Assembly: GCF_014269205.2 (NCBI RefSeq)
Contig: NZ_JABWRY020000001.1
Coordinates: 1,364,001-1,428,000, forward strand
Direction of reading: 5' to 3'
Length of the DNA: 64,000 nt
Source: Pseudomonas kermanshahensis
GTDB taxonomy: Bacteria > Pseudomonadota > Gammaproteobacteria > Pseudomonadales > Pseudomonadaceae
Below the pieces are notes generated by a model that saw nothing but the letters and a program-made list of their open reading frames with translations, searched no databases and was not told the DNA's origin. Positions 1 to 64,000 of this stretch are shown here, piece after piece (the first letter of the stretch is position 1; every line of letters starts with the position of its first letter). The position numbers and the translations under genes are program-made.

Positions 1-2048
1 GGCGTCCGCGCTCGTTCCGCGAAATGGTCGGCCAGGCCCATGTGCTCAAGGCCTTGATCAATGCCTTGGACAACCAGCGCTTGCACCATGCCTACCTGTT
101 TACCGGCACCCGCGGTGTGGGCAAGACTACCATCGCCCGCATTATCGCCAAATGCCTGAACTGCGAAACCGGCATCACCTCGACGCCCTGCGGCACCTGT
201 TCAGTGTGCCGGGAAATCGACGAGGGCCGCTTCGTCGACCTGATCGAGATCGACGCCGCCAGCCGTACCAAGGTCGAAGACACTCGCGAGCTGCTGGATA
301 ACGTGCAATATGCCCCGAGCCGTGGGCGCTTCAAGGTCTACCTGATCGACGAAGTGCACATGCTCTCGACCCACTCGTTCAACGCCTTGCTCAAGACGCT
401 GGAAGAGCCGCCGCCCTACGTCAAGTTCATCCTCGCCACCACCGACCCGCAGAAGCTGCCAGCGACCATCCTGTCGCGCTGCCTGCAGTTCTCGCTGAAG
501 AACATGAGCCCGGAGCGGGTAGTCGAGCACCTCAGCCATGTGCTGACCGCCGAAAACGTGCCGTTCGAGCCAGATGCCCTGTGGCTGCTGGGCCGCGCCG
601 CCGACGGTTCGATGCGCGATGCCATGAGCTTGACTGACCAGGCCATCGCGTTTGGTGAAGGCAAGGTGCTGGCGGCCGATGTGCGGGCAATGCTCGGTAG
701 CCTCGACCATGGCCAGGTCTATGGCGTGCTGCAGGCGCTGCTAGAAGGCGATGCCCGCGCGCTGCTGGAGGCGGTGCGCAACCTTGCCGAGCAAGGGCCG
801 GACTGGAGCGGCGTGCTGGCCGAAATGCTCAACGTGCTGCACCGTGTCGCCATTGCCCAGGCTCTGCCGGAGGCGGTGGACAACGGCCAGGGCGACCGCG
901 ACCGCGTGTTGGCGCTGGCCTCGGCATTGCCGGCCGAGGACGTGCAGTTCTATTACCAGATGGGCCTGATTGGCCGCCGCGACCTGCCCTTGGCGCCAGA
1001 CCCGCGGGGTGGCTTCGAGATGGTCCTGTTGCGCATGCTGGCGTTCCGCCCGGCCGACACCGATGACGCGCCGAAACCGGTGCTAAAGCCGGTGGGGATC
1101 AGCCAAGCCACAGCTGATCCTGCAACACCGGTGGCAACTGCGGGAGTGGCCCATCAGCCAGCCGCAGCGCCCGTGGCGCCGGTTGTCGCGCAAGCGGTGG
1201 AGGTGCCGACCCCTGTAGCACTCGCTGTAGAGCCGACGCCTGCCGTTACCCAGCCAGCGCCAGTTGAACCTGCTGCGCCGGCACCCGCACCTGTCGAGGA
1301 CGTCATCGACCTGCCCTGGGAAGAGCCTGTAGCGCCCCCCGTGCCGGTTGCCGCCTCGCCGGTGCCTGTGGCTGAGCCAACACCTGAGCCAACACCCGCG
1401 CCCCAGCCAGCCATGGCCGAGCCGCAGCGCGAGCAGCCGGCCTACGACGAGCCGCCGTTCGACCCGTCGGCCTATGCTGCAGCGGGCATGGACCGCGACG
1501 ACGAACCGCCAGCGGACGAAGATTACTACGTAGGTGACAGCGACCCCGTCGGCTTCAGTTACCTCGATGAACTGGCCGAGCATGTTCAGGAAGAGCAGCG
1601 CAAGCCTGCTGCCGAACCGCTGCCGGCCGCCCAGCCGGCTACGGGCCTGGCCCTGCAATGGCTGGAATTATTCCCACAGTTGCCCGTCTCCGGTATGACA
1701 GGCAACATCGCCGCAAACTGTACGCTGATTGCCGCCGACGGCGACGACTGGCTGCTGCACCTGGACCCAGGCCAGGGCGCACTGTTCAACGCCACCCAGC
1801 AGCGGCGCTTGAACGACGCGCTCAATCAGCACCTGGGGCGCACCCTGAACCTGCGTATCGAGCTGATACGCCCTGAGCAGGAAACGCCGGCCCAGGCCGC
1901 CTCGCGCAAGCGTGCCGAGCGCCAGCAGGACGCCGTGGTGTCGATCGAGCAGGACCCGTTGATCCAGCAGATGATCAAGCAGTTCGGTGCCAAGGTGCGA
2001 CAGGATACTATTGAGCCTGTAGAGGCCCTGGCCAATCAGGGCCAGTAA
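1..2048 (+). CDS. dnaX: DNA polymerase III subunits gamma/tau, 5'-truncated by the window edge
   Basis: Clamp-loader ATPase of the replicative polymerase. The reading frame is open from base 3, and residues RPRSFRE precede the first ATG (24-26), as in the conserved DnaX N-terminus, so the true start lies upstream of the window. Visible motifs are Walker A GTRGVGKT, a four-Cys zinc module, Walker B LIDEVH and sensor-1 region LSRC. The AAA+ core is followed by a long Pro/Ala/Val-rich linker (about bases 1080-1520) and the tau-specific C-terminal domain that contacts DnaB and the polymerase. I saw no A-AAA-AAG slippery heptamer, so an E. coli-type frameshift producing gamma is not evident. ybaB and recR follow, the usual bacterial order. 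Confidence 0.97.
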   Translation, partial: RPRSFREMVGQAHVLKALINALDNQRLHHAYLFTGTRGVGKTTIARIIAKCLNCETGITSTPCGTCSVCREIDEGRFVDLIEIDAASRTKVEDTRELLDNVQYAPSRGRFKVYLIDEVHMLSTHSFNALLKTLEEPPPYVKFILATTDPQKLPATILSRCLQFSLKNMSPERVVEHLSHVLTAENVPFEPDALWLLGRAADGSMRDAMSLTDQAIAFGEGKVLAADVRAMLGSLDHGQVYGVLQALLEGDARALLEAVRNLAEQGPDWSGVLAEMLNVLHRVAIAQALPEAVDNGQGDRDRVLALASALPAEDVQFYYQMGLIGRRDLPLAPDPRGGFEMVLLRMLAFRPADTDDAPKPVLKPVGISQATADPATPVATAGVAHQPAAAPVAPVVAQAVEVPTPVALAVEPTPAVTQPAPVEPAAPAPAPVEDVIDLPWEEPVAPPVPVAASPVPVAEPTPEPTPAPQPAMAEPQREQPAYDEPPFDPSAYAAAGMDRDDEPPADEDYYVGDSDPVGFSYLDELAEHVQEEQRKPAAEPLPAAQPATGLALQWLELFPQLPVSGMTGNIAANCTLIAADGDDWLLHLDPGQGALFNATQQRRLNDALNQHLGRTLNLRIELIRPEQETPAQAASRKRAERQQDAVVSIEQDPLIQQMIKQFGAKVRQDTIEPVEALANQGQ

Positions 2049-2112
2049 CGGATAACCATGCGGCTGGCCCGGTGCCGGGCCGCATCACATGACCCAATCG
2101 AGGTATACCCCC

Positions 2113-2448
2113 ATGATGAAAGGTGGCATGGCCGGCCTGATGAAGCAGGCCCAGCAGATGCAGGAAAAAATGGCCAAGATGCAAGAAGAACTGGCCAACG
2201 CCGAAGTGACCGGCCAATCCGGTGGCGGCCTGGTGAGCGTGGTGATGACTGGTCGTCACGACGTTAAGCGCGTCAGCATCGACCAAAGCCTGATGTCGAC
2301 CGATGAAGACGACAAGGAAGTGCTTGAAGACCTGATCGCTGCTGCACTGAACGATGCGGTCCGTAAGGTCGAGCAGAGCAGCCAGGAAAAAATGGGCGGC
2401 ATGACCGCTGGCATGCAGTTGCCGCCAGGCTTCAAAATGCCGTTCTGA
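2113..2448 (+). CDS. ybaB: YbaB/EbfC family nucleoid-associated DNA-binding protein
   Basis: A small DNA-binding protein (111 aa) of the YbaB/EbfC family, which forms tweezer-like dimers. The N-terminal half is a Met/Gln/Glu-rich helix ([18 protein letters not shown]), and the end LPPGFKMPF is typical of Pseudomonas orthologues. The start at 2113 is chosen over the in-frame ATG at 2089 because GAGG (2100-2103) lies nine bases upstream and the family begins [10 protein letters not shown]. It sits between dnaX and recR, the widely conserved dnaX-ybaB-recR arrangement. Confidence 0.96.
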
Positions 2449-2468
2449 TACACCTTTTGCGTCAAATG

Positions 2469-2498
2469 GGGAGCAACGGCCTTGGGGCCGTTGCTCCC
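2469..2498 (+). terminator. Hairpin between ybaB and recR
   Basis: A perfect 13-bp stem (GGGAGCAACGGCC at 2469-2481 with its complement at 2486-2498) closes a TTGG loop and is followed by a T-rich stretch (TTGTTC). It probably ends or attenuates dnaX-ybaB transcription before recR. Confidence 0.75.
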
Positions 2499-2536
2499 TT
2501 GTTCATTCTGTTCCCCCGACTTGCAGGCCTGCCTAC

Positions 2537-3139
2537 ATGAGCTTCAGCCCCCTGATCCGCCAACTGATCGATGCCTTGCGCACCCTGCCGGGTGTCGGCC
2601 AGAAAACCGCCCAGCGCATGGCCCTGCAGCTGCTTGAGCGTGACCGCAGCGGCGGCCTGCGGTTGGCTCAGGCGTTGACCCAGGCCATGGAGGGGGTTGG
2701 CCATTGCCGTCAGTGCCGCACCCTGACCGAGCAGGAACTCTGCCCGCAGTGCGCCGACCCGCGCCGTGACGACACGCAGTTGTGTGTGGTCGAAGGGCCG
2801 GTGGATGTGTATGCGGTGGAGCAGACTGGTTACCGCGGCCGCTATTTCGTGCTCAAGGGGCATCTGTCGCCGCTCGATGGCCTGGGGCCTGAGGCGATCG
2901 GCGTGCCGCAGCTGATGGCGCGAATCGAGGAGCAGGGCACCTTTACCGAGGTGATCCTGGCGACCAACCCGACGGTGGAAGGGGAGGCGACGGCGCATTA
3001 CATCGCGCAGTTGCTGAACGAGAAAGGCCTGGTGGCGTCGCGCATTGCCCACGGTGTGCCGCTGGGTGGCGAGCTGGAGCTGGTGGATGGCGGGACATTG
3101 GCGCATGCCTTTGCGGGGCGCAGGCCGATTTCGCTGTGA
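2537..3139 (+). CDS. recR: Recombination mediator protein RecR
   Basis: RecFOR-pathway protein (200 aa) that loads RecA onto SSB-coated gapped DNA. An N-terminal helix-hairpin-helix ([13 protein letters not shown], residues 18-30) is followed by a four-Cys zinc finger (C57, C60, C69, C72). A Toprim domain begins near VVEGPVDV (residues 84-91). Length and domain order match the family. It ends in a REP pair that separates it from convergent apt. Confidence 0.97.
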
Positions 3140-3150
3140 TTCGAAACAGT

Positions 3151-3271
3151 GGGGCCGCTGTGCGGCCCATTCGCGGGACAAGCCCGCTCCCACAGGTACT
3201 GCGGTACCTCAAAGGCCTTCACAAGACCTCTAGGAGCGGGCTTGTCCCGCGAATGGGTGGCAACGCCGCCC
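3151..3271. repeat. Inverted pair of Pseudomonas REP elements (recR/apt)
   Basis: Two REP units in opposite orientation (about 3151-3196 and 3231-3271), sharing the palindromic core GCGGGACAAGCCCGCTCC. They fill the gap between convergent recR and apt and may act as a bidirectional terminator. The sequence matches the REP class described for P. putida. Confidence 0.85.
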
Positions 3272-3282
3272 CTGAATACGAC

Positions 3283-3831
3283 TCAGTATTCGTTCAGCGA
3301 AAACTCGGTCAGGCAGAAGGTCGGCACACCCGCAGCCTGCAGCCGGCGCGAACCCTCCAGCTCCGGCAGGTCAATGATCGCTGCCGCTTCAAATACCTGA
3401 GCCCCGGTACGGCGCACCAGGTTGGCTGCCGCCAGCAGGGTGCCGCCAGTGGCAATCAGGTCATCGAAAATCAACACCGAGTCGCCTTCGCACAGGCTGT
3501 CGGCATGCACTTCGAGGAAGGCCTCGCCGTACTCGGTCTGATAACCCTCGCTCAGCACGTCAGCCGGCAGCTTGCCCTGTTTGCGGAACAGGATCAGCGG
3601 CTTGTTCAGCTGGTGGGCGATGATTGAGCCGATCAGGAAGCCGCGCGCGTCCATGGCGCCGATGTGGCTGAACTCAGCCTCGACATAACGCTCGATGAAC
3701 TGGTCGGCGACATAGCGCAGCCCGCGTGGGGATTGGAACAGCGGGGTGATGTCGCGAAAGATCACACCCGGTTTGGGGAAGTCCACTACCGGGCGGATCA
3801 GGGCTTTGAGGTCGAAGGCTTCGCTATGCAT
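3283..3831 (-). CDS. apt: Adenine phosphoribosyltransferase
   Basis: Purine salvage enzyme making AMP from adenine and PRPP in the cytoplasm (182 aa). The PRPP-binding motif [12 protein letters not shown] lies at residues 119-130. FRDITPLFQ near the N-terminus and FRKQGKLPA are also conserved in Apt. Length is as expected. It lies upstream of anr on the same strand map but is transcribed away from recR. Confidence 0.96.
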
Positions 3832-3884
3832 TGTTGCGGGTATCCTGGAAAAACGATGGCGCCAGTATACCCGTTAACAAAGGC

Positions 3885-4619
3885 TCAGGCCTCCATTGCA
3901 CCGCCGGCCAGCGCGCACAACTGAATCGGGTCGAGGATATGCACTTCCTTGCCTTCGGCGCGAATCAGGCCGTTTTGCTGGAAGCGGGTGAAGACCCGCG
4001 ACACGGTTTCCACCGCCAGGCCCAGGTAATTGCCGATTTCGTTGCGCGACATGCTCAGGCGGAACTGGTTAGCCGAGTAGCCACGTGCGCGGAAGCGTGC
4101 GGACAGGTTGACCAGGAAGGTGGCAATGCGTTCGTCGGCGGTTTTCTTTGACAGCAGCAGCATCATTTGCTGGTCGTCGCGGATCTCGCGGCTCATCACA
4201 CGCATCAGCTGACGACGCAACTGCGGCAATTGCACCGAGAGTTCGTCGAGGCGTTCGAAGGGGATTTCGCACACCGACGTAGTCTCTTGGGCCTGGGCCG
4301 ACACCGGGTAGGCTTCGGTGTCCATGCCGGACAGGCCGACCAGTTCGCTGGGCAGGTGGAAGCCGGTGATCTGCTCTTCGCCGCTGTCGCTGAGGCTGAA
4401 GGTTTTGAGGGCGCCGGAACGTACTGCGTAGACCGAGCCGAAATTGTCACCCTGGCGGAACAGGAACTCGCCTTTCTTCAGCGGCCGTCCACGTTTGACG
4501 ATTTCATCCAGTGCTTCCATGTCTTCCAGGTTCAGCGAAAGAGGCAGGCACAGGGGGGCCAGGCTGCAATCCTTGCAATGGGCCTGGGTATGTGGGCGCA
4601 GTTTAACTGGCTCGGACAT
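3885..4619 (-). CDS. anr: Anaerobic regulator ANR (FNR/CRP family)
   Basis: Oxygen-sensing transcription factor of 244 aa. C15, C18, C24 and C117 fit the four [4Fe-4S] ligands of FNR. A cyclic-nucleotide-like sensory domain (about 35-130) and a dimerisation helix precede a helix-turn-helix (191-213). The recognition helix carries E204, S207 and R208, as in FNR, so it should bind TTGAT-N4-ATCAA. The start at 4619 rather than a further 50 codons upstream fits the family length and an AAGGA ribosome site. Targets visible in this window are hemN and the first cbb3 operon. Confidence 0.96.
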
Positions 4620-4805
4620 TTTCAATCGATCCTTGTGGGAAAGCACACATAAGACGTAAGGGTAACTCACGGCGTAGGTTGTAGGCCAGCGTGCGCTATT
4701 GTGGAGCGTGCTGGCGAAGCCGCGGCGGGTGCGCGCCGAGGCCTTTCGTGTACCCATAGTGTGCCGCACAAGCCCACTTGTCCATGCGGTTGAACGTCTC
4801 GCTTT

Positions 4806-6188
4806 TCAGATGACCCGTGAGAAGCGCTGGCGGTTTTGCATCGCCAGGTAGGCGTCGAACACCATGCACACCGAGCGCGCCAACAGGCGGCCGGCGGGCA
4901 GGATGCGGATGCCCTTGTCGTCCAGGCTGATCAGGCCATCACGCTGCAAGGTCAGCAGTTCTGGCCAAAGGTCATTGAAGTAACCGCGAAAATCGATGGT
5001 GAAGGCCTGTTCGATCGGCTCGTAGTCCAGTTCGAAATGGCAGATCAACTGCTGGATCACTGCCCGGCGCAGGCGATCGTCGTGGTTGCACAGCAGGCCG
5101 CGCTGGGTGGCCAGTTGGGCGTTGGAGAGGCTGTCCTGGTAGGTGTTGAGGTCGCTGCTGTTCTGGCAATAGAGGTCGCCGATCTGGCTGATGGCAGACA
5201 CCCCCAGGCCGATCAGGTCGCAATGGCCATGGGTGGTGTAGCCCTGGAAGTTGCGTTGCAGGGTGCCTTCTTCCTGGGCCATGGCCAGCTCATCGTCGGG
5301 CAGGGCGAAGTGGTCCATGCCGATGTAGCGGTAACCGGCAGCGGTCAGCTGGTCGATGGTGGCATGCAGCATCTCGAGCTTGGCTGACGGGCTCGGCAGG
5401 TCATTGTTGTCGATGCGTCGCTGAGGCATGAAACGCTCGGGCAGGTGGGCGTAGTTGAACACCGACAGGCGGTCGGGTTGCAGGCGGATCACCTCTTCGA
5501 CGGTGCGGGCAAAGCCTTCCGGGGTCTGTTTGGGCAGGCCGTAGATCAAGTCCAGGTTGATCGAGCGGAACTGCAAGGTACGCGCCGCCTCGATCAGGGT
5601 GCGGGTCTGCTCCAGGCTCTGCAGGCGGTTGACCGCCCGCTGCACGGCCGGGTCCAGGTCCTGCACGCCCAGGCTGACACGGTTGAAGCCCAGCTCGCGG
5701 AGCAGGCCCATGGTCGACCAGTCGGCTTCGCGTGGGTCGATTTCGATGCCGTAGTCGCCGGAATCATCGTCCAGCAGGTTGAAGTGCTGACGCAGGGTGG
5801 CCATCAGCTGGCGCAATTCCACGGGGCTGAGGAAGGTGGGCGTGCCGCCGCCGAAGTGCAGTTGCTCGACCCGTTGCTTGGGGTCCAGGTGGCAGGCGAT
5901 CAGCTGGATTTCCTGCTCCAGGCGTTGCAGGTAGGGCGCAGCGCGGCCACGGTCCTTGGTGATGACTTTGTTGCAGGCGCAGTAGTAGCAGATGTTGGCG
6001 CAAAACGGCACGTGCACGTACAGCGACAACGGGCGCACCGCCCGGCGGCTCTCGCGCAGCGCGTGGAGCAGGTCGAACGAGCCCACTTCGCTGTGCAGTT
6101 GCACGGCGGTCGGGTAGGAGGTGTAGCGTGGTCCGGCCAGGTCGTAGCGGCGGATCAGGTCGGTGTCCCAACGTAGGTCGTCGAGCAT
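4806..6188 (-). CDS. hemN: Oxygen-independent coproporphyrinogen III oxidase (radical SAM)
   Basis: Converts coproporphyrinogen III to protoporphyrinogen IX without oxygen, using radical SAM chemistry, for haem synthesis at low oxygen. The [4Fe-4S] motif C-x3-C-x2-C-x-C is at C63, C67, C70 and C72. The SAM-contact motif FGGGTPTFL follows, and the HemN C-terminal domain is present. The start at 6188 gives 460 aa, the usual length, and matches the conserved N-terminus MLDDLRWD. A perfect ANR box lies about 64 bp upstream. Its place beside anr and the cbb3 genes fits a microaerobic role. Confidence 0.97.
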   Translation of the reverse strand: MLDDLRWDTDLIRRYDLAGPRYTSYPTAVQLHSEVGSFDLLHALRESRRAVRPLSLYVHVPFCANICYYCACNKVITKDRGRAAPYLQRLEQEIQLIACHLDPKQRVEQLHFGGGTPTFLSPVELRQLMATLRQHFNLLDDDSGDYGIEIDPREADWSTMGLLRELGFNRVSLGVQDLDPAVQRAVNRLQSLEQTRTLIEAARTLQFRSINLDLIYGLPKQTPEGFARTVEEVIRLQPDRLSVFNYAHLPERFMPQRRIDNNDLPSPSAKLEMLHATIDQLTAAGYRYIGMDHFALPDDELAMAQEEGTLQRNFQGYTTHGHCDLIGLGVSAISQIGDLYCQNSSDLNTYQDSLSNAQLATQRGLLCNHDDRLRRAVIQQLICHFELDYEPIEQAFTIDFRGYFNDLWPELLTLQRDGLISLDDKGIRILPAGRLLARSVCMVFDAYLAMQNRQRFSRVI

Positions 6189-6251
6189 GTGGGCGGTCCC
6201 CGGATAGAGCGAGCAGTGTCCGGAGTCTATGGCCGTCTGTAGGAATCTGTG

Positions 6252-6265
6252 TTGATTTGTATCAA
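6252..6265 (-). promoter_or_regulatory. Perfect ANR/FNR box upstream of hemN
   Basis: TTGATTTGTATCAA matches the consensus TTGAT-N4-ATCAA at 10 of 10 positions. If the box is centred at -41.5, transcription starts near 6217 with a leader of about 29 nt, which suits a class II activator site. Confidence 0.88.
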
Positions 6266-6273
6266 GAGCCTTT

Positions 6274-6390
6274 AGGGCCGCTGAGCGGCCCATCGCCGGC
6301 AAGCCAGCTCCCACAGGGGCCTCACTGCCTCAAGGCTTGTGCTGTAGCAGTGGGCGCTGGCTTGCCGGCGATGGGCTGCACAGCAGCCCG
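6274..6390. repeat. Inverted REP pair between hemN and the SafE-like gene
   Basis: Two facing palindromic units with core CGCCGGCAAGCCAGCTCCCA (about 6274-6318, and its inverse at 6342-6390). This is the CGCCGGC variant of the local REP family. It ends two bases before the stop codon of the next gene. Confidence 0.8.
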
Positions 6391-6392
6391 CT

Positions 6393-7076
6393 TCAGTGCC
6401 CCATCAACCAATGCTGGTGTGGCCCAGGCAGCGTCCACAGGCCAAACAGGATGACCAGCAAGCCACCCGCCATGCGCACGCTGCGCCGTCGCAACAGGCT
6501 GCTGACCCGCTCCGCCGCCAAGCCCGTGGCCAGCAATACCGGCCAGGTGCCCAGCCCGAAGGCTAGCATCAACGCGGCGCTGTACCCCGCATTCCCCTGG
6601 CTCGCAGCCCACAGCAACGTGCTGTACACCAGCCCGCACGGCAACCAGCCCCACAAGGCCCCCAGCAACAAGGCGCGCGGCAGGCTCGACACCGGCAGCA
6701 GGCGCGAGGCGACTGGTTGGATATGCCGCCACAGCCCTCGACCCAGGGCCTCGATACGGGTCAACCCGCTCCACCAGCCGGCCAGGTATAGCCCCATGGC
6801 AATCAACAGCAACGCGGCTACCACCCGCAGCGCCAGGGCGGCCGGGCTGCTGGCCACGGCCCAGCCAGCCAGGCCCACCAGCAGGCCGGCGCAGGTATAG
6901 CTGAGAATGCGCCCGATGTTGTACGCCAACAGCAGCTGCAAGCGTCGGCCGCGTTGCTCGGGCGGGATGGCCAGGGTCAGCGCGCCCATCAGGCCGCCGC
7001 ACATGCCCAGGCAGTGGCCGCCACCGAGCAGGCCAAGGATCAGCGCCGAGCCGAGCAGGGGCAGCAGGTCAGGCAC
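6393..7076 (-). CDS. DsbD_2/SafE-like membrane protein of the cbb3 assembly cluster
   Basis: Polytopic membrane protein (227 aa, about six hydrophobic segments). The signature GGGHCLGMCGGLMGAL near the N-terminus is typical of the sulfite-exporter/DsbD_2-like (UreH-type) proteins that often sit beside cco genes. The two cysteines in this motif could handle copper or thiols, which is inference. The start is a GTG (7074-7076) overlapping the end of ccoS by 8 nt, implying translational coupling. An ORF extends further upstream, but that part only antisenses or overlaps ccoS and has low-quality sequence. The exact substrate is unknown. Confidence 0.82.
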   Translation of the reverse strand: MPDLLPLLGSALILGLLGGGHCLGMCGGLMGALTLAIPPEQRGRRLQLLLAYNIGRILSYTCAGLLVGLAGWAVASSPAALALRVVAALLLIAMGLYLAGWWSGLTRIEALGRGLWRHIQPVASRLLPVSSLPRALLLGALWGWLPCGLVYSTLLWAASQGNAGYSAALMLAFGLGTWPVLLATGLAAERVSSLLRRRSVRMAGGLLVILFGLWTLPGPHQHWLMGH

Positions 7077-7284
7077 GGGGTGGGGGTTCCTTGTCGTCTT
7101 CGGCCAGGCTGTCGTCCGGCTTGACCGCTGCCTGGTGGCGCGGGTCCTGGTCGTCGAACAGGATGCTGTGGGCAGGGCCTTCGAGGTCGTCGTACTGGCC
7201 GCTGTCCACCGCCCAGAAGAAGATGTACACGGCGACGCCGACAAGCAGCAGGGCGGCCGGGATCATGACATAGAGGGCTGGCAT
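7069..7284 (-). CDS. ccoS: cbb3 oxidase maturation protein CcoS
   Basis: Small one-helix membrane protein (71 aa) needed to insert redox cofactors (haem b, CuB) into CcoN. Residues 3-25 are hydrophobic (YVMIPAALLLVGVAVYIFFW), followed by the conserved SGQYDDLEGPAHSILFDD region. It lies 13 bp downstream of ccoI and overlaps the next gene, so it belongs to the ccoGHIS operon. Confidence 0.93.
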   Translation of the reverse strand: MPALYVMIPAALLLVGVAVYIFFWAVDSGQYDDLEGPAHSILFDDQDPRHQAAVKPDDSLAEDDKEPPPRA

Positions 7285-7297
7285 GGGCGGCTCCTGA

Positions 7298-9742
7298 TCA
7301 GGCGGTGGCGGGTTGCGGGTGGCTGCTGGAGGCCGCCACGCCTGGCAGCCGGGTCAGGCGCAGGGCGTTGAGGACCACGATCAGCGAGCTCACCGACATG
7401 CCGATGGCCGCCCACACGGGCGTGATCCAGCCGAGCGCGGCAAACGGCAACATGAGGCCATTATACAGGGTCGCCCACAGCAGGTTCTCGAGGATGTTGC
7501 GGCGCGTGCGGCGGGCCAGGTCGAAGGCCTGTACCAGCGCCTGCAGGCGGTTGGACAGCAGCACCGCATCGGCGCTGGTCTTGGCCAGGTCAGTGGCGCT
7601 GCCCATGGCGATGCTGATGTCGGCGGCAGCCAGCACCGGCACGTCGTTGACCCCATCACCCAGCATCAGCACCTTGCGGCCAGCGGCTTGCAGCGCCTTG
7701 AGCCGGTCCAGCTTGTCGTCCGGGCGCAGGCCGCCGATGGCCTGGTCGATGCCCAGTTGCGCCGCCACTTCGGCGACCATCGGCGAGCTGTCACCCGACA
7801 GCAGCAGCGTCCGCCAGCCCCGCGCCTTGCAGGCGGCGAGCAGGGCCGGGGCATCATCGCGCAGGCGGTCATCGAGGCCGAACCAGGCCAGCGGCCCTTG
7901 GCGATCACCCAGCAGCAGCCATTGGCCGCGTGGCTCGGGCACGCCGGGGATTTCTGCGCCACTCAGGGCGCACACGAACGTGGCCTGGCCGATACGCAGG
8001 CGTTGGCCGTCAACCAGCCCCTCCAGGCCCAGGCCTGGCACGGTCTGCACGTCGTCGGCGGGCGCGGCGGTGCGGCCGAAAGCGCGTGCGATGGGGTGTT
8101 CGGAGCGGTTTTCCAGGGCGGCGGCCAGGGCCAGGCAACGGTCGGCGGCCAGGTCGGCCAGCGGGCGAATGCTGCGCAGGGTCAGGCGGCCTTCGGTGAG
8201 CGTGCCGGTCTTGTCGAAGATGACCGTGTCGATCTGGTTGAGGCCTTCGAGCACGTGGCCGCGGGTCACCAGCAGGCCGAGTTTGTGCAGGGTGCCGGTG
8301 GCGGCGGTAAGGGCCGTGGGCGTGGCCAGGGACAAGGCGCAAGGGCAGGTCGCCACCAGCATGGCCAGCACGATCCAGAAGGCGCGGTCCGGGGCCAGGT
8401 GCCACCACCACAGGCCGATGGCCACGGCGGCTATCAAGGTAAACAGCAAGAACCACTGCGAAGCGCGGTCGGCGATCTCGGCCAGGCGCGGTTTTTCGGT
8501 CTGCGCGCGTTCCAGCAGGCGGACGATGGCCGACAGCCGCGAGTCGTGGCCGAGGGCTTCGACTTCCACGTTCAGGGTGCTCTCGACGTTCAGGGTGCCA
8601 CCGGTGACCCGCTCGCCGACGCGACGCGGCTGCGGCAGGTATTCGCCGGTCAGCAGTGACTCGTCGACGCTGGAGCGGCCTTCGACGATGCGCCCATCGG
8701 CGGGGATTACCGCGCCGGGCAGGACTTGCACCGTGTCGCCGCGCTGCAGTTCGCTGAGCAGGATGCGCTCGGCACGGCCGATAACGTCCAGGCGCAGGCA
8801 CGAGGCGGGCAGCAGGTTGACCAGTTGCGCGGTGGCCGCCGCGGTGCGCTCGCGGGCACGTCGCTCAAGGTAGCGACCGGTCAGCAGGAACAGGGCAAAC
8901 ATGCCGACGGTATCGAAATACAGCTCGCCGCTGCCGCTGATCGCGGTCCAGATCCCGGCGCCGAACGCCAGGGCGATGGCCAGCGATACCGAGACGTCCA
9001 TGGTCAGGTGACGGGTGCGCAGGTCGCGCGCTGCGCCTTTGAAGAATGGCGCGCAGCTGTAGAACACGATCGGGATGGTCAGAAACAGCGCGACCCAGCG
9101 CAGGATGGTGTGCAGCTCGGGCGACAGGTCGATGTTGAATTCGGGCCAGGTGGCCATGGTTGCCATCATCGCCTGGAACCACAGCAGCCCGGCGACACCC
9201 AGGCGCCGTAAGGCGCTGCGGTTCTCCCGGGCCAGCTGTTCGGCGGCCTGGTCGGGTTGGTAGGGGTGGGCGGCGTAGCCGATCTGGCGCAGCTCGGCGA
9301 GCAGGCGCGAGAGGGGCAGCTGGTGGTCGTCCCAGGCCAGCAGCAGGCGGTGATTGGACAGGTTCAGGCGTGCTTCGGTGACCCCGGGCAGGTTGCGCAG
9401 GTGCTTTTCGATCAGCCAGCCGCAGGCGGCGCAACTGATGCCCTCGACCAGCAAGGTGGCTTCGGCCAGTTCGCCGGCGTGGCGGACGAAGGTTTGTTGC
9501 ACGTCGCTGCGGTCGTAGAGCGCCAGTTCATCCTGCAGTTGCCTGGGCAAGGCTTCGGGGTTGGCGCTGGTGTCACTGCGGTGTTGGTAATAGTGCTCCA
9601 GGCCCCCGGCGACGATGGACTCGGCCACTGCCTGGCAGCCTGGGCAGCAGAACTGCCGTGGCTCGCCGAGGACCACGGCGGTGAAGCGGTTGCCGGCGGG
9701 GACGGGCAGGGCGCAGTGGTAGCAGGGGGTGGGTTGGGTCAT
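7298..9742 (-). CDS. ccoI: Copper-exporting-type P1B ATPase CcoI
   Basis: P-type ATPase (814 aa) that moves copper across the inner membrane for cbb3 oxidase assembly. An N-terminal Cys-rich segment (C7, C10, C32, C33, C36) is followed by a heavy-metal-associated domain with C104-x2-C107. The membrane motif CPC is at 466-468, the phosphorylation motif DKTGT at 510-514, and the hinge motif GDGVND is near the C-terminus. The start at 9742 ([10 protein letters not shown]) is preferred over an ATG five codons upstream on family similarity. Neither has a strong ribosome site. Confidence 0.95.
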
Positions 9743-9775
9743 AAGGCGAGCACGCATTGACTGTCAGGGACGGGT

Positions 9776-9868
9776 CCTGTGGGAGCGGGCTTGCCCCGCG
9801 AATGGGCCGGCATGGGCGACATCATAAGCAGGCTTGGCCCTTTCGCGGGGCAAGCCCGCTCCCACAGG
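9776..9868. repeat. Inverted REP pair between ccoI and ccoH
   Basis: Two facing units with core GGGAGCGGGCTTGCCCCGCG (9776-9810, and its inverse at 9836-9868). They lie inside the ccoGHIS operon and may stabilise or attenuate the transcript between ccoH and ccoI. Confidence 0.85.
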
Positions 9869-9885
9869 TAGAGAAAGTGTCGCGA

Positions 9886-10413
9886 TTATTTGTGTTCTGC
9901 GCCTAGCAACGCTTCATCGCCCAGCTGCAGAGTCACACCATGCTCCACCTTCTCTTCCTCGAACAACCGCCACACCTGCCCTTGCTGGCTGCCCAGCAAC
10001 TCGACGAAGCGCCGCCCTTCGACCTTGTCGTCCAGTTGCCCGACATAGCGCCCAGCCTCGGCACGGGTTAGCGCCACCTTGCGGTCCTTGTCCGGCTGGG
10101 TGGGCGAGATCAGGTTCAGTTCCAGCGTTTGCGGGTCGCTGTCGCCCGTCAGGCGCAGGTCGACTTCGCCGGTCAGCTCATCCAAATGCACGCTGGCCTT
10201 GAGGTTCAAGGTCTGGGCCAGCAGCTCACGGTCCAGCGAGCGGTTGATGCCTTTGCCAGCCTCGTAGTAGTTGTCGTTGACCAGGTTGTCCGGGTTGCGC
10301 ACGGCAATGCTGACCATGGTCAGGCTCAGGCACACCGAGGTGGTGAGGATGCCGATGATGATCCAGGGCCAGAGGTGCTTGTACCAAGGGCTGGCGGCGG
10401 TGGCGGCAGGCAT
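9886..10413 (-). CDS. ccoH: cbb3 oxidase assembly protein CcoH (FixH family)
   Basis: Membrane-anchored periplasmic assembly factor (175 aa) of the FixH family. A single hydrophobic helix at about residues 14-38 (WPWIIIGILTTSVCLSLTMV) is followed by the conserved NDNYYEAGKGIN segment and a periplasmic domain. In studied species CcoH stays associated with the oxidase subunits. It is separated from ccoG by 15 bp. Confidence 0.94.
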   Translation of the reverse strand: MPAATAASPWYKHLWPWIIIGILTTSVCLSLTMVSIAVRNPDNLVNDNYYEAGKGINRSLDRELLAQTLNLKASVHLDELTGEVDLRLTGDSDPQTLELNLISPTQPDKDRKVALTRAEAGRYVGQLDDKVEGRRFVELLGSQQGQVWRLFEEEKVEHGVTLQLGDEALLGAEHK

Positions 10414-10428
10414 TGTCGATAATCTCTC

Positions 10429-11844
10429 TCAGCGGATCTGTGGGCCGATGAAGCGGCTCTTGGCTTCAACCTGGGCGTCGCTGTCATCGGCGCTCTTGAG
10501 GATGAAGGTGATTTCGTTGGTGGTCGATGGCAGTTTCTCGGGCGCTATCGACAGCTGCACGGGCAGGCTGACGATGTCACCGGCCGCCACGCGGATCTCG
10601 CGCTGGCCTTCGAGCTTGAGGTCCGGCAGGCCGGCGGCATCGAGCACGTAGACGTGGTCGCGTTGGTCTTTGTTCATGACCTTGAGGCTGTAGACGTTCT
10701 CGATCCGGCCCTGGGCGTTTTCGCGGTACAGCACGCGGTCTTTGCTGACGTCGAAGCCGACCAGCGAGCGGGTGGCGAAGGCGGTGGCCAGGGCGCCGAT
10801 CATGACCAGCAGCACCAGCGCATAGCCGATCAGCCGAGGGCGCAGCATGTGGGTTTTCTGCCCCGACAAGTTGTGCTCGGTGGTGTAGCTGATCAGCCCT
10901 TTGGGGTAGTTCATCTTGTCCATGATGGTGTCGCAGGCGTCGATGCACGCGGCGCAGCCGATACACTCGATCTGCAGGCCGTCGCGGATGTCGATGCCGG
11001 TGGGGCAGACCTGCACGCACATGGTGCAGTCGATGCAGTCGCCCAGGCCTTGGGCCTTGTAGTCGATGTCTTTTTTACGCGGGCCACGGGTTTCGCCACG
11101 GCGCGGGTCGTAGGACACGATCAGCGTGTCCTTGTCGAACATCACGCTCTGGAAGCGTGCATAGGGGCACATGTACACGCACACCTGCTCGCGCAGCCAA
11201 CCGGCGTTGCCATAGGTGGCGAGGGTGAAGAAACCGACCCAGAAGTAGGCCCAGCCATCGGCTTGGCCGGTGAAGAATTCGATGGCCAGCTCACGGATCG
11301 GCGAGAAGTAACCGACAAAGGTCATGCCGGTGACGAAACCGATCAGCAGCCACAGGCTGTGCTTGGCGAATTTGCGCAGGAACTTGTTGCCGCTCATGGG
11401 GGCGCGGTCGAGCTTCATGCGCTGGTTGCGGTCACCCTCGGTGACTTTTTCGCACCACATGAAAATCCACGTCCACACGCTTTGCGGGCAGGTATAGCCG
11501 CACCACACCCGGCCGGCATACACGGTGACGAAGAACAGGCCGAACGCGGCGACGATGAGGATGCCTGACAGGAGGATGAAGTCCTGGGGCCAGATGGTGG
11601 CGCCGAAGATGTAGAACTTGCGCTCGGGCAGGTTCCACCAGACGGCCTGGTGACCGCCCCAGTTCAGCCACACGGTGCCGAAGTAGAGCAGGAACAGTAC
11701 TGCACCGCCCACCATGCGCAGGCGGCGGAACACGCCTGTGAAGGCGCGGGTGTAGATTTTCTCGCGGGAGGCGTAGAGGTCGACGGAATCCTTCCCTTTG
11801 TTGGCAGGCGGGGTGACGTCATGTACCGGAATTTGCTTGCTCAT
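10429..11844 (-). CDS. ccoG: Cytochrome oxidase accessory protein CcoG (polyferredoxin)
   Basis: Membrane iron-sulfur protein (471 aa) of the RdxA/FixG/CcoG family, reported as a cupric reductase feeding Cu(I) to cbb3 assembly. Several transmembrane helices carry a CGYTCPQ motif. Two four-Cys clusters lie at about residues 262-305 (CIDCTMCVQVCPTG and CIGCAACIDAC). A C-terminal Ig-like domain follows. ATG codons at 11847 and 11844 are adjacent and the second is used here. It is the first gene of the ccoGHIS operon. Confidence 0.95.
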   Translation of the reverse strand: MSKQIPVHDVTPPANKGKDSVDLYASREKIYTRAFTGVFRRLRMVGGAVLFLLYFGTVWLNWGGHQAVWWNLPERKFYIFGATIWPQDFILLSGILIVAAFGLFFVTVYAGRVWCGYTCPQSVWTWIFMWCEKVTEGDRNQRMKLDRAPMSGNKFLRKFAKHSLWLLIGFVTGMTFVGYFSPIRELAIEFFTGQADGWAYFWVGFFTLATYGNAGWLREQVCVYMCPYARFQSVMFDKDTLIVSYDPRRGETRGPRKKDIDYKAQGLGDCIDCTMCVQVCPTGIDIRDGLQIECIGCAACIDACDTIMDKMNYPKGLISYTTEHNLSGQKTHMLRPRLIGYALVLLVMIGALATAFATRSLVGFDVSKDRVLYRENAQGRIENVYSLKVMNKDQRDHVYVLDAAGLPDLKLEGQREIRVAAGDIVSLPVQLSIAPEKLPSTTNEITFILKSADDSDAQVEAKSRFIGPQIR

Positions 11845-12019
11845 CATCAAGTCCCACGGCAGTGGAGAAATGCCGCGGCCAGTGCATGCCGGCCGCAGTC
11901 TCGCGCAATCTGCTAGCGCTCTGCGACCCATGATACGCCTGTGATGGCACCCAGGGGTTGCACTGCGACCTTTAGTCGCGTTGGGTTCGTGGTATGAATC
12001 GTGATATGGCGGGTGTCAA

Positions 12020-12033
12020 TTGATCCAGGTCAG
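12020..12033 (-). promoter_or_regulatory. Candidate degenerate ANR box upstream of ccoG
   Basis: TTGATCCAGGTCAG matches 8 of 10 consensus bases of TTGAT-N4-ATCAA. It is about 175 bp upstream of the ccoG start, so either the leader is long or the site is fortuitous. Confidence 0.4.
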
Positions 12034-12044
12034 CTTGTGCTGGA

Positions 12045-12137
12045 TTCTTCGCGGGTAAACCCGCTCCCACAGGGACCCCGCTGCCCTCAGGCTCGGCGAG
12101 ATACCTGTGGGAGCGGGTTTACCCGCGAAGAGGCCGG
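12045..12137. repeat. Inverted REP pair between ccoP2 and ccoG
   Basis: Facing units with core GCGGGTAAACCCGCTCCCAC (12045-12073, and its inverse at 12104-12137). They end a few bases from the ccoP2 stop codon, so they probably mark the 3' end of the second cbb3 operon. Confidence 0.87.
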
Positions 12138-12143
12138 ACCTGC

Positions 12144-13124
12144 TTACTCAGCCTTTTGAGGCTCCTGCTCCTGATGCGACAGGCTGTACACATAAGCTGC
12201 CAGCAGGTGCACCTTGTCGTTACCCTGCAGCTGCTCCTGCGCCGGCATCTGCCCCTGGCGACCGTAGCGAATGGTCTGCTGAAGTTGGGCAAAGCTCGAG
12301 CCGTAGATGAACGCCTGCGGATGGGTCAGGTTTGGCGCACCCATGGCCGGCGTACCCTTGCCCTCTGGCCCGTGGCAGGCCACGCAGTTGGCGGCGAAGA
12401 TCTTCTGCCCGTTTTCGGCATCGGCCTTGGCGCCTTCCGGCAGGGTGCGGCCATCGAGCTTGCTGACCACAAAGGCTGCCACATCGGCAACGCCTTGCTC
12501 GCCGATCACCTCGGACCAGGCCGGCATCACGCCGTGGCGACCGCCCATGATGGTGGTCTTGATGGTTTCCGGCTCACCGCCCCAACGCCAGTCGTTGTCG
12601 GTCAGGTTAGGAAAGCCGTAGGCGCCCTTGGCGTCGGAGCCGTGGCACACCGAGCAGTTGGAAGCGAACAGCCGTGCGCCCATTTTCAGGGCCTGCGGGT
12701 CTTTGGCGACTTCCTCGATGGGCATCGCCGCGAACTTGGCGAAGATCGGCCCGAAGCGGGCATCGGCCTTGGCCATTTCCTTTTCCCACTCGTGCACGCC
12801 GGTCCAGCCCGGCTGGCCGTTGGCGAACTCGGTCTGCTTGTCGGTGTCCAGGTACGAATAGCCTGGCAGCATACCTTTCCAGTTACCCAGGCCTGGGTAC
12901 AGCACCAGGTAGCCGAGGGCGAAGATGATGGTGCCGACGAACAGCCAGAACCACCATTTGGGCAGCGGGTTGTCATATTCCTCGATGCCATCGAAGGCAT
13001 GCCCGACGGTCTCGTCGGTGACCTCTTCGCGCTGGCCCTTGCGGGTCGACAGCAGCAGCCAGGTCAGTGAGAAGATGGTGCCCAGGGTCAGGACGGTGAC
13101 GTACAGACTCCAGAAGGTTGTCAT
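12144..13124 (-). CDS. ccoP2: cbb3 oxidase dihaem cytochrome c subunit CcoP, copy 2
   Basis: Dihaem c subunit (326 aa) passing electrons to CcoO and CcoN. Two membrane helices (about 8-26 and 57-77) precede two haem-binding motifs, CSVCH at 157-161 and CVACH at 247-251. Compared with copy 1 it has about ten extra residues near position 92. ATGA overlap with ccoQ2 shows operon coupling. Copy numbering follows transcription order here. P. aeruginosa usage numbers the operons the other way round. Confidence 0.96.
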
Positions 13125-13318
13125 TGTTTTTTGCTCCCAGAAGCTTTTGCTTGCGCTTGCTCGACGTGCCGGGTGGCTTCGGGGTCATCCGCGAAGGGCA
13201 ACCGGGTCGCCTCGTCGAACTCCTGCTTGCGCCGTGGGTTGAACACCCACAGCGCCAGGCCTACGAAGGCCACCATCACCACGACGGTGCCCAGGCCGCG
13301 AATCATCCCGATATCCAT
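13121..13318 (-). CDS. ccoQ2: cbb3 oxidase small subunit CcoQ, copy 2
   Basis: One-helix membrane protein (65 aa) thought to stabilise the oxidase. The start [20 protein letters not shown] gives the usual CcoQ length. A longer ORF running upstream lies inside ccoO2 and is not coding. The stop overlaps the ccoP2 ATG by two bases (ATGA), and the gene begins 5 bp after ccoO2. Confidence 0.93.
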
Positions 13319-13323
13319 CAGCG

Positions 13324-13931
13324 TCACCGTTTGCTTTTGATGATGGTGCCAAGACCCTGCAGGTACGCGACGATGGCGTCCATCTCGGTCTTGCCCTTGA
13401 CCGCGTCCCGCGCGCCGGCGATGTCGGCGTCGGTGTACGGCGTGCCGAGGGTCCGCAGGACTTCCATCTTCTTCGCGGTGTCCTTGCCGTCGAGTTTGTT
13501 CTCGACCAGCCACGGGTAGGACGGCATCTTCGATTCGGGCACCACGTTGCGCGGGTTGTACAGGTGCGCACGGTGCCAGTCATCGGAGTAGCGGCCGCCC
13601 ACGCGGGCCAGGTCCGGGCCGGTGCGTTTGGAGCCCCACAGGAACGGGTGGTCCCACACACTCTCGCCGGCGACCGAGTAGTGGCCGTAGCGTTCGGTCT
13701 CGGCGCGGAACGGGCGGATCATCTGCGAGTGGCAGCCCACGCAGCCTTCGCGGATGTAGATGTCGCGGCCTTCAAGCTCCAGCGCGGTGCGCGGCTTCAT
13801 GCCTTCAACGGGTTTGTTGGTGACGTCCTGGAAAAACAGCGGGACGATCTGGGTCAGGCCACCGACGCTGACGGCGATGACCATGAAGAAGGCCAGCAGG
13901 CCTATGTTCTTCTCGACGGCTTCATGCTTCA

Positions 13932-13932
<1 letters not shown>
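13324..13932 (-). CDS. ccoO2: cbb3 oxidase monohaem cytochrome c subunit CcoO, copy 2
   Basis: Membrane-anchored c-type cytochrome (202 aa). An N-terminal helix at about residues 9-33 is followed by the haem motif CVGCH (64-68). A Met-rich segment ([10 protein letters not shown]) follows. The ATG overlaps the ccoN2 stop as TGATG. It is strongly similar to copy 1 at 16962-17570. Confidence 0.96.
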
Positions 13933-15374
<1,442 letters not shown>

Positions 15375-15823
15375 TCTAAGGTTCCACGGTTTTGATGTTC
15401 TTGTTGGTCGAAAAATCGGCGCCAGTATCGATAACCCCTCGGGTTACCGCAACGCAACTTTGGTACGCCGACCCGTGTCCAAGCCCGTCCACCTGTGTCC
15501 AGCGGTGTTGGGTTCGAACGATTGTACACAAATAAATATTTGTAATGTGTACCGTTTTTCATCTTTTTCTGATCGATCGGTCAGGCTTTTTTGTCGGACG
15601 GCGCCAGGCTATGCACCGCGTCTGCTTCGCTGGATTGGCAGCGAAGCCCACTGAGGCAACAAGCTTAGTTCGGTTAGGGGGTGCAAGGGAGGGGTATGGC
15701 GGGGAGGGCGTGGGGGCTGCTTTGCAGCCCATTCGCAGCACAAGGCTGCGCCTACAAGAAGCATGCGATCGCCTGTAGGAGCAGCCTTGCGCTGCGAATG
15801 GGCCGCAAAGCGGCCCCCTGGTA
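15375..15823. other. 449-bp gap between the two cbb3 operons
   Basis: The part next to ccoN2 (15375-15600) is relatively AT-rich near 15525-15560 and should hold its promoter. No TTGAT-N4-ATCAA site was found. The part next to ccoP1 holds an inverted REP pair. No convincing gene was seen. Confidence 0.6.
15711..15819. repeat. Inverted REP pair downstream of ccoP1
   Basis: Facing units of the GCAGCACAAGGCTGC / GCAGCCTTGCGCTGC subtype (15711-15756 and 15772-15819), five bases from the ccoP1 stop. It probably protects the 3' end of the first cbb3 operon transcript. Confidence 0.83.
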
Positions 15824-16765
15824 TTACTTAACAGTCACTGCTTCAGGCGCGTCACCGTGCGACAGGCTATACACATAAGCCGCCAGCAAGTGCACCTTGT
15901 CATTGCCCTGGATCTCGGCCTGTGCCGGCATCTGCCCCTGGCGACCATAACGAATGGTCTGTTGCAACTGGGCGAAGCTCGAACCGTAGATGAACGCCTG
16001 CGGGTGAGTCAGGTCAGGCGCGCCCATGGCTGGGGTGCCTTTGGCTTCAGGCCCGTGGCAGGCCACGCAGTTGCCGGCGAAGATTTCCTTGCCCTTGGCC
16101 GGGTCGGCCTTGACCCCTTCCGGCAAGCTGCGGCCATCCAGGTTGGTCAGCACGAACGCCGCCACATCGGCCACGCCCTGCTCGCCAATGACCTCGGCCC
16201 AAGCTGGCATCACGCCGTGGCGACCGTTCATGATCGAGGCCTTGATGGTCTCCGGCTCGCCGCCCCAGCGCCAGTCCTTGTCGGTCAGGTTGGGGAAGCC
16301 ATAGGCGCCTTTGGCGTCCGAGCCGTGGCACACCGAGCAGTTGGAGGCGAACAGGCGGCTGCCCATCTTCAGGGCTTGCGGGTCCTTGGCCACTTCCTCG
16401 ACCGGCATGGCCGCGTACTTGGCGAAGATCGGCCCGAACTTGGCATCGGCCTTGTCCATTTCCTTCTGCCATTCGTTAACCCCGGTCCAGCCGTTGTCGT
16501 AGCCCGGCAGGATGCCTTTCCAGTTACCCAGGCCTGGATAGAGGATCAAGTAGCCGACCGAGAACACCAGGGTGCCCACGAACAACCAGAACCACCACTT
16601 GGGCAGCGGGTTGTCGTATTCCTCGATGCCATCGAAGCTGTGGCCCATGGTCTGGTCGGTGGTGTCGGTACTCTGGCCCTTGCGGGTCGACAGCAGCAGC
16701 CAGGTAAGGCCGATCAAACTGCCGATGGTCAGTACGCTGATGTACGTACTCCAGAAGGTGGTCAT
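15824..16765 (-). CDS. ccoP1: cbb3 oxidase dihaem cytochrome c subunit CcoP, copy 1
   Basis: Dihaem c subunit (313 aa) with two N-terminal helices. The haem motifs are CSVCH at 143-147 and CVACH at 233-237. It is close to copy 2 across the cytochrome domains but lacks the short insertion near residue 92. It overlaps ccoQ1 by an ATGA junction. Confidence 0.96.
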
Positions 16766-16956
16766 TGCCCGGAACTCCTCTTGGCAGCAGGTTCCTGCCC
16801 GGCAGGGGGCAGGCGGTCGTCGACGAAGGGCAGCAGGCGCGCTTCGGCGAAATCACGGTCGCGGCGGCGGTTGAATACCCAGAGCGAGAGGCCGATGAAG
16901 GCGATCATCACCACCAGGGTGCCCAGCCCGCGGATCATGCCGATGTCTATTTCCAT
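16762..16956 (-). CDS. ccoQ1: cbb3 oxidase small subunit CcoQ, copy 1
   Basis: One-helix membrane subunit (64 aa). The start [20 protein letters not shown] is preceded by AGAGGTGAG, a good ribosome site. A longer ORF upstream overlaps ccoO1 in another frame and is rejected. It lies 5 bp after ccoO1. Confidence 0.93.
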
Positions 16957-16961
16957 CGCAC

Positions 16962-17570
16962 TCACCTCTTGTTCTTGATCGCGGTGCCGAGCACCTGCAG
17001 GTAAGCGACCAGCGCGTCCATCTCGGTCTTGCCCTTGACCGCGTCGCGGGCACCGGCGATGTCCGCGTCGGTGTACGGCACGCCGAGGGTTCGCAGGGTG
17101 CGCATCTTGGTTTCGGTGTGGCTGTTGTCGACCTGCTCGGCGACCAGCCACGGGTAGGACGGCATCTTCGACTCGGGCACCACGTTGCGCGGGTTGTACA
17201 GGTGCGCGCGGTGCCAGTCGTCCGAGTAGCGGCCGCCCACGCGGGCCAAGTCCGGGCCGGTACGCTTGGAGCCCCACAGGAACGGGTGGTCCCATACGCT
17301 CTCGCCGGCGACCGAGTAATGGCCGTAGCGCTCGGTCTCGGCGCGGAATGGGCGAATCATCTGCGAGTGGCAGCCGACGCAGCCTTCGCGGATGTAGATG
17401 TCGCGGCCTTCCAGTTGCAGCGCGGTGTAGGGCTTCATGCCTTCGACCGGCTTGTTGGTGACGTCCTGGAAGAACAGCGGGACGATCTGGGTCAGGCCGC
17501 CGATGCTGACGGCAAACACCATCAGCAGCGCCATCAGGCCGATGTTTTTCTCGATGACTTCATGTTTCAT
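16962..17570 (-). CDS. ccoO1: cbb3 oxidase monohaem cytochrome c subunit CcoO, copy 1
   Basis: Membrane c-type cytochrome (202 aa), with an N-terminal helix and haem motif CVGCH at 64-68. The start at 17570 ([11 protein letters not shown]) matches copy 2 exactly in length. A 20-codon upstream extension is not supported by the paralogue. It lies 13 bp after ccoN1. Confidence 0.96.
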
Positions 17571-17583
17571 CAGGCGTGTCTCC

Positions 17584-19008
17584 TCAGGCCAGCTGGGCGT
17601 TCGCAGGGGCGGCGTCAGTGGCGGGCGCACGCACCGTGCGCCAGGTGTTCCAGGCCATCAGGAACATGCCACTGAGGAAGATCGCACCGCCGACGAAGCG
17701 CACGATGAAGCCAGGGTGGCTGGCCACCAGGGTTTCGACGAACGAGTAGGTGAGCGTGCCGTCGCTGTTGACCGCGCGCCACATCAGGCCCTGGGCGATG
17801 CCGTTGACCCACATCGAGGCGATGTACAGCACGGTGCCGATGGTCGCCAGCCAGAAGTGCGCGTTGATCAAGCCGATGCTGTGCATCTGCTCTTTGCCGA
17901 ACACTTTGGGGATGGTGTGGTACAGCGCGCCGATCGAGATCATCGCCACCCAACCAAGGGCGCCGGCGTGGACGTGGCCGATGGTCCAGTCGGTGTAGTG
18001 CGACAGGGCGTTGACCGTCTTGATGGCCATCATCGGGCCTTCGAACGTGGACATGCCGTAGAACGCCAGCGAAACCACGAGGAAGCGCAGGATCGGGTCG
18101 CTGCGCAACTTATGCCAGGCGCCAGAGAGGGTCATCATGCCGTTGATCATGCCGCCCCAGCTCGGTGCCAGGAGGATCAGCGACATCACCATGCCCAGCG
18201 ACTGCGCCCAGTCGGGCAGCGCGGTGTAGTGCAGGTGGTGCGGGCCGGCCCAAATGTACAGAGTGATCAGTGCCCAGAAGTGCACGATCGACAGGCGATA
18301 GGAATACACCGGCCGCTCGGCCTGCTTGGGCACGTAGTAGTACATCATCCCCAGGAAGCCAGCGGTGAGGAAGAAGCCCACCGCGTTGTGGCCGTACCAC
18401 CACTGGACCATGGCGTCGGTAGCGCCCGCGTAGACCGAGTAGGACTTGGTCAGGCTGACCGGCAGCTCCAGGTTGTTGATGATGTGCAGCATCGCCACGG
18501 TCAGGATGAAGGCCCCGAAGAACCAGTTACCCACGTAGATATGCTTGGTATTGCGCTTCATCAGCGTGCCGAAGAACACGATGGCGTAGCAGACCCAGAC
18601 AATGGTGATCAGGATGTCGATCGGCCATTCCAGCTCGGCGTATTCCTTGGAACTGGTGTAGCCCAGCGGCAGGCTGATGGCCGCGAGCAGGATCACCAGT
18701 TGCCAGCCCCAGAAGGTGAACGCGGCCAGTTTGGGTGAAAACAGGGTGGTCTGGCAGGTACGTTGCACCGAATAATACGAGGTGGCGAACAGTGCACAGC
18801 CGCCGAAGGCGAAGATCACCGCATTGGTATGCAGGGGGCGCAGGCGGCCGAAGCTGGTCCAGGGGAGGTCGAAGTTGAGGGACGGCCAGGCGAGCTGGGC
18901 GGCGATGAAGACGCCGAGCCCCATCCCGACGATTCCCCACACCACCGTCATGATGGCGAATTGGCGGACCACCTTGTAGTTGTAGGCGGTACTGCTGGTT
19001 GTGTTCAT
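17584..19008 (-). CDS. ccoN1: cbb3 oxidase catalytic subunit CcoN, copy 1
   Basis: Catalytic subunit (474 aa, about 12 helices) with the same haem and CuB motifs as copy 2 ([37 protein letters not shown]). The start at 19008 ([14 protein letters not shown]) aligns with copy 2, and GGGAAC is an acceptable ribosome site. A near-perfect ANR box sits 75-88 bp upstream, so this copy should be induced at low oxygen. From memory, ANR activates Cbb3-1 in P. putida, which agrees. Confidence 0.97.
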
Positions 19009-19057
19009 GTATGGGTTCCCATCCACGGTTATTGGCAGGCTATAGAGCGAGGCAAGC

Positions 19058-19750
19058 ATGATTAATGGGCAAAGTGCCGGTATTGACGGGGATCAATGGG
19101 CGAAGGTCGGAAATGTCCCAGGCTTGCGCTGCGATCTTCCGCAAATTCAAGGGGGTGACGGCTACAAAGGCTGTCTGATCCTGGCCCATGGTGCTGGTGC
19201 ACCGATGGACAGCGGGTTCATGGACGAGATGGCGCAAAGGCTCGCGGCGCTTGGGGTCGGGGTGATTCGCTTCGAGTTCCCGTACATGGCCGAGCGCAGG
19301 GTGAACGGCGGCAAGCGGCCGCCCAATCCGCAGAAGGTGCTACTGGAATGCTGGCGCGAGGTGTACCGGCAGGTGCGACCTTTGGTCACAGGTAAGCTGG
19401 CCATCGGTGGCAAGTCCATGGGCGGGCGTATGGCCAGCTTGTTGGCTGACGAGCTCGAAGCGGATGCACTGGTGTGCCTGGGGTATCCGTTCTATGCGGT
19501 GGGCAAGCCGGAGAAGCCCAGGGTCGAGCACCTGGCGGGGCTCAAGACACCGACGTTGATCGTGCAGGGCGAACGGGATGCGCTGGGTAACCGTGAGGCT
19601 GTGGCGGGGTATGCACTGTCACCGGCGATCGAGGTGAGCTGGCTGGTGGCGGGCGATCATGACCTGAAGCCGTTGAAGGCTTCGGGGTTCAGCCATGCGC
19701 AGCATTTGCAGGCGGCGGCTGAGAAGGTGGCGGGCTTTTTGTCGAAATAG
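19058..19750 (+). CDS. Alpha/beta hydrolase of the KANL3/Tex30-like family, start uncertain
   Basis: Predicted cytosolic alpha/beta hydrolase (230 aa from the first ATG). It has an oxyanion-region motif [10 protein letters not shown], nucleophile elbow GGKSMGG (Ser120) and a C-terminal AGDHDL segment holding the expected Asp/His. Substrate unknown. The first 22 codons overlap the ccoN1 promoter and its ANR box, so a TTG start at 19124 (RCDLPQ...) is plausible. The gene is divergent from ccoN1 and convergent with ppnP. Confidence 0.8.
19083..19096 (-). promoter_or_regulatory. ANR box upstream of ccoN1
   Basis: TTGACGGGGATCAA matches 9 of 10 consensus bases. Centred at -41.5 it places the start of transcription near 19048, about 40 nt before the ccoN1 ATG. 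It is absent from the second cbb3 operon. Confidence 0.82.
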
Positions 19751-19757
19751 TGCTGGA

Positions 19758-19850
19758 TTCTTCGCGGGCAAGCCCGCTCCCACAGGTTGGCACAGGACTC
19801 AAGCATTGTGATGTCCCTGTGGGAGCGGGCTTGCCCGCGAAGAGGCCGGT
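19758..19850. repeat. Inverted REP pair between hydrolase and ppnP
   Basis: Facing units with core GCGGGCAAGCCCGCTCCCAC (19758-19786, and its inverse at 19815-19850). They lie between convergent genes and likely serve as a bidirectional terminator. Confidence 0.87.
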
Positions 19851-19862
19851 GCAGGCCAGCGT

Positions 19863-20147
19863 TTAGTCGCGGTACTCGCACAGGTAGGCGGTATCCACTT
19901 TCACTTGCAGCTGGAACTTGCTGTCCGCGGCCACATTGAACTTGTCGCCAGCCTTGAAGGTTTCCCAGTTGTCGCTACCCGGCAGCTTGACGGTCAAAGC
20001 ACCGGAAATCACATGCATGATTTCGCGCTTGGCCGTGCCGAACTCGTATTCGCCCGGTGCCATCACACCCACGGTGGCCGGACCTTCTTCGCCTGCGAAT
20101 GCGATCGACTTGACGGTGCCGTTGAAGTACTCGTTGACCTGGAACAT
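19863..20147 (-). CDS. ppnP: Pyrimidine/purine nucleoside phosphorylase PpnP
   Basis: Small cupin-fold enzyme (94 aa; formerly YaiE/DUF1255) that phosphorolyses several nucleosides. The family pattern [30 protein letters not shown] and [17 protein letters not shown] is complete. An AGGAG ribosome site precedes the ATG. It follows the exonuclease gene by 73 bp on the same strand. Confidence 0.94.
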
Positions 20148-20220
20148 GGGCGACTCCTGAACAGGGGGATGAAAAAGGGCTGGCCAGTATGCCCAAGGCC
20201 TTGCCCGTCGTCATCTGCTT

Positions 20221-20772
20221 TCAGGTGCCATTGGCCGGCAGGCTCAAGGGCAGTAGCCGCGCGGTATTGCGCGCATCTTCCAGGGCCCGGTGCTGCTGCC
20301 CGCAAAAGTGCATGCCGGCCAGTTGCAAGGCGCCATTGAGGCCGGTCGGCCGCTGCAGGTGACGGGCTTTGGCGAAGCGCTGCTTGAGGTTGATGTGCGG
20401 CACGTTGCGCAGCAGGCTGTCGAGCCCATGCTGTTGCCATTCCTGCAGCAACTGCTGACGATCGTAGTCGCCCCAGCTGACCCAGGCCTGCAACTGCCCG
20501 CGGTGGTGACCCAGCCAGCGTTCGAAGCGCGCCCACACCTCAGGGAAGGGCGCGGCGCTGTCGACGCTGGCCTGGCTGATGTGCGTGAGCTCGCGGCAAA
20601 ACGGCGTCAGCTGTGGCCGCCGCCGGGGCCGTACGAAACGCTGGAAGTGGTCGACTTCGCGGCCTTCGCGGGTTACCAGGCTTGCACCGATTTCAATGAT
20701 TTCCATCTCTGTGACCGGCCAACCACCATCGTCGGTGGTGGCTTCCAGGTCGATCACCAACCAATGGCCCAT
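20221..20772 (-). CDS. DEDDh-family 3'-5' exonuclease (ERI1/KapD-like)
   Basis: Predicted 3'-5' exonuclease (183 aa). The four acidic residues and His of the DEDDh fold are visible: D8 and E10 (IDLEAT), D102 (WGDYD), and H161/D166 (HRALEDARN). The start at 20772 is supported by GGGAG upstream and by the motif position. An ORF extending 22 codons further lacks support. The RNA or DNA substrate is unknown. KapD/ERI1 relatives act on RNA ends. Confidence 0.88.
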   Translation of the reverse strand: MGHWLVIDLEATTDDGGWPVTEMEIIEIGASLVTREGREVDHFQRFVRPRRRPQLTPFCRELTHISQASVDSAAPFPEVWARFERWLGHHRGQLQAWVSWGDYDRQQLLQEWQQHGLDSLLRNVPHINLKQRFAKARHLQRPTGLNGALQLAGMHFCGQQHRALEDARNTARLLPLSLPANGT

Positions 20773-20934
20773 ACCAGGCTCCCTTGCAGATCCTGCTAGA
20801 GCGTAGCCAATGTCTGGCCTTACGGCACCCCCTGGCAATTTGCCGCCTGCTTTGGCACTAAGGCCGGCGACCAGCAGTTGTGCCCTGCCCGGAAAACGCC
20901 TAGCTTAGGCGCAACCAGGTACGAACCGTGATGA

Positions 20935-21744
20935 GTGTGCGTCTTGACCCCAGCGCCCGGCTTAAAGGCCTTGCCCATTCTGCTGATGCTGGCCGCGCTC
21001 TGGCTGGCGATACCGGGCTGGGCTGCCGACGCGATCGAAGTGAAGATCGGCGCCGCGCACTTCCCGCCCTACACCGTGCGCCCCGAGCAGGGGGCCGACA
21101 CCGGTCTGTTGCCGCAGTTGGTTGCAGCCCTGAACCGTGCGCAGCAGGGCTACCATTTTGTGCTGGTGCCCACCTCCATCCAGCGGCGCTTTGGCGATTT
21201 CCAGCAGGGCCGCACCGACATGGCGATCTTCGAGAACCCGCAATGGGGCTGGCAGGGCATTGCTCACCAGACCGTGGACATGGGCCTGGAGGATGCCGAG
21301 GTGTTCGTCGCCAGCCAGGCCAATGGCCGTGACCCTCGGTACTTCGATGAGCTACGTGGCAAGCGCCTGGCGCTGTTCAACGGCTATCACTACGCCTTCG
21401 CCCGCTTCAATGCCGACCCTGACTACTTGCGTAAAGCCTTCAACGCGACCCTGACCTATTCCCACGACAGCAACCTGCTGATGGTGCAGGCTGGCCGTGC
21501 CGACATTGCCCTGGTCACGCGTTCGTACCTAAGCGACTTCCTGCAGCGTAACCCAAACAGCCAGGCGCAACTGGTGGCATCGCAGCGTATCGACCAGGTC
21601 TATCACCACTACGCCTTGCTACGCCCGGGCGCGCCCATCGGCGAGCAGTCGTTCGCGGCCCTGATGCGTGCCCTGCGCGACAACGGGGAGCTGACGCGAA
21701 TCTTCCAGCCCTACCGGATCACGGTGCAGGCGCCGCGCGACTAA
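20935..21744 (+). CDS. Periplasmic substrate-binding protein (SBP_bac_3-like)
   Basis: Predicted secreted binding protein (269 aa). Residues about 10-31 form a signal peptide (LPILLMLAALWLAIPGWAAD), followed by FPPYTV and GLLPQLVAAL motifs of the amino-acid-binding (family 3) fold. No permease or ATPase gene is adjacent, so it may be an orphan sensor-like protein. The start is a GTG with a weak ribosome site. Another ATG-led frame at 20928 is out of frame and noncoding. Its TAA stop is part of the IS box of the next gene. Confidence 0.82.
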   Translation: MCVLTPAPGLKALPILLMLAALWLAIPGWAADAIEVKIGAAHFPPYTVRPEQGADTGLLPQLVAALNRAQQGYHFVLVPTSIQRRFGDFQQGRTDMAIFENPQWGWQGIAHQTVDMGLEDAEVFVASQANGRDPRYFDELRGKRLALFNGYHYAFARFNADPDYLRKAFNATLTYSHDSNLLMVQAGRADIALVTRSYLSDFLQRNPNSQAQLVASQRIDQVYHHYALLRPGAPIGEQSFAALMRALRDNGELTRIFQPYRITVQAPRD

Positions 21745-21765
21745 ATTCCGCTGCAGCGGTAACGT
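21742..21765 (+). promoter_or_regulatory. PvdS-type IS box upstream of the acetyltransferase
   Basis: TAAAT (21742-21746), exactly 16 bases, then CGT (21763-21765). The expected transcription start is near 21781, giving a leader of about 26 nt. The TAA is also the stop codon of the upstream binding-protein gene. Confidence 0.85.
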
Positions 21766-21806
21766 TTTCCACGGTGAGCCTTTTTTCATCTTCGTGAGCC
21801 AAGACC

Positions 21807-22820
21807 ATGCCGTTCGATGCCGCTTCGCAGCCACTGTCACCGCCACGCTGGCGCACCCTCAGCGCCGATGAGGGCGACAGCTGGCTGAGCCTGACCCTTG
21901 AGGGGCGCCCGCTGATCCAGTTACGGCTGGTGCCGGGTGCGTGCCTGGAAGTTCACCTGCAAAGCCTTTGCCCAGAGCGCCCTTACCAGGCCCTGTGGGC
22001 CGCCTGCTATTGGCTGCTATCGCGTGATGTCGCCTGCCAGCGCCTGGCCTGGCACCTGCCCGAGGGCGTGCCACAGGCGCTTGCCAGCGGCCTGTTGCTG
22101 CCCGGCGAGCAGCCGGGTGTGTACTTGTGCGAGCGTGCGCTGTTCTGGCAGTTGCCCCAGCCTTGGCTCGGCGACACGGCTGCGAGTGTTTACCCGCAGC
22201 AGATGCAGATCAGCAACGGCAAGCGCCATCCGCGCCGGGCGCCCAAGCCCCGCGGCGAAGTGTACCGGCGCTTCGATGCGCGCCTGGGCAGTTGGGTGTC
22301 GCTGCGCGCACTGCAAATCGATCAGGACCTGGAGCGCTTCAGCCGCTGGCAGAACAACCCCCGGGTCGACGCGTTCTGGCAGGAAAGCGGCTCTTTACAG
22401 CAGCACCGTGAATACCTGGAAAAGCTGGAAGCCGACCCGCATACCCTCACGCTCATCGGCTGCTTCGACGATGAGCCGTTCGCCTACTTCGAGGCGTATT
22501 GGGCAAAGGAAGACCGGATTGCGCCGTTCTACTCGGCTGATGATTACGACCGCGGCATTCATATGTTGGTAGGGGAGGAGGCGCACCGTGGGCCGCACAA
22601 GGTGGCCAGCTGGTTATCGGCGCTGGTGCACTACCTGTTCCTCGATGACCCGCGCACCCAACGGGTGGTGGCAGAGCCGCGGGCGGACAACGGCAAGATG
22701 ATCGGCTACATGCATGATCAGTGTTTCCATTGCGACAAAGAATTCGACTTCCCGCACAAGCGCGCGGCGCTGATGATTCTGGGGCGGGAGCGGTTTTTCG
22801 ATCGGTGCACGCTGGTCTGA
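21807..22820 (+). CDS. Siderophore-type N-acetyltransferase (IucB/PvdYII-like)
   Basis: Acyltransferase of 337 aa. The C-terminal half is a GNAT domain of the AlcB/IucB/RhbD siderophore class. It contains WQNNPRVDAFWQE, PFAYFEAYWAKED, a GEEAHRGPHKVASWL acyl-CoA site and RVVAEPRADNGKMI. In this class the enzyme acetylates an N-hydroxylated diamine. The IS box upstream and position next to pvdS suggest acetylation of N5-hydroxyornithine for pyoverdine, the job of PvdYII in some strains. The usual alternative is formylation by PvdF, which is not in this window. The substrate is inferred. Confidence 0.88.
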   Translation: MPFDAASQPLSPPRWRTLSADEGDSWLSLTLEGRPLIQLRLVPGACLEVHLQSLCPERPYQALWAACYWLLSRDVACQRLAWHLPEGVPQALASGLLLPGEQPGVYLCERALFWQLPQPWLGDTAASVYPQQMQISNGKRHPRRAPKPRGEVYRRFDARLGSWVSLRALQIDQDLERFSRWQNNPRVDAFWQESGSLQQHREYLEKLEADPHTLTLIGCFDDEPFAYFEAYWAKEDRIAPFYSADDYDRGIHMLVGEEAHRGPHKVASWLSALVHYLFLDDPRTQRVVAEPRADNGKMIGYMHDQCFHCDKEFDFPHKRAALMILGRERFFDRCTLV

Positions 22821-22824
22821 GATT

Positions 22825-22848
22825 GCTGGGGTGCGAAGCGCCCCCAGC
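22825..22848. terminator. Hairpin between convergent acetyltransferase and pvdS
   Basis: GCTGGGG at 22825-22831 pairs with CCCCAGC at 22842-22848, with an inner GC-GAA-GC stem. It fills the 40-bp gap between two convergent genes, so it likely ends both transcripts. The T tracts are short. Confidence 0.6.
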
Positions 22849-22860
22849 CATTTCAGCTAT

Positions 22861-23391
22861 TCAAACCTGACGGTTGGCCGTCTTGCGGCAATGCACCAAG
22901 GCATCGCGAATCATGAAGTTGACCAAGGTCGGCGACACGCCCAGTTCCTTGGCGATGTCCTTTTGCGGCACGCCGTGCAAACGGTACATCTCGAACGCAT
23001 AACGGGTGCGCTGTGGCAACTCGCTCAATGCCTCGGCGATGTCATCGAGGGCGGCGAGGTTGATGTGCGTGGCTTCGGGCGAAGCGTTCTGGATGACCAC
23101 GTTCAGGCCTTCCTCTTCGCTGCCGGAATACTTCAGCTCCATCGCCTGCTTGCGGTAGTGATCGATGGCCAGGTTGCGCACGATCTGGAACAGGTAGCTG
23201 AGCTGCGCCTTGAAGGACGAGGTGATCTGCGGGGCGGCGCTGAGCCGGAAGAATGCATCTTGCACCACGTCTTCCGCGCGTGAGCGGCAGCCGGTGATGC
23301 GCGCAGCGATCTTGACCAGAATGCTGCGATTGTCGACGAAGGCCTGGAGTAATGGTGAATCGCACTTACTTGTGGATAGTTGTTCCGCCAT
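22861..23391 (-). CDS. pvdS: Iron-starvation extracytoplasmic-function sigma factor PvdS (PfrI)
   Basis: ECF sigma factor (176 aa) directing transcription of pyoverdine genes from IS-box promoters. Region 2 (SRAEDVVQDAFFRL, about residues 36-50) and region 4 (VPQKDIAKELGVSPTLVNFM) are nearly identical to P. aeruginosa PvdS as I remember it. The start at 23391 (MAEQLSTSKCD) matches that protein. A 65-codon upstream ORF extension runs through the promoter and is rejected. A Fur box and a TTGACA -35 lie upstream. Eight candidate target sites are present in this window. Confidence 0.97.
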   Translation of the reverse strand: MAEQLSTSKCDSPLLQAFVDNRSILVKIAARITGCRSRAEDVVQDAFFRLSAAPQITSSFKAQLSYLFQIVRNLAIDHYRKQAMELKYSGSEEEGLNVVIQNASPEATHINLAALDDIAEALSELPQRTRYAFEMYRLHGVPQKDIAKELGVSPTLVNFMIRDALVHCRKTANRQV

Positions 23392-23466
23392 GGAAATCAC
23401 CTTGTCACAGAGGGGAGAGGAGGCACCCAAAGTTGGGAAGCTTCCCGAGACGTGCGACAAGCTATT

Positions 23467-23485
23467 CAGAATGATAATGATTGTC
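23467..23485 (-). promoter_or_regulatory. Fur box in the pvdS promoter
   Basis: On the minus strand GACAATCATTATCATTCTG matches 15 of 19 bases of a Fur consensus. It overlaps a perfect -35 hexamer TTGACA (plus-strand positions 23482-23487). Iron-loaded Fur would therefore block pvdS. Confidence 0.83.
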
Positions 23486-23593
23486 AAATACGAAACGTAA
23501 TTAGTATCTGTACGTTTCGGTTCTAAGCAAGGATTGAGACGTGTGGCACATTGCGGGTCTCCCACGCGCCACACCTCTGAAGGCAAACCCCGC

Positions 23594-23617
23594 TAATTTC
23601 TTCCCCCGCCCATCCGT
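23594..23617 (+). promoter_or_regulatory. PvdS-type IS box upstream of pvdL (TAATT variant)
   Basis: TAATT (23594-23598), 16 bases, CGT (23615-23617). It lies about 90 bp before the pvdL start. The single difference from TAAAT is shared with the box before the hydrolase at 45363. Confidence 0.78.
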
Positions 23618-23707
23618 TCCCCTGTGTACATCCGGCCGCCGAGTGCTGCCCGCCGACGTGCGCGGTGCAGCCGGCCCGACTTCACCAGACACTGGCAGGA
23701 ACACCCC

Positions 23708-26700
23708 ATGACGGACGCCTTCGAACTCCCGCTCTCGCTGGTCCAGGCCCTGGCGCAACGCGCCGCGCAGACCCCGGACAAGATAGCCCTGCGCTTTCTC
23801 GCCCACGCTCCTGGCGAGCAGGCCGTGCTCAGCTACCGGGACCTGGACCGCCGCGCGCGTACTATCGCCGCCGCCCTGCAGGCCCGGGCCGGGTTCGGTG
23901 ACCGTGCGGTGCTGCTGTTCCCCAGTGGCCCGGACTATGTCGCGGCGTTCTTTGGTTGCCTCTACGCCGGCGTCATCGCCGTGCCAGCGTACCCACCAGA
24001 ATCCACCCGTCACCATCACCAGGAGCGCCTGCTGTCGATCATCGACGACGCCGAACCGCGCCTGCTGCTGACCGTCGCGGCCCTGCACGACAGCTTGCAG
24101 GGCCTGGACGCGCTGGCGGCGGACAACGCCCCTGAACTGCTGGCCGTAGATGGCCTAGACCCGGCCCTGGCCGATGCCTGGCAGGCACCAACCCTGGCCA
24201 GCGATGACATCGCCTTCCTGCAGTACACCTCGGGCTCCACAGCGCTGCCCAAGGGCGTGCAGGTCAGTCACGGCAACCTGGTGGCCAACGAGCAGTTGAT
24301 CCGTCACGGTTTCGGCATCGATGTGAACCCCGACGATGTCATCGTCAGCTGGTTGCCGCTGTACCACGACATGGGGCTGATCGGCGGCTTGCTGCAGCCG
24401 ATCTTCAGCGGCGTGCCGTGCGTGCTGATGTCGCCGGGCTACTTCCTTGCCCGGCCGCTGCGCTGGTTGCAGGCGATCAGCGAATACGGCGGCACCATCA
24501 GCGGTGGCCCCGACTTCGCCTACCGTTTGTGCAGCGAACGGGTCAGCGAAGCGTCCTTGGCCGGGCTCGACCTGAGCCGTTGGCGCGTGGCCTATTCCGG
24601 CTCCGAACCGATTCGCCAGGACAGCCTGGCAACCTTCGCCGACAAGTTCCAGGCCTGTGGCTTTGACCCGCAGAGCTTCTTTGCCAGCTATGGCCTGGCC
24701 GAAGCGACCCTGTTCGTCAGCGGTAGCCGCCGTGGCCAGGGCATCGGTGCCCTGGCGCTGGACGCCGAAGCCTTTGCCGCCAACCGCGCCGAAAACGGCA
24801 GCGGCAGCGTGCTGATGAGCTGTGGCTACCCGCAACCCGGGCATGCGGTGCGCATCGTCGAGCCGCAGCGCCTCGAAGCGCTGGGCGACAACCAGGTGGG
24901 TGAAATCTGGGCCGGTGGCCCGAGCATCGCCCTGGGCTACTGGCGCAACCCCGAGGCCAGCGCGCGCACGTTCGTCGAACGCGATGGCCAGACCTGGCTG
25001 CGCACCGGCGACCTGGGCTTTATGCGCGAGGGTGAAGTCTTTGTCACCGGGCGCTTGAAAGACATGCTCATCGTCCGCGGCCAAAACCTTTACCCGCAAG
25101 ATCTGGAAAAAACCCTGGAGCGCGAAGTCGACGTGCTGCGCAAAGGCCGCGTGGCGGTATTTGCCGTGGACCACCAGGGCGAGGAGGGCATCGGCGTGGC
25201 GGTGGAGATCAGCCGCAACGTGCAAAAAGCCCTCGAGCCCCAGGCATTGATCAAAACCCTGCGCCAGGTGATTGCCGACGCCTGCCGCCAGGCGCCGGCC
25301 GTGGTCCTGTTGCTCAACCCGGGCGCGCTGCCCAAGACTTCCAGCGGCAAGCTGCAACGCTCGGCCTGCCGCCAGCGCATGGACGATGGCAGCCTCGACT
25401 GTTACGCGCGCTTCCCGCAGGCCGGTGAGCAACCCGCAAGCGGCGCGGTGGCAGATGATCTGCAGGCCCGAATCGCCGCCGTGTGGCGCGATGTGCTCAA
25501 GGTCGAAGCCGTGGCGGCGGACGACCACTTCCTGCTGCTGGGCGGCAACTCCATTGCAGCCACCCAGGCCACCGCGCGCCTGGCGGATGAGCTGGGCATC
25601 AACCTGAGCCTACGTACCTTGTTCGAAGCACCGCTGTTGGGCGAGTACAGCGCTGCGGTGGCCGCGGTCCTCGCTGAGGGTGGCGCCCAAGCCCAGGCCA
25701 TCACCACCCTGGCGCGCGACCAGTCGCTGCCGCAATCGCTGGCACAGAACCGCCTGTGGCTGCTGTGGCAACTGGAGCCACAATCGGCGGCCTACAACAT
25801 TCCGGCCGGCCTGCGCCTGCGCGGTGAGCTGGACGTCGCCGCACTGGAGGCTGCGTTCCAGGCCCTGGTGGCGCGCCATGAATCGCTGCGCACGGTGTTC
25901 AGCGAAGTGGATGGCCAAGCCTTGCAGCGAATTCAGGCTCAGCAGCCGTTCGGCCTGCGTCGTCTGGACCTCGAAGGCCAGGCCCCCGAGCAAGTTGCCG
26001 CGCGCCGCGAGGCAGAGGCCCAGCAGCCGTTCGACTTGTGCCAAGGCCCACTGCTGCGCGTGACCCTGGCGCGCCTGGACGATGAAGACCACCAGCTGTG
26101 GGTGACGTTGCACCACATCGTCGCCGATGGCTGGTCGCTGAACATTTTGCTCGACGAGTTCGCCAAACTGTACGCCGCGCACTGCCAGGGCCAAACGGCC
26201 ACGCTGGCGCCGCTGCCCCTGGGTTACGCCGACTACGGCACCTGGCAACGGCAATGGCTGGCCGACGGCGAGGCCGAACGCCAGTTGCAGTACTGGAAAG
26301 CCAAGCTGGGTGATGAACTGCCGGTGCTCGACCTGTGCACCGACCAACCGCGTGCCAGCCAGCGTGACAAACGCGCGGCGCGCTACACCCTGAAGGTGCC
26401 GGCGAAGCTGACCGAAGCGCTCAACGCCCTGGCCCGCGAGCAGCAGGCGAGCCTGTTCATGGTGCTGCTGGCCGGCTGGCAAGCGCTGCTGCACCGCTAC
26501 AGCGGCCAGGCAGACCTGCGCATCGGCGTGCCCAATGCCAACCGCCCGCGCCTGGAAACCCAGGGCCTGGTCGGCTTCTTCATCAACAGCCAGGTGCTGC
26601 GTGCTCAGTTGCATGGCCGCATGCCCTTCGAGCATCTGTTGGCCCAGGCCCGCGAAGCCACCCTTGAAGCCCAGGCCCACCAGGACCTGCCGTTCGAACA

Positions 26701-29700
26701 GTTGCTCGAAGCCCTGCCCGAGGCGCGCGAGCAGGGCCTGTTCCAGGTCATGTTCAACCACCAGCAACGTGACCTTTCGGCGCTGCGCCGCTTGCCAGGT
26801 TTGCTTGCCGAAGAGTTGCCGTGGCACAGCCGAGAAGCCAAGTTCGACCTGCAGCTGCACAGTGAAGAGGACCATCAAGGCCGCCTGACCTTGGCCTTCG
26901 ACTATGCCGCCGAACTGTTCGAGGCCAGCACGGTAAAACGCCTGGCCGCCCACCTGTTGGCGTTGCTGGAGCAGGTTTGCGCCCGGCCGCAGCTGGCGCT
27001 GGGCGAGGTGCAGTTGCTCGATGAACAGCACCGCGCACAGCTGCTCGGCTGGGGCCAGGCACCGGCGGCGGCGCCCCAGCGCCTGCTGGTCGACCAGCTC
27101 AACGAGCAGGCCCGGCTGACCCCGCAGCGAACCGCGCTGGCCTGGCAGGGCGGCAGCCTGGACTATGCCGAGTTGCACCAGCAGGCCAACCGCCTGGCCC
27201 ATTACCTGCGTGACAAAGGCGTTGGCCCCGATACCTGCGTGGCCATCGCCGTCGAGCGTTCGCCGCAGCTGCTGGTTGGCCTGCTGGCCATCCTCAAGGC
27301 CGGCGGCGCCTACGTGCCGCTGGACGTGGACTACCCGGCCGAGCGCCTGGCCTACATGCTCGGCGACTGCAATGCCAGCCTGCTGCTGAGCCACAGCGGC
27401 CTGCTGGGCAAGCTGCCGCAGGTCGAAGGCGTCAGCGCCATCGCCCTCGACCAGTTGCACCTGGACAGCTGGCCTAGCCATGCTCCCGGCCTGCACCTGC
27501 ACGGCGACAACCTGGCCTATGTGATCTACACCTCGGGCTCCACTGGCCAGCCCAAGGGCGTGGGCAACACCCATGCGGCCCTGGCCGAACGCCTGCAGTG
27601 GATGCAGGCCACCTATGCGCTGAACGACAGCGACGTGCTGATGCAAAAAGCGCCCATCAGTTTCGACGTCTCGGTGTGGGAGTGCTTCTGGCCGCTGGTC
27701 ACCGGCTGCAAGTTGGTACTGGCAGGCCCTGGCGAGCATCGTGACCCGCAGCGCATCGCTGCGCTGGTGCAAGCGCATGGCGTGACCACGCTGCACTTCG
27801 TACCGCCGCTGTTGCAGGTGTTCGTGCAAGAGCCACAGGCCGCCGCCTGCACCAGCCTGCGCCGGTTGTTTTCCGGCGGCGAAGCGTTGTCGGCCAACCT
27901 GCGTGACCGTGTGCTGCAACTGCTGCCCCAGGTGCAACTGCACAACCGTTATGGCCCGACCGAAACCGCGATCAACGTCACCCACTGGCACTGCCAGGCC
28001 GAAGACGGCGAGCGCTCGCCGATCGGCCGCCCGTTGGGCAACGTGCTGTGCCGCGTGCTCGACGATGAACTGGAACTGACCGCCCCCGGTGTGCCGGGTG
28101 AGCTGTACCTGGGCGGCGCGGGGCTTGCCCGAGGTTACCTGGGGCGTCCGGGCCTGACGGCCGAGCGTTTCGTGCCCCAGGCCGACGGCGACGGCCAGCG
28201 CCTGTACCGCAGTGGCGACCGTGCCCGCTGGCAAGTCCAGCTGGAAGCGCTGGAATACCTGGGGCGCCTCGACCAGCAGGTGAAGGTGCGCGGCTTCCGC
28301 GTCGAACCCGAAGAAGTCCAGGCCTGCCTGTTGGCGCAAGCGGGTGTCGACCAGGCACTGGTGCTGATCCACAAGGACGCTGTGGGCGCGCAATTGGTCG
28401 GCTACTACAGCGGTGCGGCCGAGCCGGCTGCACTGCTGGCCGCCTTGGCCGAGCAACTGCCGGCGTACATGGTGCCGGCGCAGCTGATCCCGCTGGCACA
28501 CTTGCCATTGGGCCCAAGCGGCAAAGTCGATCGCAAGGCGTTGCCCGCCCCGGTGTGGCAACAACGCGAGCATGTCGAGCCGCAAAGTGCCGTGCAGCAG
28601 CAGGTCGCGGCGATCTGGCGTGAAGTGCTCAACCTGCCGCGTGTGGGCCTGCAGGACGACTTCTTTGCCCTGGGTGGCCACTCGCTACTTGCCACCCAGA
28701 TCGTCTCGCGGGCCCGTCAGGCGTGCGATGTCGAGCTGCCGCTGAAAGTGCTGTTCGACGCCAGCGAGCTGGGCGCGTTCTGTGCCGAGATCACGCGCCT
28801 GCGGGAGGCCGGCGCGCATAACCTGCAAGGCGAAATCCCCCGCGTCGACCGCCGCCAGGCCGTGCCGTTGTCGTACTCGCAACAGCGCATGTGGTTCCTC
28901 TGGCAGATGGAGCCTGACAGCCCCGCCTACAACGTCGGCGGCATGGCCCGCTTGCGTGGCACGCTGCACGTGGACGCATTCGAGCGGGCGCTGCAGGCGC
29001 TGATCGTGCGTCACGAAACCCTGCGCACCACGTTCCCCAGCATCGACGGCGTGGCGTACCAGTGCGTGGCCGAAGACAGCGGCGTGCACCTCGACTGGCA
29101 AGACTTCAGCACCTTGCCCGCCGAGGCCCGCCAGCAACGCCTGCAACAGCTCGCCGACGACCAGGCGCACCAGCCGTTCGACCTCGAGCGTGGCCCGCTG
29201 CTGCGCGCCTGCCTGGTCAAGGCCGAGGAACGTGAGCATTACTTCGTCCTGACCTTGCACCACATCGTCACGGAAGGCTGGGCCATGGACATCTTCGCCC
29301 GCGAGCTGGGCGAGCTGTACGAAGCCTTTGTCGATGATCGCGAGTCGCCACTGACGCCGCTGCCGGTGCAATACCTGGACTACAGCGTGTGGCAGCGGCA
29401 CTGGCTGGAAAGCGGCGAAGGCGCGCGGCAGCTGGCCTACTGGAAAGCCCGCCTGGGCGATGAGCACCCGGTCTTGGCATTGCCGTCCGATCGCCCGCGC
29501 CCAGCGGTGCAGAGCCACCGTGGCGAGTTGCACCGGTTCGAGCTCGACCCGGCGTTGGTGGCGCGCGTGCATGCGTTCAACAGCCAGCGCGGGCTGACCC
29601 TGTTCATGACCATGACGGCAACCCTGGCGGCCTTGCTGCACCGCTACAGCGGCCAGCGTGACCTGCGCATCGGCGCACCGGTGGCCAACCGCATCCGCCC

Positions 29701-32700
29701 GGAAAGCGAGGGGCTGATCGGCGCCTTCCTCAACACCCAGGTACTGCGCTGCGAACTGGACGGCCAGATGACCGCCGCCGAGCTGCTGGAGCAGATGCGC
29801 CAGGCCGCCATCGAAGGCCAGTCGCACCAGGACCTGCCATTCGACCAGTTGGTCGAAGCCCTGCAGCCACCGCGCAGCAGCGCCTATAACCCGCTGTTCC
29901 AAGTGATGTGCAACGTCCAGCGCTGGGCGTTCCAGCAAAGCCGTGAGCTGGTGGGCATGCAGGTCGACTACCTGGTCAACGACGCCAGCGCCACCAAGTT
30001 CGACCTGTACCTCGAAGTCACTGACCTCGATGGCCGCCTGGGCTGCTGCCTGACCTACAGCCGCGACCTGTTCGACGCGCCGCGCATTGCGCGCATGGCC
30101 GAGCACTGGCAGCAGTTGCTGATCGGCCTGCTGGACGACCCACAACAGCGCCTGTGCGAGCTGCCGATGCTGAGCCCGGGCGAGCAGCAAGTGCTGGTTG
30201 GGCAATTACAAGGCGAGCAGGATTTTGCCCTCGACCAGACCGTGCACGGCCTGTTTGCCGCCCAAGCTTCGCGCACACCCCAGGCCCCTGCGCTGACCTT
30301 CGCGGGCCAGCACCTGAGCTACGCCGAACTGGACCAGCAGGCCAACCGCCTGGCCCGCGCCCTGCGCGAGCGCGGTGTCGGCCCGCAGGTACGCGTCGGC
30401 CTGGCCCTGGAGCGTTCGCTGGAAATGGTCGTCGGCCTGCTGGCCATCCTCAAGGCGGGCGGTGCCTATGTGCCGCTCGACCCCGAGTACCCCCTCGACC
30501 GCTTGCGCTACATGATCGAAGACAGCCGCATCGGCCTGCTGCTCAGCCAGCGCGCGCTGCTGGAAACCCTTGGCGAACTGCCAGACGGCGTGGCCCGCTG
30601 GAGCCTGGAAGACGATACTGCAGGTTTGTCCGCCTTCAGCGATGCCCCGCTGGATAACCTGAACCTGCCGCAGCACCAGGCTTACCTGATCTACACCTCC
30701 GGCTCCACCGGCAAGCCCAAGGGCGTGGTGGTCAGCCATGGTGAAATCGCCATGCATTGCCAGGCCGTGATCGAGGCCTTCGGCATGCGCAGCGACGACT
30801 GCGAACTGCACTTCTACTCGATCAACTTCGATGCGGCCAGCGAACGCCTGCTGACCCCGCTGCTGTGTGGTGCCCGCGTGGTGATCCGTGCCCAAGGCCA
30901 GTGGGGCGCTGAAGAGATCTGCCAACTGGTGCGCGAGCAACAGGTGAGCATTCTTGGCTTCACCCCAAGCTATGGCAGCCAGTTGGCCCAGTACCTGGCC
31001 GGGCAGGGCGAGCAGTTGCCGGTGCGCCTGGTGATCACCGGCGGCGAGGCGCTGACCGGCGAGCACCTGCAGCGCATTCGCCAGGCGTTCACGCCGCAAC
31101 AGTTCTTCAACGCCTACGGCCCGACCGAAACCGTGGTCATGCCGCTGGCCTGCCTGGCGCCACCCACGCTGCCGGCCGACCTGGGCAGTGTGCCGATCGG
31201 CCATGTGATTGGCGCCCGCACTGCGTACATCCTCGATGAGGACCTGGCCTTGCTGCCACAAGGCGGCATCGGCGAGCTGTACATCGGCGGTGCCGGCCTG
31301 GCCCAGGGGTATCACGACCGCCCGGGGCTGAGTGCCGAGCGCTTCGTTGCCGACCCCTTCAGCACACAGGGCGGGCGCCTGTACCGCACCGGCGACCTGG
31401 TGCGCCTGGGCGCCGATGGTTTGGTCGAGTACGTTGGCCGTGCTGACCAGCAGGTGAAAATTCGCGGCTTCCGTATCGAATTGGGCGAAATCGAAAGCCG
31501 CCTGCAGGCGCATGCCGATGTCGACGAGGCGGTGGTCCTGGCCCTCGACCTGCCGGGCGGCAAACAACTGGTGGGTTACCTGGTGTGCAAGCAGGCCGGT
31601 GCCAACAGCGAGGCCCAGGCCGCGCTGCGCGACGCGGTCAAGGCCGATGCCCGCCAGCAACTGCCTGACTACATGGTGCCCGCGCACCTGGTGCTGCTCG
31701 ACAGCCTGCCGCTGATGGGCAACGGCAAGCTCGACCGCAAGGCGCTGCCGCTGCCGGACCTGGAGCAGGCGCACCAGCATTACCAGGCCCCAGGCAACGA
31801 AGTGGAAGCGCAGCTGGCGCAGATCTGGCGCGACGTGCTCAACGTGGCCCGCGTTGGCGTGCAGGACAACTTCTTCGAACTCGGTGGTGACTCGATCCTC
31901 TCGATTCAGGTGGTCAGCCGGGCCCGTCAGTTGGGCCTGCAGTTCACCCCGCGTGACCTGTTCCAGCACCAGACTATCCAGACCCTGGCCACGGTGGTCA
32001 GCCTGAGCGCCGCGCCAAGCGGTATCGAGCAGGGCCTGCGCGAGGGGCAAACCGGGCTGACGCCAATCCAGCACTGGTTCTTCGACAGCGAAGTGGCCCA
32101 GCCACAGCACTGGAACCAGGCCGTACTGTTGGCAGCGCGCCAGCCTCTGGACAGCGCGGCACTGGAGCAGGCCCTGGCTGCACTGGTGCAGCACCACGAC
32201 AGCCTGCGCCTGCGTTTCTGCCAGGCCAATGGCCGCTGGCAGGCCGAGTATGCCCAGCCTGCGCCTCAGCAACTGCTGTGGGCGGCCACGGTTGCCGACT
32301 TCGATGATTGCCAGGCGCTGTACACCGACCTGCAGCGCAGCCTCGACTTGGAGCAAGGCCCGCTGCTGCGCGCCTTGCTGGTAACAGACGGGCAGGGCAG
32401 CCAACGCCTGCTGCTGGCGATTCACCACCTGGTGGTTGATGGCGTGTCCTGGCGCGTGCTGCTCGAAGACTTGCAGGCGCTGTACCGTGGCCAGCCGTTG
32501 GCGGCCAAGACCCACACCCTGGGCGACTGGGCCGCACGCCTGGCCAGCTACGCCGGCAGCGACTCGCTGCGCGACGAGCTGGACTGGTGGCACGCCCAGC
32601 TCGGCACTGTACGCCACGAACTGCCGTGTGATCACCCGCAGGGTGGCAACCTGCACCGCCACGCCCGCACCCTGGCCATCGGCCTTGATGCCGAGCAGAC

Positions 32701-35700
32701 CCGCCAGTTGCTGCAACAGGCACCCGCGGCTTACCACACCCAGGTCAACGACCTGCTGCTGACAGCCCTGGCACGCGCCCTGTGCCGGTGGAGCGGTGAC
32801 AGCGAAGTGCTGGTACAGCTCGAAGGCCACGGCCGCGACGGGTTGTTCGAAGACATGGACCTGACCCGCAGCGTCGGCTGGTTCACCAACGCCTACCCGC
32901 TGAGCCTTTGCCCGGTGCTGGGTGATGACGATGCTGCGCGCGCCCGCTCGATCAAACGGGTCAAGGAGCAACTGCGTCAGGTGCCGCACAAAGGGCAGGG
33001 CTATGGCGTGCTGCGCTACCTGGCCGACGCGGCCGGGCGCGAGCGCATGGCCGCACTGCCGCAGGCCCGCATCACCTTCAACTACCTGGGGCAGTTCGAC
33101 CAGCAGTTTGACGCCGATGCGCTGTTCCAGCCGCTGGACGCACCGGCGGGCCTGGCCCATGACCTGGAGGCGCCGCTGCCCAACTGGCTGAGTGTCGACG
33201 GCCAGGTCTATGCCGGTGCCCTGCAATTGCGCTGGACCTACAGCACCGAGCGCTACGACGAGCAGACCATCGCCACCCTGGCCGAAGGCTACCGCCAAGA
33301 GTTGCTGGCGCTGGTCGGCCACTGCCTGGCCGACGGCAACGGCAGCTTCACGCCGTCCGACTTCCCCTTGGCGCACCTGACCCAGGAGCAGATCGACAAC
33401 TTGCCGGTCGCTGCCGTCGAGATCGACGATGTCTACCCGCTGACGCCGATGCAGGAAGGCATGCTGCTGCACACCCTGCTGGAGCCGGGCACCGGCATCT
33501 ACTACATGCAGGACCGCTACCGCATCAACAGCGCGCTAGACGCCGAACGCTTCGCCCAAGCTTGGCAGGCGGTGGTGGCGCGCCATGAGGCCCTGCGGGC
33601 GTCGTTCAGTTGGAACACCGGCGAGGCGATGCTGCAGATCATCCACAAGCCCGGCAAGACGGCAGTGGATTATCAAGACTGGCGCGGCCTCGACGACGGT
33701 GCCCAGGAAGCCCGCCTGCAAGCCCTGCACAAACAGGAGCGTGAGGCCGGTTTCGACCTGCTGCGTGAAGCGCCGTTCCACCTGCGCCTGGTGCGCGTCG
33801 CCGATGAACGCTACTGGTTCATGATGAGCAACCACCACATCCTGATCGATGCCTGGTGCCGCTCGTTGCTGATGAACGACTTCTTTGAGGTCTACCAGGC
33901 CCTTGGCGAAGGCCGCCCGGCCCAGTTGCCGGTGCCGCCACGCTACCGTGACTACATCGGCTGGCTGCAACGCCAGGACCTGAACGAAGCGCGCCAGTGG
34001 TGGCAGGCCAACCTGGCCGGGTTCGAGCGGGCCACGGCGATCCCCAGCGACCGCCCGTTGCGCCACGACCACGCCGGTGACGGCATGATCGTCGGCGACT
34101 GCTACACCCGCCTGGACGTCACTGACGGTGTTCGCTTGCGCGAACTGGCCCAGGCCCATCAGCTGACCATCAACACCTTCGCCCAGGCGGCCTGGGCCCT
34201 GGTGCTGGCGCGCTACAGCGGCGAGCGCGACGTGGCCTTTGGCGTCACCGTGGCCGGGCGCCCGGTGAGCATGCCGCAGATGCAGCGCACCGTTGGCCTG
34301 TTCATCAACAGCATCGCCTTGCGCGTGCAACTGCCCGCTGCCGGCGAGCGCTGCAGCGTACGCCAGTGGCTGCAAGGCGTGCTCGAACACAATATGGAAG
34401 TGCGCGAGTACGAGTACCTGCCGCTGGTGGCGATCCAGGAATGCAGCGAACTGCCCAAGGGCCAGCCGCTGTTCAACAGCCTGTTCGTGTTCGAGAACGC
34501 GCCGGTGGAAACCGCAGTGCTGGACCACGCCCAGCACCTCAACGCCAGCTCCGACTCGGGCCGCACCCACACCAACTTCCCGTTGACGGCGGTGTGCTAC
34601 CCGGGGGATGACCTGGGCCTGCACCTGTCGTTCGACCAACGTTACTTCGACACTTCGACCGTCGAACGCCTGCTGGCCGAGTTCAAGCGCCTGCTGTTGG
34701 CGCTGGTGCAGGGCTTCGAGGGCGAGGTAAGCGATTTGCCGCTGCTGGGTGCCGAAGAGCAACGCTTCCTGATTGAAGACTGCAACCGCACCGAGCACGC
34801 CTATGCGCTGGAACAGAGCTATGTCGAGCAGTTCGAGGCGCAGGTCGCCGCGCACCCAGAACGCACGGTGGCGCGTTGCCTGGACGCCTCCTTTGACTAC
34901 GCGGGCCTGAACCTTGCGGCCAACCGCCTGGGCCATGCCCTGATTGGCGCAGGCGTAACCGTCGATCAGCCGGTTGCGCTGTTGGCCGAGCGCGGTTTGC
35001 CATTGCTGGGGATGATCGTCGGCAGCTTCAAGGCCGGTGCCGGCTACCTGCCGCTGGACCCCGGCCTGCCCGCCGCGCGCCTGCAGCGCATCGTCGCGCT
35101 CAGCCGCACACCGGTGCTGGTATGCAGCGCGGCCTGTGCCGAGCAGGGGCGGCAGTTGCTGGACGCACTGGAGGGTGTGGCGCGGCCGCAATTGTTGGTG
35201 TGGGAAGACATCCAGGCCAGCAACATCGCCAGCCACAACCCGGGTATTTATAGTGGGCCCGACAACCTCGCGTATGTCATCTACACCTCGGGCTCCACCG
35301 GTTTGCCCAAAGGGGTGATGGTCGAGCAGCGCGGCATGCTCAACAACCAGCTCAGCAAGGTGCCTTACCTGGCCTTGAACGAGCAGGACGTGATTGCCCA
35401 GACCGCTTCGCAGAGCTTCGATATCTCGGTCTGGCAGTTCCTGGCCGCGCCGTTGTTCGGCGCCAGGCTGGAGATCGTGCCCAATGCCATCGCCCATGAT
35501 CCGCAAGGCCTGCTGGCGCATGTGCAGGCTACCGGCATCACCGTGCTGGAAAGCGTGCCGTCGCTGATCCAGGGCATGCTGGCCAACGATCACCAGGCCC
35601 TCAGCGGCCTGCGCTGGATGCTGCCGACCGGCGAGGCGATGCCGCCAGAGCTGGCCGCGCAATGGCTGCAGCGTTACCCAGGCATTGGCCTGGTCAATGC

Positions 35701-36661
35701 CTACGGCCCGGCGGAGTGCTCGGACGACGTGGCGTTCTTCCGTGTCGATGTCGAGTCCACCCGCGGCAGTTACCTGCCGATTGGCACCCCGACCGACAAC
35801 AACCGCCTATACCTGTTCGGCGAGGACCAGGTCCTGGTGCCGTTGGGCGCGGTTGGTGAGCTGTGTGTTGCCGGTACCGGCGTGGGCCGTGGCTATGTCG
35901 GCGACCCCGTGCGTACCGCCCTGGCCTTCATCCCGCACCCCCATGGCGCGCCGGGTGAACGCCTGTACCGCACCGGCGACCTGGCGCGCCAGCGCCCGGA
36001 CGGAGTACTGGAGTATGTGGGCCGCATCGATCACCAGGTGAAGATTCGCGGGTATCGCATCGAACTGGGTGAGATCGAAGCGCGCCTGCACGAACAGGTC
36101 GAAATCCGCGATGCTGCGGTGGGCGTGCAGGAGGGCGTCAACGGCAAGCACCTGGTCGGCTACCTGGTGGCCCATCAGGGCGTAACCCCTGATGCGGCGT
36201 TGCTCGAACAAATCAAGCAGCGCCTGCGCGCGGCATTGCCCGAGTACATGGTGCCGCTGCACTGGGGTTGGTTCGACAGCCTGCCGCACAACGCCAACGG
36301 CAAGCTCGACCGCAAGGCACTGCCGGCCATCGACATCGGCAGCCAGCACAGCCAGGCCTACCTGGCGCCGCGCAACGAGCTGGAAACGGTGTTGGCCGGT
36401 ATCTGGGCCGATGTGCTCAAGACCGAACGGGTGGGGGTACACGACAACTTCTTTGAGTTGGGCGGGCATTCGCTGCTGGCCACGCAGATCGCTTCGCGGG
36501 TGCAGAAGCAGTTGCAGTTGGATGTGCCGCTGCGGGCGATGTTCGAGTGCAGCACGGTGGAGGAACTGGCGGTGTATGTGGAGGGGTTGCAGGGGCGTGT
36601 GCTGGATGACGACAAGGTTGACCGGCTGAGTGACCTGATGGCGGAGCTTGAGGGGCTGTAG
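23708..36661 (+). CDS. pvdL: Pyoverdine chromophore nonribosomal peptide synthetase PvdL
   Basis: Starter NRPS (4317 aa) building acyl-Glu-D-Tyr-Dab, the chromophore precursor. Reading the domains in order gives: fatty-acyl-AMP ligase (1-580; [11 protein letters not shown] near 171); carrier with LLGGNS near 614; condensation (HHIVADGW near 802); adenylation ([11 protein letters not shown] near 1273); carrier LGGHS near 1658; condensation (HHIVTEGW near 1852); adenylation near 2328; carrier LGGDS near 2725; epimerase ([10 protein letters not shown] near 2906); condensation (NHHILIDAW near 3375); adenylation near 3858; carrier near 4249. There is no thioesterase, so the chain passes to another NRPS not in this window. 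The start at 23708 has CAGGAA upstream. P. aeruginosa PvdL has the same architecture. The substrate calls come from that architecture. Confidence 0.96.
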
Positions 36662-36718
36662 GGCGAAGGGGCTTCTCGGGGCTTTAGGGTATGCCGAGAG
36701 TTTTGCGGGGCGGCGGAC

Positions 36719-36939
36719 ATCGAGCGCCGCCCGCGCGGCGCTTCGCAGCACAAGGCTGCTCCTACAGTTGTTTCGGGCCAGTTATTCCTGGGGCAAACGC
36801 GCGCGCCCCCTTTAGTGCCCGCCTCAATATAGAGTCGAATCAACAAGGCGGTCGCGCGCGGAAGGCACAGGCGAAACTGGCCCGAAACAACTGTAGGAGC
36901 AGCCTTGTGCTGCGAAGCGCCGCGCGGGCGGCGCTCGAT
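36719..36939. repeat. Compound inverted repeat, copy 1 (downstream of pvdL)
   Basis: Perfect 65-bp arms (36719-36783 and 36875-36939) flank a 91-bp centre. Outer ends carry CGAGCGCCGCCCGCGCGGCG, then a REP-like unit (GCAGCACAAGGCTGCTCCTAC), then GTTTCGGGCCAGTTATTCC. The centre holds CGCGCGC tracts and AACAAGGCGGTCGCGCGCG. It occupies the gap between convergent pvdL and dsbG (36662-36970). No coding gene was seen in it. A second copy lies at 51046-51270. Confidence 0.9.
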
Positions 36940-36970
36940 TTCTGCCCCACTGCAAAACTCAACACATGCG

Positions 36971-37732
36971 CTAGCGCTTACCCAAAATCTTCCCCAGCAT
37001 CTCCGGCCGCGGCGCCCCTTGCTGGCTCTGCAAGTTACCCTGCTCATCCTGATAGAAAATCGCCGGGGTCGCCTGCAGCCCCATTTCTTCCATCAACGCC
37101 ATGTTCGCCGCCAGCTTCTGCTGCACGGCCTCTGGCACCTTCTCCAGCGGCTTGAGCGTACTGGCCTTGCCGGCCTTCTCGTGCTCTGCCAATGCTTTGG
37201 CCGGGTCTTTTGCCGCCAGCAATGCTGCCGACTTGGCGGGGCTGTCCTCGCGAATGATGCCAACCATGATGTGGCGCAGCTGCACCTTGCCCGACTCGAC
37301 CCACGGCCGCGCCTGTTCCCAGAACATGTTGCAGTACGGGCAGTTGGGGTCGCTGAACAGGTACACCTTGCGCGGCGCGTCGGCCTTGCCGTCGGCGATC
37401 CAGGCGGTTTTCTCCATCTTCGCCCAGATTTCCTTGCTCATCGGCCCATACACCAGCTTGTCCAGCGGTGCGGCGCTGAGGTCTTGGCCTTGTTCGTTGA
37501 ACAGGCTGCCGACCAGCACATGCTTGCCATCAGGCGTCAGGTACAGGGCGATGCCGTTGTTCTGGTATTCGGCGGCGTAGCCGCGCAGGCCGTCGGGGGC
37601 GTCGAAGCTGCCCTTGATCACGGCGCCCTTGGCTTGCAGTTGCTGGATCGCCTTGGGCAGCGCGTCTTCGGCGTGCAAGGGCGGGGCGGCCAGCAGGGCC
37701 AGGGACAGGGGCAGCAGTGCAGTCAATCGCAT
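36971..37732 (-). CDS. dsbG: Periplasmic thiol:disulfide interchange protein DsbG
   Basis: DsbC/DsbG-type protein (253 aa), with signal peptide residues 1-21 (LLPLSLALLAAPPLHA). It has an N-terminal dimerisation domain and a thioredoxin domain with CPYC at C131/C134, the DsbG-type dipeptide. A cis-Pro loop ATPAIF follows. It likely reduces sulfenylated or isomerises mispaired cysteines. It starts one base after the stop of the TlpA-like gene, last in a dsbD-dsbE-dsbG operon. Confidence 0.93.
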   Translation of the reverse strand: MRLTALLPLSLALLAAPPLHAEDALPKAIQQLQAKGAVIKGSFDAPDGLRGYAAEYQNNGIALYLTPDGKHVLVGSLFNEQGQDLSAAPLDKLVYGPMSKEIWAKMEKTAWIADGKADAPRKVYLFSDPNCPYCNMFWEQARPWVESGKVQLRHIMVGIIREDSPAKSAALLAAKDPAKALAEHEKAGKASTLKPLEKVPEAVQQKLAANMALMEEMGLQATPAIFYQDEQGNLQSQQGAPRPEMLGKILGKR

Positions 37733-37733
37733 G

Positions 37734-38570
37734 TCAGTTTCCTTGTGCGGCAGGGGTGGGCGCGGTGGCCCGGTCGAAAGGTTCCAAGGCATGGCGCAGG
37801 CTGGCCCGGGACAGCTCGCCAAGGTGGCTGCCGATCAGCCGCCCATCACTGTCGTAGAACAGCGTGGTGGGCAGGGCCATCGAGCCGACGCGCTGGGCCA
37901 GTTGCCCGGCGCCGTCGAACAGCACGTGGGTCAGGCTCAAGCCAGTGGTGGCGAGGAAGGTGCTGACGTTCTCGGGTGTTTCACCTTGGTTGACGAACAA
38001 GAAAGTCACGTGGGGATAGTCGCCCTGGGCCTGTTGCAGCACCGGCATTTCACGCCGGCACGGCGGGCACCAGGTGGCCCAGATGTTGATGACCAGTGGC
38101 TTGCCGCGGTAGCTGTGCAACGCCACGGGCTGCCCGCCAGCGTTGCGCAGGCTCAACTCAGGCAACTCGGTGCCTTTGCTGTACAGGTGGCTGCCCAGGC
38201 TGCTCAGGCCCCAGAACAGCGCGCCGCTGAACAATGCCCAGCCCAGCGGGCGGCGCAGGCCTGGTTGACGCCAGCCTTGCCAGAGTGCGGCCAGCACGAT
38301 GCCGGCAAGGCCAGACCAGAACAGGAAGCCGCCGTCGCGGATGTCGATGACCTGCACCAGGTCATCCTGGTACATCGGCCAATAGGCCACGACGAAGCCC
38401 AGCCGCGCGCACAGCACCCCGATCAGAAACAGGTTGAACAGGGCCGACTCCGGGCTTTCGCCACCGCGTCGGGCGACCCACCAGCCGACCACGCTGGCGA
38501 TCACCAGGGCGGTGAGCATCAGCAGGTGGTTGAGGGCCATGGTCAGTGGCCCGAGGGTTACGGTCAGCAT
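37734..38570 (-). CDS. Membrane-anchored TlpA/DsbE-like thioredoxin with multi-helix N-terminus
   Basis: Fusion-like protein (278 aa): about four membrane helices (residues 12-125) and a periplasmic thioredoxin-fold domain with WCPPC (C168, C171) and a cis-Pro loop (ALPTTLFYD). The N-terminal part resembles the Lgt-like membrane region seen in some TlpA-family proteins. It probably shuttles electrons between DsbD and periplasmic partners. The ATG overlaps the dsbD stop as TGATG. P. aeruginosa has an equivalent gene between its dsbD2 and dsbG homologues. Confidence 0.88.
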   Translation of the reverse strand: MLTVTLGPLTMALNHLLMLTALVIASVVGWWVARRGGESPESALFNLFLIGVLCARLGFVVAYWPMYQDDLVQVIDIRDGGFLFWSGLAGIVLAALWQGWRQPGLRRPLGWALFSGALFWGLSSLGSHLYSKGTELPELSLRNAGGQPVALHSYRGKPLVINIWATWCPPCRREMPVLQQAQGDYPHVTFLFVNQGETPENVSTFLATTGLSLTHVLFDGAGQLAQRVGSMALPTTLFYDSDGRLIGSHLGELSRASLRHALEPFDRATAPTPAAQGN

Positions 38571-40282
38571 CAGCCTTGGCTCCTGGTCTGGGTCCAGTGT
38601 TGCAGGAACGCGGCGGCATCCACTTCACCGGTGATGCGCCGCGCGCGGCGTTCGTCGCCTTCCGGGCCGACCCAGATGATGCTGGGCGGGCCGGGTACCT
38701 GGTAGCGTTGCAGCAATGCCTTGCTCGCCGGGGTGTCGGCGGTCACGTCCAGGCGCAGCAGGTGCACGCCGGCCAGGCTGGCTTGCACGTCGGCGCGGGT
38801 GAAGACGTTTTTTTCCATGACCTTGCACGACACGCACCAGTCGGCATAGTAGTCGACCATCACCCACTGGCCACGGGCTTTGGCAGCCGCAAGCTCGCGT
38901 TGCAGGTCCTCGGGGCGGTTGACGGTGACGAAGGCATCCTCGGCGTGCTGCCCGGCCGCAGGCGCGGCACCCCCTGCGAACGGTCGCAGGGGTTGCCAGA
39001 GGTCATCCCCCCCGGCGGCCGCGCCGACCAGCAACAGGGCACCCCAGAGCGCGCCCAGCAACGGCACCGCGCGAAGTGCTGGTAACCGCTGCAGTGCCGG
39101 CCACGCGGCCCAGGCGAGGGCGATCAGCCAGGCACCGCTCAGAGCCAGCAGCAGGCTGTCTGGCAGCAGGCTGCGCACGGTATACAAGGCCATGGCCAGG
39201 AACACGAAGCCAAACACGCCCTTGACCCGATTCATCCATGCGCCGGGGCGTGGCAGGTAGCGATTGCCCAGGGTCACCAGCAACAGCAGCGGCACGCCCA
39301 TGCCCAGGCCCAGGCTGAACAGCACCAGCGCACCCTGCAGCACGTCACCGCTCTGGGCGATATACAGCAGCGCGCCAGCCAGCGGTGCGGTCATGCACGG
39401 GCCGAGCAGCAAGCCGGAAAGCGCCCCGAGCAACGCCGCGCCGTACAGGTTGCCGCCACGGGTGCCTTGGCCGGCGCGGTCGAGGCGATCGCGCAAGGCA
39501 GCGGGCAACTGCAGCTCGAAAGCGCCGAACATCGGCAGCGCCAGCAACACGAACAGTACCGCCAGGCTGCCCAGCAGCCAGGGTTGCTGCAACCAGGCCT
39601 GCAGGCTGGCGCCGAGCAGCGCGGCCACCACCCCCAGGGCGGCGTACACCAAGGCCATGCTCAGCACGTAGACCCCGGCCAGCAGCCAGCCGCGCCGGGC
39701 GCTGGCGCCATTGCCCAGCACCAGCCCGGCAAGGATCGGCAGCATCGGCAGCGAGCAGGGGGTAAAGGCCAGCAGCAAGCCGAGGCCAAAGAAGGCCAGC
39801 AGGCCCCAGGCCAGGTTGCCCTGTTGCAGGTTGCTGGCCAGGGCCTGGTCGCTGGCCTGATCGGCGGCGGGGGCCACGCTGCCGCCCAAGTCGATGGCGG
39901 TGGTCTGCGGTGGGTAGCACAGGCCGGCGTCGGCACAGCCTTGCCAGCCCAGGCGCAGTTGGCCTTGCGCACTGGCCGGGATCAGCAGTTCGAGCTGGTC
40001 GCGGTACACCGCGCTGTCGCCGAAAAATTCGTCATGGTGGTTGAGCGCGGGGGGCAGCTGTGGCTGCTGCTCGGGGCTCAGGCCGTCGAACTTCAGGCGC
40101 TTCTGGTACAGGTAGTAGCCTTGCTTGATCTGGAAGAACAGGCGCATCTGGCCGTCGGGCTGGCGGTCGTGGCTCAGGACAAAGGCCTGGTCGACCGGCA
40201 GGAAGTCGGATTTGACCTCGAACGGGTTGGCTTGCAGGGGGCCGGCCAGCAGGAGGGCCAGGAACAGAAAGAGGGCGCGCAT
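38570..40282 (-). CDS. dsbD: Thiol:disulfide interchange protein DsbD
   Basis: Transmembrane reductant hub (570 aa) that carries electrons from cytoplasmic thioredoxin to the periplasm. It has a signal peptide (1-18) and an N-terminal periplasmic domain with the GCADAGLCYPP cysteine pair. The membrane domain carries redox cysteines in FTPCSLPMLP and LGPCMTAPL. The C-terminal thioredoxin domain has WCVSCK. All three redox pairs are intact. It is first gene of the dsbD-dsbE-dsbG operon and divergent from its likely regulator dsbR. Confidence 0.94.
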   Translation of the reverse strand: MRALFLFLALLLAGPLQANPFEVKSDFLPVDQAFVLSHDRQPDGQMRLFFQIKQGYYLYQKRLKFDGLSPEQQPQLPPALNHHDEFFGDSAVYRDQLELLIPASAQGQLRLGWQGCADAGLCYPPQTTAIDLGGSVAPAADQASDQALASNLQQGNLAWGLLAFFGLGLLLAFTPCSLPMLPILAGLVLGNGASARRGWLLAGVYVLSMALVYAALGVVAALLGASLQAWLQQPWLLGSLAVLFVLLALPMFGAFELQLPAALRDRLDRAGQGTRGGNLYGAALLGALSGLLLGPCMTAPLAGALLYIAQSGDVLQGALVLFSLGLGMGVPLLLLVTLGNRYLPRPGAWMNRVKGVFGFVFLAMALYTVRSLLPDSLLLALSGAWLIALAWAAWPALQRLPALRAVPLLGALWGALLLVGAAAGGDDLWQPLRPFAGGAAPAAGQHAEDAFVTVNRPEDLQRELAAAKARGQWVMVDYYADWCVSCKVMEKNVFTRADVQASLAGVHLLRLDVTADTPASKALLQRYQVPGPPSIIWVGPEGDERRARRITGEVDAAAFLQHWTQTRSQG

Positions 40283-40331
40283 GTCTTCGCCTTGGCTATA
40301 CGATGAAGTGGGCCATGCTGGCCTGGGTCGA

Positions 40332-40349
40332 TTAACCCAAGGTTAACCC
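40332..40349. promoter_or_regulatory. Tandem TTAACCC repeats in the dsbD/dsbR divergent promoter
   Basis: TTAACCC occurs at 40332-40338 and 40343-40349, an 11-bp spacing typical of OmpR/PhoB-family tandem binding. The second copy is part of the palindrome GGTTAACC. Likely operator of the adjacent response regulator (inference). Confidence 0.5.
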
Positions 40350-40447
40350 GGTCCTACATCCCCCCTAAACGCACGCTCAAGGTCCATAATCCCCACTTAA
40401 TCCACCCGTGGTGCAGTATCTGCCTCACTTACCCCGGAGCCCCCACC

Positions 40448-41131
40448 ATGCACGTTCTGCTCTGCGAGGACGATGACCTGATCGCCAGCGGCATCTGCGC
40501 CGGCCTCACCGCCCAGGGCCTGACCGTGGACCGGGTAGCCAATGCCGCAGGTGCGCGGGCGATGCTCCAGGCCGCGCAGTTCGATGTGATGATCCTCGAC
40601 CTCGGCCTGCCCGACGAGGATGGCCTGAAGCTGTTGCGGCGCTTGCGTCAGCAGGGCGAGACCCTGCCTGTGCTGGTGCTCACCGCCCGCGATGCGGTCA
40701 CCGACCGGGTCGATGGCTTGCAAGCCGGTGCCGACGACTACCTGCTCAAGCCGTTCGACCTGCGCGAGCTGGCAGCGCGCCTGCACACCCTGCTGCGCCG
40801 GGTGGCCGGGCGCGCGGTGAATGTCATCGAGCATGGGCCGCTGCGTTACGACCCTAGCAGCTGCGAAGCCTTCCTGGCCGGGCAGCCGGTCGATCTGTCC
40901 CGTCGTGAGCAGGCGCTGCTCCAGGCATTGCTGCAGAACCCTGGGCGGGTGCTGTCCAGCGAGCAGTTGAAGGACTGCGTGTACGGCTTCAGCGACGAGG
41001 TCGAAAGCAACGCCCTCAACGTGCATATCCACCACCTGCGCCGCAAGCTTGGCAATGGTATCGTCGAGACCGTGCGCGGCCTGGGCTACCGGCTTGGCCC
41101 GGCGCAAGCACCGGAAGAGGCTGCTTCATGA
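40448..41131 (+). CDS. dsbR: OmpR-family response regulator (DsbR-like)
   Basis: Two-component DNA-binding regulator (227 aa). The receiver domain has D8/D9, phospho-acceptor D51 (MILDLGLPDEDG), T79 and K101. A winged helix C-terminal domain ends in VRGLGYRLG. CGGAG precedes the ATG. It overlaps the kinase gene by ATGA. In P. aeruginosa the corresponding pair next to dsb genes (PA2479/PA2480) is, as I recall, the copper-responsive DsbRS system. The transfer of that role here is inference. Confidence 0.9.
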   Translation: MHVLLCEDDDLIASGICAGLTAQGLTVDRVANAAGARAMLQAAQFDVMILDLGLPDEDGLKLLRRLRQQGETLPVLVLTARDAVTDRVDGLQAGADDYLLKPFDLRELAARLHTLLRRVAGRAVNVIEHGPLRYDPSSCEAFLAGQPVDLSRREQALLQALLQNPGRVLSSEQLKDCVYGFSDEVESNALNVHIHHLRRKLGNGIVETVRGLGYRLGPAQAPEEAAS

Positions 41132-42450
41132 GCCTGCGGGTACGCCTGAGCCTGATCCTGGGCAGCGCCTTCGTGATTATCTGGGTACTGGCTGCCGCGT
41201 GGATGCTGCGCGACTTGCGCCAGCAGATGATGTTCTCCCTCGACCAGCGCCTCGTGGCTTCGGCACGCATGGTGGCCGGGTTGATCGACCAGTTGCCGCA
41301 GCCGCTGGCGGCCAAGGGCGAGGACGCGCATTTTTCCGCCGACCAGTTCAGCGTGCCGGATGGCATGGCGTGCCAGGTAAGCTCGCTGCGCGGCGAGATC
41401 CTGGCCAGCAACCACAAGCATGATGGCGCCATGGATGACCAGCGCAGCGGCTTCCGTGACCAGACCATCGACGGCGCGTTGTGGCGTACGTTCACCTACA
41501 ACCACGGCGATGTGCGCATCACCACCGCCGACCGCCACATGGAGCGCGAGGCCCTCAACCAGTCGATCCTGCTGGCCGCCTCGGCGCCGGTGCTGATGGC
41601 ATTGCTCGGCAGCCTCGGCCTGTTGTGGATCGGCTTGGGCAAGGGCCTGGAGCCGCTCAACCGGATGCGCGACGCCTTGCGTCGAAGGCGCGCCGACAGC
41701 GTCGAGCCCCTGCAGGTGTCGGGCCTGCCCAGCGAGCTGCAGCCGCTGTTGGACACGCAGAACCAGTTGTTCCTGCGGATCGCCCAGACCATCGAGCGCG
41801 AACGGCGCCTGACCGATGACGCCGCCCACGAGCTGCGCAGCCCGCTGACGGCGATCAAGACTCACCTGCAGGTAGCGCGGATGACCGACGGCGCGGTGCG
41901 TGAACAGGCATTGGAGCATGCCGAGCAAGGTACCGACCGCATGCACCGCACGCTTGAGCAACTGCTGATGCTGGCGCGTGTGGAAGGCAGCCTGTCGTTC
42001 GAGGATGGCGTGCAGTGCAGCGCCGAGCAGGTCGCCCGCCAGGCGGTGCAGGATGCCGGCGGTGGCGATAACCGTCGCATCGTATTGCGCCTGCCCGAGG
42101 AGGCCACGCAAATCTACCTGGGCATGCCCGCGCCGCTGGCAGTTGCGGCCTTGCGCAACCTGCTGGACAACGCCCTGCGCCATGGTGGCGAAAGCGCGGT
42201 GGAGCTGGAGGTGCAGATGACTGACGGCCAGGTGGGGTTCATGGTGCGCGACCACGGGCCCGGCATTGCCGAAGCGGACCTGCAGCACCTGACCGAGCGT
42301 TTCTGGCGCAACGGCCAGAGTGGCGGGTGTGGCTTGGGCTTGGCGATCGTCCAGGCAATCGTCCAGCGCTGTGCCGGCAGCCTGCGTTTCGACAGCCGTA
42401 GCGATGGCTTGCGGGTGCTGTTGCAGGTACCGGCGCGTTCGGAGCGTTGA
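41128..42450 (+). CDS. dsbS: Sensor histidine kinase (DsbS-like)
   Basis: Membrane kinase (440 aa). Helices at about 8-27 and 146-170 flank a periplasmic sensor that contains C82, H96, H98 (NHKHDG), H126 and H137, possible metal or thiol ligands. A HAMP region precedes the phospho-acceptor H234 (DAAHELRSPL). The ATPase domain shows NLLDNALRHGG, DHGPGI and GCGLGLAI. Coupled to the response regulator by an ATGA overlap, and followed by a strong hairpin. Confidence 0.9.
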   Translation: MSLRVRLSLILGSAFVIIWVLAAAWMLRDLRQQMMFSLDQRLVASARMVAGLIDQLPQPLAAKGEDAHFSADQFSVPDGMACQVSSLRGEILASNHKHDGAMDDQRSGFRDQTIDGALWRTFTYNHGDVRITTADRHMEREALNQSILLAASAPVLMALLGSLGLLWIGLGKGLEPLNRMRDALRRRRADSVEPLQVSGLPSELQPLLDTQNQLFLRIAQTIERERRLTDDAAHELRSPLTAIKTHLQVARMTDGAVREQALEHAEQGTDRMHRTLEQLLMLARVEGSLSFEDGVQCSAEQVARQAVQDAGGGDNRRIVLRLPEEATQIYLGMPAPLAVAALRNLLDNALRHGGESAVELEVQMTDGQVGFMVRDHGPGIAEADLQHLTERFWRNGQSGGCGLGLAIVQAIVQRCAGSLRFDSRSDGLRVLLQVPARSER

Positions 42451-42457
42451 TCTGCTG

Positions 42458-42487
42458 GCCTGGGCCGGCCTATTGGCCGGCCCAGGC
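42458..42487 (+). terminator. Hairpin after the dsbRS genes
   Basis: A perfect 13-bp stem (GCCTGGGCCGGCC at 42458-42470, complement at 42475-42487) with a TATT loop. The T tract is absent, so termination may be partial. It insulates the kinase gene from the pvdH promoter. Confidence 0.65.
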
Positions 42488-42510
42488 TGTAAAAATCCCA
42501 CAACAACCGC

Positions 42511-42534
42511 TAAATCCTCCTTGCGCTGAAGCGT
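42511..42534 (+). promoter_or_regulatory. PvdS-type IS box upstream of pvdH
   Basis: TAAAT (42511-42515), 16 bases, CGT (42532-42534), in the context GCTAAATCC. About 80 bp before the pvdH ATG. Confidence 0.88.
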
Positions 42535-42614
42535 TCTCCAAGCGACAACTACCCGCACACATCTGCTTACAGGGGCGTGGCGGGGCACTTTCGCTTGCTT
42601 GCGAGGATCTACCC

Positions 42615-44006
42615 ATGTCGACCGCTTCCAGCTTTGCCCAGGTCTTGCCGGCCAGTGCGCCGCAACCCCTGTACGCGTTCACCGATTCGCCCTTGCTGCA
42701 ACGCCAGCAGCAACAGGAATCCAACGCCCGCAGCTACCCGCGGCGCATCCCGTTGGCGCTCAAGCGCGCCCGTGGCATCCATGTCGAAGATGTCGAAGGC
42801 CGTCAGTTCATCGACTGCCTCGCCGGTGCCGGCACCTTGGCCCTGGGCCATAACCACCCGGTGGTGATCGAGGCGATCCAGCGTGTACTGGCCGACGAAC
42901 TGCCGCTGCACACCCTCGACCTGACCACGCCGGTCAAGGACCGCTTTGTTCAGGATCTGTTCGGCGTGCTGCCCGAGGCGCTGCGCCGGGAAGCCAAGGT
43001 CCAGTTCTGCGGCCCGACCGGGACCGATGCCGTTGAGGCGGCGCTGAAACTGGTGCGCGGCGCCACGGGGCGCAGCACGGTGCTGGCCTTCCAAGGTGCC
43101 TACCATGGCATGAGCCAAGGTGCGCTGAGCCTGATGGGCAGCCACGGGCCCAAGCAGCCGTTGGGTGCCTTATTGGGCAACGGTGTGCAGTTCATGCCGT
43201 ACCCGTACGACTACCGTTGCCCGTTCGGCCTGGGTGGCGAAGCGGGGGTGAAGGCTAACCTGCATTACCTGGAAAACCTGCTGCTCGACCCTGAAAGCGG
43301 TGTGCCGCTGCCGGCTGCAGTGATTCTAGAGGTGGTGCAGGGCGAAGGCGGGGTGATCCCGGCCGATATCGAGTGGCTCAAGGGCGTGCGGCGGATCACC
43401 GAGCAAGCGGGGGTGGCGCTGATCGTCGACGAGATCCAGAGCGGCTTCGCCCGCACCGGGCGGATGTTCGCCTTCGAGCATGCCGGTATCGTGCCGGACG
43501 TGGTGACCTTGTCCAAGGCAATTGGCGGCAGCCTGCCGCTGGCAGTGGTGGTGTACCGCGACTGGCTGGACACCTGGAAGCCGGGCGCCCATGCCGGCAC
43601 CTTCCGTGGCAACCAGATGGCTATGGCCGCAGGTTCTGCAGTGATTAATTACCTGGTCGAACATCGCCTGGCCGAGCATGCCGAGGCCATGGGCCAGCGC
43701 CTGCGCCAGCATTTGCTTCACCTGCAGCGGGATTACCCGCAACTGGGTGATATCCGTGGGCGTGGGCTGATGCTTGGGGTGGAGCTGGTCGACCCGCAAG
43801 GTCAGCGCGATGCCCTAGGTCACCCTGTGGCCAACCGTGAGCTTGCGCCGAAGGTGCAGCGTGAGTGCCTCAAGCGTGGCCTGATCCTGGAGCTGGGTGG
43901 GCGCCATGGCGCGGTGGTGCGCTTCCTGCCGCCGTTGATCATCAGTGGCGAGCAGATCGACGACGTGGCGCAGCGGTTTGCCGAAGCCCTCAGGGCAGCT
44001 GTCTGA
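42615..44006 (+). CDS. pvdH: L-2,4-diaminobutyrate:2-oxoglutarate aminotransferase PvdH
   Basis: Class-III PLP aminotransferase (463 aa) making L-2,4-diaminobutyrate from aspartate semialdehyde for the Dab residue of the pyoverdine chromophore. The PLP lysine is K301 (TLSKAIGG). GPTGTDAVEAALK, GAYHGMSQGAL and VDEIQSGFARTG are family motifs. The start at 42615 is backed by GAGG eight bases upstream and an IS box. An ORF reaching 56 codons further crosses the promoter and is rejected. Confidence 0.95.
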   Translation: MSTASSFAQVLPASAPQPLYAFTDSPLLQRQQQQESNARSYPRRIPLALKRARGIHVEDVEGRQFIDCLAGAGTLALGHNHPVVIEAIQRVLADELPLHTLDLTTPVKDRFVQDLFGVLPEALRREAKVQFCGPTGTDAVEAALKLVRGATGRSTVLAFQGAYHGMSQGALSLMGSHGPKQPLGALLGNGVQFMPYPYDYRCPFGLGGEAGVKANLHYLENLLLDPESGVPLPAAVILEVVQGEGGVIPADIEWLKGVRRITEQAGVALIVDEIQSGFARTGRMFAFEHAGIVPDVVTLSKAIGGSLPLAVVVYRDWLDTWKPGAHAGTFRGNQMAMAAGSAVINYLVEHRLAEHAEAMGQRLRQHLLHLQRDYPQLGDIRGRGLMLGVELVDPQGQRDALGHPVANRELAPKVQRECLKRGLILELGGRHGAVVRFLPPLIISGEQIDDVAQRFAEALRAAV

Positions 44007-44014
44007 TCATTTCC

Positions 44015-44059
44015 GGGGCCGCTCTGCGGCCCAATCGCCGGCAAGCCAGCTCCCACAGG
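44015..44059. repeat. Single REP element downstream of pvdH
   Basis: One REP unit of the CGCCGGCAAGCCAGCTCCCA subtype, without a facing partner. It lies in the 160-bp gap between convergent pvdH and the oxygenase gene. I see nothing else clear in that gap. Confidence 0.75.
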
Positions 44060-44166
44060 TAACTGCGCAGGCTCAGACCTTTTGAGGGGGGCATGCGGGA
44101 GTCCTCTTGCAAGCGGTTTCTCAAGGAACGAGCCGACGCCACTGCAAATTAACCCCGCACAGGCGG

Positions 44167-45288
44167 CTACCAGCCGCGCCCGGAATTCACCCAGAAGTTC
44201 ACCGACAACGACGTGGACACCGACTGCACCTGGTGGAACCACCCTTCAGGCAGGAACAACAGGTCACCGGCCTGCAGCACCACGCGCAGGAACGGCACGT
44301 CACGCGCGGCTGGGAAGCGCTGGTAGTCCGGTGCGTCGGGGTTGAAATCGCAGCCGTCCAGGCCGCCCTTGGGGCTGGTCGACCAGGTGCCCAGTGCCGC
44401 ACGGTGGTGGGGCGCAGCCAGGATGAACGACTTCTGCCCCCACACCTGCGCGAACAGGTTGTCGGTGTCGTCGCGGTGCAGGGGCGTCAGGGTGCCCTTT
44501 GGGCCGATCCAGATGCGTGGCGAGATGAAGCGCTGGCGCTCGAAGTAGTCCGGAAAGCGGATCAGGGTCAGGAGTTTTTCCGGGACGATGTTGTTGCCCA
44601 TGTAGGCCGGCGTTTCGCCAGGCTTGGCCGGGGTGTCCAGCGAGGCGATGAAATCGGCCATGGAGGTCGAGCGGAAGTCGCGGTCGGTAGAGAAGGTTTT
44701 CTTGACGTAGTCACCGTGCCGGGTAATGCCTTGCAGTTCGGCGAAATGCTCAAGTGACGCTTCGCGGCCCATGGTGAACAGTGGCCAGTCCTGCAGGGCA
44801 TCGCTGAGCACCACCGGTATGCCGTGCGCCAGGTAGTCGCTTTGAAACCGTTGCAGAGGCATGTCTGCCCGGGCAATGCGCTGCACCTCGCGCTGCACCG
44901 GCAGCGCGGCCGAGACCCGCTCGCTGAGGCGTGGCGGCGTTGGGTAGCGCTGGTTCATCGCCACCTTGGTCGCTGCGGCGCCTTTGCGGGCGTTGTTGAT
45001 GATTTGCGGCAGCAAGGTGGCCAGGCCCATGTTGCCGGTGATCTTCAGGCGTGCGCTGGCGAACAGCTCCTCGACGTTGGCCGTGCCGCCCATGATGCCG
45101 AGGAAGTCGCGCTCGGCCACCTCGATGGTGACATCCGGGGTGCTGTGCCGGCCTGCGCCGGTGCGGCTGGTGTCGCGCACTTCCGACCAGAAGGCACGGT
45201 CCGGGCCGAAGACGAACTGGAACACGCCTTCGATGCCGACGGCATGGGCGTTGGCGAACAGTTTGCTGAGGATGCTCTGAAGGTCCAC
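44167..45288 (-). CDS. SCP2-JmjC two-domain protein, putative Fe(II)/2-oxoglutarate oxygenase
   Basis: Predicted cytoplasmic protein (373 aa). Residues about 15-105 resemble an SCP2 sterol/lipid-carrier domain (PDVTIEVAERDFLGI, LKITGNMGLA). Residues about 145-373 form a cupin_8/JmjC domain with the iron triad H271-x-D273 and H352 (PLHRDDTDN, GWFHQV) and K286 as a possible 2-oxoglutarate contact. An IS box lies 37 bp upstream, so it should be switched on by PvdS. A lipid-binding domain joined to an oxygenase suits an acylated pyoverdine precursor as substrate, perhaps for side-chain hydroxylation. This is inference and no function is established. Confidence 0.85.
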   Translation of the reverse strand: MDLQSILSKLFANAHAVGIEGVFQFVFGPDRAFWSEVRDTSRTGAGRHSTPDVTIEVAERDFLGIMGGTANVEELFASARLKITGNMGLATLLPQIINNARKGAAATKVAMNQRYPTPPRLSERVSAALPVQREVQRIARADMPLQRFQSDYLAHGIPVVLSDALQDWPLFTMGREASLEHFAELQGITRHGDYVKKTFSTDRDFRSTSMADFIASLDTPAKPGETPAYMGNNIVPEKLLTLIRFPDYFERQRFISPRIWIGPKGTLTPLHRDDTDNLFAQVWGQKSFILAAPHHRAALGTWSTSPKGGLDGCDFNPDAPDYQRFPAARDVPFLRVVLQAGDLLFLPEGWFHQVQSVSTSLSVNFWVNSGRGW

Positions 45289-45324
45289 GGTTAGCCTCTG
45301 ATGGGATTTCGTTGTGCAGGGATA

Positions 45325-45348
45325 ACGAGTGTGTCCGCCATCGATTTA
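45325..45348 (-). promoter_or_regulatory. PvdS-type IS box upstream of the SCP2-JmjC gene
   Basis: On the minus strand TAAAT (45344-45348), 16 bases, CGT (45325-45327), in context GCTAAATC. The expected leader is about 20 nt. Confidence 0.83.
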
Positions 45349-45362
45349 GCGGCGCTTACAGC

Positions 45363-45386
45363 TAATTTTCGGTGCGCCTTCTACGT
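45363..45386 (+). promoter_or_regulatory. PvdS-type IS box upstream of the HSL hydrolase (TAATT variant)
   Basis: TAATT (45363-45367), 16 bases, CGT (45384-45386). It stands 14 bp from the oppositely oriented box of the oxygenase gene, so the two promoters are back to back. Confidence 0.75.
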
Positions 45387-45428
45387 CCCGTAGGGACAGC
45401 AGTCATATTGTTCAAGCAAGGATCCGAC

Positions 45429-46391
45429 ATGGCATTGCACCCTGATCTGGCGGGATTTCTGGAGCTGGTCGAATTTGGCCGGTTGACGGGCAGAAGCCTG
45501 CCCATGCACGCGATGGACGTGGCCCAGGCCCGGGCCGAGTTCGAGGGCAGTTCGCAAGTGCTCGACCCAAGCCCGCCCGGCAGCGTGGCGGTGAGCGAGC
45601 TGCAGGTCCCGGCGCGCGATGGCGCCAGCCTGCCAGCGCGGCTGTACCGCGCGGGTGACGCAGGCGATGCCTTGCAGCCGGTGATCTTCTACCTGCACGG
45701 TGGTGGCTATGTGGTAGGCAGCCTCGACTCGCATGACTCGGTGTGCCGCCGCCTGGCAGCCATGGGTGAGTTCGCGGTGCTGGCGCCGGACTACCGATTG
45801 GCGCCGGAGCAGCAGTTTCCGGTAGCGCTGCACGATGTGCTGGATGCCGCCAACTGGCTGGCCGAGCAGGCTGGGGCGTTGGGCTTGGACAACCGTCGGG
45901 TGGTTGTGGCTGGGGACAGCGTCGGTGCCAGCCTGGCCGCCGTGCTGGCCATCACGGCCGTCGAGCAGCCCGAAGCGCTGGCGTTCAAGCCGCTGGCGCA
46001 GTTGCTGTTCTACCCGGTGACAGACATTTCCTGCCAGCGCAACTCTCACCGCGAGCATGCCGAGGGGTACCTGCTGGAAACGCCTACCCTGGAGTGGTTC
46101 TACCAGCACTATGCGCCGCAGGCGGAGCAGCGTCTGGACTGGCGTGTGTCGCCCTTGCTGTCGACGGTGCGTGAGTCATTGGCGCCGGCGTACCTGTTCG
46201 TGGCCGAGTACGATCCGTTGCATGACGAAGGGCTTGCCTACCGTGACTGGCTGGTGGCGGGGGGTACCGAGGTGACGTTTGCCCGGGTCGAGGGGCTGAC
46301 CCATGACTTCTTGCGCATGTCCGGGATCGTGGGGCAGGTGGGGGAGATTTATCAGGATGTGGGGGGCTGGCTGCAGAAGGTTGGGGGTTAG
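45429..46391 (+). CDS. HSL-family alpha/beta hydrolase (esterase/lipase)
   Basis: Hormone-sensitive-lipase-type hydrolase (320 aa). The oxyanion motif HGGG is at 90-93, nucleophile S164 in GDSVGAS, acid D262 (AEYDPLHDEG) and base H292 (LTHDF). No signal peptide, so it is likely cytoplasmic. AAGGA lies seven bases before the chosen ATG. A 19-codon upstream extension enters the IS box and is rejected. The substrate is unknown. Co-regulation with pyoverdine genes is suggested by its IS box. Confidence 0.9.
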   Translation: MALHPDLAGFLELVEFGRLTGRSLPMHAMDVAQARAEFEGSSQVLDPSPPGSVAVSELQVPARDGASLPARLYRAGDAGDALQPVIFYLHGGGYVVGSLDSHDSVCRRLAAMGEFAVLAPDYRLAPEQQFPVALHDVLDAANWLAEQAGALGLDNRRVVVAGDSVGASLAAVLAITAVEQPEALAFKPLAQLLFYPVTDISCQRNSHREHAEGYLLETPTLEWFYQHYAPQAEQRLDWRVSPLLSTVRESLAPAYLFVAEYDPLHDEGLAYRDWLVAGGTEVTFARVEGLTHDFLRMSGIVGQVGEIYQDVGGWLQKVGG

Positions 46392-46403
46392 TTTGGGGGC
46401 ACT

Positions 46404-46511
46404 GGGGCCGCTTTGCGGCCCTTTCGCGACGCAAGGCCGCTCCTACACGTTCAGCGCTATCCTCAGCCTGTAGGAGCGGCCTTGCGTCGCGAAAGGGGCG
46501 CAAAGCGCCCC
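46404..46511. repeat. Inverted REP pair between HSL hydrolase and pvdN
   Basis: Facing units of subtype GCGACGCAAGGCCGCTCCTA (46404-46449, and inverse at 46468-46511). They separate two convergent genes. Confidence 0.83.
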
Positions 46512-46520
46512 CAGCATTCG

Positions 46521-47810
46521 TCACGAACTACGCACCCGCCGCCCCAGCACATCGACCAAGCGGTCGATCTCGGCCTCGGTGTTCAGCAGCCCAGGCGCGG
46601 TACGCACCACCGGCCCAGCATCACGTGACACGGCATCGACGACAATGCGCTGGCTGTTGAGATACCCGGCCACGTCATCCGCATCCTGGCCCTTGACCCT
46701 GAAAAAGGTAAACCCAGCCGAGTACTGGGCACTGCGCGGCGTCACCAGTTCGACCGCTTCAACCGCCTCAAGACGCTGCTTGAGGTAGTCGTTGAGCCCA
46801 TGAATACGCGCCTGGATATTCGCCTTGCCCTGCTGCAGGTGCAGCTCGAAGGCCTTGCCCAGCGCCCAGCGGTGCTCAAAGGCATGGTAGCCGCCTGGGG
46901 TCATGATGGTGGCGAAGTCTTCATTCTCGGAAAACGTGGCAATGGTCGGGTTCAGCTGCTTGAGCTCGGTGGAGGCCGCGCAGATGATCCCGGTGCCACG
47001 TGGCCCGAACATCCACTTGTGGGTGCCGGCGATGAAGTAGTCGCAGTTCAGGTCGGCAAAGCGCATGTCCTCGACGCCAAAGCCATGTACCCCGTCGATC
47101 ACGTAAATAATGTGGTCCTTCTCGTCGCGCTGGCGATTGACCTCGCGCACCAGCGCGCCAATCTCACCCACCGGCAGCTTCACACCGCTGCCGGAATGGA
47201 CCCAGGTCATGCCCAGTACCCGCGTCTTGGCGCTGATGGCCGCAGCCAGGGTGCCGAGTACCTGGTCGGTGCTGACCTGTGACGGGTTCTCGAACAGGCG
47301 CAAGCGGCGCACCGGCGTGCCATCGCGTGCCGTGCGGAAACTCATCGTCTGGCGCGCCGCCGAATGCTCGTGCACGGTGGTGAGAATTTCCTGCCCAGGT
47401 GCAAGCTTCAGGCCGCCATAGATCAGGCCCAGGCCTTCCGTGGTGCTGCCGGTCAGGGCGATTTGTCGGGGGTTTACCTCAAGGTAGCGACCGGCCCATT
47501 CACGCACTGCGGCCTCTTGCTTCCACTCCGCCTGGCTGTCCCAGTCAACCCTGCGCGCCGGGTGGCGGTCGAAGCTCGCACTCAGGGCCTCGATGGCCTC
47601 GCGCACCGGCTTTGGGTGTGACGTGATCAGGAAGTTGGCGAAGTGCGCGTAGGCGGGGTCCAGGTCGAACAGGCCGCGAAAAGCGGCCCAGGCGTCGTTG
47701 CCAGCGGGTGGCAATGGCGCGGCCTGAGCGCCCGGCAACAACTGGCTGGCCAGGGGCAGGGCAGCGGCCAGCAGGCTTGCCTGCTTGAGGAAGGTACGGC
47801 GGTCGTTCAT
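46521..47810 (-). CDS. pvdN: Periplasmic PLP enzyme PvdN
   Basis: Tat-exported class-V aminotransferase-fold enzyme (429 aa) that remodels the N-terminal glutamate of pyoverdine to the succinamide form. The Tat signal RRTFLKQ (4-10) leads into a hydrophobic stretch. PLP residues include D239, H242 and Schiff-base K265 (AGTHKWMFGPRG). It is 16 bp downstream of pvdM in the same operon. pvdO, which joins pvdM-pvdN in P. aeruginosa, is absent here. Confidence 0.95.
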   Translation of the reverse strand: MNDRRTFLKQASLLAAALPLASQLLPGAQAAPLPPAGNDAWAAFRGLFDLDPAYAHFANFLITSHPKPVREAIEALSASFDRHPARRVDWDSQAEWKQEAAVREWAGRYLEVNPRQIALTGSTTEGLGLIYGGLKLAPGQEILTTVHEHSAARQTMSFRTARDGTPVRRLRLFENPSQVSTDQVLGTLAAAISAKTRVLGMTWVHSGSGVKLPVGEIGALVREVNRQRDEKDHIIYVIDGVHGFGVEDMRFADLNCDYFIAGTHKWMFGPRGTGIICAASTELKQLNPTIATFSENEDFATIMTPGGYHAFEHRWALGKAFELHLQQGKANIQARIHGLNDYLKQRLEAVEAVELVTPRSAQYSAGFTFFRVKGQDADDVAGYLNSQRIVVDAVSRDAGPVVRTAPGLLNTEAEIDRLVDVLGRRVRSS

Positions 47811-47826
47811 GAAGGCGCTCGCAGGG

Positions 47827-49173
47827 TTATCGGGACGAAGTGGTGGCGGGTTGCGCGGCGTGCTGCACCTGCTCCCATACCCGCAGGAAGTTGCCGCCCC
47901 AGAGCTTGGCGATATCGGCCTCGGAATAGCCGCGGGTGATCAGTTCGGCGGTGACGTTGCGCGCTTCGCTTGCGTCGTGCCAACCGTCGATGCCGCCGCC
48001 TTCATTGAAGTCCGAGCTCAGCCCCACATGGTCGATGCCGACCTTGCGCACCGTGTAGTCGATGGCGTCGCCGAAGTCCTTGAGCGTGGCCGGTGGCTCT
48101 TCGTCGAGGATGCCGTACAACGCGTTGGCGTACTGGCCCACCTTCTGCTCCGGCCAGCCGGCGATGACCGGGTCACCCGGCATCAGCGCGTAGTTGAGGT
48201 TGGCCAGCGGCGGCAAGTCGTAGCGGGCGCGCAGGGCGTTGAGTTTGTCCTGGGTTTTCACGCTCAGTGGCTTTAGGTAGGTGGAGAAGGCCACCAGTTG
48301 AATCACGCCGCCGCTGTCCTTGATCAGTTGCATTTCCTTGTCGGACAGGTTGCGGGCAATGTCGACCATGGCGCGTGGCGCAGAGTGCGACGCCACCACC
48401 GGCGCGCGGCTGAGGCTGACCGCCTGGGCCAGTGCCTTGCTCGACATCTGCGACACATCGATGATCACACCCAGGTCGTTAAGCCGCTGTACGGCGCGTT
48501 TGCCAACCGGCGAAAGGCCGTCCAAAGCATCGGCGGTGTCATTGAAGAACGGCAACGGGCGCGAAGAGTCGGCCCAGCTGTTGTTGCCCACGTAGCTGAA
48601 GCCGAACATGCGCACGCCGCGGGCGGCCCAGCGGTCGAGCTGGTCGATATCGTCGCCCAGGGCATAGGCATTGAGCATGCTGAGGAACACCGCGAACTTG
48701 CCTTCGCCGTGCAGGCGTCGCATGTCTTGCGGGGTGTAGGCGATACCGACCTGTTCGGGGAAGTCGCGGACCATGGCGTCGATAGCGTTGTAGCGCACCT
48801 CCTGAGTGTGGCGTGCGGCTTCGACGAAGCCTGCGGTCGGCCGGTGCGGGCCATCGTCGCCGGTCCACGATTCGGGCCAGGCGAAGATCGTCAGCGCGGC
48901 GCCAGACAGCCGCCCGCGGGCGGCCTTGGCCAGGTCGAAGCGGCCATTGCCGTCCTTGTCGGCCTCGCTGCCCTCAGTGCCGAACGTCAGCGGCAGGGTG
49001 ACATGGCTGTCGAACGAGATGATGCGTTCCTGCAGGTCGTTGGCCTGGCGCACCACCTCTCTGGAGTAGCCGGCCGGCGTGGTGAAGTAGTGCCAGGCGG
49101 CAAATCCGGCACCTGCGGTCACGGCCGCGGCCAGGCTGATAAACAGGGCTTTTTTCCAGCGTGGAGTCGTCAT
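47827..49173 (-). CDS. pvdM: Periplasmic dipeptidase-fold protein PvdM
   Basis: Membrane-anchored or secreted protein (448 aa) of the renal dipeptidase (M19) fold. Residues 8-28 form a signal/anchor. In P. fluorescens PvdM is reported as necessary for ferribactin oxidation by PvdP rather than for peptide hydrolysis. The family zinc ligands look partly lost: H57-x-T replaces H-x-D, the bridging Glu region reads SMLNAYAL, and DVSQMS replaces D-x-x-H. ASHS and the later Asp (LSSDFN) remain. An IS box lies upstream, divergent from pvdP. Confidence 0.93.
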   Translation of the reverse strand: MTTPRWKKALFISLAAAVTAGAGFAAWHYFTTPAGYSREVVRQANDLQERIISFDSHVTLPLTFGTEGSEADKDGNGRFDLAKAARGRLSGAALTIFAWPESWTGDDGPHRPTAGFVEAARHTQEVRYNAIDAMVRDFPEQVGIAYTPQDMRRLHGEGKFAVFLSMLNAYALGDDIDQLDRWAARGVRMFGFSYVGNNSWADSSRPLPFFNDTADALDGLSPVGKRAVQRLNDLGVIIDVSQMSSKALAQAVSLSRAPVVASHSAPRAMVDIARNLSDKEMQLIKDSGGVIQLVAFSTYLKPLSVKTQDKLNALRARYDLPPLANLNYALMPGDPVIAGWPEQKVGQYANALYGILDEEPPATLKDFGDAIDYTVRKVGIDHVGLSSDFNEGGGIDGWHDASEARNVTAELITRGYSEADIAKLWGGNFLRVWEQVQHAAQPATTSSR

Positions 49174-49234
49174 CTTGGTCTCAGTAGGTTCACCGTCGAG
49201 GGATGGGCACAGAGGCCGCCGCTACCTGGAGTGA

Positions 49235-49258
49235 ACGAGCCCACCCTGTGGAAATTTA
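49235..49258 (-). promoter_or_regulatory. PvdS-type IS box upstream of pvdM-pvdN
   Basis: On the minus strand TAAAT (49254-49258), 16 bases, CGT (49235-49237), in context GGTAAATTTC. About 62 bp before the pvdM ATG. Confidence 0.9.
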
Positions 49259-49292
49259 CCCAGCCGTGGCGGCACCCCTGCGGCGGCATCGG

Positions 49293-49316
49293 TAAATTTC
49301 GCGGTGTGGACAACGT
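49293..49316 (+). promoter_or_regulatory. PvdS-type IS box upstream of pvdP
   Basis: TAAAT (49293-49297), 16 bases, CGT (49314-49316), in the same GGTAAATTTC context as the divergent pvdM box. About 56 bp before the pvdP ATG. Confidence 0.9.
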
Positions 49317-49371
49317 TCTAGCCTTGGACGGGCTGTGCTCCACGGCCGCAATAAATGCACAGGTAGTTGCA

Positions 49372-50997
49372 ATGACGATTTCTCGACGCGGGTTCATCGC
49401 CGGAGTGGCATTGACGGGCGTGGTGGTGCCCGGCGCGTTGTATGTACAGCGCCAGCAGGCCGCCGAGGCGTTTCCGGAAACCCCCGGCGAGGCGGTCGTC
49501 GAACGGGCTGATACGCACCTTCAGCAGTTGGGTGATACCTTGCGCGGGATCTGGCGCTGGACCTTGCAGGGCAAGGACGCGGGCCTGCAAGGGTTGCCTG
49601 AAGGCGAGCTGGAGCTGTTCCTGGATGTTGCGCCCAGTGGGCGGGCGTTGCGCGGCTACTTGGATACCCCCGAGCGCCTACGCAGCGATGAACAACCGCG
49701 CTACCGTGTGGTGGGTGACCTGCTGGCAGACAAACCGGGCACTTTACGCTGGCGCTTGTTCTCGAACCGGCCAGGTGAGGTACAGGCCCGCTACGAATGC
49801 CATATCGTCATCGACGAGGTTTGGGGCCGCTTCGGCAATGCCGGGCCCGCGACCCTCAACGGGCGCATTGCGCCACTGGACCGAGCGTTGTCGTTGCCGG
49901 TGCAAGACAACCACTTTCTGGCGCTGAAACACACCTTCCCCGAGGCGCGCGAGCGCACGCCGTTAAGCCCGCAACTGCTGGCCTGGCTGATCACCCCGGA
50001 GCACCGATTGTTCCACCAGTTGTGGCATTCCTCGCGTGACAAATGGCACAAGCTGGACAAAGACAAACAAGCGGCCCTACGCGGCTTGGGCTGGCAGCCG
50101 GGGCCGCGTGATCGGGAGCGTGACGCGCGCGGCCGGCACAAGGACCGCAACGGCTCGGGTGAGGATTTCTTTTTCATGCACCGGCACATGCTTGGCAGTG
50201 CCCGCGCCTTGCAGGACCTGCCTTCATGGACGCGGTTTCCGCAGCCACAGCCGGAGCTTGAGCGCGACCGTGCCGGGTTCGCTCGCTATTGGGACAACCA
50301 TGACGGCAACGCCTTGCCGCCCACCTGGTTGGCGAGTGGTGATGCGGAATACACCCAGTGGGTGCGCGACATCAAGCACCCGGATACCTACCATGGCAAC
50401 TTCCAGGTCTGGGAGTCGCGTTACAGCGACCCGGACTACCTGAGCACACTGACCCTGGGCCAGTTCGGTTCAGAGGTGGAACTGGGCCTGCATGACTGGC
50501 TGCACATGCGCTGGGCCTCGGTGCCGCGTGACCCGGCCAACGGCATGCCGGTGCCGACGGCGCGCACGCCTGACGACTTTGCAGCGCGTTGGTTCGCGGC
50601 CGAAAACGACTTTCTGGGTGACCCGTTTTCATCCCATGTAAACCCCGTGTTCTGGCACTTTCATGGCTGGATCGATGACCGCATCGAGGACTGGTTCCGC
50701 GCCCATGAGCGGGTTCACCCCGGCGAGGTGCGGCGCCTGGAAATCAATGGCGTGCCTTGGTTTGCGCCAGGGCGCTGGGTCGAAGTGGCAGACCCTTGGC
50801 TAGGGCCTGACACCCATGGTTGCTCGACGGTGCCGGGCTTGCGGCCGGGGCGCAGCGTCGAGATGGACCCGGAGACGATGAAGCTGGCTTTGCGCATCAT
50901 CTACAGCGATGAAGACCTGTTCGACAAGTTGCGACCGAAGGTGCCCCAGCGGCCTTGGTATGCGCGCAATCTCAAGGTGGCGCAGCGGTCGCTTTGA
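49372..50997 (+). CDS. pvdP: Periplasmic tyrosinase PvdP
   Basis: Copper tyrosinase (541 aa) that oxidises the D-Tyr of ferribactin to form the dihydroxyquinoline chromophore. A Tat signal SRRGFIAG is at residues 4-11. Copper-site His motifs include FFMHRHML, LHDWLHMRW and NPVFWHFHGWID, the last matching the CuB pattern of tyrosinases. The length fits P. aeruginosa PvdP. An open frame reaching back to 48298 is antisense to pvdM and is not part of the gene. Confidence 0.95.
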   Translation: MTISRRGFIAGVALTGVVVPGALYVQRQQAAEAFPETPGEAVVERADTHLQQLGDTLRGIWRWTLQGKDAGLQGLPEGELELFLDVAPSGRALRGYLDTPERLRSDEQPRYRVVGDLLADKPGTLRWRLFSNRPGEVQARYECHIVIDEVWGRFGNAGPATLNGRIAPLDRALSLPVQDNHFLALKHTFPEARERTPLSPQLLAWLITPEHRLFHQLWHSSRDKWHKLDKDKQAALRGLGWQPGPRDRERDARGRHKDRNGSGEDFFFMHRHMLGSARALQDLPSWTRFPQPQPELERDRAGFARYWDNHDGNALPPTWLASGDAEYTQWVRDIKHPDTYHGNFQVWESRYSDPDYLSTLTLGQFGSEVELGLHDWLHMRWASVPRDPANGMPVPTARTPDDFAARWFAAENDFLGDPFSSHVNPVFWHFHGWIDDRIEDWFRAHERVHPGEVRRLEINGVPWFAPGRWVEVADPWLGPDTHGCSTVPGLRPGRSVEMDPETMKLALRIIYSDEDLFDKLRPKVPQRPWYARNLKVAQRSL

Positions 50998-51045
50998 GGG
51001 GGGGATGGGATCGGGGTGTAGGGCGAGGGATTTTCGGTGGGTTTT

Positions 51046-51270
51046 AGATCGAGCGCCGCCCGCGCGGCGCATCGCGAGCAACGCTCGCTCCTACGTTTGT
51101 TCTCGGCCAATAACGCCTGTGACAGGCGCGCGCGAACGCCTTGTTTGTTCGACGCGATATCGCGCCATGCGCCAAGGCGGCCGCGCGCATTTGTCCCAGG
51201 AATAACTGGCCCGAAACAAACGTAGGAGCGAGCGTTGCTCGCGATGCGCCGCGCGGGCGGCGCTCGATCT
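51046..51270. repeat. Compound inverted repeat, copy 2 (downstream of pvdP)
   Basis: Perfect 56-bp arms (51046-51101 and 51215-51270) flank a 113-bp centre. The outer GC-rich ends equal those of copy 1 (CGAGCGCCGCCCGCGCGGCG), but the REP unit inside differs (GCGAGCAACGCTCGCTCCTA). In inverse orientation the centre shares GTTTCGGGCCAGTTATTCC and AACAAGGCGTTCGCGCGCG with copy 1. It fills the 302-bp gap between convergent pvdP and opmQ. Confidence 0.9.
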
Positions 51271-51299
51271 CGAACCCGCAGCAAATCCATCGCCCTACA

Positions 51300-52703
51300 C
51301 TACCGCTCAACCTTCCACCCACCCCCCAACGCCTTGTACAGCGCCACACTCCCTTGCAGCCGTGCCAAGCGCAGCTGCGCCTGCTGATCCTGGGCCAGGT
51401 ACAGGGTGCGCTGGGTTTCAAGCACGCTGAGCAGGGTCTCGGCGCCCGCGCCATAGCGCTGCTGGGCCAGCTCGAAAGCCAGGCGCGCCTCCTGCACTTC
51501 CTCGTCCTGCCACCGGCGTTGGCGCTCCACGCCGTGAATCGCATTGAGCGCTTTCTCGACATCGGCGAAACCGGCCAGGATGCTGCCCCGGTAAGTCTCC
51601 AGCAACTCAGCTTGCTCGGCCTCGGCCAGGTCGCGAGAAGCGCGCAGCCGGCCGTTGTTGAAGATCGGCGCGACCAGCCCGGCGCTGAGGGTATAAAAAG
51701 AGCTGTCGAGCACATGAGCAAAGGTATTGGCGCCACTGCCCAGGTTGGCCCCTAGGGTCAGCTTGGGCAGCATCGCCGCCCTGGCCACCTGTACGTTGGC
51801 GCTGGCCGCTGCCAGCCGCGCTTCGGCGGCGGCAATGTCGGGGCGACGGGCCAGCAGTTCGCTGGGGACGCCGCTGCCAATGGACGGCCACTGCAGCGCA
51901 TCGAACGCTTCACGGCTGGGCGGCAGGGCCTGCACCGGGTCGCCGAGCAGCGTCGCCAAGGTGACCCGGCTGTCTTGCCACTGCTGTTCGAGCAACGGCA
52001 CTTGCCGCTCCTGGGCAGCCACCAGGCTGCGCTGTTGGGCCAGTTCCAGGCGTGTGGCCGAGCCGGTGCGCTGGCGGGCTTCGACCAGGCCCAGCACGTC
52101 ACGTGCATTGCGCAGGTTGAGCCGGGCGATGTTCAGTTGCGCTTCCAGGGCCAGGCCTTGCAGGTAGCTGTCGGCCACGGCGCTGACCAAGGTCAGCTCG
52201 ACCGTCTGCCGGTCGAAGCGGCTGGCATCGAGGCTGCGCAAGGCGCTGGCCCGTGCTGCGCGCAGGCCACCCCAGAAGTCGATCTCGTAGCTGGCGCTGA
52301 GTTTGAGGTCGAACGCGGTGCTGGTGCGTTCGCTGCTGCTGACGTCCAGTTGGTCGTTGCCTTCACCCTTCAACAGCCGCTGGCGGCTGCCATCCAGGCC
52401 CAGGTTCAGTTCGGGCAGCAATGGCGCGCCAGCGATGACGGCCTGGGCCTGGGCCTGGCGCACACGCGCCGTGGCGGCCGCGAGGTCATAAGCGTTGAGC
52501 CGGGCGCGCTCGACCAGGCGGTCCAGCTCGCTGCTGGCAAACGCGCGCCACCACTGTGCTGATGGCAGCTCGGTGGATGACGGCGCGGCCTCGCCTTGCC
52601 AGGCGTGCGGCGCGGCAATCCCGCTGTCAGGCGTGGGCGGCGTGCTGCAGGCGGCAAGGCTCAGGCACAAGGTCAATAGGCTGATACGGCTTGGCAAGGT
52701 CAT
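51300..52703 (-). CDS. opmQ: Outer-membrane efflux lipoprotein OpmQ
   Basis: TolC-family channel (467 aa) of the PvdRT-OpmQ pump, which recycles and exports pyoverdine from the periplasm. The lipobox LAAC (Cys19) marks it as a lipoprotein. Two repeated outer-membrane-factor domains are visible (LVERARLNAYDLAAATARVRQ and ELLARRPDIAAAEARL). It begins 3 bp after pvdT, last of the pvdR-pvdT-opmQ operon. Confidence 0.94.
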   Translation of the reverse strand: MTLPSRISLLTLCLSLAACSTPPTPDSGIAAPHAWQGEAAPSSTELPSAQWWRAFASSELDRLVERARLNAYDLAAATARVRQAQAQAVIAGAPLLPELNLGLDGSRQRLLKGEGNDQLDVSSSERTSTAFDLKLSASYEIDFWGGLRAARASALRSLDASRFDRQTVELTLVSAVADSYLQGLALEAQLNIARLNLRNARDVLGLVEARQRTGSATRLELAQQRSLVAAQERQVPLLEQQWQDSRVTLATLLGDPVQALPPSREAFDALQWPSIGSGVPSELLARRPDIAAAEARLAAASANVQVARAAMLPKLTLGANLGSGANTFAHVLDSSFYTLSAGLVAPIFNNGRLRASRDLAEAEQAELLETYRGSILAGFADVEKALNAIHGVERQRRWQDEEVQEARLAFELAQQRYGAGAETLLSVLETQRTLYLAQDQQAQLRLARLQGSVALYKALGGGWKVER

Positions 52704-52706
52704 GGA

Positions 52707-54671
52707 TTATTCGCTGGTAAGGGCTTTGACCGGGTCGAGTCGGGCGGCTTTGCGGGCCGGCATGAAGCCGAACACGATGCCGGTGACGACAGCGCAGGCG
52801 AACGCGCCGAATATGGCAGGCAGGGCGAAGGCTACGGCAACCTCGGCCAGCATCAGGCCGCCGCCGATGGCCAGGGCCAGGACGATGCCGGCCACGCCGC
52901 CGACCATCGACAGCATCACGGCCTCGCTGAGAAACTGCCGCAGGATGTCGCGCTGGCGCGCGCCCGTGGCCATGCGGATGCCAATCTCACGCGTACGCTC
53001 GCGCACGGTCATGAGCATGATGTTCATCACCCCGATGCCACCCACCAACAACGAAATTGCCGCGATTGCGCCCAGCATCAGCGACAGGCTGTTCTGCGTG
53101 CGTGCCTCGGCCTGGATCAGTGCTGCGTCGTTGGTCAGCTCGAAATCCTGACGGCCCTGGTGACGCTGGCGCAGCAAGTGATCGATGGCCACTTCGGCTT
53201 CGTTGACCCGGGTGGAGTCGTGCGCGGCGACGGCGATGTAGTCTGGGTCGCGCTGGCCGAACAGGCGGATAGCCGCGGCGGAATAGGGCACCGCGATGCG
53301 CCCGTCGCTGTCCTGGTCGCCGGAACTGGCGCCTTTACCGGCGAGAATGCCGACGACCTGGAAAGGCACATTGCCGATCAGGATGTATTGCCCCAGCGGG
53401 TCGCGCCCCGGGTCGAGCATCTTTTCCCGCACCTTCTGGCCGATCACCGCCACAGGCGCGGCACTGGCTTCGTCGGTCTCGGTGTAAAAGGTGCCCTCGA
53501 CCGCCGGCCAGTTGAAGATCTCCGGGAACCAGATGTTGTTGCCGCCGACATAAAACTGCTGGCTGTTGTTACCGTGGCGCACCATCAGTTTGTCGCCGAT
53601 CACCGGCATGACGTGCTTGACCTGGGGCAGCTCGCCGATGGCCGCGACGTCGTCGAGGGTGATGGTGCCGGCCTGTTCACCCAGCGTTGCCGGCTTGCCA
53701 TTGAGGTAGAGCACGTTCGAGCCAAACGCCGCCATTTGCGCCATGACCTGGCGCTTGCTGCCTTCGCCGACGGCCAGCATGACCACCACTGAGGCTACCC
53801 CGATGACGATGCCGAGCAAGGTCAGGGCGGTGCGAAAACGGTTGACCCACATCACTCGCCAAGCGGCCTGCAAGGCTTCGACCAGCTCACCTTTCCAGGC
53901 CCCGCGCAGGGTGGCGCCGCGGCCCAGGCGCTGGCGCAGGTCGTCGGCCTGCAGCCCTTTGCGTGTGGGGGGCGGTGGCTGCTCGGCGGCCGAATCGCTG
54001 ATGATCAGGCCATCGCGGATTTCAATGACCCGCTGCGCCCGCGCCGCCACGTCGCGGTCGTGGGTAATCAGGATGATCACATGGCCCTGGCTGGCCAGTT
54101 CGTCGAGCAGCGCCATGACTTCGGTGCCGCTGTGGCTGTCGAGCGCGCCGGTGGGTTCGTCGGCGAGGATGATGTGGCCACCGTTCATCAGTGCCCGGGC
54201 AATCGATACGCGTTGTTGCTGGCCGCCGGACAACTGGTGCGGGCGGTTGCCCGTGCGGCTGGCCAGGCCCAGGCGGGTGAGCAGGGCGGTGGCGCGCGCG
54301 TGCCGCTCGCTGGCGGCGATACCGGCATAGATGGCCGGCATCTCGACGTTCTCCTGGGCCGAACCCGAGGGGATCAGGTGGTAGCCCTGGAAGACGAAGC
54401 CAAAGGCTTCACGGCGTAACCAGGCCAGTTCGTCGCTGTCCAGCTCGGCCACGTCCTTGCCCGCAAAGTGGTAGCTGCCAGCGGTTGGCCGGTCGAGGCA
54501 GCCGAGGATGTTCATCAGCGTCGATTTGCCGGAGCCGGAGGCGCCGACAATGGCGACGAACTCGCCGGGGTGGATGCTCAGGCTGATGCCTTGGAGGATG
54601 TCGACCTTGGGGGTATCGACGCCGCCGTAGGATTTACGGATGTCGATCAGTTCGATCAGGGGCGTAGTCAT
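52707..54671 (-). CDS. pvdT: MacB-type ABC transporter PvdT
   Basis: ATPase-permease fusion (654 aa) of the MacB family. Walker [10 protein letters not shown] lies at 43-51, then the LSGGQQQR signature and Walker B ([10 protein letters not shown]). The periplasmic domain lies between a helix near 280 and three C-terminal helices. It partners PvdR and OpmQ for pyoverdine secretion. Its ATG directly follows the pvdR stop with no gap. Confidence 0.95.
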
Positions 54672-55844
54672 TCAACCTCCGCTGATGCTGGGGGCGCCGA
54701 TCACCAGGCGCTCGCCTTCGCTGAGGCCGTCAAGTACCTGCACCCGCAGCCGGTCGCTCAGGCCGGTCTGGACCTGGCGCTGTTCCACTTTGCCTTTGCT
54801 GTTGAGTACCCGGGCGAGGCGCAAGCCATTGTTGTCGTCCAGTGCGGCAAGCGGCACGGTCAGCACTTGGCTGGCCTGGCCGGCGACAAAGAACACCTGC
54901 GTGGTCATCTCGGCCATCAGGGCGCCATCCGGGTTGTCGACATCCAGCAGCACGGTGTACTGCACCACCTGGCTGCCGGTGGTGCCATTGGTGGCGCTGG
55001 TCGGGCTGCCGCCGCCCTGGCTGCTCTGGTCCAGCGGTTTGGGCGGGATCGGTAGAATCTGCCGGACCGTGCTGGTCCAGCGGCGCTTGCCGCCGGCCAA
55101 GGTGGTGAAGTAAGCGGTCATGCCGGGCTTGACCTTGCCGATGTCGGCTTCCGACACCTGGGCCCAGACGGTCATTGGTGAAAGCCTGGCGATGCGCAGG
55201 ATCAGAGGGGTCTGCTGTTGGGCATTGAGGGTCTGGCCTTCTCGGGCATCGACCGCTACCACGGTGCCGTCCATGGGTGCATAAATGCGCGTGTAGCCCA
55301 GTTCCGCCTCGTCGCTGCGCAGGTTGGCCTGGGCCTGACGAATCTGCGCCTGGAACATGTCGATGCGGGCCTGAGTCACCTTGAGCTGGGCAGCGGCCGT
55401 CTGCACGTCTTCGTCACGGGTCGCACCGGCGGCCGCCAGGTCACGCTGGCGCTTGAGCTGCTGCTGGGCCAGTTGAAACTGTGCACGTTGCTCGGCCAGT
55501 TGTGCCTTGAGGTTGTCGATCGAGTAACGCCCGGCATCGAGCCTGGCTTGCTGGGTGGACGGGTCGATCTCGACCAGCAGTTGGCCTTTGCGTACCTGGT
55601 CACCGGCTTCAACGTGCAGCGTGTGGATCTGCCCGGAAGCCTGGGCGCCCACGTCGACGTAGCGCCGCGGCTGCAGGGTGCCCAGGGCAGTCACGCTGCT
55701 TTCGATATCGGCACGGGTGACGGCGACTGTGCTGATCGGCTGCGCGCCGAAGGGCAGGGTCTTCCAGGCCAGCAAACTGCCCAGGCTCAGCAGGGCCAAG
55801 CCACTGAGCAGTAGCCGACGGCGGGTGTGGGGTAAACGTCGCAT
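54672..55844 (-). CDS. pvdR: Membrane-fusion protein PvdR
   Basis: Periplasmic adaptor (390 aa) of the MacA class, linking PvdT to OpmQ. An N-terminal anchor helix (about 8-30) is followed by lipoyl half-motifs (DVGAQASGQIHTLHVEAGDQV) and a coiled-coil hairpin (about 100-175, rich in QLAEQRAQFQLAQQQ). The start at 55844 has GGAAG upstream. An 18-codon upstream extension lacks a good ribosome site. An IS box precedes the operon. Confidence 0.94.
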   Translation of the reverse strand: MRRLPHTRRRLLLSGLALLSLGSLLAWKTLPFGAQPISTVAVTRADIESSVTALGTLQPRRYVDVGAQASGQIHTLHVEAGDQVRKGQLLVEIDPSTQQARLDAGRYSIDNLKAQLAEQRAQFQLAQQQLKRQRDLAAAGATRDEDVQTAAAQLKVTQARIDMFQAQIRQAQANLRSDEAELGYTRIYAPMDGTVVAVDAREGQTLNAQQQTPLILRIARLSPMTVWAQVSEADIGKVKPGMTAYFTTLAGGKRRWTSTVRQILPIPPKPLDQSSQGGGSPTSATNGTTGSQVVQYTVLLDVDNPDGALMAEMTTQVFFVAGQASQVLTVPLAALDDNNGLRLARVLNSKGKVEQRQVQTGLSDRLRVQVLDGLSEGERLVIGAPSISGG

Positions 55845-55913
55845 GCAGACTTCCAGCCAGGAGTGAAGGCCACGCGCAGCGCAAGAAGCGGCGCGCACTG
55901 AGGTCCCAGATAG

Positions 55914-55937
55914 ACGAAGGCTAGCGGGCGGGATTTA
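55914..55937 (-). promoter_or_regulatory. PvdS-type IS box upstream of pvdR-pvdT-opmQ
   Basis: On the minus strand TAAAT (55933-55937), 16 bases, CGT (55914-55916), in context GCTAAATCCC. About 70 bp before the pvdR ATG. Confidence 0.9.
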
Positions 55938-55967
55938 GCGTACAGGGGAGGAGGATGTCGTGTTGCT

Positions 55968-55986
55968 GAGAATAATTATAATTTGT
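55968..55986 (+). promoter_or_regulatory. Candidate Fur box before the FecI-like sigma gene
   Basis: GAGAATAATTATAATTTGT resembles the GAGAAT-ATTAT-ATTT style of Pseudomonas Fur boxes (about 12 of 19 to the classical consensus). It lies about 46 bp upstream of the ATG, in a very AT-rich stretch unlike its surroundings. Confidence 0.58.
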
Positions 55987-56031
55987 AAGATCGCACGTTG
56001 ACATCACTTCGGTCCTGCACAGCTTTGTGAA

Positions 56032-56550
56032 ATGGCTTTCAGAAAAAGCAGCAGGGCCCTCTCAGGTAACGTCGTGGAACATTACTATCGCGAACTGGTG
56101 GGCTTCCTTTCCGCGCGCCTGGGCAGTCGTCAGGCGGCCGAAGATGTTGCGCACGATGCTTATCTGCGGGTGCTGGAGCGCACCGATGCGGAACGGATCG
56201 AGCACCCGCGTGCCTTTCTGTACCGTACCGCGCTCAACTTGGTGGTCGACCGCCACCGGCGGCATCAGGTTCGCCAGGCCGAGCCACTGGAGGTGCTCGA
56301 CAGCGACGAGCGCTGGCACAGCCCGGCACCCACCCATGACATGCAGCTCGATCAGCGCCTGGCGCTGATGCAGCGCGCCCTGGATGAACTGGGCAAGGTC
56401 TGCCGCGACTGCTTCCTGTTGCGCAAGCTCGATGGCCTGTCACATCAGCAGATTGCCGAGCACCTGGGGGTGTCTCGCAGCGTGGTGGAAAAGCACATCG
56501 TCAATGCCATGAAGCACTGCCGGGTGCGCATGCGTGAGTGGGAATCCTGA
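56032..56550 (+). CDS. FecI-like ECF sigma factor without adjacent anti-sigma or receptor
   Basis: Extracytoplasmic-function sigma factor (172 aa). Region 2 is AAEDVAHDAYLRVLE (about 35-50) with FLYRTALNLVVDRHRR, and region 4 is LSHQQIAEHLGVSRSVVEKHI (136-156). These are typical of the iron-responsive FecI class. Normally a FecR-type anti-sigma factor and a TonB receptor gene follow, and neither is here. A candidate Fur box precedes it. FpvI is a possible identity but cannot be proven from this window. The ribosome site is weak, so a GTG at VEHYY might be the start instead. Confidence 0.87.
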   Translation: MAFRKSSRALSGNVVEHYYRELVGFLSARLGSRQAAEDVAHDAYLRVLERTDAERIEHPRAFLYRTALNLVVDRHRRHQVRQAEPLEVLDSDERWHSPAPTHDMQLDQRLALMQRALDELGKVCRDCFLLRKLDGLSHQQIAEHLGVSRSVVEKHIVNAMKHCRVRMREWES

Positions 56551-56718
56551 AAGTCTGGTGAAAGACGAATGAAAATTCCGTCAAGCATCGACTTGATTTC
56601 TGCGGGTTTCCCGACAACTATCTAGGTAGACCCCAGCCAGGCAAAGTTTGGCGATTGCCGTTACTGGCGCAGTATGGTCAGGGAGTGTCCCTTATTACCT
56701 AACTGCCCAGGTCCGAAA

Positions 56719-57198
56719 ATGGCAAACAAGACCCTGCGCATCCTCATCGCCGACGAGCACCCCAGCCAGCGCTTGCAGCTGGAAAAGTTGCTCAATGGCC
56801 TGGGCTATTACCGGATTGCGCCCGTGGACAGCTTCGAGGAGCTGCAACGCCTGGTGCAATCTGCCTTGCAGCCTTTTCATCTGTTGCTTGGCAACATCGA
56901 ACTGGCCAGCCACGTCGGCGTCGACCTGGCGCGTTTCTGCCGGGTGAGCACGCAAATCCAGCACGCCCTGCTTTATCACTCCCAGCAGTTGCAAGTGCCT
57001 TCGGTGCCGCAAACCGAGCGCCAATCCGTGAGCGTGAGCCTGCCGCAAGCGCCCGATAACGAGGCACTGGAATCGTTCATGGCGATCATTGATGCGCCGC
57101 TTTTGGTCGGCAAGCTGCCCCTGCCAGCTGCCGTGCCCGCCAGCGCGCTGCACCCGCGCCCGCGGGTGAACTTCGCACACACGGTCTTCAGCCGCTAG
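56719..57198 (+). CDS. Degenerate receiver-domain protein
   Basis: Protein of 159 aa. The N-terminal 75 residues follow the receiver fold (LRILIADEHPSQRLQLEKLL, with acidic D10/E11-type pair). Where a phospho-acceptor Asp is expected the sequence reads LLLGNIELASHVG, with no Asp. The C-terminal half is low-complexity, with no DNA-binding domain seen. It could be a pseudo-receiver with a protein-interaction role. An in-frame ATG 15 codons upstream is less likely as a start. Confidence 0.7.
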   Translation: MANKTLRILIADEHPSQRLQLEKLLNGLGYYRIAPVDSFEELQRLVQSALQPFHLLLGNIELASHVGVDLARFCRVSTQIQHALLYHSQQLQVPSVPQTERQSVSVSLPQAPDNEALESFMAIIDAPLLVGKLPLPAAVPASALHPRPRVNFAHTVFSR

Positions 57199-57270
57199 CG
57201 CCGATGTGGGCGGGGCAAGGGGGCAGCTATTTGCTATCCTCTTGCCCTTTGCCGATCTGCGGACTCTGCC

Positions 57271-58596
57271 ATGACTGCCATCGATACCGCTCGCCCGCCA
57301 CGGTTCAGCCGTGGCGACCACCGGACCTTGGGCCTGGCGGCACTGGGTGGCGCGCTGGAAATCTACGATTTCATCATCTTCGTGTTCTTCGCCCTGACCC
57401 TCAGCAAGCTGTTTTTCCCGCCAGAAATGCCTGAATGGCTGCGCCTGCTGCAAAGCTTCGGGATCTTCGTCACCGGTTACCTGGCGCGGCCACTGGGCGG
57501 CATCCTGATGGCGCATTTCGCCGATCATCTGGGGCGCAAGCGGGTGTTCAGCCTGAGCATCCTGATGATGGCCCTGCCGTGCCTGCTGATCGGTGTGATG
57601 CCGACGTACGCCGATATCGGCTACGCCGCGCCGTTGATTCTGCTGGCGCTGCGCATTCTGCAGGGGGCGGCTGTCGGCGGCGAAGTGCCCAGTGCCTGGA
57701 CGTTCGTTGCCGAGCATGCGCCACCTGGGCGACGGGGCTATGCCCTGGGCTTCTTGCAGGCTGGGCTTACCTTCGGTTACTTGCTGGGCGCACTGACGGC
57801 CACGCTGCTGGCGCAGGTGTTCACCCCCGAAGAAATTCTCGACCATGCCTGGCGCTACCCCTTCCTGCTGGGTGGGGTGTTTGGCGTGATAGGCGTGTGG
57901 CTGCGCCGGTGGCTAAGTGAAACGCCCGTGTTCCTGGCCTTGCGCGAGCGCCAGGAGCAGCCGGTGGCGTTTCCGCTGCGGCGCGTGCTGGGCGAGCATC
58001 GCCGGGCGCTGATCCCCGCGGCGCTGCTGACCTGTGTGCTGACGTCGGCGGTGGTGGTGCTGGTGGTGATCACGCCGACGGTGATGCAACAGCGTTTTGG
58101 CATGACTGCCGGGCACACCTTTGCCCTCAGCAGTGCGGGTATTGTCTTCCTTAATATCGGTTGTGTGCTGGCCGGCCTGCTGGTCGATCGCCTGGGCGCC
58201 TGGCGAGCGCTGATGATCTACAGCCTGCTGCTGCCGCTGGGCATCGGTGTGTTGTATGCAAGCCTGGTGGGCCAGTGGGGCGCAACCTGGCTGGCTTATG
58301 CCGTGGCAGGGCTGTGCTGTGGCGTGGTGGGCGTGGTGCCGTCGGTGATGGTCGGGCTGTTCCCTGCGCAGATCCGGGTGTCGGGCATTTCCTTCACCTA
58401 TAACGTCGCCTATGCCCTGTGGGCCAGCACCACGCCGCTGGCGCTGATCGCCTTGATGCCGTGGAGCCCATGGGTGTGTGTCGGGTTTTGTCTGATCATG
58501 GGCATGGTGGGGCTGCTCACTGCCCTGTACTTCGGGCGTCGCGAGCCCTTGGCGTTTGCGGCGGAGCCCATGCCAATCATGTGCGGTGACAAATGA
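57271..58596 (+). CDS. MFS transporter of the metabolite:H+ symporter (MHS) family
   Basis: Twelve-helix major facilitator (441 aa). Motifs are ALGGALEIYDFIIF in helix 1, HFADHLGRKRVF after helix 2 and GAAVGGEVPSAWTFVAEHAP, all characteristic of the MHS family (citrate, shikimate, proline/betaine carriers). The substrate cannot be told from sequence. It stands alone, with no adjacent catabolic genes. Confidence 0.88.
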   Translation: MTAIDTARPPRFSRGDHRTLGLAALGGALEIYDFIIFVFFALTLSKLFFPPEMPEWLRLLQSFGIFVTGYLARPLGGILMAHFADHLGRKRVFSLSILMMALPCLLIGVMPTYADIGYAAPLILLALRILQGAAVGGEVPSAWTFVAEHAPPGRRGYALGFLQAGLTFGYLLGALTATLLAQVFTPEEILDHAWRYPFLLGGVFGVIGVWLRRWLSETPVFLALRERQEQPVAFPLRRVLGEHRRALIPAALLTCVLTSAVVVLVVITPTVMQQRFGMTAGHTFALSSAGIVFLNIGCVLAGLLVDRLGAWRALMIYSLLLPLGIGVLYASLVGQWGATWLAYAVAGLCCGVVGVVPSVMVGLFPAQIRVSGISFTYNVAYALWASTTPLALIALMPWSPWVCVGFCLIMGMVGLLTALYFGRREPLAFAAEPMPIMCGDK

Positions 58597-58667
58597 GCCA
58601 CTAGCGGCTGGCAAGTGGTGAGGCAGACTTCCGGGTGGGGGCTATTGGAATAACCTATTAGCCAAAT

Positions 58668-58684
58668 TTAACCTGGAAGGTTAA
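58668..58684. promoter_or_regulatory. MqsA-type palindrome upstream of mqsR
   Basis: TTAACCTGGAAGGTTAA is a perfect 7-3-7 palindrome and contains AACCT-N3-AGGTT, the E. coli MqsA operator form. A partial second copy (AACCT at 58652-58656) lies 18 bp upstream. It overlaps the ribosome site of mqsR, so binding would shut off the operon. Confidence 0.85.
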
Positions 58685-58690
58685 TTTCTC

Positions 58691-58987
58691 ATGGAAAAGA
58701 GAACGCCTCACTGTCCGCTGCAGCGGATAAGGGCATTGGTCAGTGCTGGACGTATCAGCCCGACTACCGCCTCGTTGCGAGACGCCCAGGCACTGGGGAT
58801 GGAATACCCGGATATGCTCGATGTCATCAATGGCTTGGAGCGCAGAGACTTTTACAAAAGCATAACCAGCTACGTTGATCATCGCGTTTGGCAGGATGTT
58901 TATCGTCCGCTTACGGTCAAGGGGTACGTGTACCTCAAACTGTCTGTGGTGGACGACGTTCTCATCGTGTCTTTCAAGGAGATGTAA
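58691..58987 (+). CDS. mqsR: MqsR mRNA interferase toxin
   Basis: RelE-fold ribonuclease toxin (98 aa, same length as in E. coli), cutting mRNA at GCU/GCA-like sites. It keeps K56, Q68, Y81 and K96, equivalent to active-site residues of the E. coli protein. It starts MEKRTPH exactly as in E. coli. Its sequence is less GC-rich than nearby genes, consistent with acquisition by transfer. Toxin-first order with mqsA 2 bp behind is usual for this family. Confidence 0.96.
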   Translation: MEKRTPHCPLQRIRALVSAGRISPTTASLRDAQALGMEYPDMLDVINGLERRDFYKSITSYVDHRVWQDVYRPLTVKGYVYLKLSVVDDVLIVSFKEM

Positions 58988-58989
58988 CC

Positions 58990-59391
58990 ATGAGATGTCC
59001 AATCTGCGGCGGTGCGGAGCTTGCGCCCGACACTCAGGACATGCCCTATCGATACAAGGGTGAAGCGACCCTTATTCCGAATGTCAGTGGCGACTACTGT
59101 GCTGCCTGTGGTGAGGCAGTGCTGAGCCATGATGAAGCTTTGCGCATCAGTGACCTGATGTCGGCGTTCAATCGCCAGGTCAACGCTGCGGCGGTCGACC
59201 CGGGCTTCATCGTCTCAGTGCGCAAGAAATTCGATCTCGACCAGCGTGAAGCAGGGGAGATCTTCGGGGGTGGCGTCAATGCGTTCTCCCGTTACGAAAA
59301 CGGTAAAACCAGGCCACCCGTGGCGTTGGTCAAACTGTTCAAACTGCTGGATCGCCACCCGGAACTGTTCGAAGAAGTACGCACTGCCTGA
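58990..59391 (+). CDS. mqsA: MqsA antitoxin and autorepressor
   Basis: Two-domain antitoxin (133 aa). The N-terminal zinc domain has C3, C6, C37 and C40. The C-terminal Xre-type helix-turn-helix has N97 and R101 (GGGVNAFSRYENG) that read the palindrome in E. coli. AAGGAG within the end of mqsR serves as ribosome site. An ORF continuing upstream from 58888 overlaps mqsR out of frame and is rejected. Confidence 0.96.
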   Translation: MRCPICGGAELAPDTQDMPYRYKGEATLIPNVSGDYCAACGEAVLSHDEALRISDLMSAFNRQVNAAAVDPGFIVSVRKKFDLDQREAGEIFGGGVNAFSRYENGKTRPPVALVKLFKLLDRHPELFEEVRTA

Positions 59392-59405
59392 TGCAGGTAG
59401 GCAGC

Positions 59406-59441
59406 AAAAAGCCCCCGGCTCTGACGAGGCGGGGGCTTTTT
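59406..59441. terminator. Bidirectional terminator between mqsA and ETF-QO
   Basis: AAAAAGCCCCCG (59406-59417) pairs with CGGGGGCTTTTT (59430-59441). The A/T flanks give U tracts for both strands, suiting the convergent genes. Confidence 0.93.
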
Positions 59442-59463
59442 AGTGCCGCAAGGGCAGGGGGCC

Positions 59464-61128
59464 TTACATGTTCGGGTAGTTCGGCCCGCCGGCGCCTTCA
59501 GGGGTTACCCAGGTGATGTTCTGGGCGGGGTCCTTGATGTCGCAGGTCTTGCAGTGCACGCAGTTTTGCGCGTTGATCTGGAAGCGCTTGCTGCCGTCAT
59601 CCTGGCTGACCACTTCGTACACGCCGGCAGGGCAGTAACGCTGGGCCGGCTCGTCGTACAGCGGTAGGTTGCTGGCGATCGGGATGTTCGGGTCGGTCAG
59701 CTTCAGGTGGCAGGGTTGTTCCTCTTCATGGTTGGTGCTGGAGAGGAATACCGAGCTGAGCTTGTCGAAGCTGAGCTTGCCGTCCGGTTTCGGGTAGTCG
59801 ATCTTTTTCGAGTCGGCCGCGAGCTTGAGGCAGGCGTAATCGGGCTTGGTGTCGTGCAGCGTGAAGGGCAGCTTGCCGGCGAACCAGTTCTGATCGATGT
59901 AGTTGAACGCACCACCCAGGATAGGCCCGAACTTGTGCAGCGCCGGGCCGAAGTTACGGCTGGCGAACAGCTCTTCGTGCAGCCAGCTGGCCTTGAAGGC
60001 ATCGACATAAGTAGTGAGTGCGTCGCCGCCCTCGCTGCCTGCGATCAACGCATCGGCGACCGCTTCTGCGGCGAGCATGCCGGATTTCATTGCGGTGTGG
60101 CTTCCCTTGATCTTGGCGAAGTTCAGGGTGCCCAGGTCGCAGCCGATCAATGCGCCACCGTTGAATACCATCTTCGGCAACGAGTTGAGGCCGCCTTTGC
60201 AGATGGCGCGGGCGCCGTAGCTGATGCGCTTGCCGCCTTCGAGGTACTGCTTCATCACAGGGTGGTGCTTCAGGCGCTGGAACTCATCGAACGGCGACAG
60301 GTAGGCATTGCTGTAGGACAGGTCGACAATCAGGCCTACCACCACCTGGTTGTTTTCCAGGTGATACAGGAACGAACCACCGGTGTTTTCGGCGCTCATC
60401 ACGTCCAGTGGCCAGCCTGCGGTGTGCACCACCAGGCCCTGCTCGTGCTTGCTTGGGTCGATTTCCCAGATTTCCTTGAGGCCGATGCCGTAGTGCTGGA
60501 CGTCGGACTCGCTGTCGAGGTTGAAGCGCTTGATCAGCTGCTTGCCGATATGGCCGCGGCAACCTTCGGCGAACAACGTGTACTTGGCACGCAGTTCCAT
60601 GCCAGGGGTGTACAGGCCGTCTTTCGGGTTGCCTTCGCGGTCGACACCCAGGTCGCCGGTGACGATGCCGCGCACCACGCCGTTTTCATCGAACAGCGCT
60701 TCCTGGGCAGCGAAGCCTGGGTAGATTTCAACGCCCAGGTTTTCGGCCTGCTGGGCCAGCCAGCGGCACAGGTTCCCCAGGGAGATGATGTAGTTGCCGT
60801 GGTTGTGCATGGTCTTGGGCACGAACAGGTCGGGGACCTTGGTCGAGCTGCCAGCGTCCTTCAGCACATAGATATCGTCACGCTTGACCTCGGTGTTCAG
60901 CGGCGCGCCGAGTGCCTTCCAGTCAGGAAACAGTTCGTTCAGTGCGCGCGGCTCGAACACCGCGCCGGAGAGGATGTGCGCACCGACTTCGGAGCCTTTT
61001 TCGACCACGCAGACGCTGATCTCGCTACCGGCTTCGGCGGCCTTCTGCTTCAGGCGGCAGGCGGCGGACAGCCCCGCCGGGCCGGCGCCGACGATGACCA
61101 CGTCGAATTCCATGTATTCGCGTTCCAC
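59464..61128 (-). CDS. Electron transfer flavoprotein-ubiquinone oxidoreductase
   Basis: Membrane-associated FAD and [4Fe-4S] enzyme (554 aa) passing electrons from ETF to ubiquinone during fatty-acid and amino-acid oxidation. The FAD motif is GAGPAGLSAACRL. The cluster cysteines are in CPAGVYEV and CVHCKTCDIKDP. The chosen start is a GTG at 61128 (protein MEREYMEFD), preceded by AGGAGAG. The ATG seven codons upstream has no such site. It is divergent from etfBA across a 556-bp region. Confidence 0.96.
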   Translation of the reverse strand: MEREYMEFDVVIVGAGPAGLSAACRLKQKAAEAGSEISVCVVEKGSEVGAHILSGAVFEPRALNELFPDWKALGAPLNTEVKRDDIYVLKDAGSSTKVPDLFVPKTMHNHGNYIISLGNLCRWLAQQAENLGVEIYPGFAAQEALFDENGVVRGIVTGDLGVDREGNPKDGLYTPGMELRAKYTLFAEGCRGHIGKQLIKRFNLDSESDVQHYGIGLKEIWEIDPSKHEQGLVVHTAGWPLDVMSAENTGGSFLYHLENNQVVVGLIVDLSYSNAYLSPFDEFQRLKHHPVMKQYLEGGKRISYGARAICKGGLNSLPKMVFNGGALIGCDLGTLNFAKIKGSHTAMKSGMLAAEAVADALIAGSEGGDALTTYVDAFKASWLHEELFASRNFGPALHKFGPILGGAFNYIDQNWFAGKLPFTLHDTKPDYACLKLAADSKKIDYPKPDGKLSFDKLSSVFLSSTNHEEEQPCHLKLTDPNIPIASNLPLYDEPAQRYCPAGVYEVVSQDDGSKRFQINAQNCVHCKTCDIKDPAQNITWVTPEGAGGPNYPNM

Positions 61129-61684
61129 TGGTTCTCTCCTACTCATCAAGGCTCGTGCTGTTGCTTTGTCTTATGGGTGTGGGGTGATCATGCGCACCGC
61201 GCTTCACGGGAGCGGAGCTGTAGCAGCGCAGAGGATGGACTACACCGTTTTGTCTTGGCCGCGCATTATATCTACACCACTTGGCGGGTCCAATACAAAC
61301 GTTTGTTTGAATTTGCCGCAGGCCAGTAAAATCACAGGCGTACGGCTGGAGGGTGACCGATTTGCCGTATTGACCGGATTGGGTGTTGCGGTCAAGATAC
61401 GAGCGGTTTTACGTTCGCCGTAGGCTTACCGCCGGGCGCAGGTACACCTCTAAAGACCAGGTGTGGAGTAAGGCTTTCGGGCCAATTCACGGTATGTAGT
61501 GGAGTTTACACGCCACCACAGAAAATGACCCGCGGGTATTTGCCGCAAGCGTCGCGACAAGACTGCTCGGTCACCTTGAAGTTTGCTTCTCCCGGTACGT
61601 TTTTAGAGGTGCCCTTGTACCCACGCGCATCGCCGGGCATGTCCCCAGGCGACTTTCTATTCACCGGAGAGTAACGAGGAATCC
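61129..61684. other. 556-bp divergent region between ETF-QO and etfB
   Basis: No convincing gene here. It holds a PsrA-like operator (61296-61309) near the ETF-QO side. The etfB side has about 375 bp that could be a long leader or second promoter region. I saw no clear riboswitch or strong terminator. GGAGAG-type ribosome sequence precedes the etfB ATG. Confidence 0.6.
61296..61309. promoter_or_regulatory. Candidate PsrA operator
   Basis: CAAACGTTTGTTTG fits CAAAC-N4-GTTTG, the form (G/C)AAAC-N2-4-GTTT(G/C) known for the fatty-acid-responsive TetR regulator PsrA. It also contains the palindrome ACAAACGTTTGT (61295-61306). From memory, PsrA controls ETF genes in P. aeruginosa. Confidence 0.6.
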
Positions 61685-62434
61685 ATGAAGGTTCTTGTAG
61701 CTGTCAAACGAGTGGTCGACTACAACGTCAAGGTTCGCGTCAAAGCGGACAACTCCGGCGTCGACCTTGCAAACGTCAAGATGTCCATGAACCCCTTCTG
61801 CGAAATCGCCGTTGAGGAAGCCGTACGCCTGAAAGAGAAGGGCGTTGCGACCGAGATCGTCGTCGTTTCCGTCGGCCCGACCACTGCCCAGGAGCAGCTG
61901 CGTACTGCGCTGGCACTGGGTGCCGATCGTGCCATTCTGGTCGAAGCCGCTGATGAGCTGAATTCGCTGGCCGTGGCCAAGGCGCTGAAAGCCGTTGTCG
62001 ACAAAGAGCAGCCACAGCTGGTCATTCTCGGCAAGCAGGCCATCGACAGCGACAACAACCAGACCGGCCAGATGCTGGCTGCGCTGACCGGCTACGCCCA
62101 AGGCACCTTCGCCTCCAAGGTTGAAGTCGCTGGCGACAAGCTGAACGTCACCCGTGAAATCGATGGCGGCTTGCAGACCGTATCGCTGAGCCTGCCAGCG
62201 ATCGTCACCACCGACCTGCGCCTGAACGAGCCGCGCTACGCGTCGCTGCCGAACATCATGAAGGCCAAGAAGAAGCCGCTGGAGACCGTTACGCCAGACG
62301 CGCTGGGCGTATCGCTCGCTTCCACCAACAAGACCCTGAAAGTCGAAGCGCCGGCTGCACGCAGCGCAGGTATCAAGGTCAAGTCGGTGGCCGAACTGGT
62401 CGAGAAGCTGAAGAACGAAGCGAAGGTAATCTAA
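61685..62434 (+). CDS. etfB: Electron transfer flavoprotein beta subunit
   Basis: Beta subunit (249 aa) of ETF, which binds AMP and receives electrons from acyl-CoA dehydrogenases. Characteristic segments include [13 protein letters not shown] at the start, [19 protein letters not shown] in the adenine-nucleotide site and REIDGGLQ. The etfA ATG directly follows its stop codon, so the two are co-translated. Confidence 0.97.
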
Positions 62435-63364
62435 ATGACTATCCTGGTTGTCGCTGAATACGAAAACGGTGCTGTAGCCCCGTCCACCCTGAACACTGTC
62501 GCCGCAGCCGCCAAGATCGGTGGTGATGTGCACGTGCTGGTCGCTGGCCAGAACGTCGGCGGCGTTGCCGAATCTGCTGCCAAGATCGCGGGTGTTGCCA
62601 AGGTACTGGTTGCTGATAACGCAGCCTACGCCCACGTCCTGCCAGAAAACGTCGCGCCGCTGATCGTCGAGCTGGCAAAGGGCTACAGCCACGTGCTGGC
62701 CCCGGCCACCACCAACGGCAAGAACATCCTGCCGCGCGTCGCCGCACTGCTGGACGTCGACCAGATCTCCGAGATCATCTCGGTTGAATCGGCCGACACC
62801 TTCAAGCGCCCGATCTATGCCGGTAACGCCATTGCCACCGTGCAATCGAGCGCTGCGGTCAAGGTCATCACCGTGCGTACCACCGGTTTTGACGCCGTTG
62901 CTGCAGAAGGCGGTTCCGCTGCTGTCGAAACTGTTGGCGCTGCGCACAACGCCGGTATCTCCACCTTCGTCGGTGAAGAGCTGGCCAAGTCCGACCGCCC
63001 AGAACTGACCGCTGCCAAGATCGTCGTTTCCGGCGGCCGTGGCATGGGCAACGGTGACAACTTCAAGCACCTGTACAGCCTGGCTGACAAGCTCGGCGCA
63101 GCCGTCGGTGCCTCGCGCGCCGCAGTCGACGCAGGCTTTGTGCCAAACGACATGCAGGTCGGCCAGACCGGCAAAATCGTCGCACCGCAGCTGTACATCG
63201 CCGTCGGTATCTCCGGCGCGATTCAACACCTGGCCGGCATGAAAGACTCCAAAGTGATCGTTGCGATCAACAAGGACGAAGAAGCGCCGATCTTCCAGGT
63301 GGCCGACTACGGCCTGGTCGCTGACCTGTTCGAAGCGGTTCCGGAGCTGGAAAAGCTGGTCTGA
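62435..63364 (+). CDS. etfA: Electron transfer flavoprotein alpha subunit
   Basis: Alpha subunit (309 aa), FAD-binding. The C-terminal FAD domain shows [41 protein letters not shown] and [12 protein letters not shown]. It is adjacent to etfB with no gap. A strong terminator follows. Confidence 0.97.
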
Positions 63365-63389
63365 TCCGCCTGCTTCACTTATAAAGAAG

Positions 63390-63421
63390 CCCGGCCCTCG
63401 TACTGAGGGCCGGGTTTTTTT
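63390..63421 (+). terminator. Rho-independent terminator after etfA
   Basis: CCCGGCCCTC and GAGGGCCGGG form a 10-bp stem with loop GTACT, followed by seven T residues. Confidence 0.95.
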
Positions 63422-63453
63422 ATGGCCTTTTCCGATGCAGTGCTTGTCGCGGT

Positions 63454-63551
63454 TCCTGTAGGAGCAGCCTTGTGCTGCGAAGAGGCAGTCACAGCCACAA
63501 AAATTTGTTGGTCATGCCGGCCCTTTCGCCGCACAAGGCTGCTCCTACAGG
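63454..63551. repeat. Inverted REP pair downstream of etfA
   Basis: Facing units with GTAGGAGCAGCCTTGTGCTG (63454-63484) and its inverse (63516-63551). This unit is the same subtype as the REP unit nested in the compound repeat at 36719-36939. Confidence 0.83.
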
Positions 63552-63599
63552 TGCGGCGTGTACCTGATGGGCCGGGCCAAGCAATACAAGGAGTGAGCA

Positions 63600-64000
63600 A
63601 TGGTGCTGCGCAAAGCAGGCGGGGTACTGGCATGCATGGCGGCCTTGCTGGCGCCCGTCGCGATGGCGGCAGGCAAGTGCGAACGTTTGGTCGCGACCGG
63701 CAGCCCCGATGCGCCCCCGTATTCCTGGCAGGACCCGAAAGACCCCAAGCACCTGATCGGCGCCAATGTCGACCTGTTGCAGCAGGTGGCCAGTGAGCTG
63801 GGTGTGAAGGTGGACGTGCTGAGTGCAGGGCGACGTGACCAGGCGCTGGAAGAAGTGCGCAGTGGGCGAATGGACCTGCTGCTCGATACGCCCCTGCAGG
63901 TCGGCCAGCTGACCGCACTGGACTACATCCACCCGCCGTTGCAGTTGAACGAATACCTGGTCTGGACGCGGCATGACGCCGAGCTGGCCTTCGAGGGCCC
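63600..64000 (+). CDS. Periplasmic substrate-binding protein, 3' end outside the window
   Basis: First 133 codons of a secreted binding protein. A signal peptide (residues about 1-23, GVLACMAALLAPVAMAAG) precedes a family-3 binding fold: GSPDAPPYSW, HLIGANVDLLQQVASELG and SGRMDLLLDTPL. AAGGAG lies six bases before the ATG. The rest, and any transporter partners, lie beyond the window. Confidence 0.82.
   Translation, partial: MVLRKAGGVLACMAALLAPVAMAAGKCERLVATGSPDAPPYSWQDPKDPKHLIGANVDLLQQVASELGVKVDVLSAGRRDQALEEVRSGRMDLLLDTPLQVGQLTALDYIHPPLQLNEYLVWTRHDAELAFEG

What the first reader, a model, noticed from the sequence alone, without database searches (positions are those of the whole stretch)
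45325..45386. Back-to-back PvdS promoters link an SCP2-JmjC oxygenase and an HSL hydrolase to pyoverdine
Two IS boxes (TAAAT-N16-CGT leftward, TAATT-N16-CGT rightward) lie 14 bp apart between two genes with no assigned siderophore role. Distances to both ATGs match those of real pvd promoters in this window. The left gene joins a lipid-carrier-like SCP2 domain to a JmjC Fe(II)/2OG oxygenase domain with intact H271/D273/H352. Because PvdL primes the peptide with a fatty acid, an enzyme that holds an acyl chain and hydroxylates a residue is an attractive idea. The hydrolase might act on the same acylated intermediate. These functions are speculation, but the co-regulation signal is direct.
Basis: partly seen in the sequence, partly recalled or inferred. 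Interest (0 to 1): 0.82.

Follow-up and report, generated by a model that had tools for sequence, protein, structure and literature searches.

The report
Pyoverdine side-chain hydroxylase candidate and partner hydrolase
Two overlooked genes in a soil Pseudomonas sit under paired iron-starvation switches beside the genes for its iron-scavenging pigment; one is a strong candidate for the unknown enzyme that makes the pigment's malic-acid side chain, and the other goes with the ring that ends its peptide.

Summary
Two iron-starvation (PvdS) boxes, 14 bp apart, face an SCP2-JmjC gene (44167-45288, -) and an HSL-type hydrolase gene (45429-46391, +) between pvdH and pvdN. Six of the genome's 15 CTAAWT-N16-CGT sites are in this window.

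The SCP2-JmjC gene has the box 31-91 nt before it in 77 of 80 named relatives (random positions 0.8%); in 62 of 80 it is divergent from an NRPS. Orthologues occur only in genomes with pvdM (59 of 59, in 270 genomes). Their peptides differ and may lack Asp and His, so the target should lie in the invariant acyl-Glu-Tyr-Dab part. The unexplained C-hydroxylation there is malic acid/malamide, whose enzyme two reviews call unknown. The enzyme activity is inferred.

The hydrolase is not tied to the acyl end: it usually follows the terminal NRPS gene and goes with a terminal hydroxyornithine module (24 of 24 loci read, against 2 of 18 without it).

The parts
45325..45350 (-). PvdS (iron-starvation) box of the SCP2-JmjC gene, GCTAAAT-N16-CGT
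   Evidence: same box 31-91 nt before the gene in 77 of 80 relatives
45361..45386 (+). PvdS (iron-starvation) box of the HSL hydrolase gene, GCTAATT-N16-CGT
   Evidence: a divergent box lies within 300 nt in 59 of 80 relatives, where an NRPS rather than the hydrolase usually lies beyond
44167..45288 (-). SCP2-JmjC oxygenase gene (373 aa, GTG start): proposed side-chain hydroxylase of acyl-ferribactin
45001..45156 (-). part of the SCP2 (lipid-carrier) domain matched by Pfam PF02036, residues 45-96
   Evidence: solved SCP2/nsLTP and fatty-acid-binding relatives
44191..44850 (-). Cupin_8/JmjC Fe(II)/2-oxoglutarate domain, residues 147-366, with H271, D273, H352
   Evidence: nearest solved folds JMJD5, TYW5, JMJD7, FIH
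45429..46391 (+). HSL-type alpha/beta hydrolase gene (320 aa): goes with a C-terminal hydroxyornithine module; triad S164, D262, H292
44128..44153 (-). lone PvdS box 3' of the SCP2-JmjC gene: probable relic promoter of a deleted siderophore-interacting (SIP) reductase gene
42447..44006 (+). pvdH (diaminobutyrate transaminase) ORF; the true start lies after its PvdS box at 42509-42534
46521..47810 (-). pvdN (makes the succinamide side chain); proposed later enzyme acting on the hydroxylated Glu
   Evidence: NF051467 above its cut-off
47827..49173 (-). pvdM
   Evidence: no NCBIfam match; named from its place beside pvdN and pvdP (recall) and its spread across the genus
23624..36661 (+). pvdL ORF (starts acyl-Glu-Tyr-Dab), behind a PvdS box at 23592-23617
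   Evidence: named from its size, adenylation codes and place (recall)

Best explanation
The SCP2-JmjC protein is an iron-stress-induced Fe(II)/2-oxoglutarate hydroxylase of the pyoverdine pathway. It works in the cytoplasm (no signal peptide is visible by eye). Its SCP2 domain holds the myristoyl chain of the PvdL product while the JmjC domain hydroxylates the neighbouring Glu residue. After export and deacylation, PvdN would turn unhydroxylated Glu into succinamide and hydroxy-Glu into malamide, which hydrolyses to malic acid. The divergent HSL hydrolase serves the other end of the same molecule: it helps release, deacylate or cyclise the C-terminal N-hydroxyornithine (cOHOrn). Shown: the two boxes, their conservation, the restriction to pvdM-positive genomes, the intact catalytic residues, and the link of the hydrolase to a terminal OHOrn module. 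Inferred: transcription from the boxes, the substrate, the lipid-holding role, the order of steps, and both enzyme activities.
For: PvdS box before the gene in 77 of 80 named loci, 652 of 80000 random positions. Orthologue in 42 of 199 genomes, all 42 pvdM-positive (138 of 199 are; chance 2e-8 ignoring kinship); second set 17 of 71, all pvdM-positive (59 of 71 are). In 62 of 80 loci an NRPS lies divergently 115-2856 nt upstream. Adenylation codes of 8 genomes with the gene show unrelated peptides; G019 and G125 have no Asp or His module, so OHAsp/OHHis is not the common target. Reviews say the malamide enzyme is unknown (PMC6206403; PMC9569983). P. fulva NBRC 16637 (= L009) has the intact gene; P. 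fulva pyoverdine has no OHAsp or OHHis but a malamide form, and for strain 16639 the B1 ion is 373.11 against 357.12 while the Y'' ions listed for both isoforms are unchanged (PMC12195549). The GB-1 siderotype makes malamide (PMC4019867); G289, one of 2 of 398 genomes with a GB-1 NRPS primer and with the same 8-module code, carries the gene at 92%. Nearest solved folds are protein or tRNA hydroxylases. HSL: terminal OHOrn in 24 of 24 hsl+ loci read, 2 of 18 hsl- loci read, p = 9e-10.
Against: 11 of 13 strains in that mass table have a +16 pair, so 3 of 3 is weak statistics. The two strains without one (NBRC 100650 and P. parafulva NBRC 16636) were not tested for the gene. Four of 42 genomes with the gene (G026, G149, G155, G181) lack PvdN, so they cannot make malamide by this route. 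The other genome with the GB-1 primer, G143, has only scraps of the gene. In passages of PMC8888394, isolates with WCS358-like and B10-like peptides, types that go with the gene here (G000, G098), are reported with succinic acid and succinamide; malic acid was found only in the introduction, and the gene content of those isolates is unknown. The 2018 review notes that hydroxy-Glu was never found. Association tests are not corrected for relatedness.
Confidence: 0.6

Rival explanations
1. The SCP2-JmjC protein makes beta-hydroxy-Asp or beta-hydroxy-His in the peptide, like the TauD-type siderophore hydroxylases.
For: Several genomes with the gene have Asp modules, and it often lies beside the peptide NRPS.
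Against: G019 and G125 have no Asp or His module. P. fulva carries the gene but its Asp is not hydroxylated. GB-1 has a SyrP-like Asp hydroxylase gene for that job. P. brenneri L044 carries a TauD gene on the other side of the same promoter region.
Confidence: 0.04
2. It hydroxylates another part of the acylated N-terminus: the fatty acid itself, or a position that leads to the azotobactin-type chromophore rather than to malamide.
For: SCP2 suggests a lipidated substrate. The two malamide makers read here (GB-1 siderotype, P. fulva) also make azotobactin forms, and a homologue at 67% identity is labelled Azotobacter vinelandii. Changes to the fatty acid would vanish on deacylation.
Against: I know no chemical route from hydroxylation to the azotobactin ring. 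The extra oxygen in P. fulva remains in the mature molecule, so fatty-acid hydroxylation cannot explain it.
Confidence: 0.15
3. It hydroxylates a protein (ribosomal protein, NRPS or receptor), as JMJD5 and FIH do, as part of the iron-stress response.
For: The nearest solved structures are protein and tRNA hydroxylases.
Against: It was found only in pvdM-positive genomes (59 of 59), in about a fifth of the genomes searched (42 of 199, 17 of 71), and mostly beside NRPS or other pyoverdine genes; a general protein target would not predict this.
Confidence: 0.12
4. Hydroxylation happens on the finished succinamide in the periplasm, as the 2018 review thought most likely, by another enzyme; the SCP2-JmjC gene does something else.
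For: No hydroxy-Glu intermediate has been found.
Against: The papers read here name no periplasmic candidate. The SCP2-JmjC protein has no signal peptide visible by eye.
Confidence: 0.09

Closest known systems
Cupin_8/JmjC hydroxylases JMJD5 (KDM8), JMJD7, TYW5, FIH
   Same: Fold and HxD...H facial triad; aligned by profile and by predicted structure.
   Different: They act on proteins or tRNA (recall and entry titles); the matches of the solved ones cover only the catalytic half, and SCP2 matches come from separate proteins.
TauD-type Fe(II)/2OG hydroxylases of siderophores (SyrP-like OHAsp/OHHis enzymes; function recalled)
   Same: Chemistry class and pyoverdine setting.
   Different: Different family (PF02668, not Cupin_8/SCP2) and target: beta-carbon of Asp/His in the peptide against the acylated Glu proposed here.
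PvdN and PtaA, periplasmic side-chain enzymes
   Same: Both modify the Glu-derived side chain.
   Different: PLP enzymes working after export; neither adds the hydroxyl that malamide needs.
Family IV (HSL) esterases such as Est8, EH1AB1, Est2
   Same: The right-hand gene is a clear member.
   Different: Those are named as general esterases; this branch mostly sits at the end of pyoverdine NRPS operons and goes with terminal OHOrn.

Membership tests
PvdS (iron-starvation) promoter | TAAAT or TAATT, 16-bp spacer, CGT, close upstream of the gene | tested here: met
PvdS (iron-starvation) promoter | iron- and PvdS-dependent transcription | not testable with these tools
   needs expression data
JmjC / Cupin_8 Fe(II)/2OG oxygenase | Cupin_8 profile match and HxD...H triad | tested here: met
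   (E 2e-37, 129.9 bits against a cut-off of 27.4), invariant in 32 of 32
JmjC / Cupin_8 Fe(II)/2OG oxygenase | 2OG-dependent hydroxylation activity | not testable with these tools
   needs assay
SCP2 lipid-carrier domain | PF02036 match above the curated cut-off | tested here: met
   35.3 bits against 21.3; matches to solved SCP2/nsLTP
SCP2 lipid-carrier domain | binding of an acyl chain | not testable with these tools
   needs binding assay
TauD-type siderophore beta-hydroxylase | PF02668 (TauD) domain | tested here: not met
   no TauD match at E up to 0.001 for the SCP2-JmjC protein
Pyoverdine malamide-side-chain enzyme (no family yet) | present in malamide producers, absent from non-producers | tested here: inconclusive
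   3 of 3 strains with genome and masses have gene and +16 pair, but 11 of 13 strains in the table have such a pair and the two without were not checked for the gene
HSL / family IV esterase | HGGG and GDSxG motifs with Asp and His of the triad | tested here: met
   H90-GGG, G162-D-S-x-G166, D262, H292 invariant in 23 of 23

The most novel reading that the evidence does not exclude
A new kind of siderophore tailoring enzyme: an SCP2-JmjC fusion that grips the fatty-acid anchor of a lipopeptide precursor and hydroxylates the residue next to it in the cytoplasm, before export. It would explain malic acid and malamide pyoverdines across Pseudomonas, and possibly feed the azotobactin chromophore. 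Its divergent partner, an HSL hydrolase, would be the enzyme that closes the C-terminal cyclo-hydroxyornithine, acting as the stand-alone release enzyme in lineages whose NRPS lacks a thioesterase domain.
Probability: 0.4. Interest if true: 0.86.

Novelty: new variant of a known kind. Interest (0 to 1): 0.74.

Why it matters
Pyoverdines have been studied for decades, yet two reviews read in passages here (2018 and 2022) say the enzyme for the malic/malamide side chain is unknown. This finding names one gene, gives its promoter and distribution, and makes the question answerable with a single deletion and a mass spectrum. The domain pairing also suggests how cells might modify a lipidated peptide beside its anchor. 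The hydrolase link offers a test of how the C-terminal hydroxyornithine ring forms, and a marker for predicting it from genomes, where one genome-mining study says its pipeline cannot distinguish the hydroxyornithine derivatives (PMC11444679, passages).

Tried and rejected
Hydroxylation of Asp or His by the SCP2-JmjC protein: rejected, since genomes with the gene may have neither module and P. fulva has unmodified Asp.

Hydrolase on the acylated intermediate: not supported.

Strict dependence on PvdN: tested and not found. 38 of 42 genomes with the gene have pvdN; 15 of the 138 pvdM-positive genomes lack it, so 4 of 42 is about what chance gives (two genomes with only distant matches, G037 and G103, were counted as lacking it).

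Hydrolase as the only release enzyme: not general. 20 of 24 hsl+ NRPSs read end in a thioesterase-type motif (confirmed by Pfam in the 2 tested); 4 end in a condensation/epimerisation-type domain without one (Pfam in all 4).

A. vinelandii and the azotobactin link: only one labelled homologue; left as a lead. P. taiwanensis DSM 21245 carries a 69% relative with none of the tested pyoverdine genes in its 6-kb flanks; its published pyoverdine structure is in a figure I could not read.

Not in print, as far as searched: pyoverdine with JmjC (9 papers, none on this by title and abstract start), cupin with PvdS (1 unrelated), sterol carrier (none), malamide (2 reviews), malic acid with ferribactin and succinamide, cOHOrn with hydrolase or thioesterase (57 papers, 15 listed). 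The library lacks most subscription papers.

Rows dropped before counts: 4 of 22 hsl- loci (L165, L173, L177, L181) and 3 hsl+ loci (L143, L147, L155) where the terminal NRPS could not be read, plus L161, whose genome was counted from another stretch. For hsl- loci L176, L179, L183, L121 and L125 the last module was read from an NRPS on the other strand, so its place in pyoverdine is uncertain. Two hsl- loci with OHOrn-like codes (L171, L175) were counted against the link. Two hsl+ codes aligned incompletely (L152, L154). The 80 loci are the best 80 of 86. In one search, 18 genomes with weaker matches (E above 1e-100: other JmjC proteins, or scraps in G143 and G153) were not counted as having the gene; 3 of the 42 counted (G034, G080, G105) have a match split across frames. 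The second genome set (71) was chosen by size, 5.5-6.3 Mb, from those listed.

After the filing check I recounted the divergent NRPS loci (62 of 80) and the PvdN counts, tested NRPS ends with Pfam, added the backwards control, and narrowed the SBW25-like comparison from five genomes to three.

Full report
Setting. The window lies in a Pseudomonas of the P. putida group; its SCP2-JmjC protein is 96% identical to that of P. capeferrum WCS358. It holds pvdH, pvdN and pvdP (named by NCBIfam) and genes placed here as pvdL, pvdM and opmQ-pvdT-pvdR from size, position and recall. The SCP2-JmjC gene (44167-45288, minus) and the HSL hydrolase gene (45429-46391, plus) lie between pvdH and pvdN.

Promoters. 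Both boxes are exact. CTAAWT-N16-CGT has 6 matches in the window against 0.20 expected, and 15 in the whole genome, of which 6 are in this window and one at 4298060 lies just upstream of the peptide NRPS; the backwards control has 20, so clustering, not total number, is the signal. Among 80 named relatives of the SCP2-JmjC protein (the best 80 of 86), 77 have TAAWT-N16-CGT ending 31-91 nt before the gene, median 37; 652 of 80000 random positions in the same loci do. The misses are L012, L067 and L078. A divergent box within 300 nt is present in 59 of 80.

What lies across the divergent promoter. In 62 of 80 loci it is an NRPS gene on the other strand, starting 115-2856 nt away, in some loci behind a type II thioesterase gene. 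The hydrolase is there in L002-L008, in the window, and in L161, L184 and L185. So the promoter pair is wider than the gene pair, and the hydrolase looks like a later occupant.

Distribution. In 199 genomes of the genus the SCP2-JmjC orthologue (E below 1e-100) is in 42, three of them with a match split across frames (G034, G080, G105); G143 and G153 keep only scraps. PvdM, used as a pyoverdine marker, is in 138; all 42 are among them (chance 2e-8 if genomes were independent; lists checked). In a second set of 71 genomes, chosen by size, it is in 17, all pvdM-positive (59 of 71). All 11 genomes whose PvdM is at least 85% identical to the window's carry it. Of 115 relatives from 45 genera, 13 genomes of this genus and none of the other 44 genera had a match at 1e-20. 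One protein-database homologue is labelled Azotobacter vinelandii.

The protein. The SCP2 and Cupin_8/JmjC domains score above their cut-offs. The triad is invariant in 32 of 32 aligned orthologues, as are long stretches elsewhere, which fits a constant substrate. By sequence and predicted fold the catalytic half is nearest to JMJD5, TYW5, JMJD7 and FIH; by sequence the N-terminal half is nearest to SCP2 and fatty-acid-binding proteins. I see no signal peptide (by eye).

Which residue? I read adenylation codes of eight genomes with the gene, using a recalled GrsA fragment as ruler. G289 gives Asp-Lys-Asp-Ser-Ala/Gly-Thr-Lys-OHOrn, the GB-1 peptide. G000, the window's genome, gives Asp-Lys-Asp-Ser-Thr-Ala-X-Ser-OHOrn, close to WCS358 as listed in PMC4219678 (passages). 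G019 gives Ser-OHOrn-Ala-Gly-Thr-Ala-OHOrn and G125 Ala-OHOrn-Gly-Thr-Thr-Gln-Gly-Ser-OHOrn; neither has Asp or His, and the even module spacing leaves no gap. G091 was read only in part. The only residue seen in all eight is OHOrn. What all pyoverdines share is acyl-Glu-Tyr-Dab.

The open question it fits. The 2018 review (PMC6206403, passages) says nothing is known about how malamide and malate forms arise, that an unknown enzyme acts on succinamide or possibly Glu, and that PAO1 and A506 do not make them. A 2022 review (PMC9569983, passages) says the biosynthesis remains unknown. PvdN turns Glu into succinamide, and the fatty acid sits on the amino group of that first residue. A hydroxylase with a lipid-carrier domain suits that residue. 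This step is inference.

Chemistry that can be matched to genomes. PMC12195549 (whole text read) gives masses for 13 strains. P. fulva pyoverdine is Asp-Ser-Ser-AcOHOrn-Lys-Lys-cOHOrn, without OHAsp or OHHis, with a 1220.55 form beside 1204.56. In the MS/MS tables (strain 16639) the B1 ion is 373.11 against 357.12, while the Y''2, Y''6 and Y''7 ions agree, so the extra oxygen is in the chromophore/side-chain unit. NBRC 16637 is L009, with an intact gene and box. NBRC 14671 is L011 and lists 1342.58, 1358.58, 1359.58 and 1374.59, that is +16.00 and +16.01 steps. NBRC 14164, inferred to be G217 from its 6,156,701-base chromosome, carries the gene at 91% and lists 1319.50, 1336.52, 1337.51 and 1352.52, which I read as succinimide, succinamide, succinic acid and +16.00. 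That side-chain reading is mine for these two strains. GB-1 and its siderotype make malamide or malic acid (PMC4019867, passages); computed masses agree (1250.53 against 1250.57), and the siderotype's NRPS code and primer occur in G289, which carries the gene at 92%. GB-1 itself was not available.

What speaks against it. Eleven of 13 strains in the table have a +16 pair, so three matches prove little by themselves. The two without, NBRC 100650 (recalled to be KT2440) and P. parafulva NBRC 16636, could not be checked for the gene. Four of 42 genomes with the gene lack PvdN. The second genome with the GB-1 primer, G143, has only scraps of the gene. Isolates with WCS358-like and B10-like peptides are reported with succinic forms in PMC8888394 (passages), though their genomes are unknown here. 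On the other side, three genomes without the gene (G031, G040, G099) have the tail OHOrn-Lys-OHOrn-Ser of the SBW25/ATCC 13525 peptide, and SBW25 is reported with succinic or ketoglutaric side chains (PMC2235872, passages); these are siderotype comparisons, not the same strains.

The hydrolase. A homologue (1e-60) is in 84 of 199 genomes, 81 of them pvdM-positive. In 22 of the 24 hsl+ loci where the terminal NRPS was read it follows that NRPS on the same strand; in G000 and G289 it lies elsewhere. The last adenylation code is OHOrn-like in 24 of 24, and in 2 of 18 hsl- loci (p = 9e-10, not corrected for kinship). In four hsl+ loci (L123, L149, L150, L152) the NRPS ends in a condensation/epimerisation-type domain with no thioesterase, which makes the hydrolase the obvious release candidate there; elsewhere a thioesterase is also present, so its step could instead be removal of an N-acetyl group before ring closure (the 2022 review mentions acetylation as a supposed step). 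The triad S164, D262, H292 is invariant in 23 of 23. In the window's clade the gene is away from the NRPS and has its own PvdS box.

Verdict. The boxes and the association of both genes with the pyoverdine system are firm. The SCP2-JmjC protein is the best candidate I found for the missing malamide enzyme (about 0.6). The hydrolase belongs with the C-terminal hydroxyornithine (about 0.75), not with the acyl end.

Noticed in passing
window 44128-44153 (-); L003, L009, L011, L012, L069, L008, L161, L184: A lone PvdS box sits just 3' of the SCP2-JmjC gene with no gene behind it. In L003, L009, L011, L012 and L069 an ORF of 318-322 aa follows such a box; it is a siderophore-interacting FAD reductase (SIP) in the three tested (L009, L012, and L161 from the genome of L003). 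In L008 that ORF is cut to 74 aa, and in G217 (L184) the box lies in a short gap as in the window: probably a relic promoter of a deleted gene.
   Followed up: partly
G034, G080, G105, G143, G153: The SCP2-JmjC gene looks broken in some genomes: matches split across frames in three, scraps in two others. G143 also carries the exact GB-1 NRPS primer sequence.
   Followed up: no
L128, L129, L156, L157 (G149, G181, G026, G155): Genomes with the SCP2-JmjC gene but without pvdN; in G026 and G155 pvdM is followed directly by a pvdO-like ORF (by eye). Their side chains would be informative.
   Followed up: partly
L123, L149, L150, L152: Terminal pyoverdine NRPS ends in a condensation/epimerisation-type domain with no thioesterase domain, with the hydrolase gene following.
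   Followed up: partly
G000:C1:1068037, 1548967, 1707983, 1833201, 1902670, 2935529; C2:88151; C3:116565: Eight further CTAAWT-N16-CGT matches outside the window and the NRPS promoter; possible other PvdS targets or chance (the backwards control has 20 genome-wide).
   Followed up: no
P0113 (protein database): A 67% identical SCP2-JmjC homologue labelled Azotobacter vinelandii, a species known for azotobactin (azotobactin also named).
   Followed up: no
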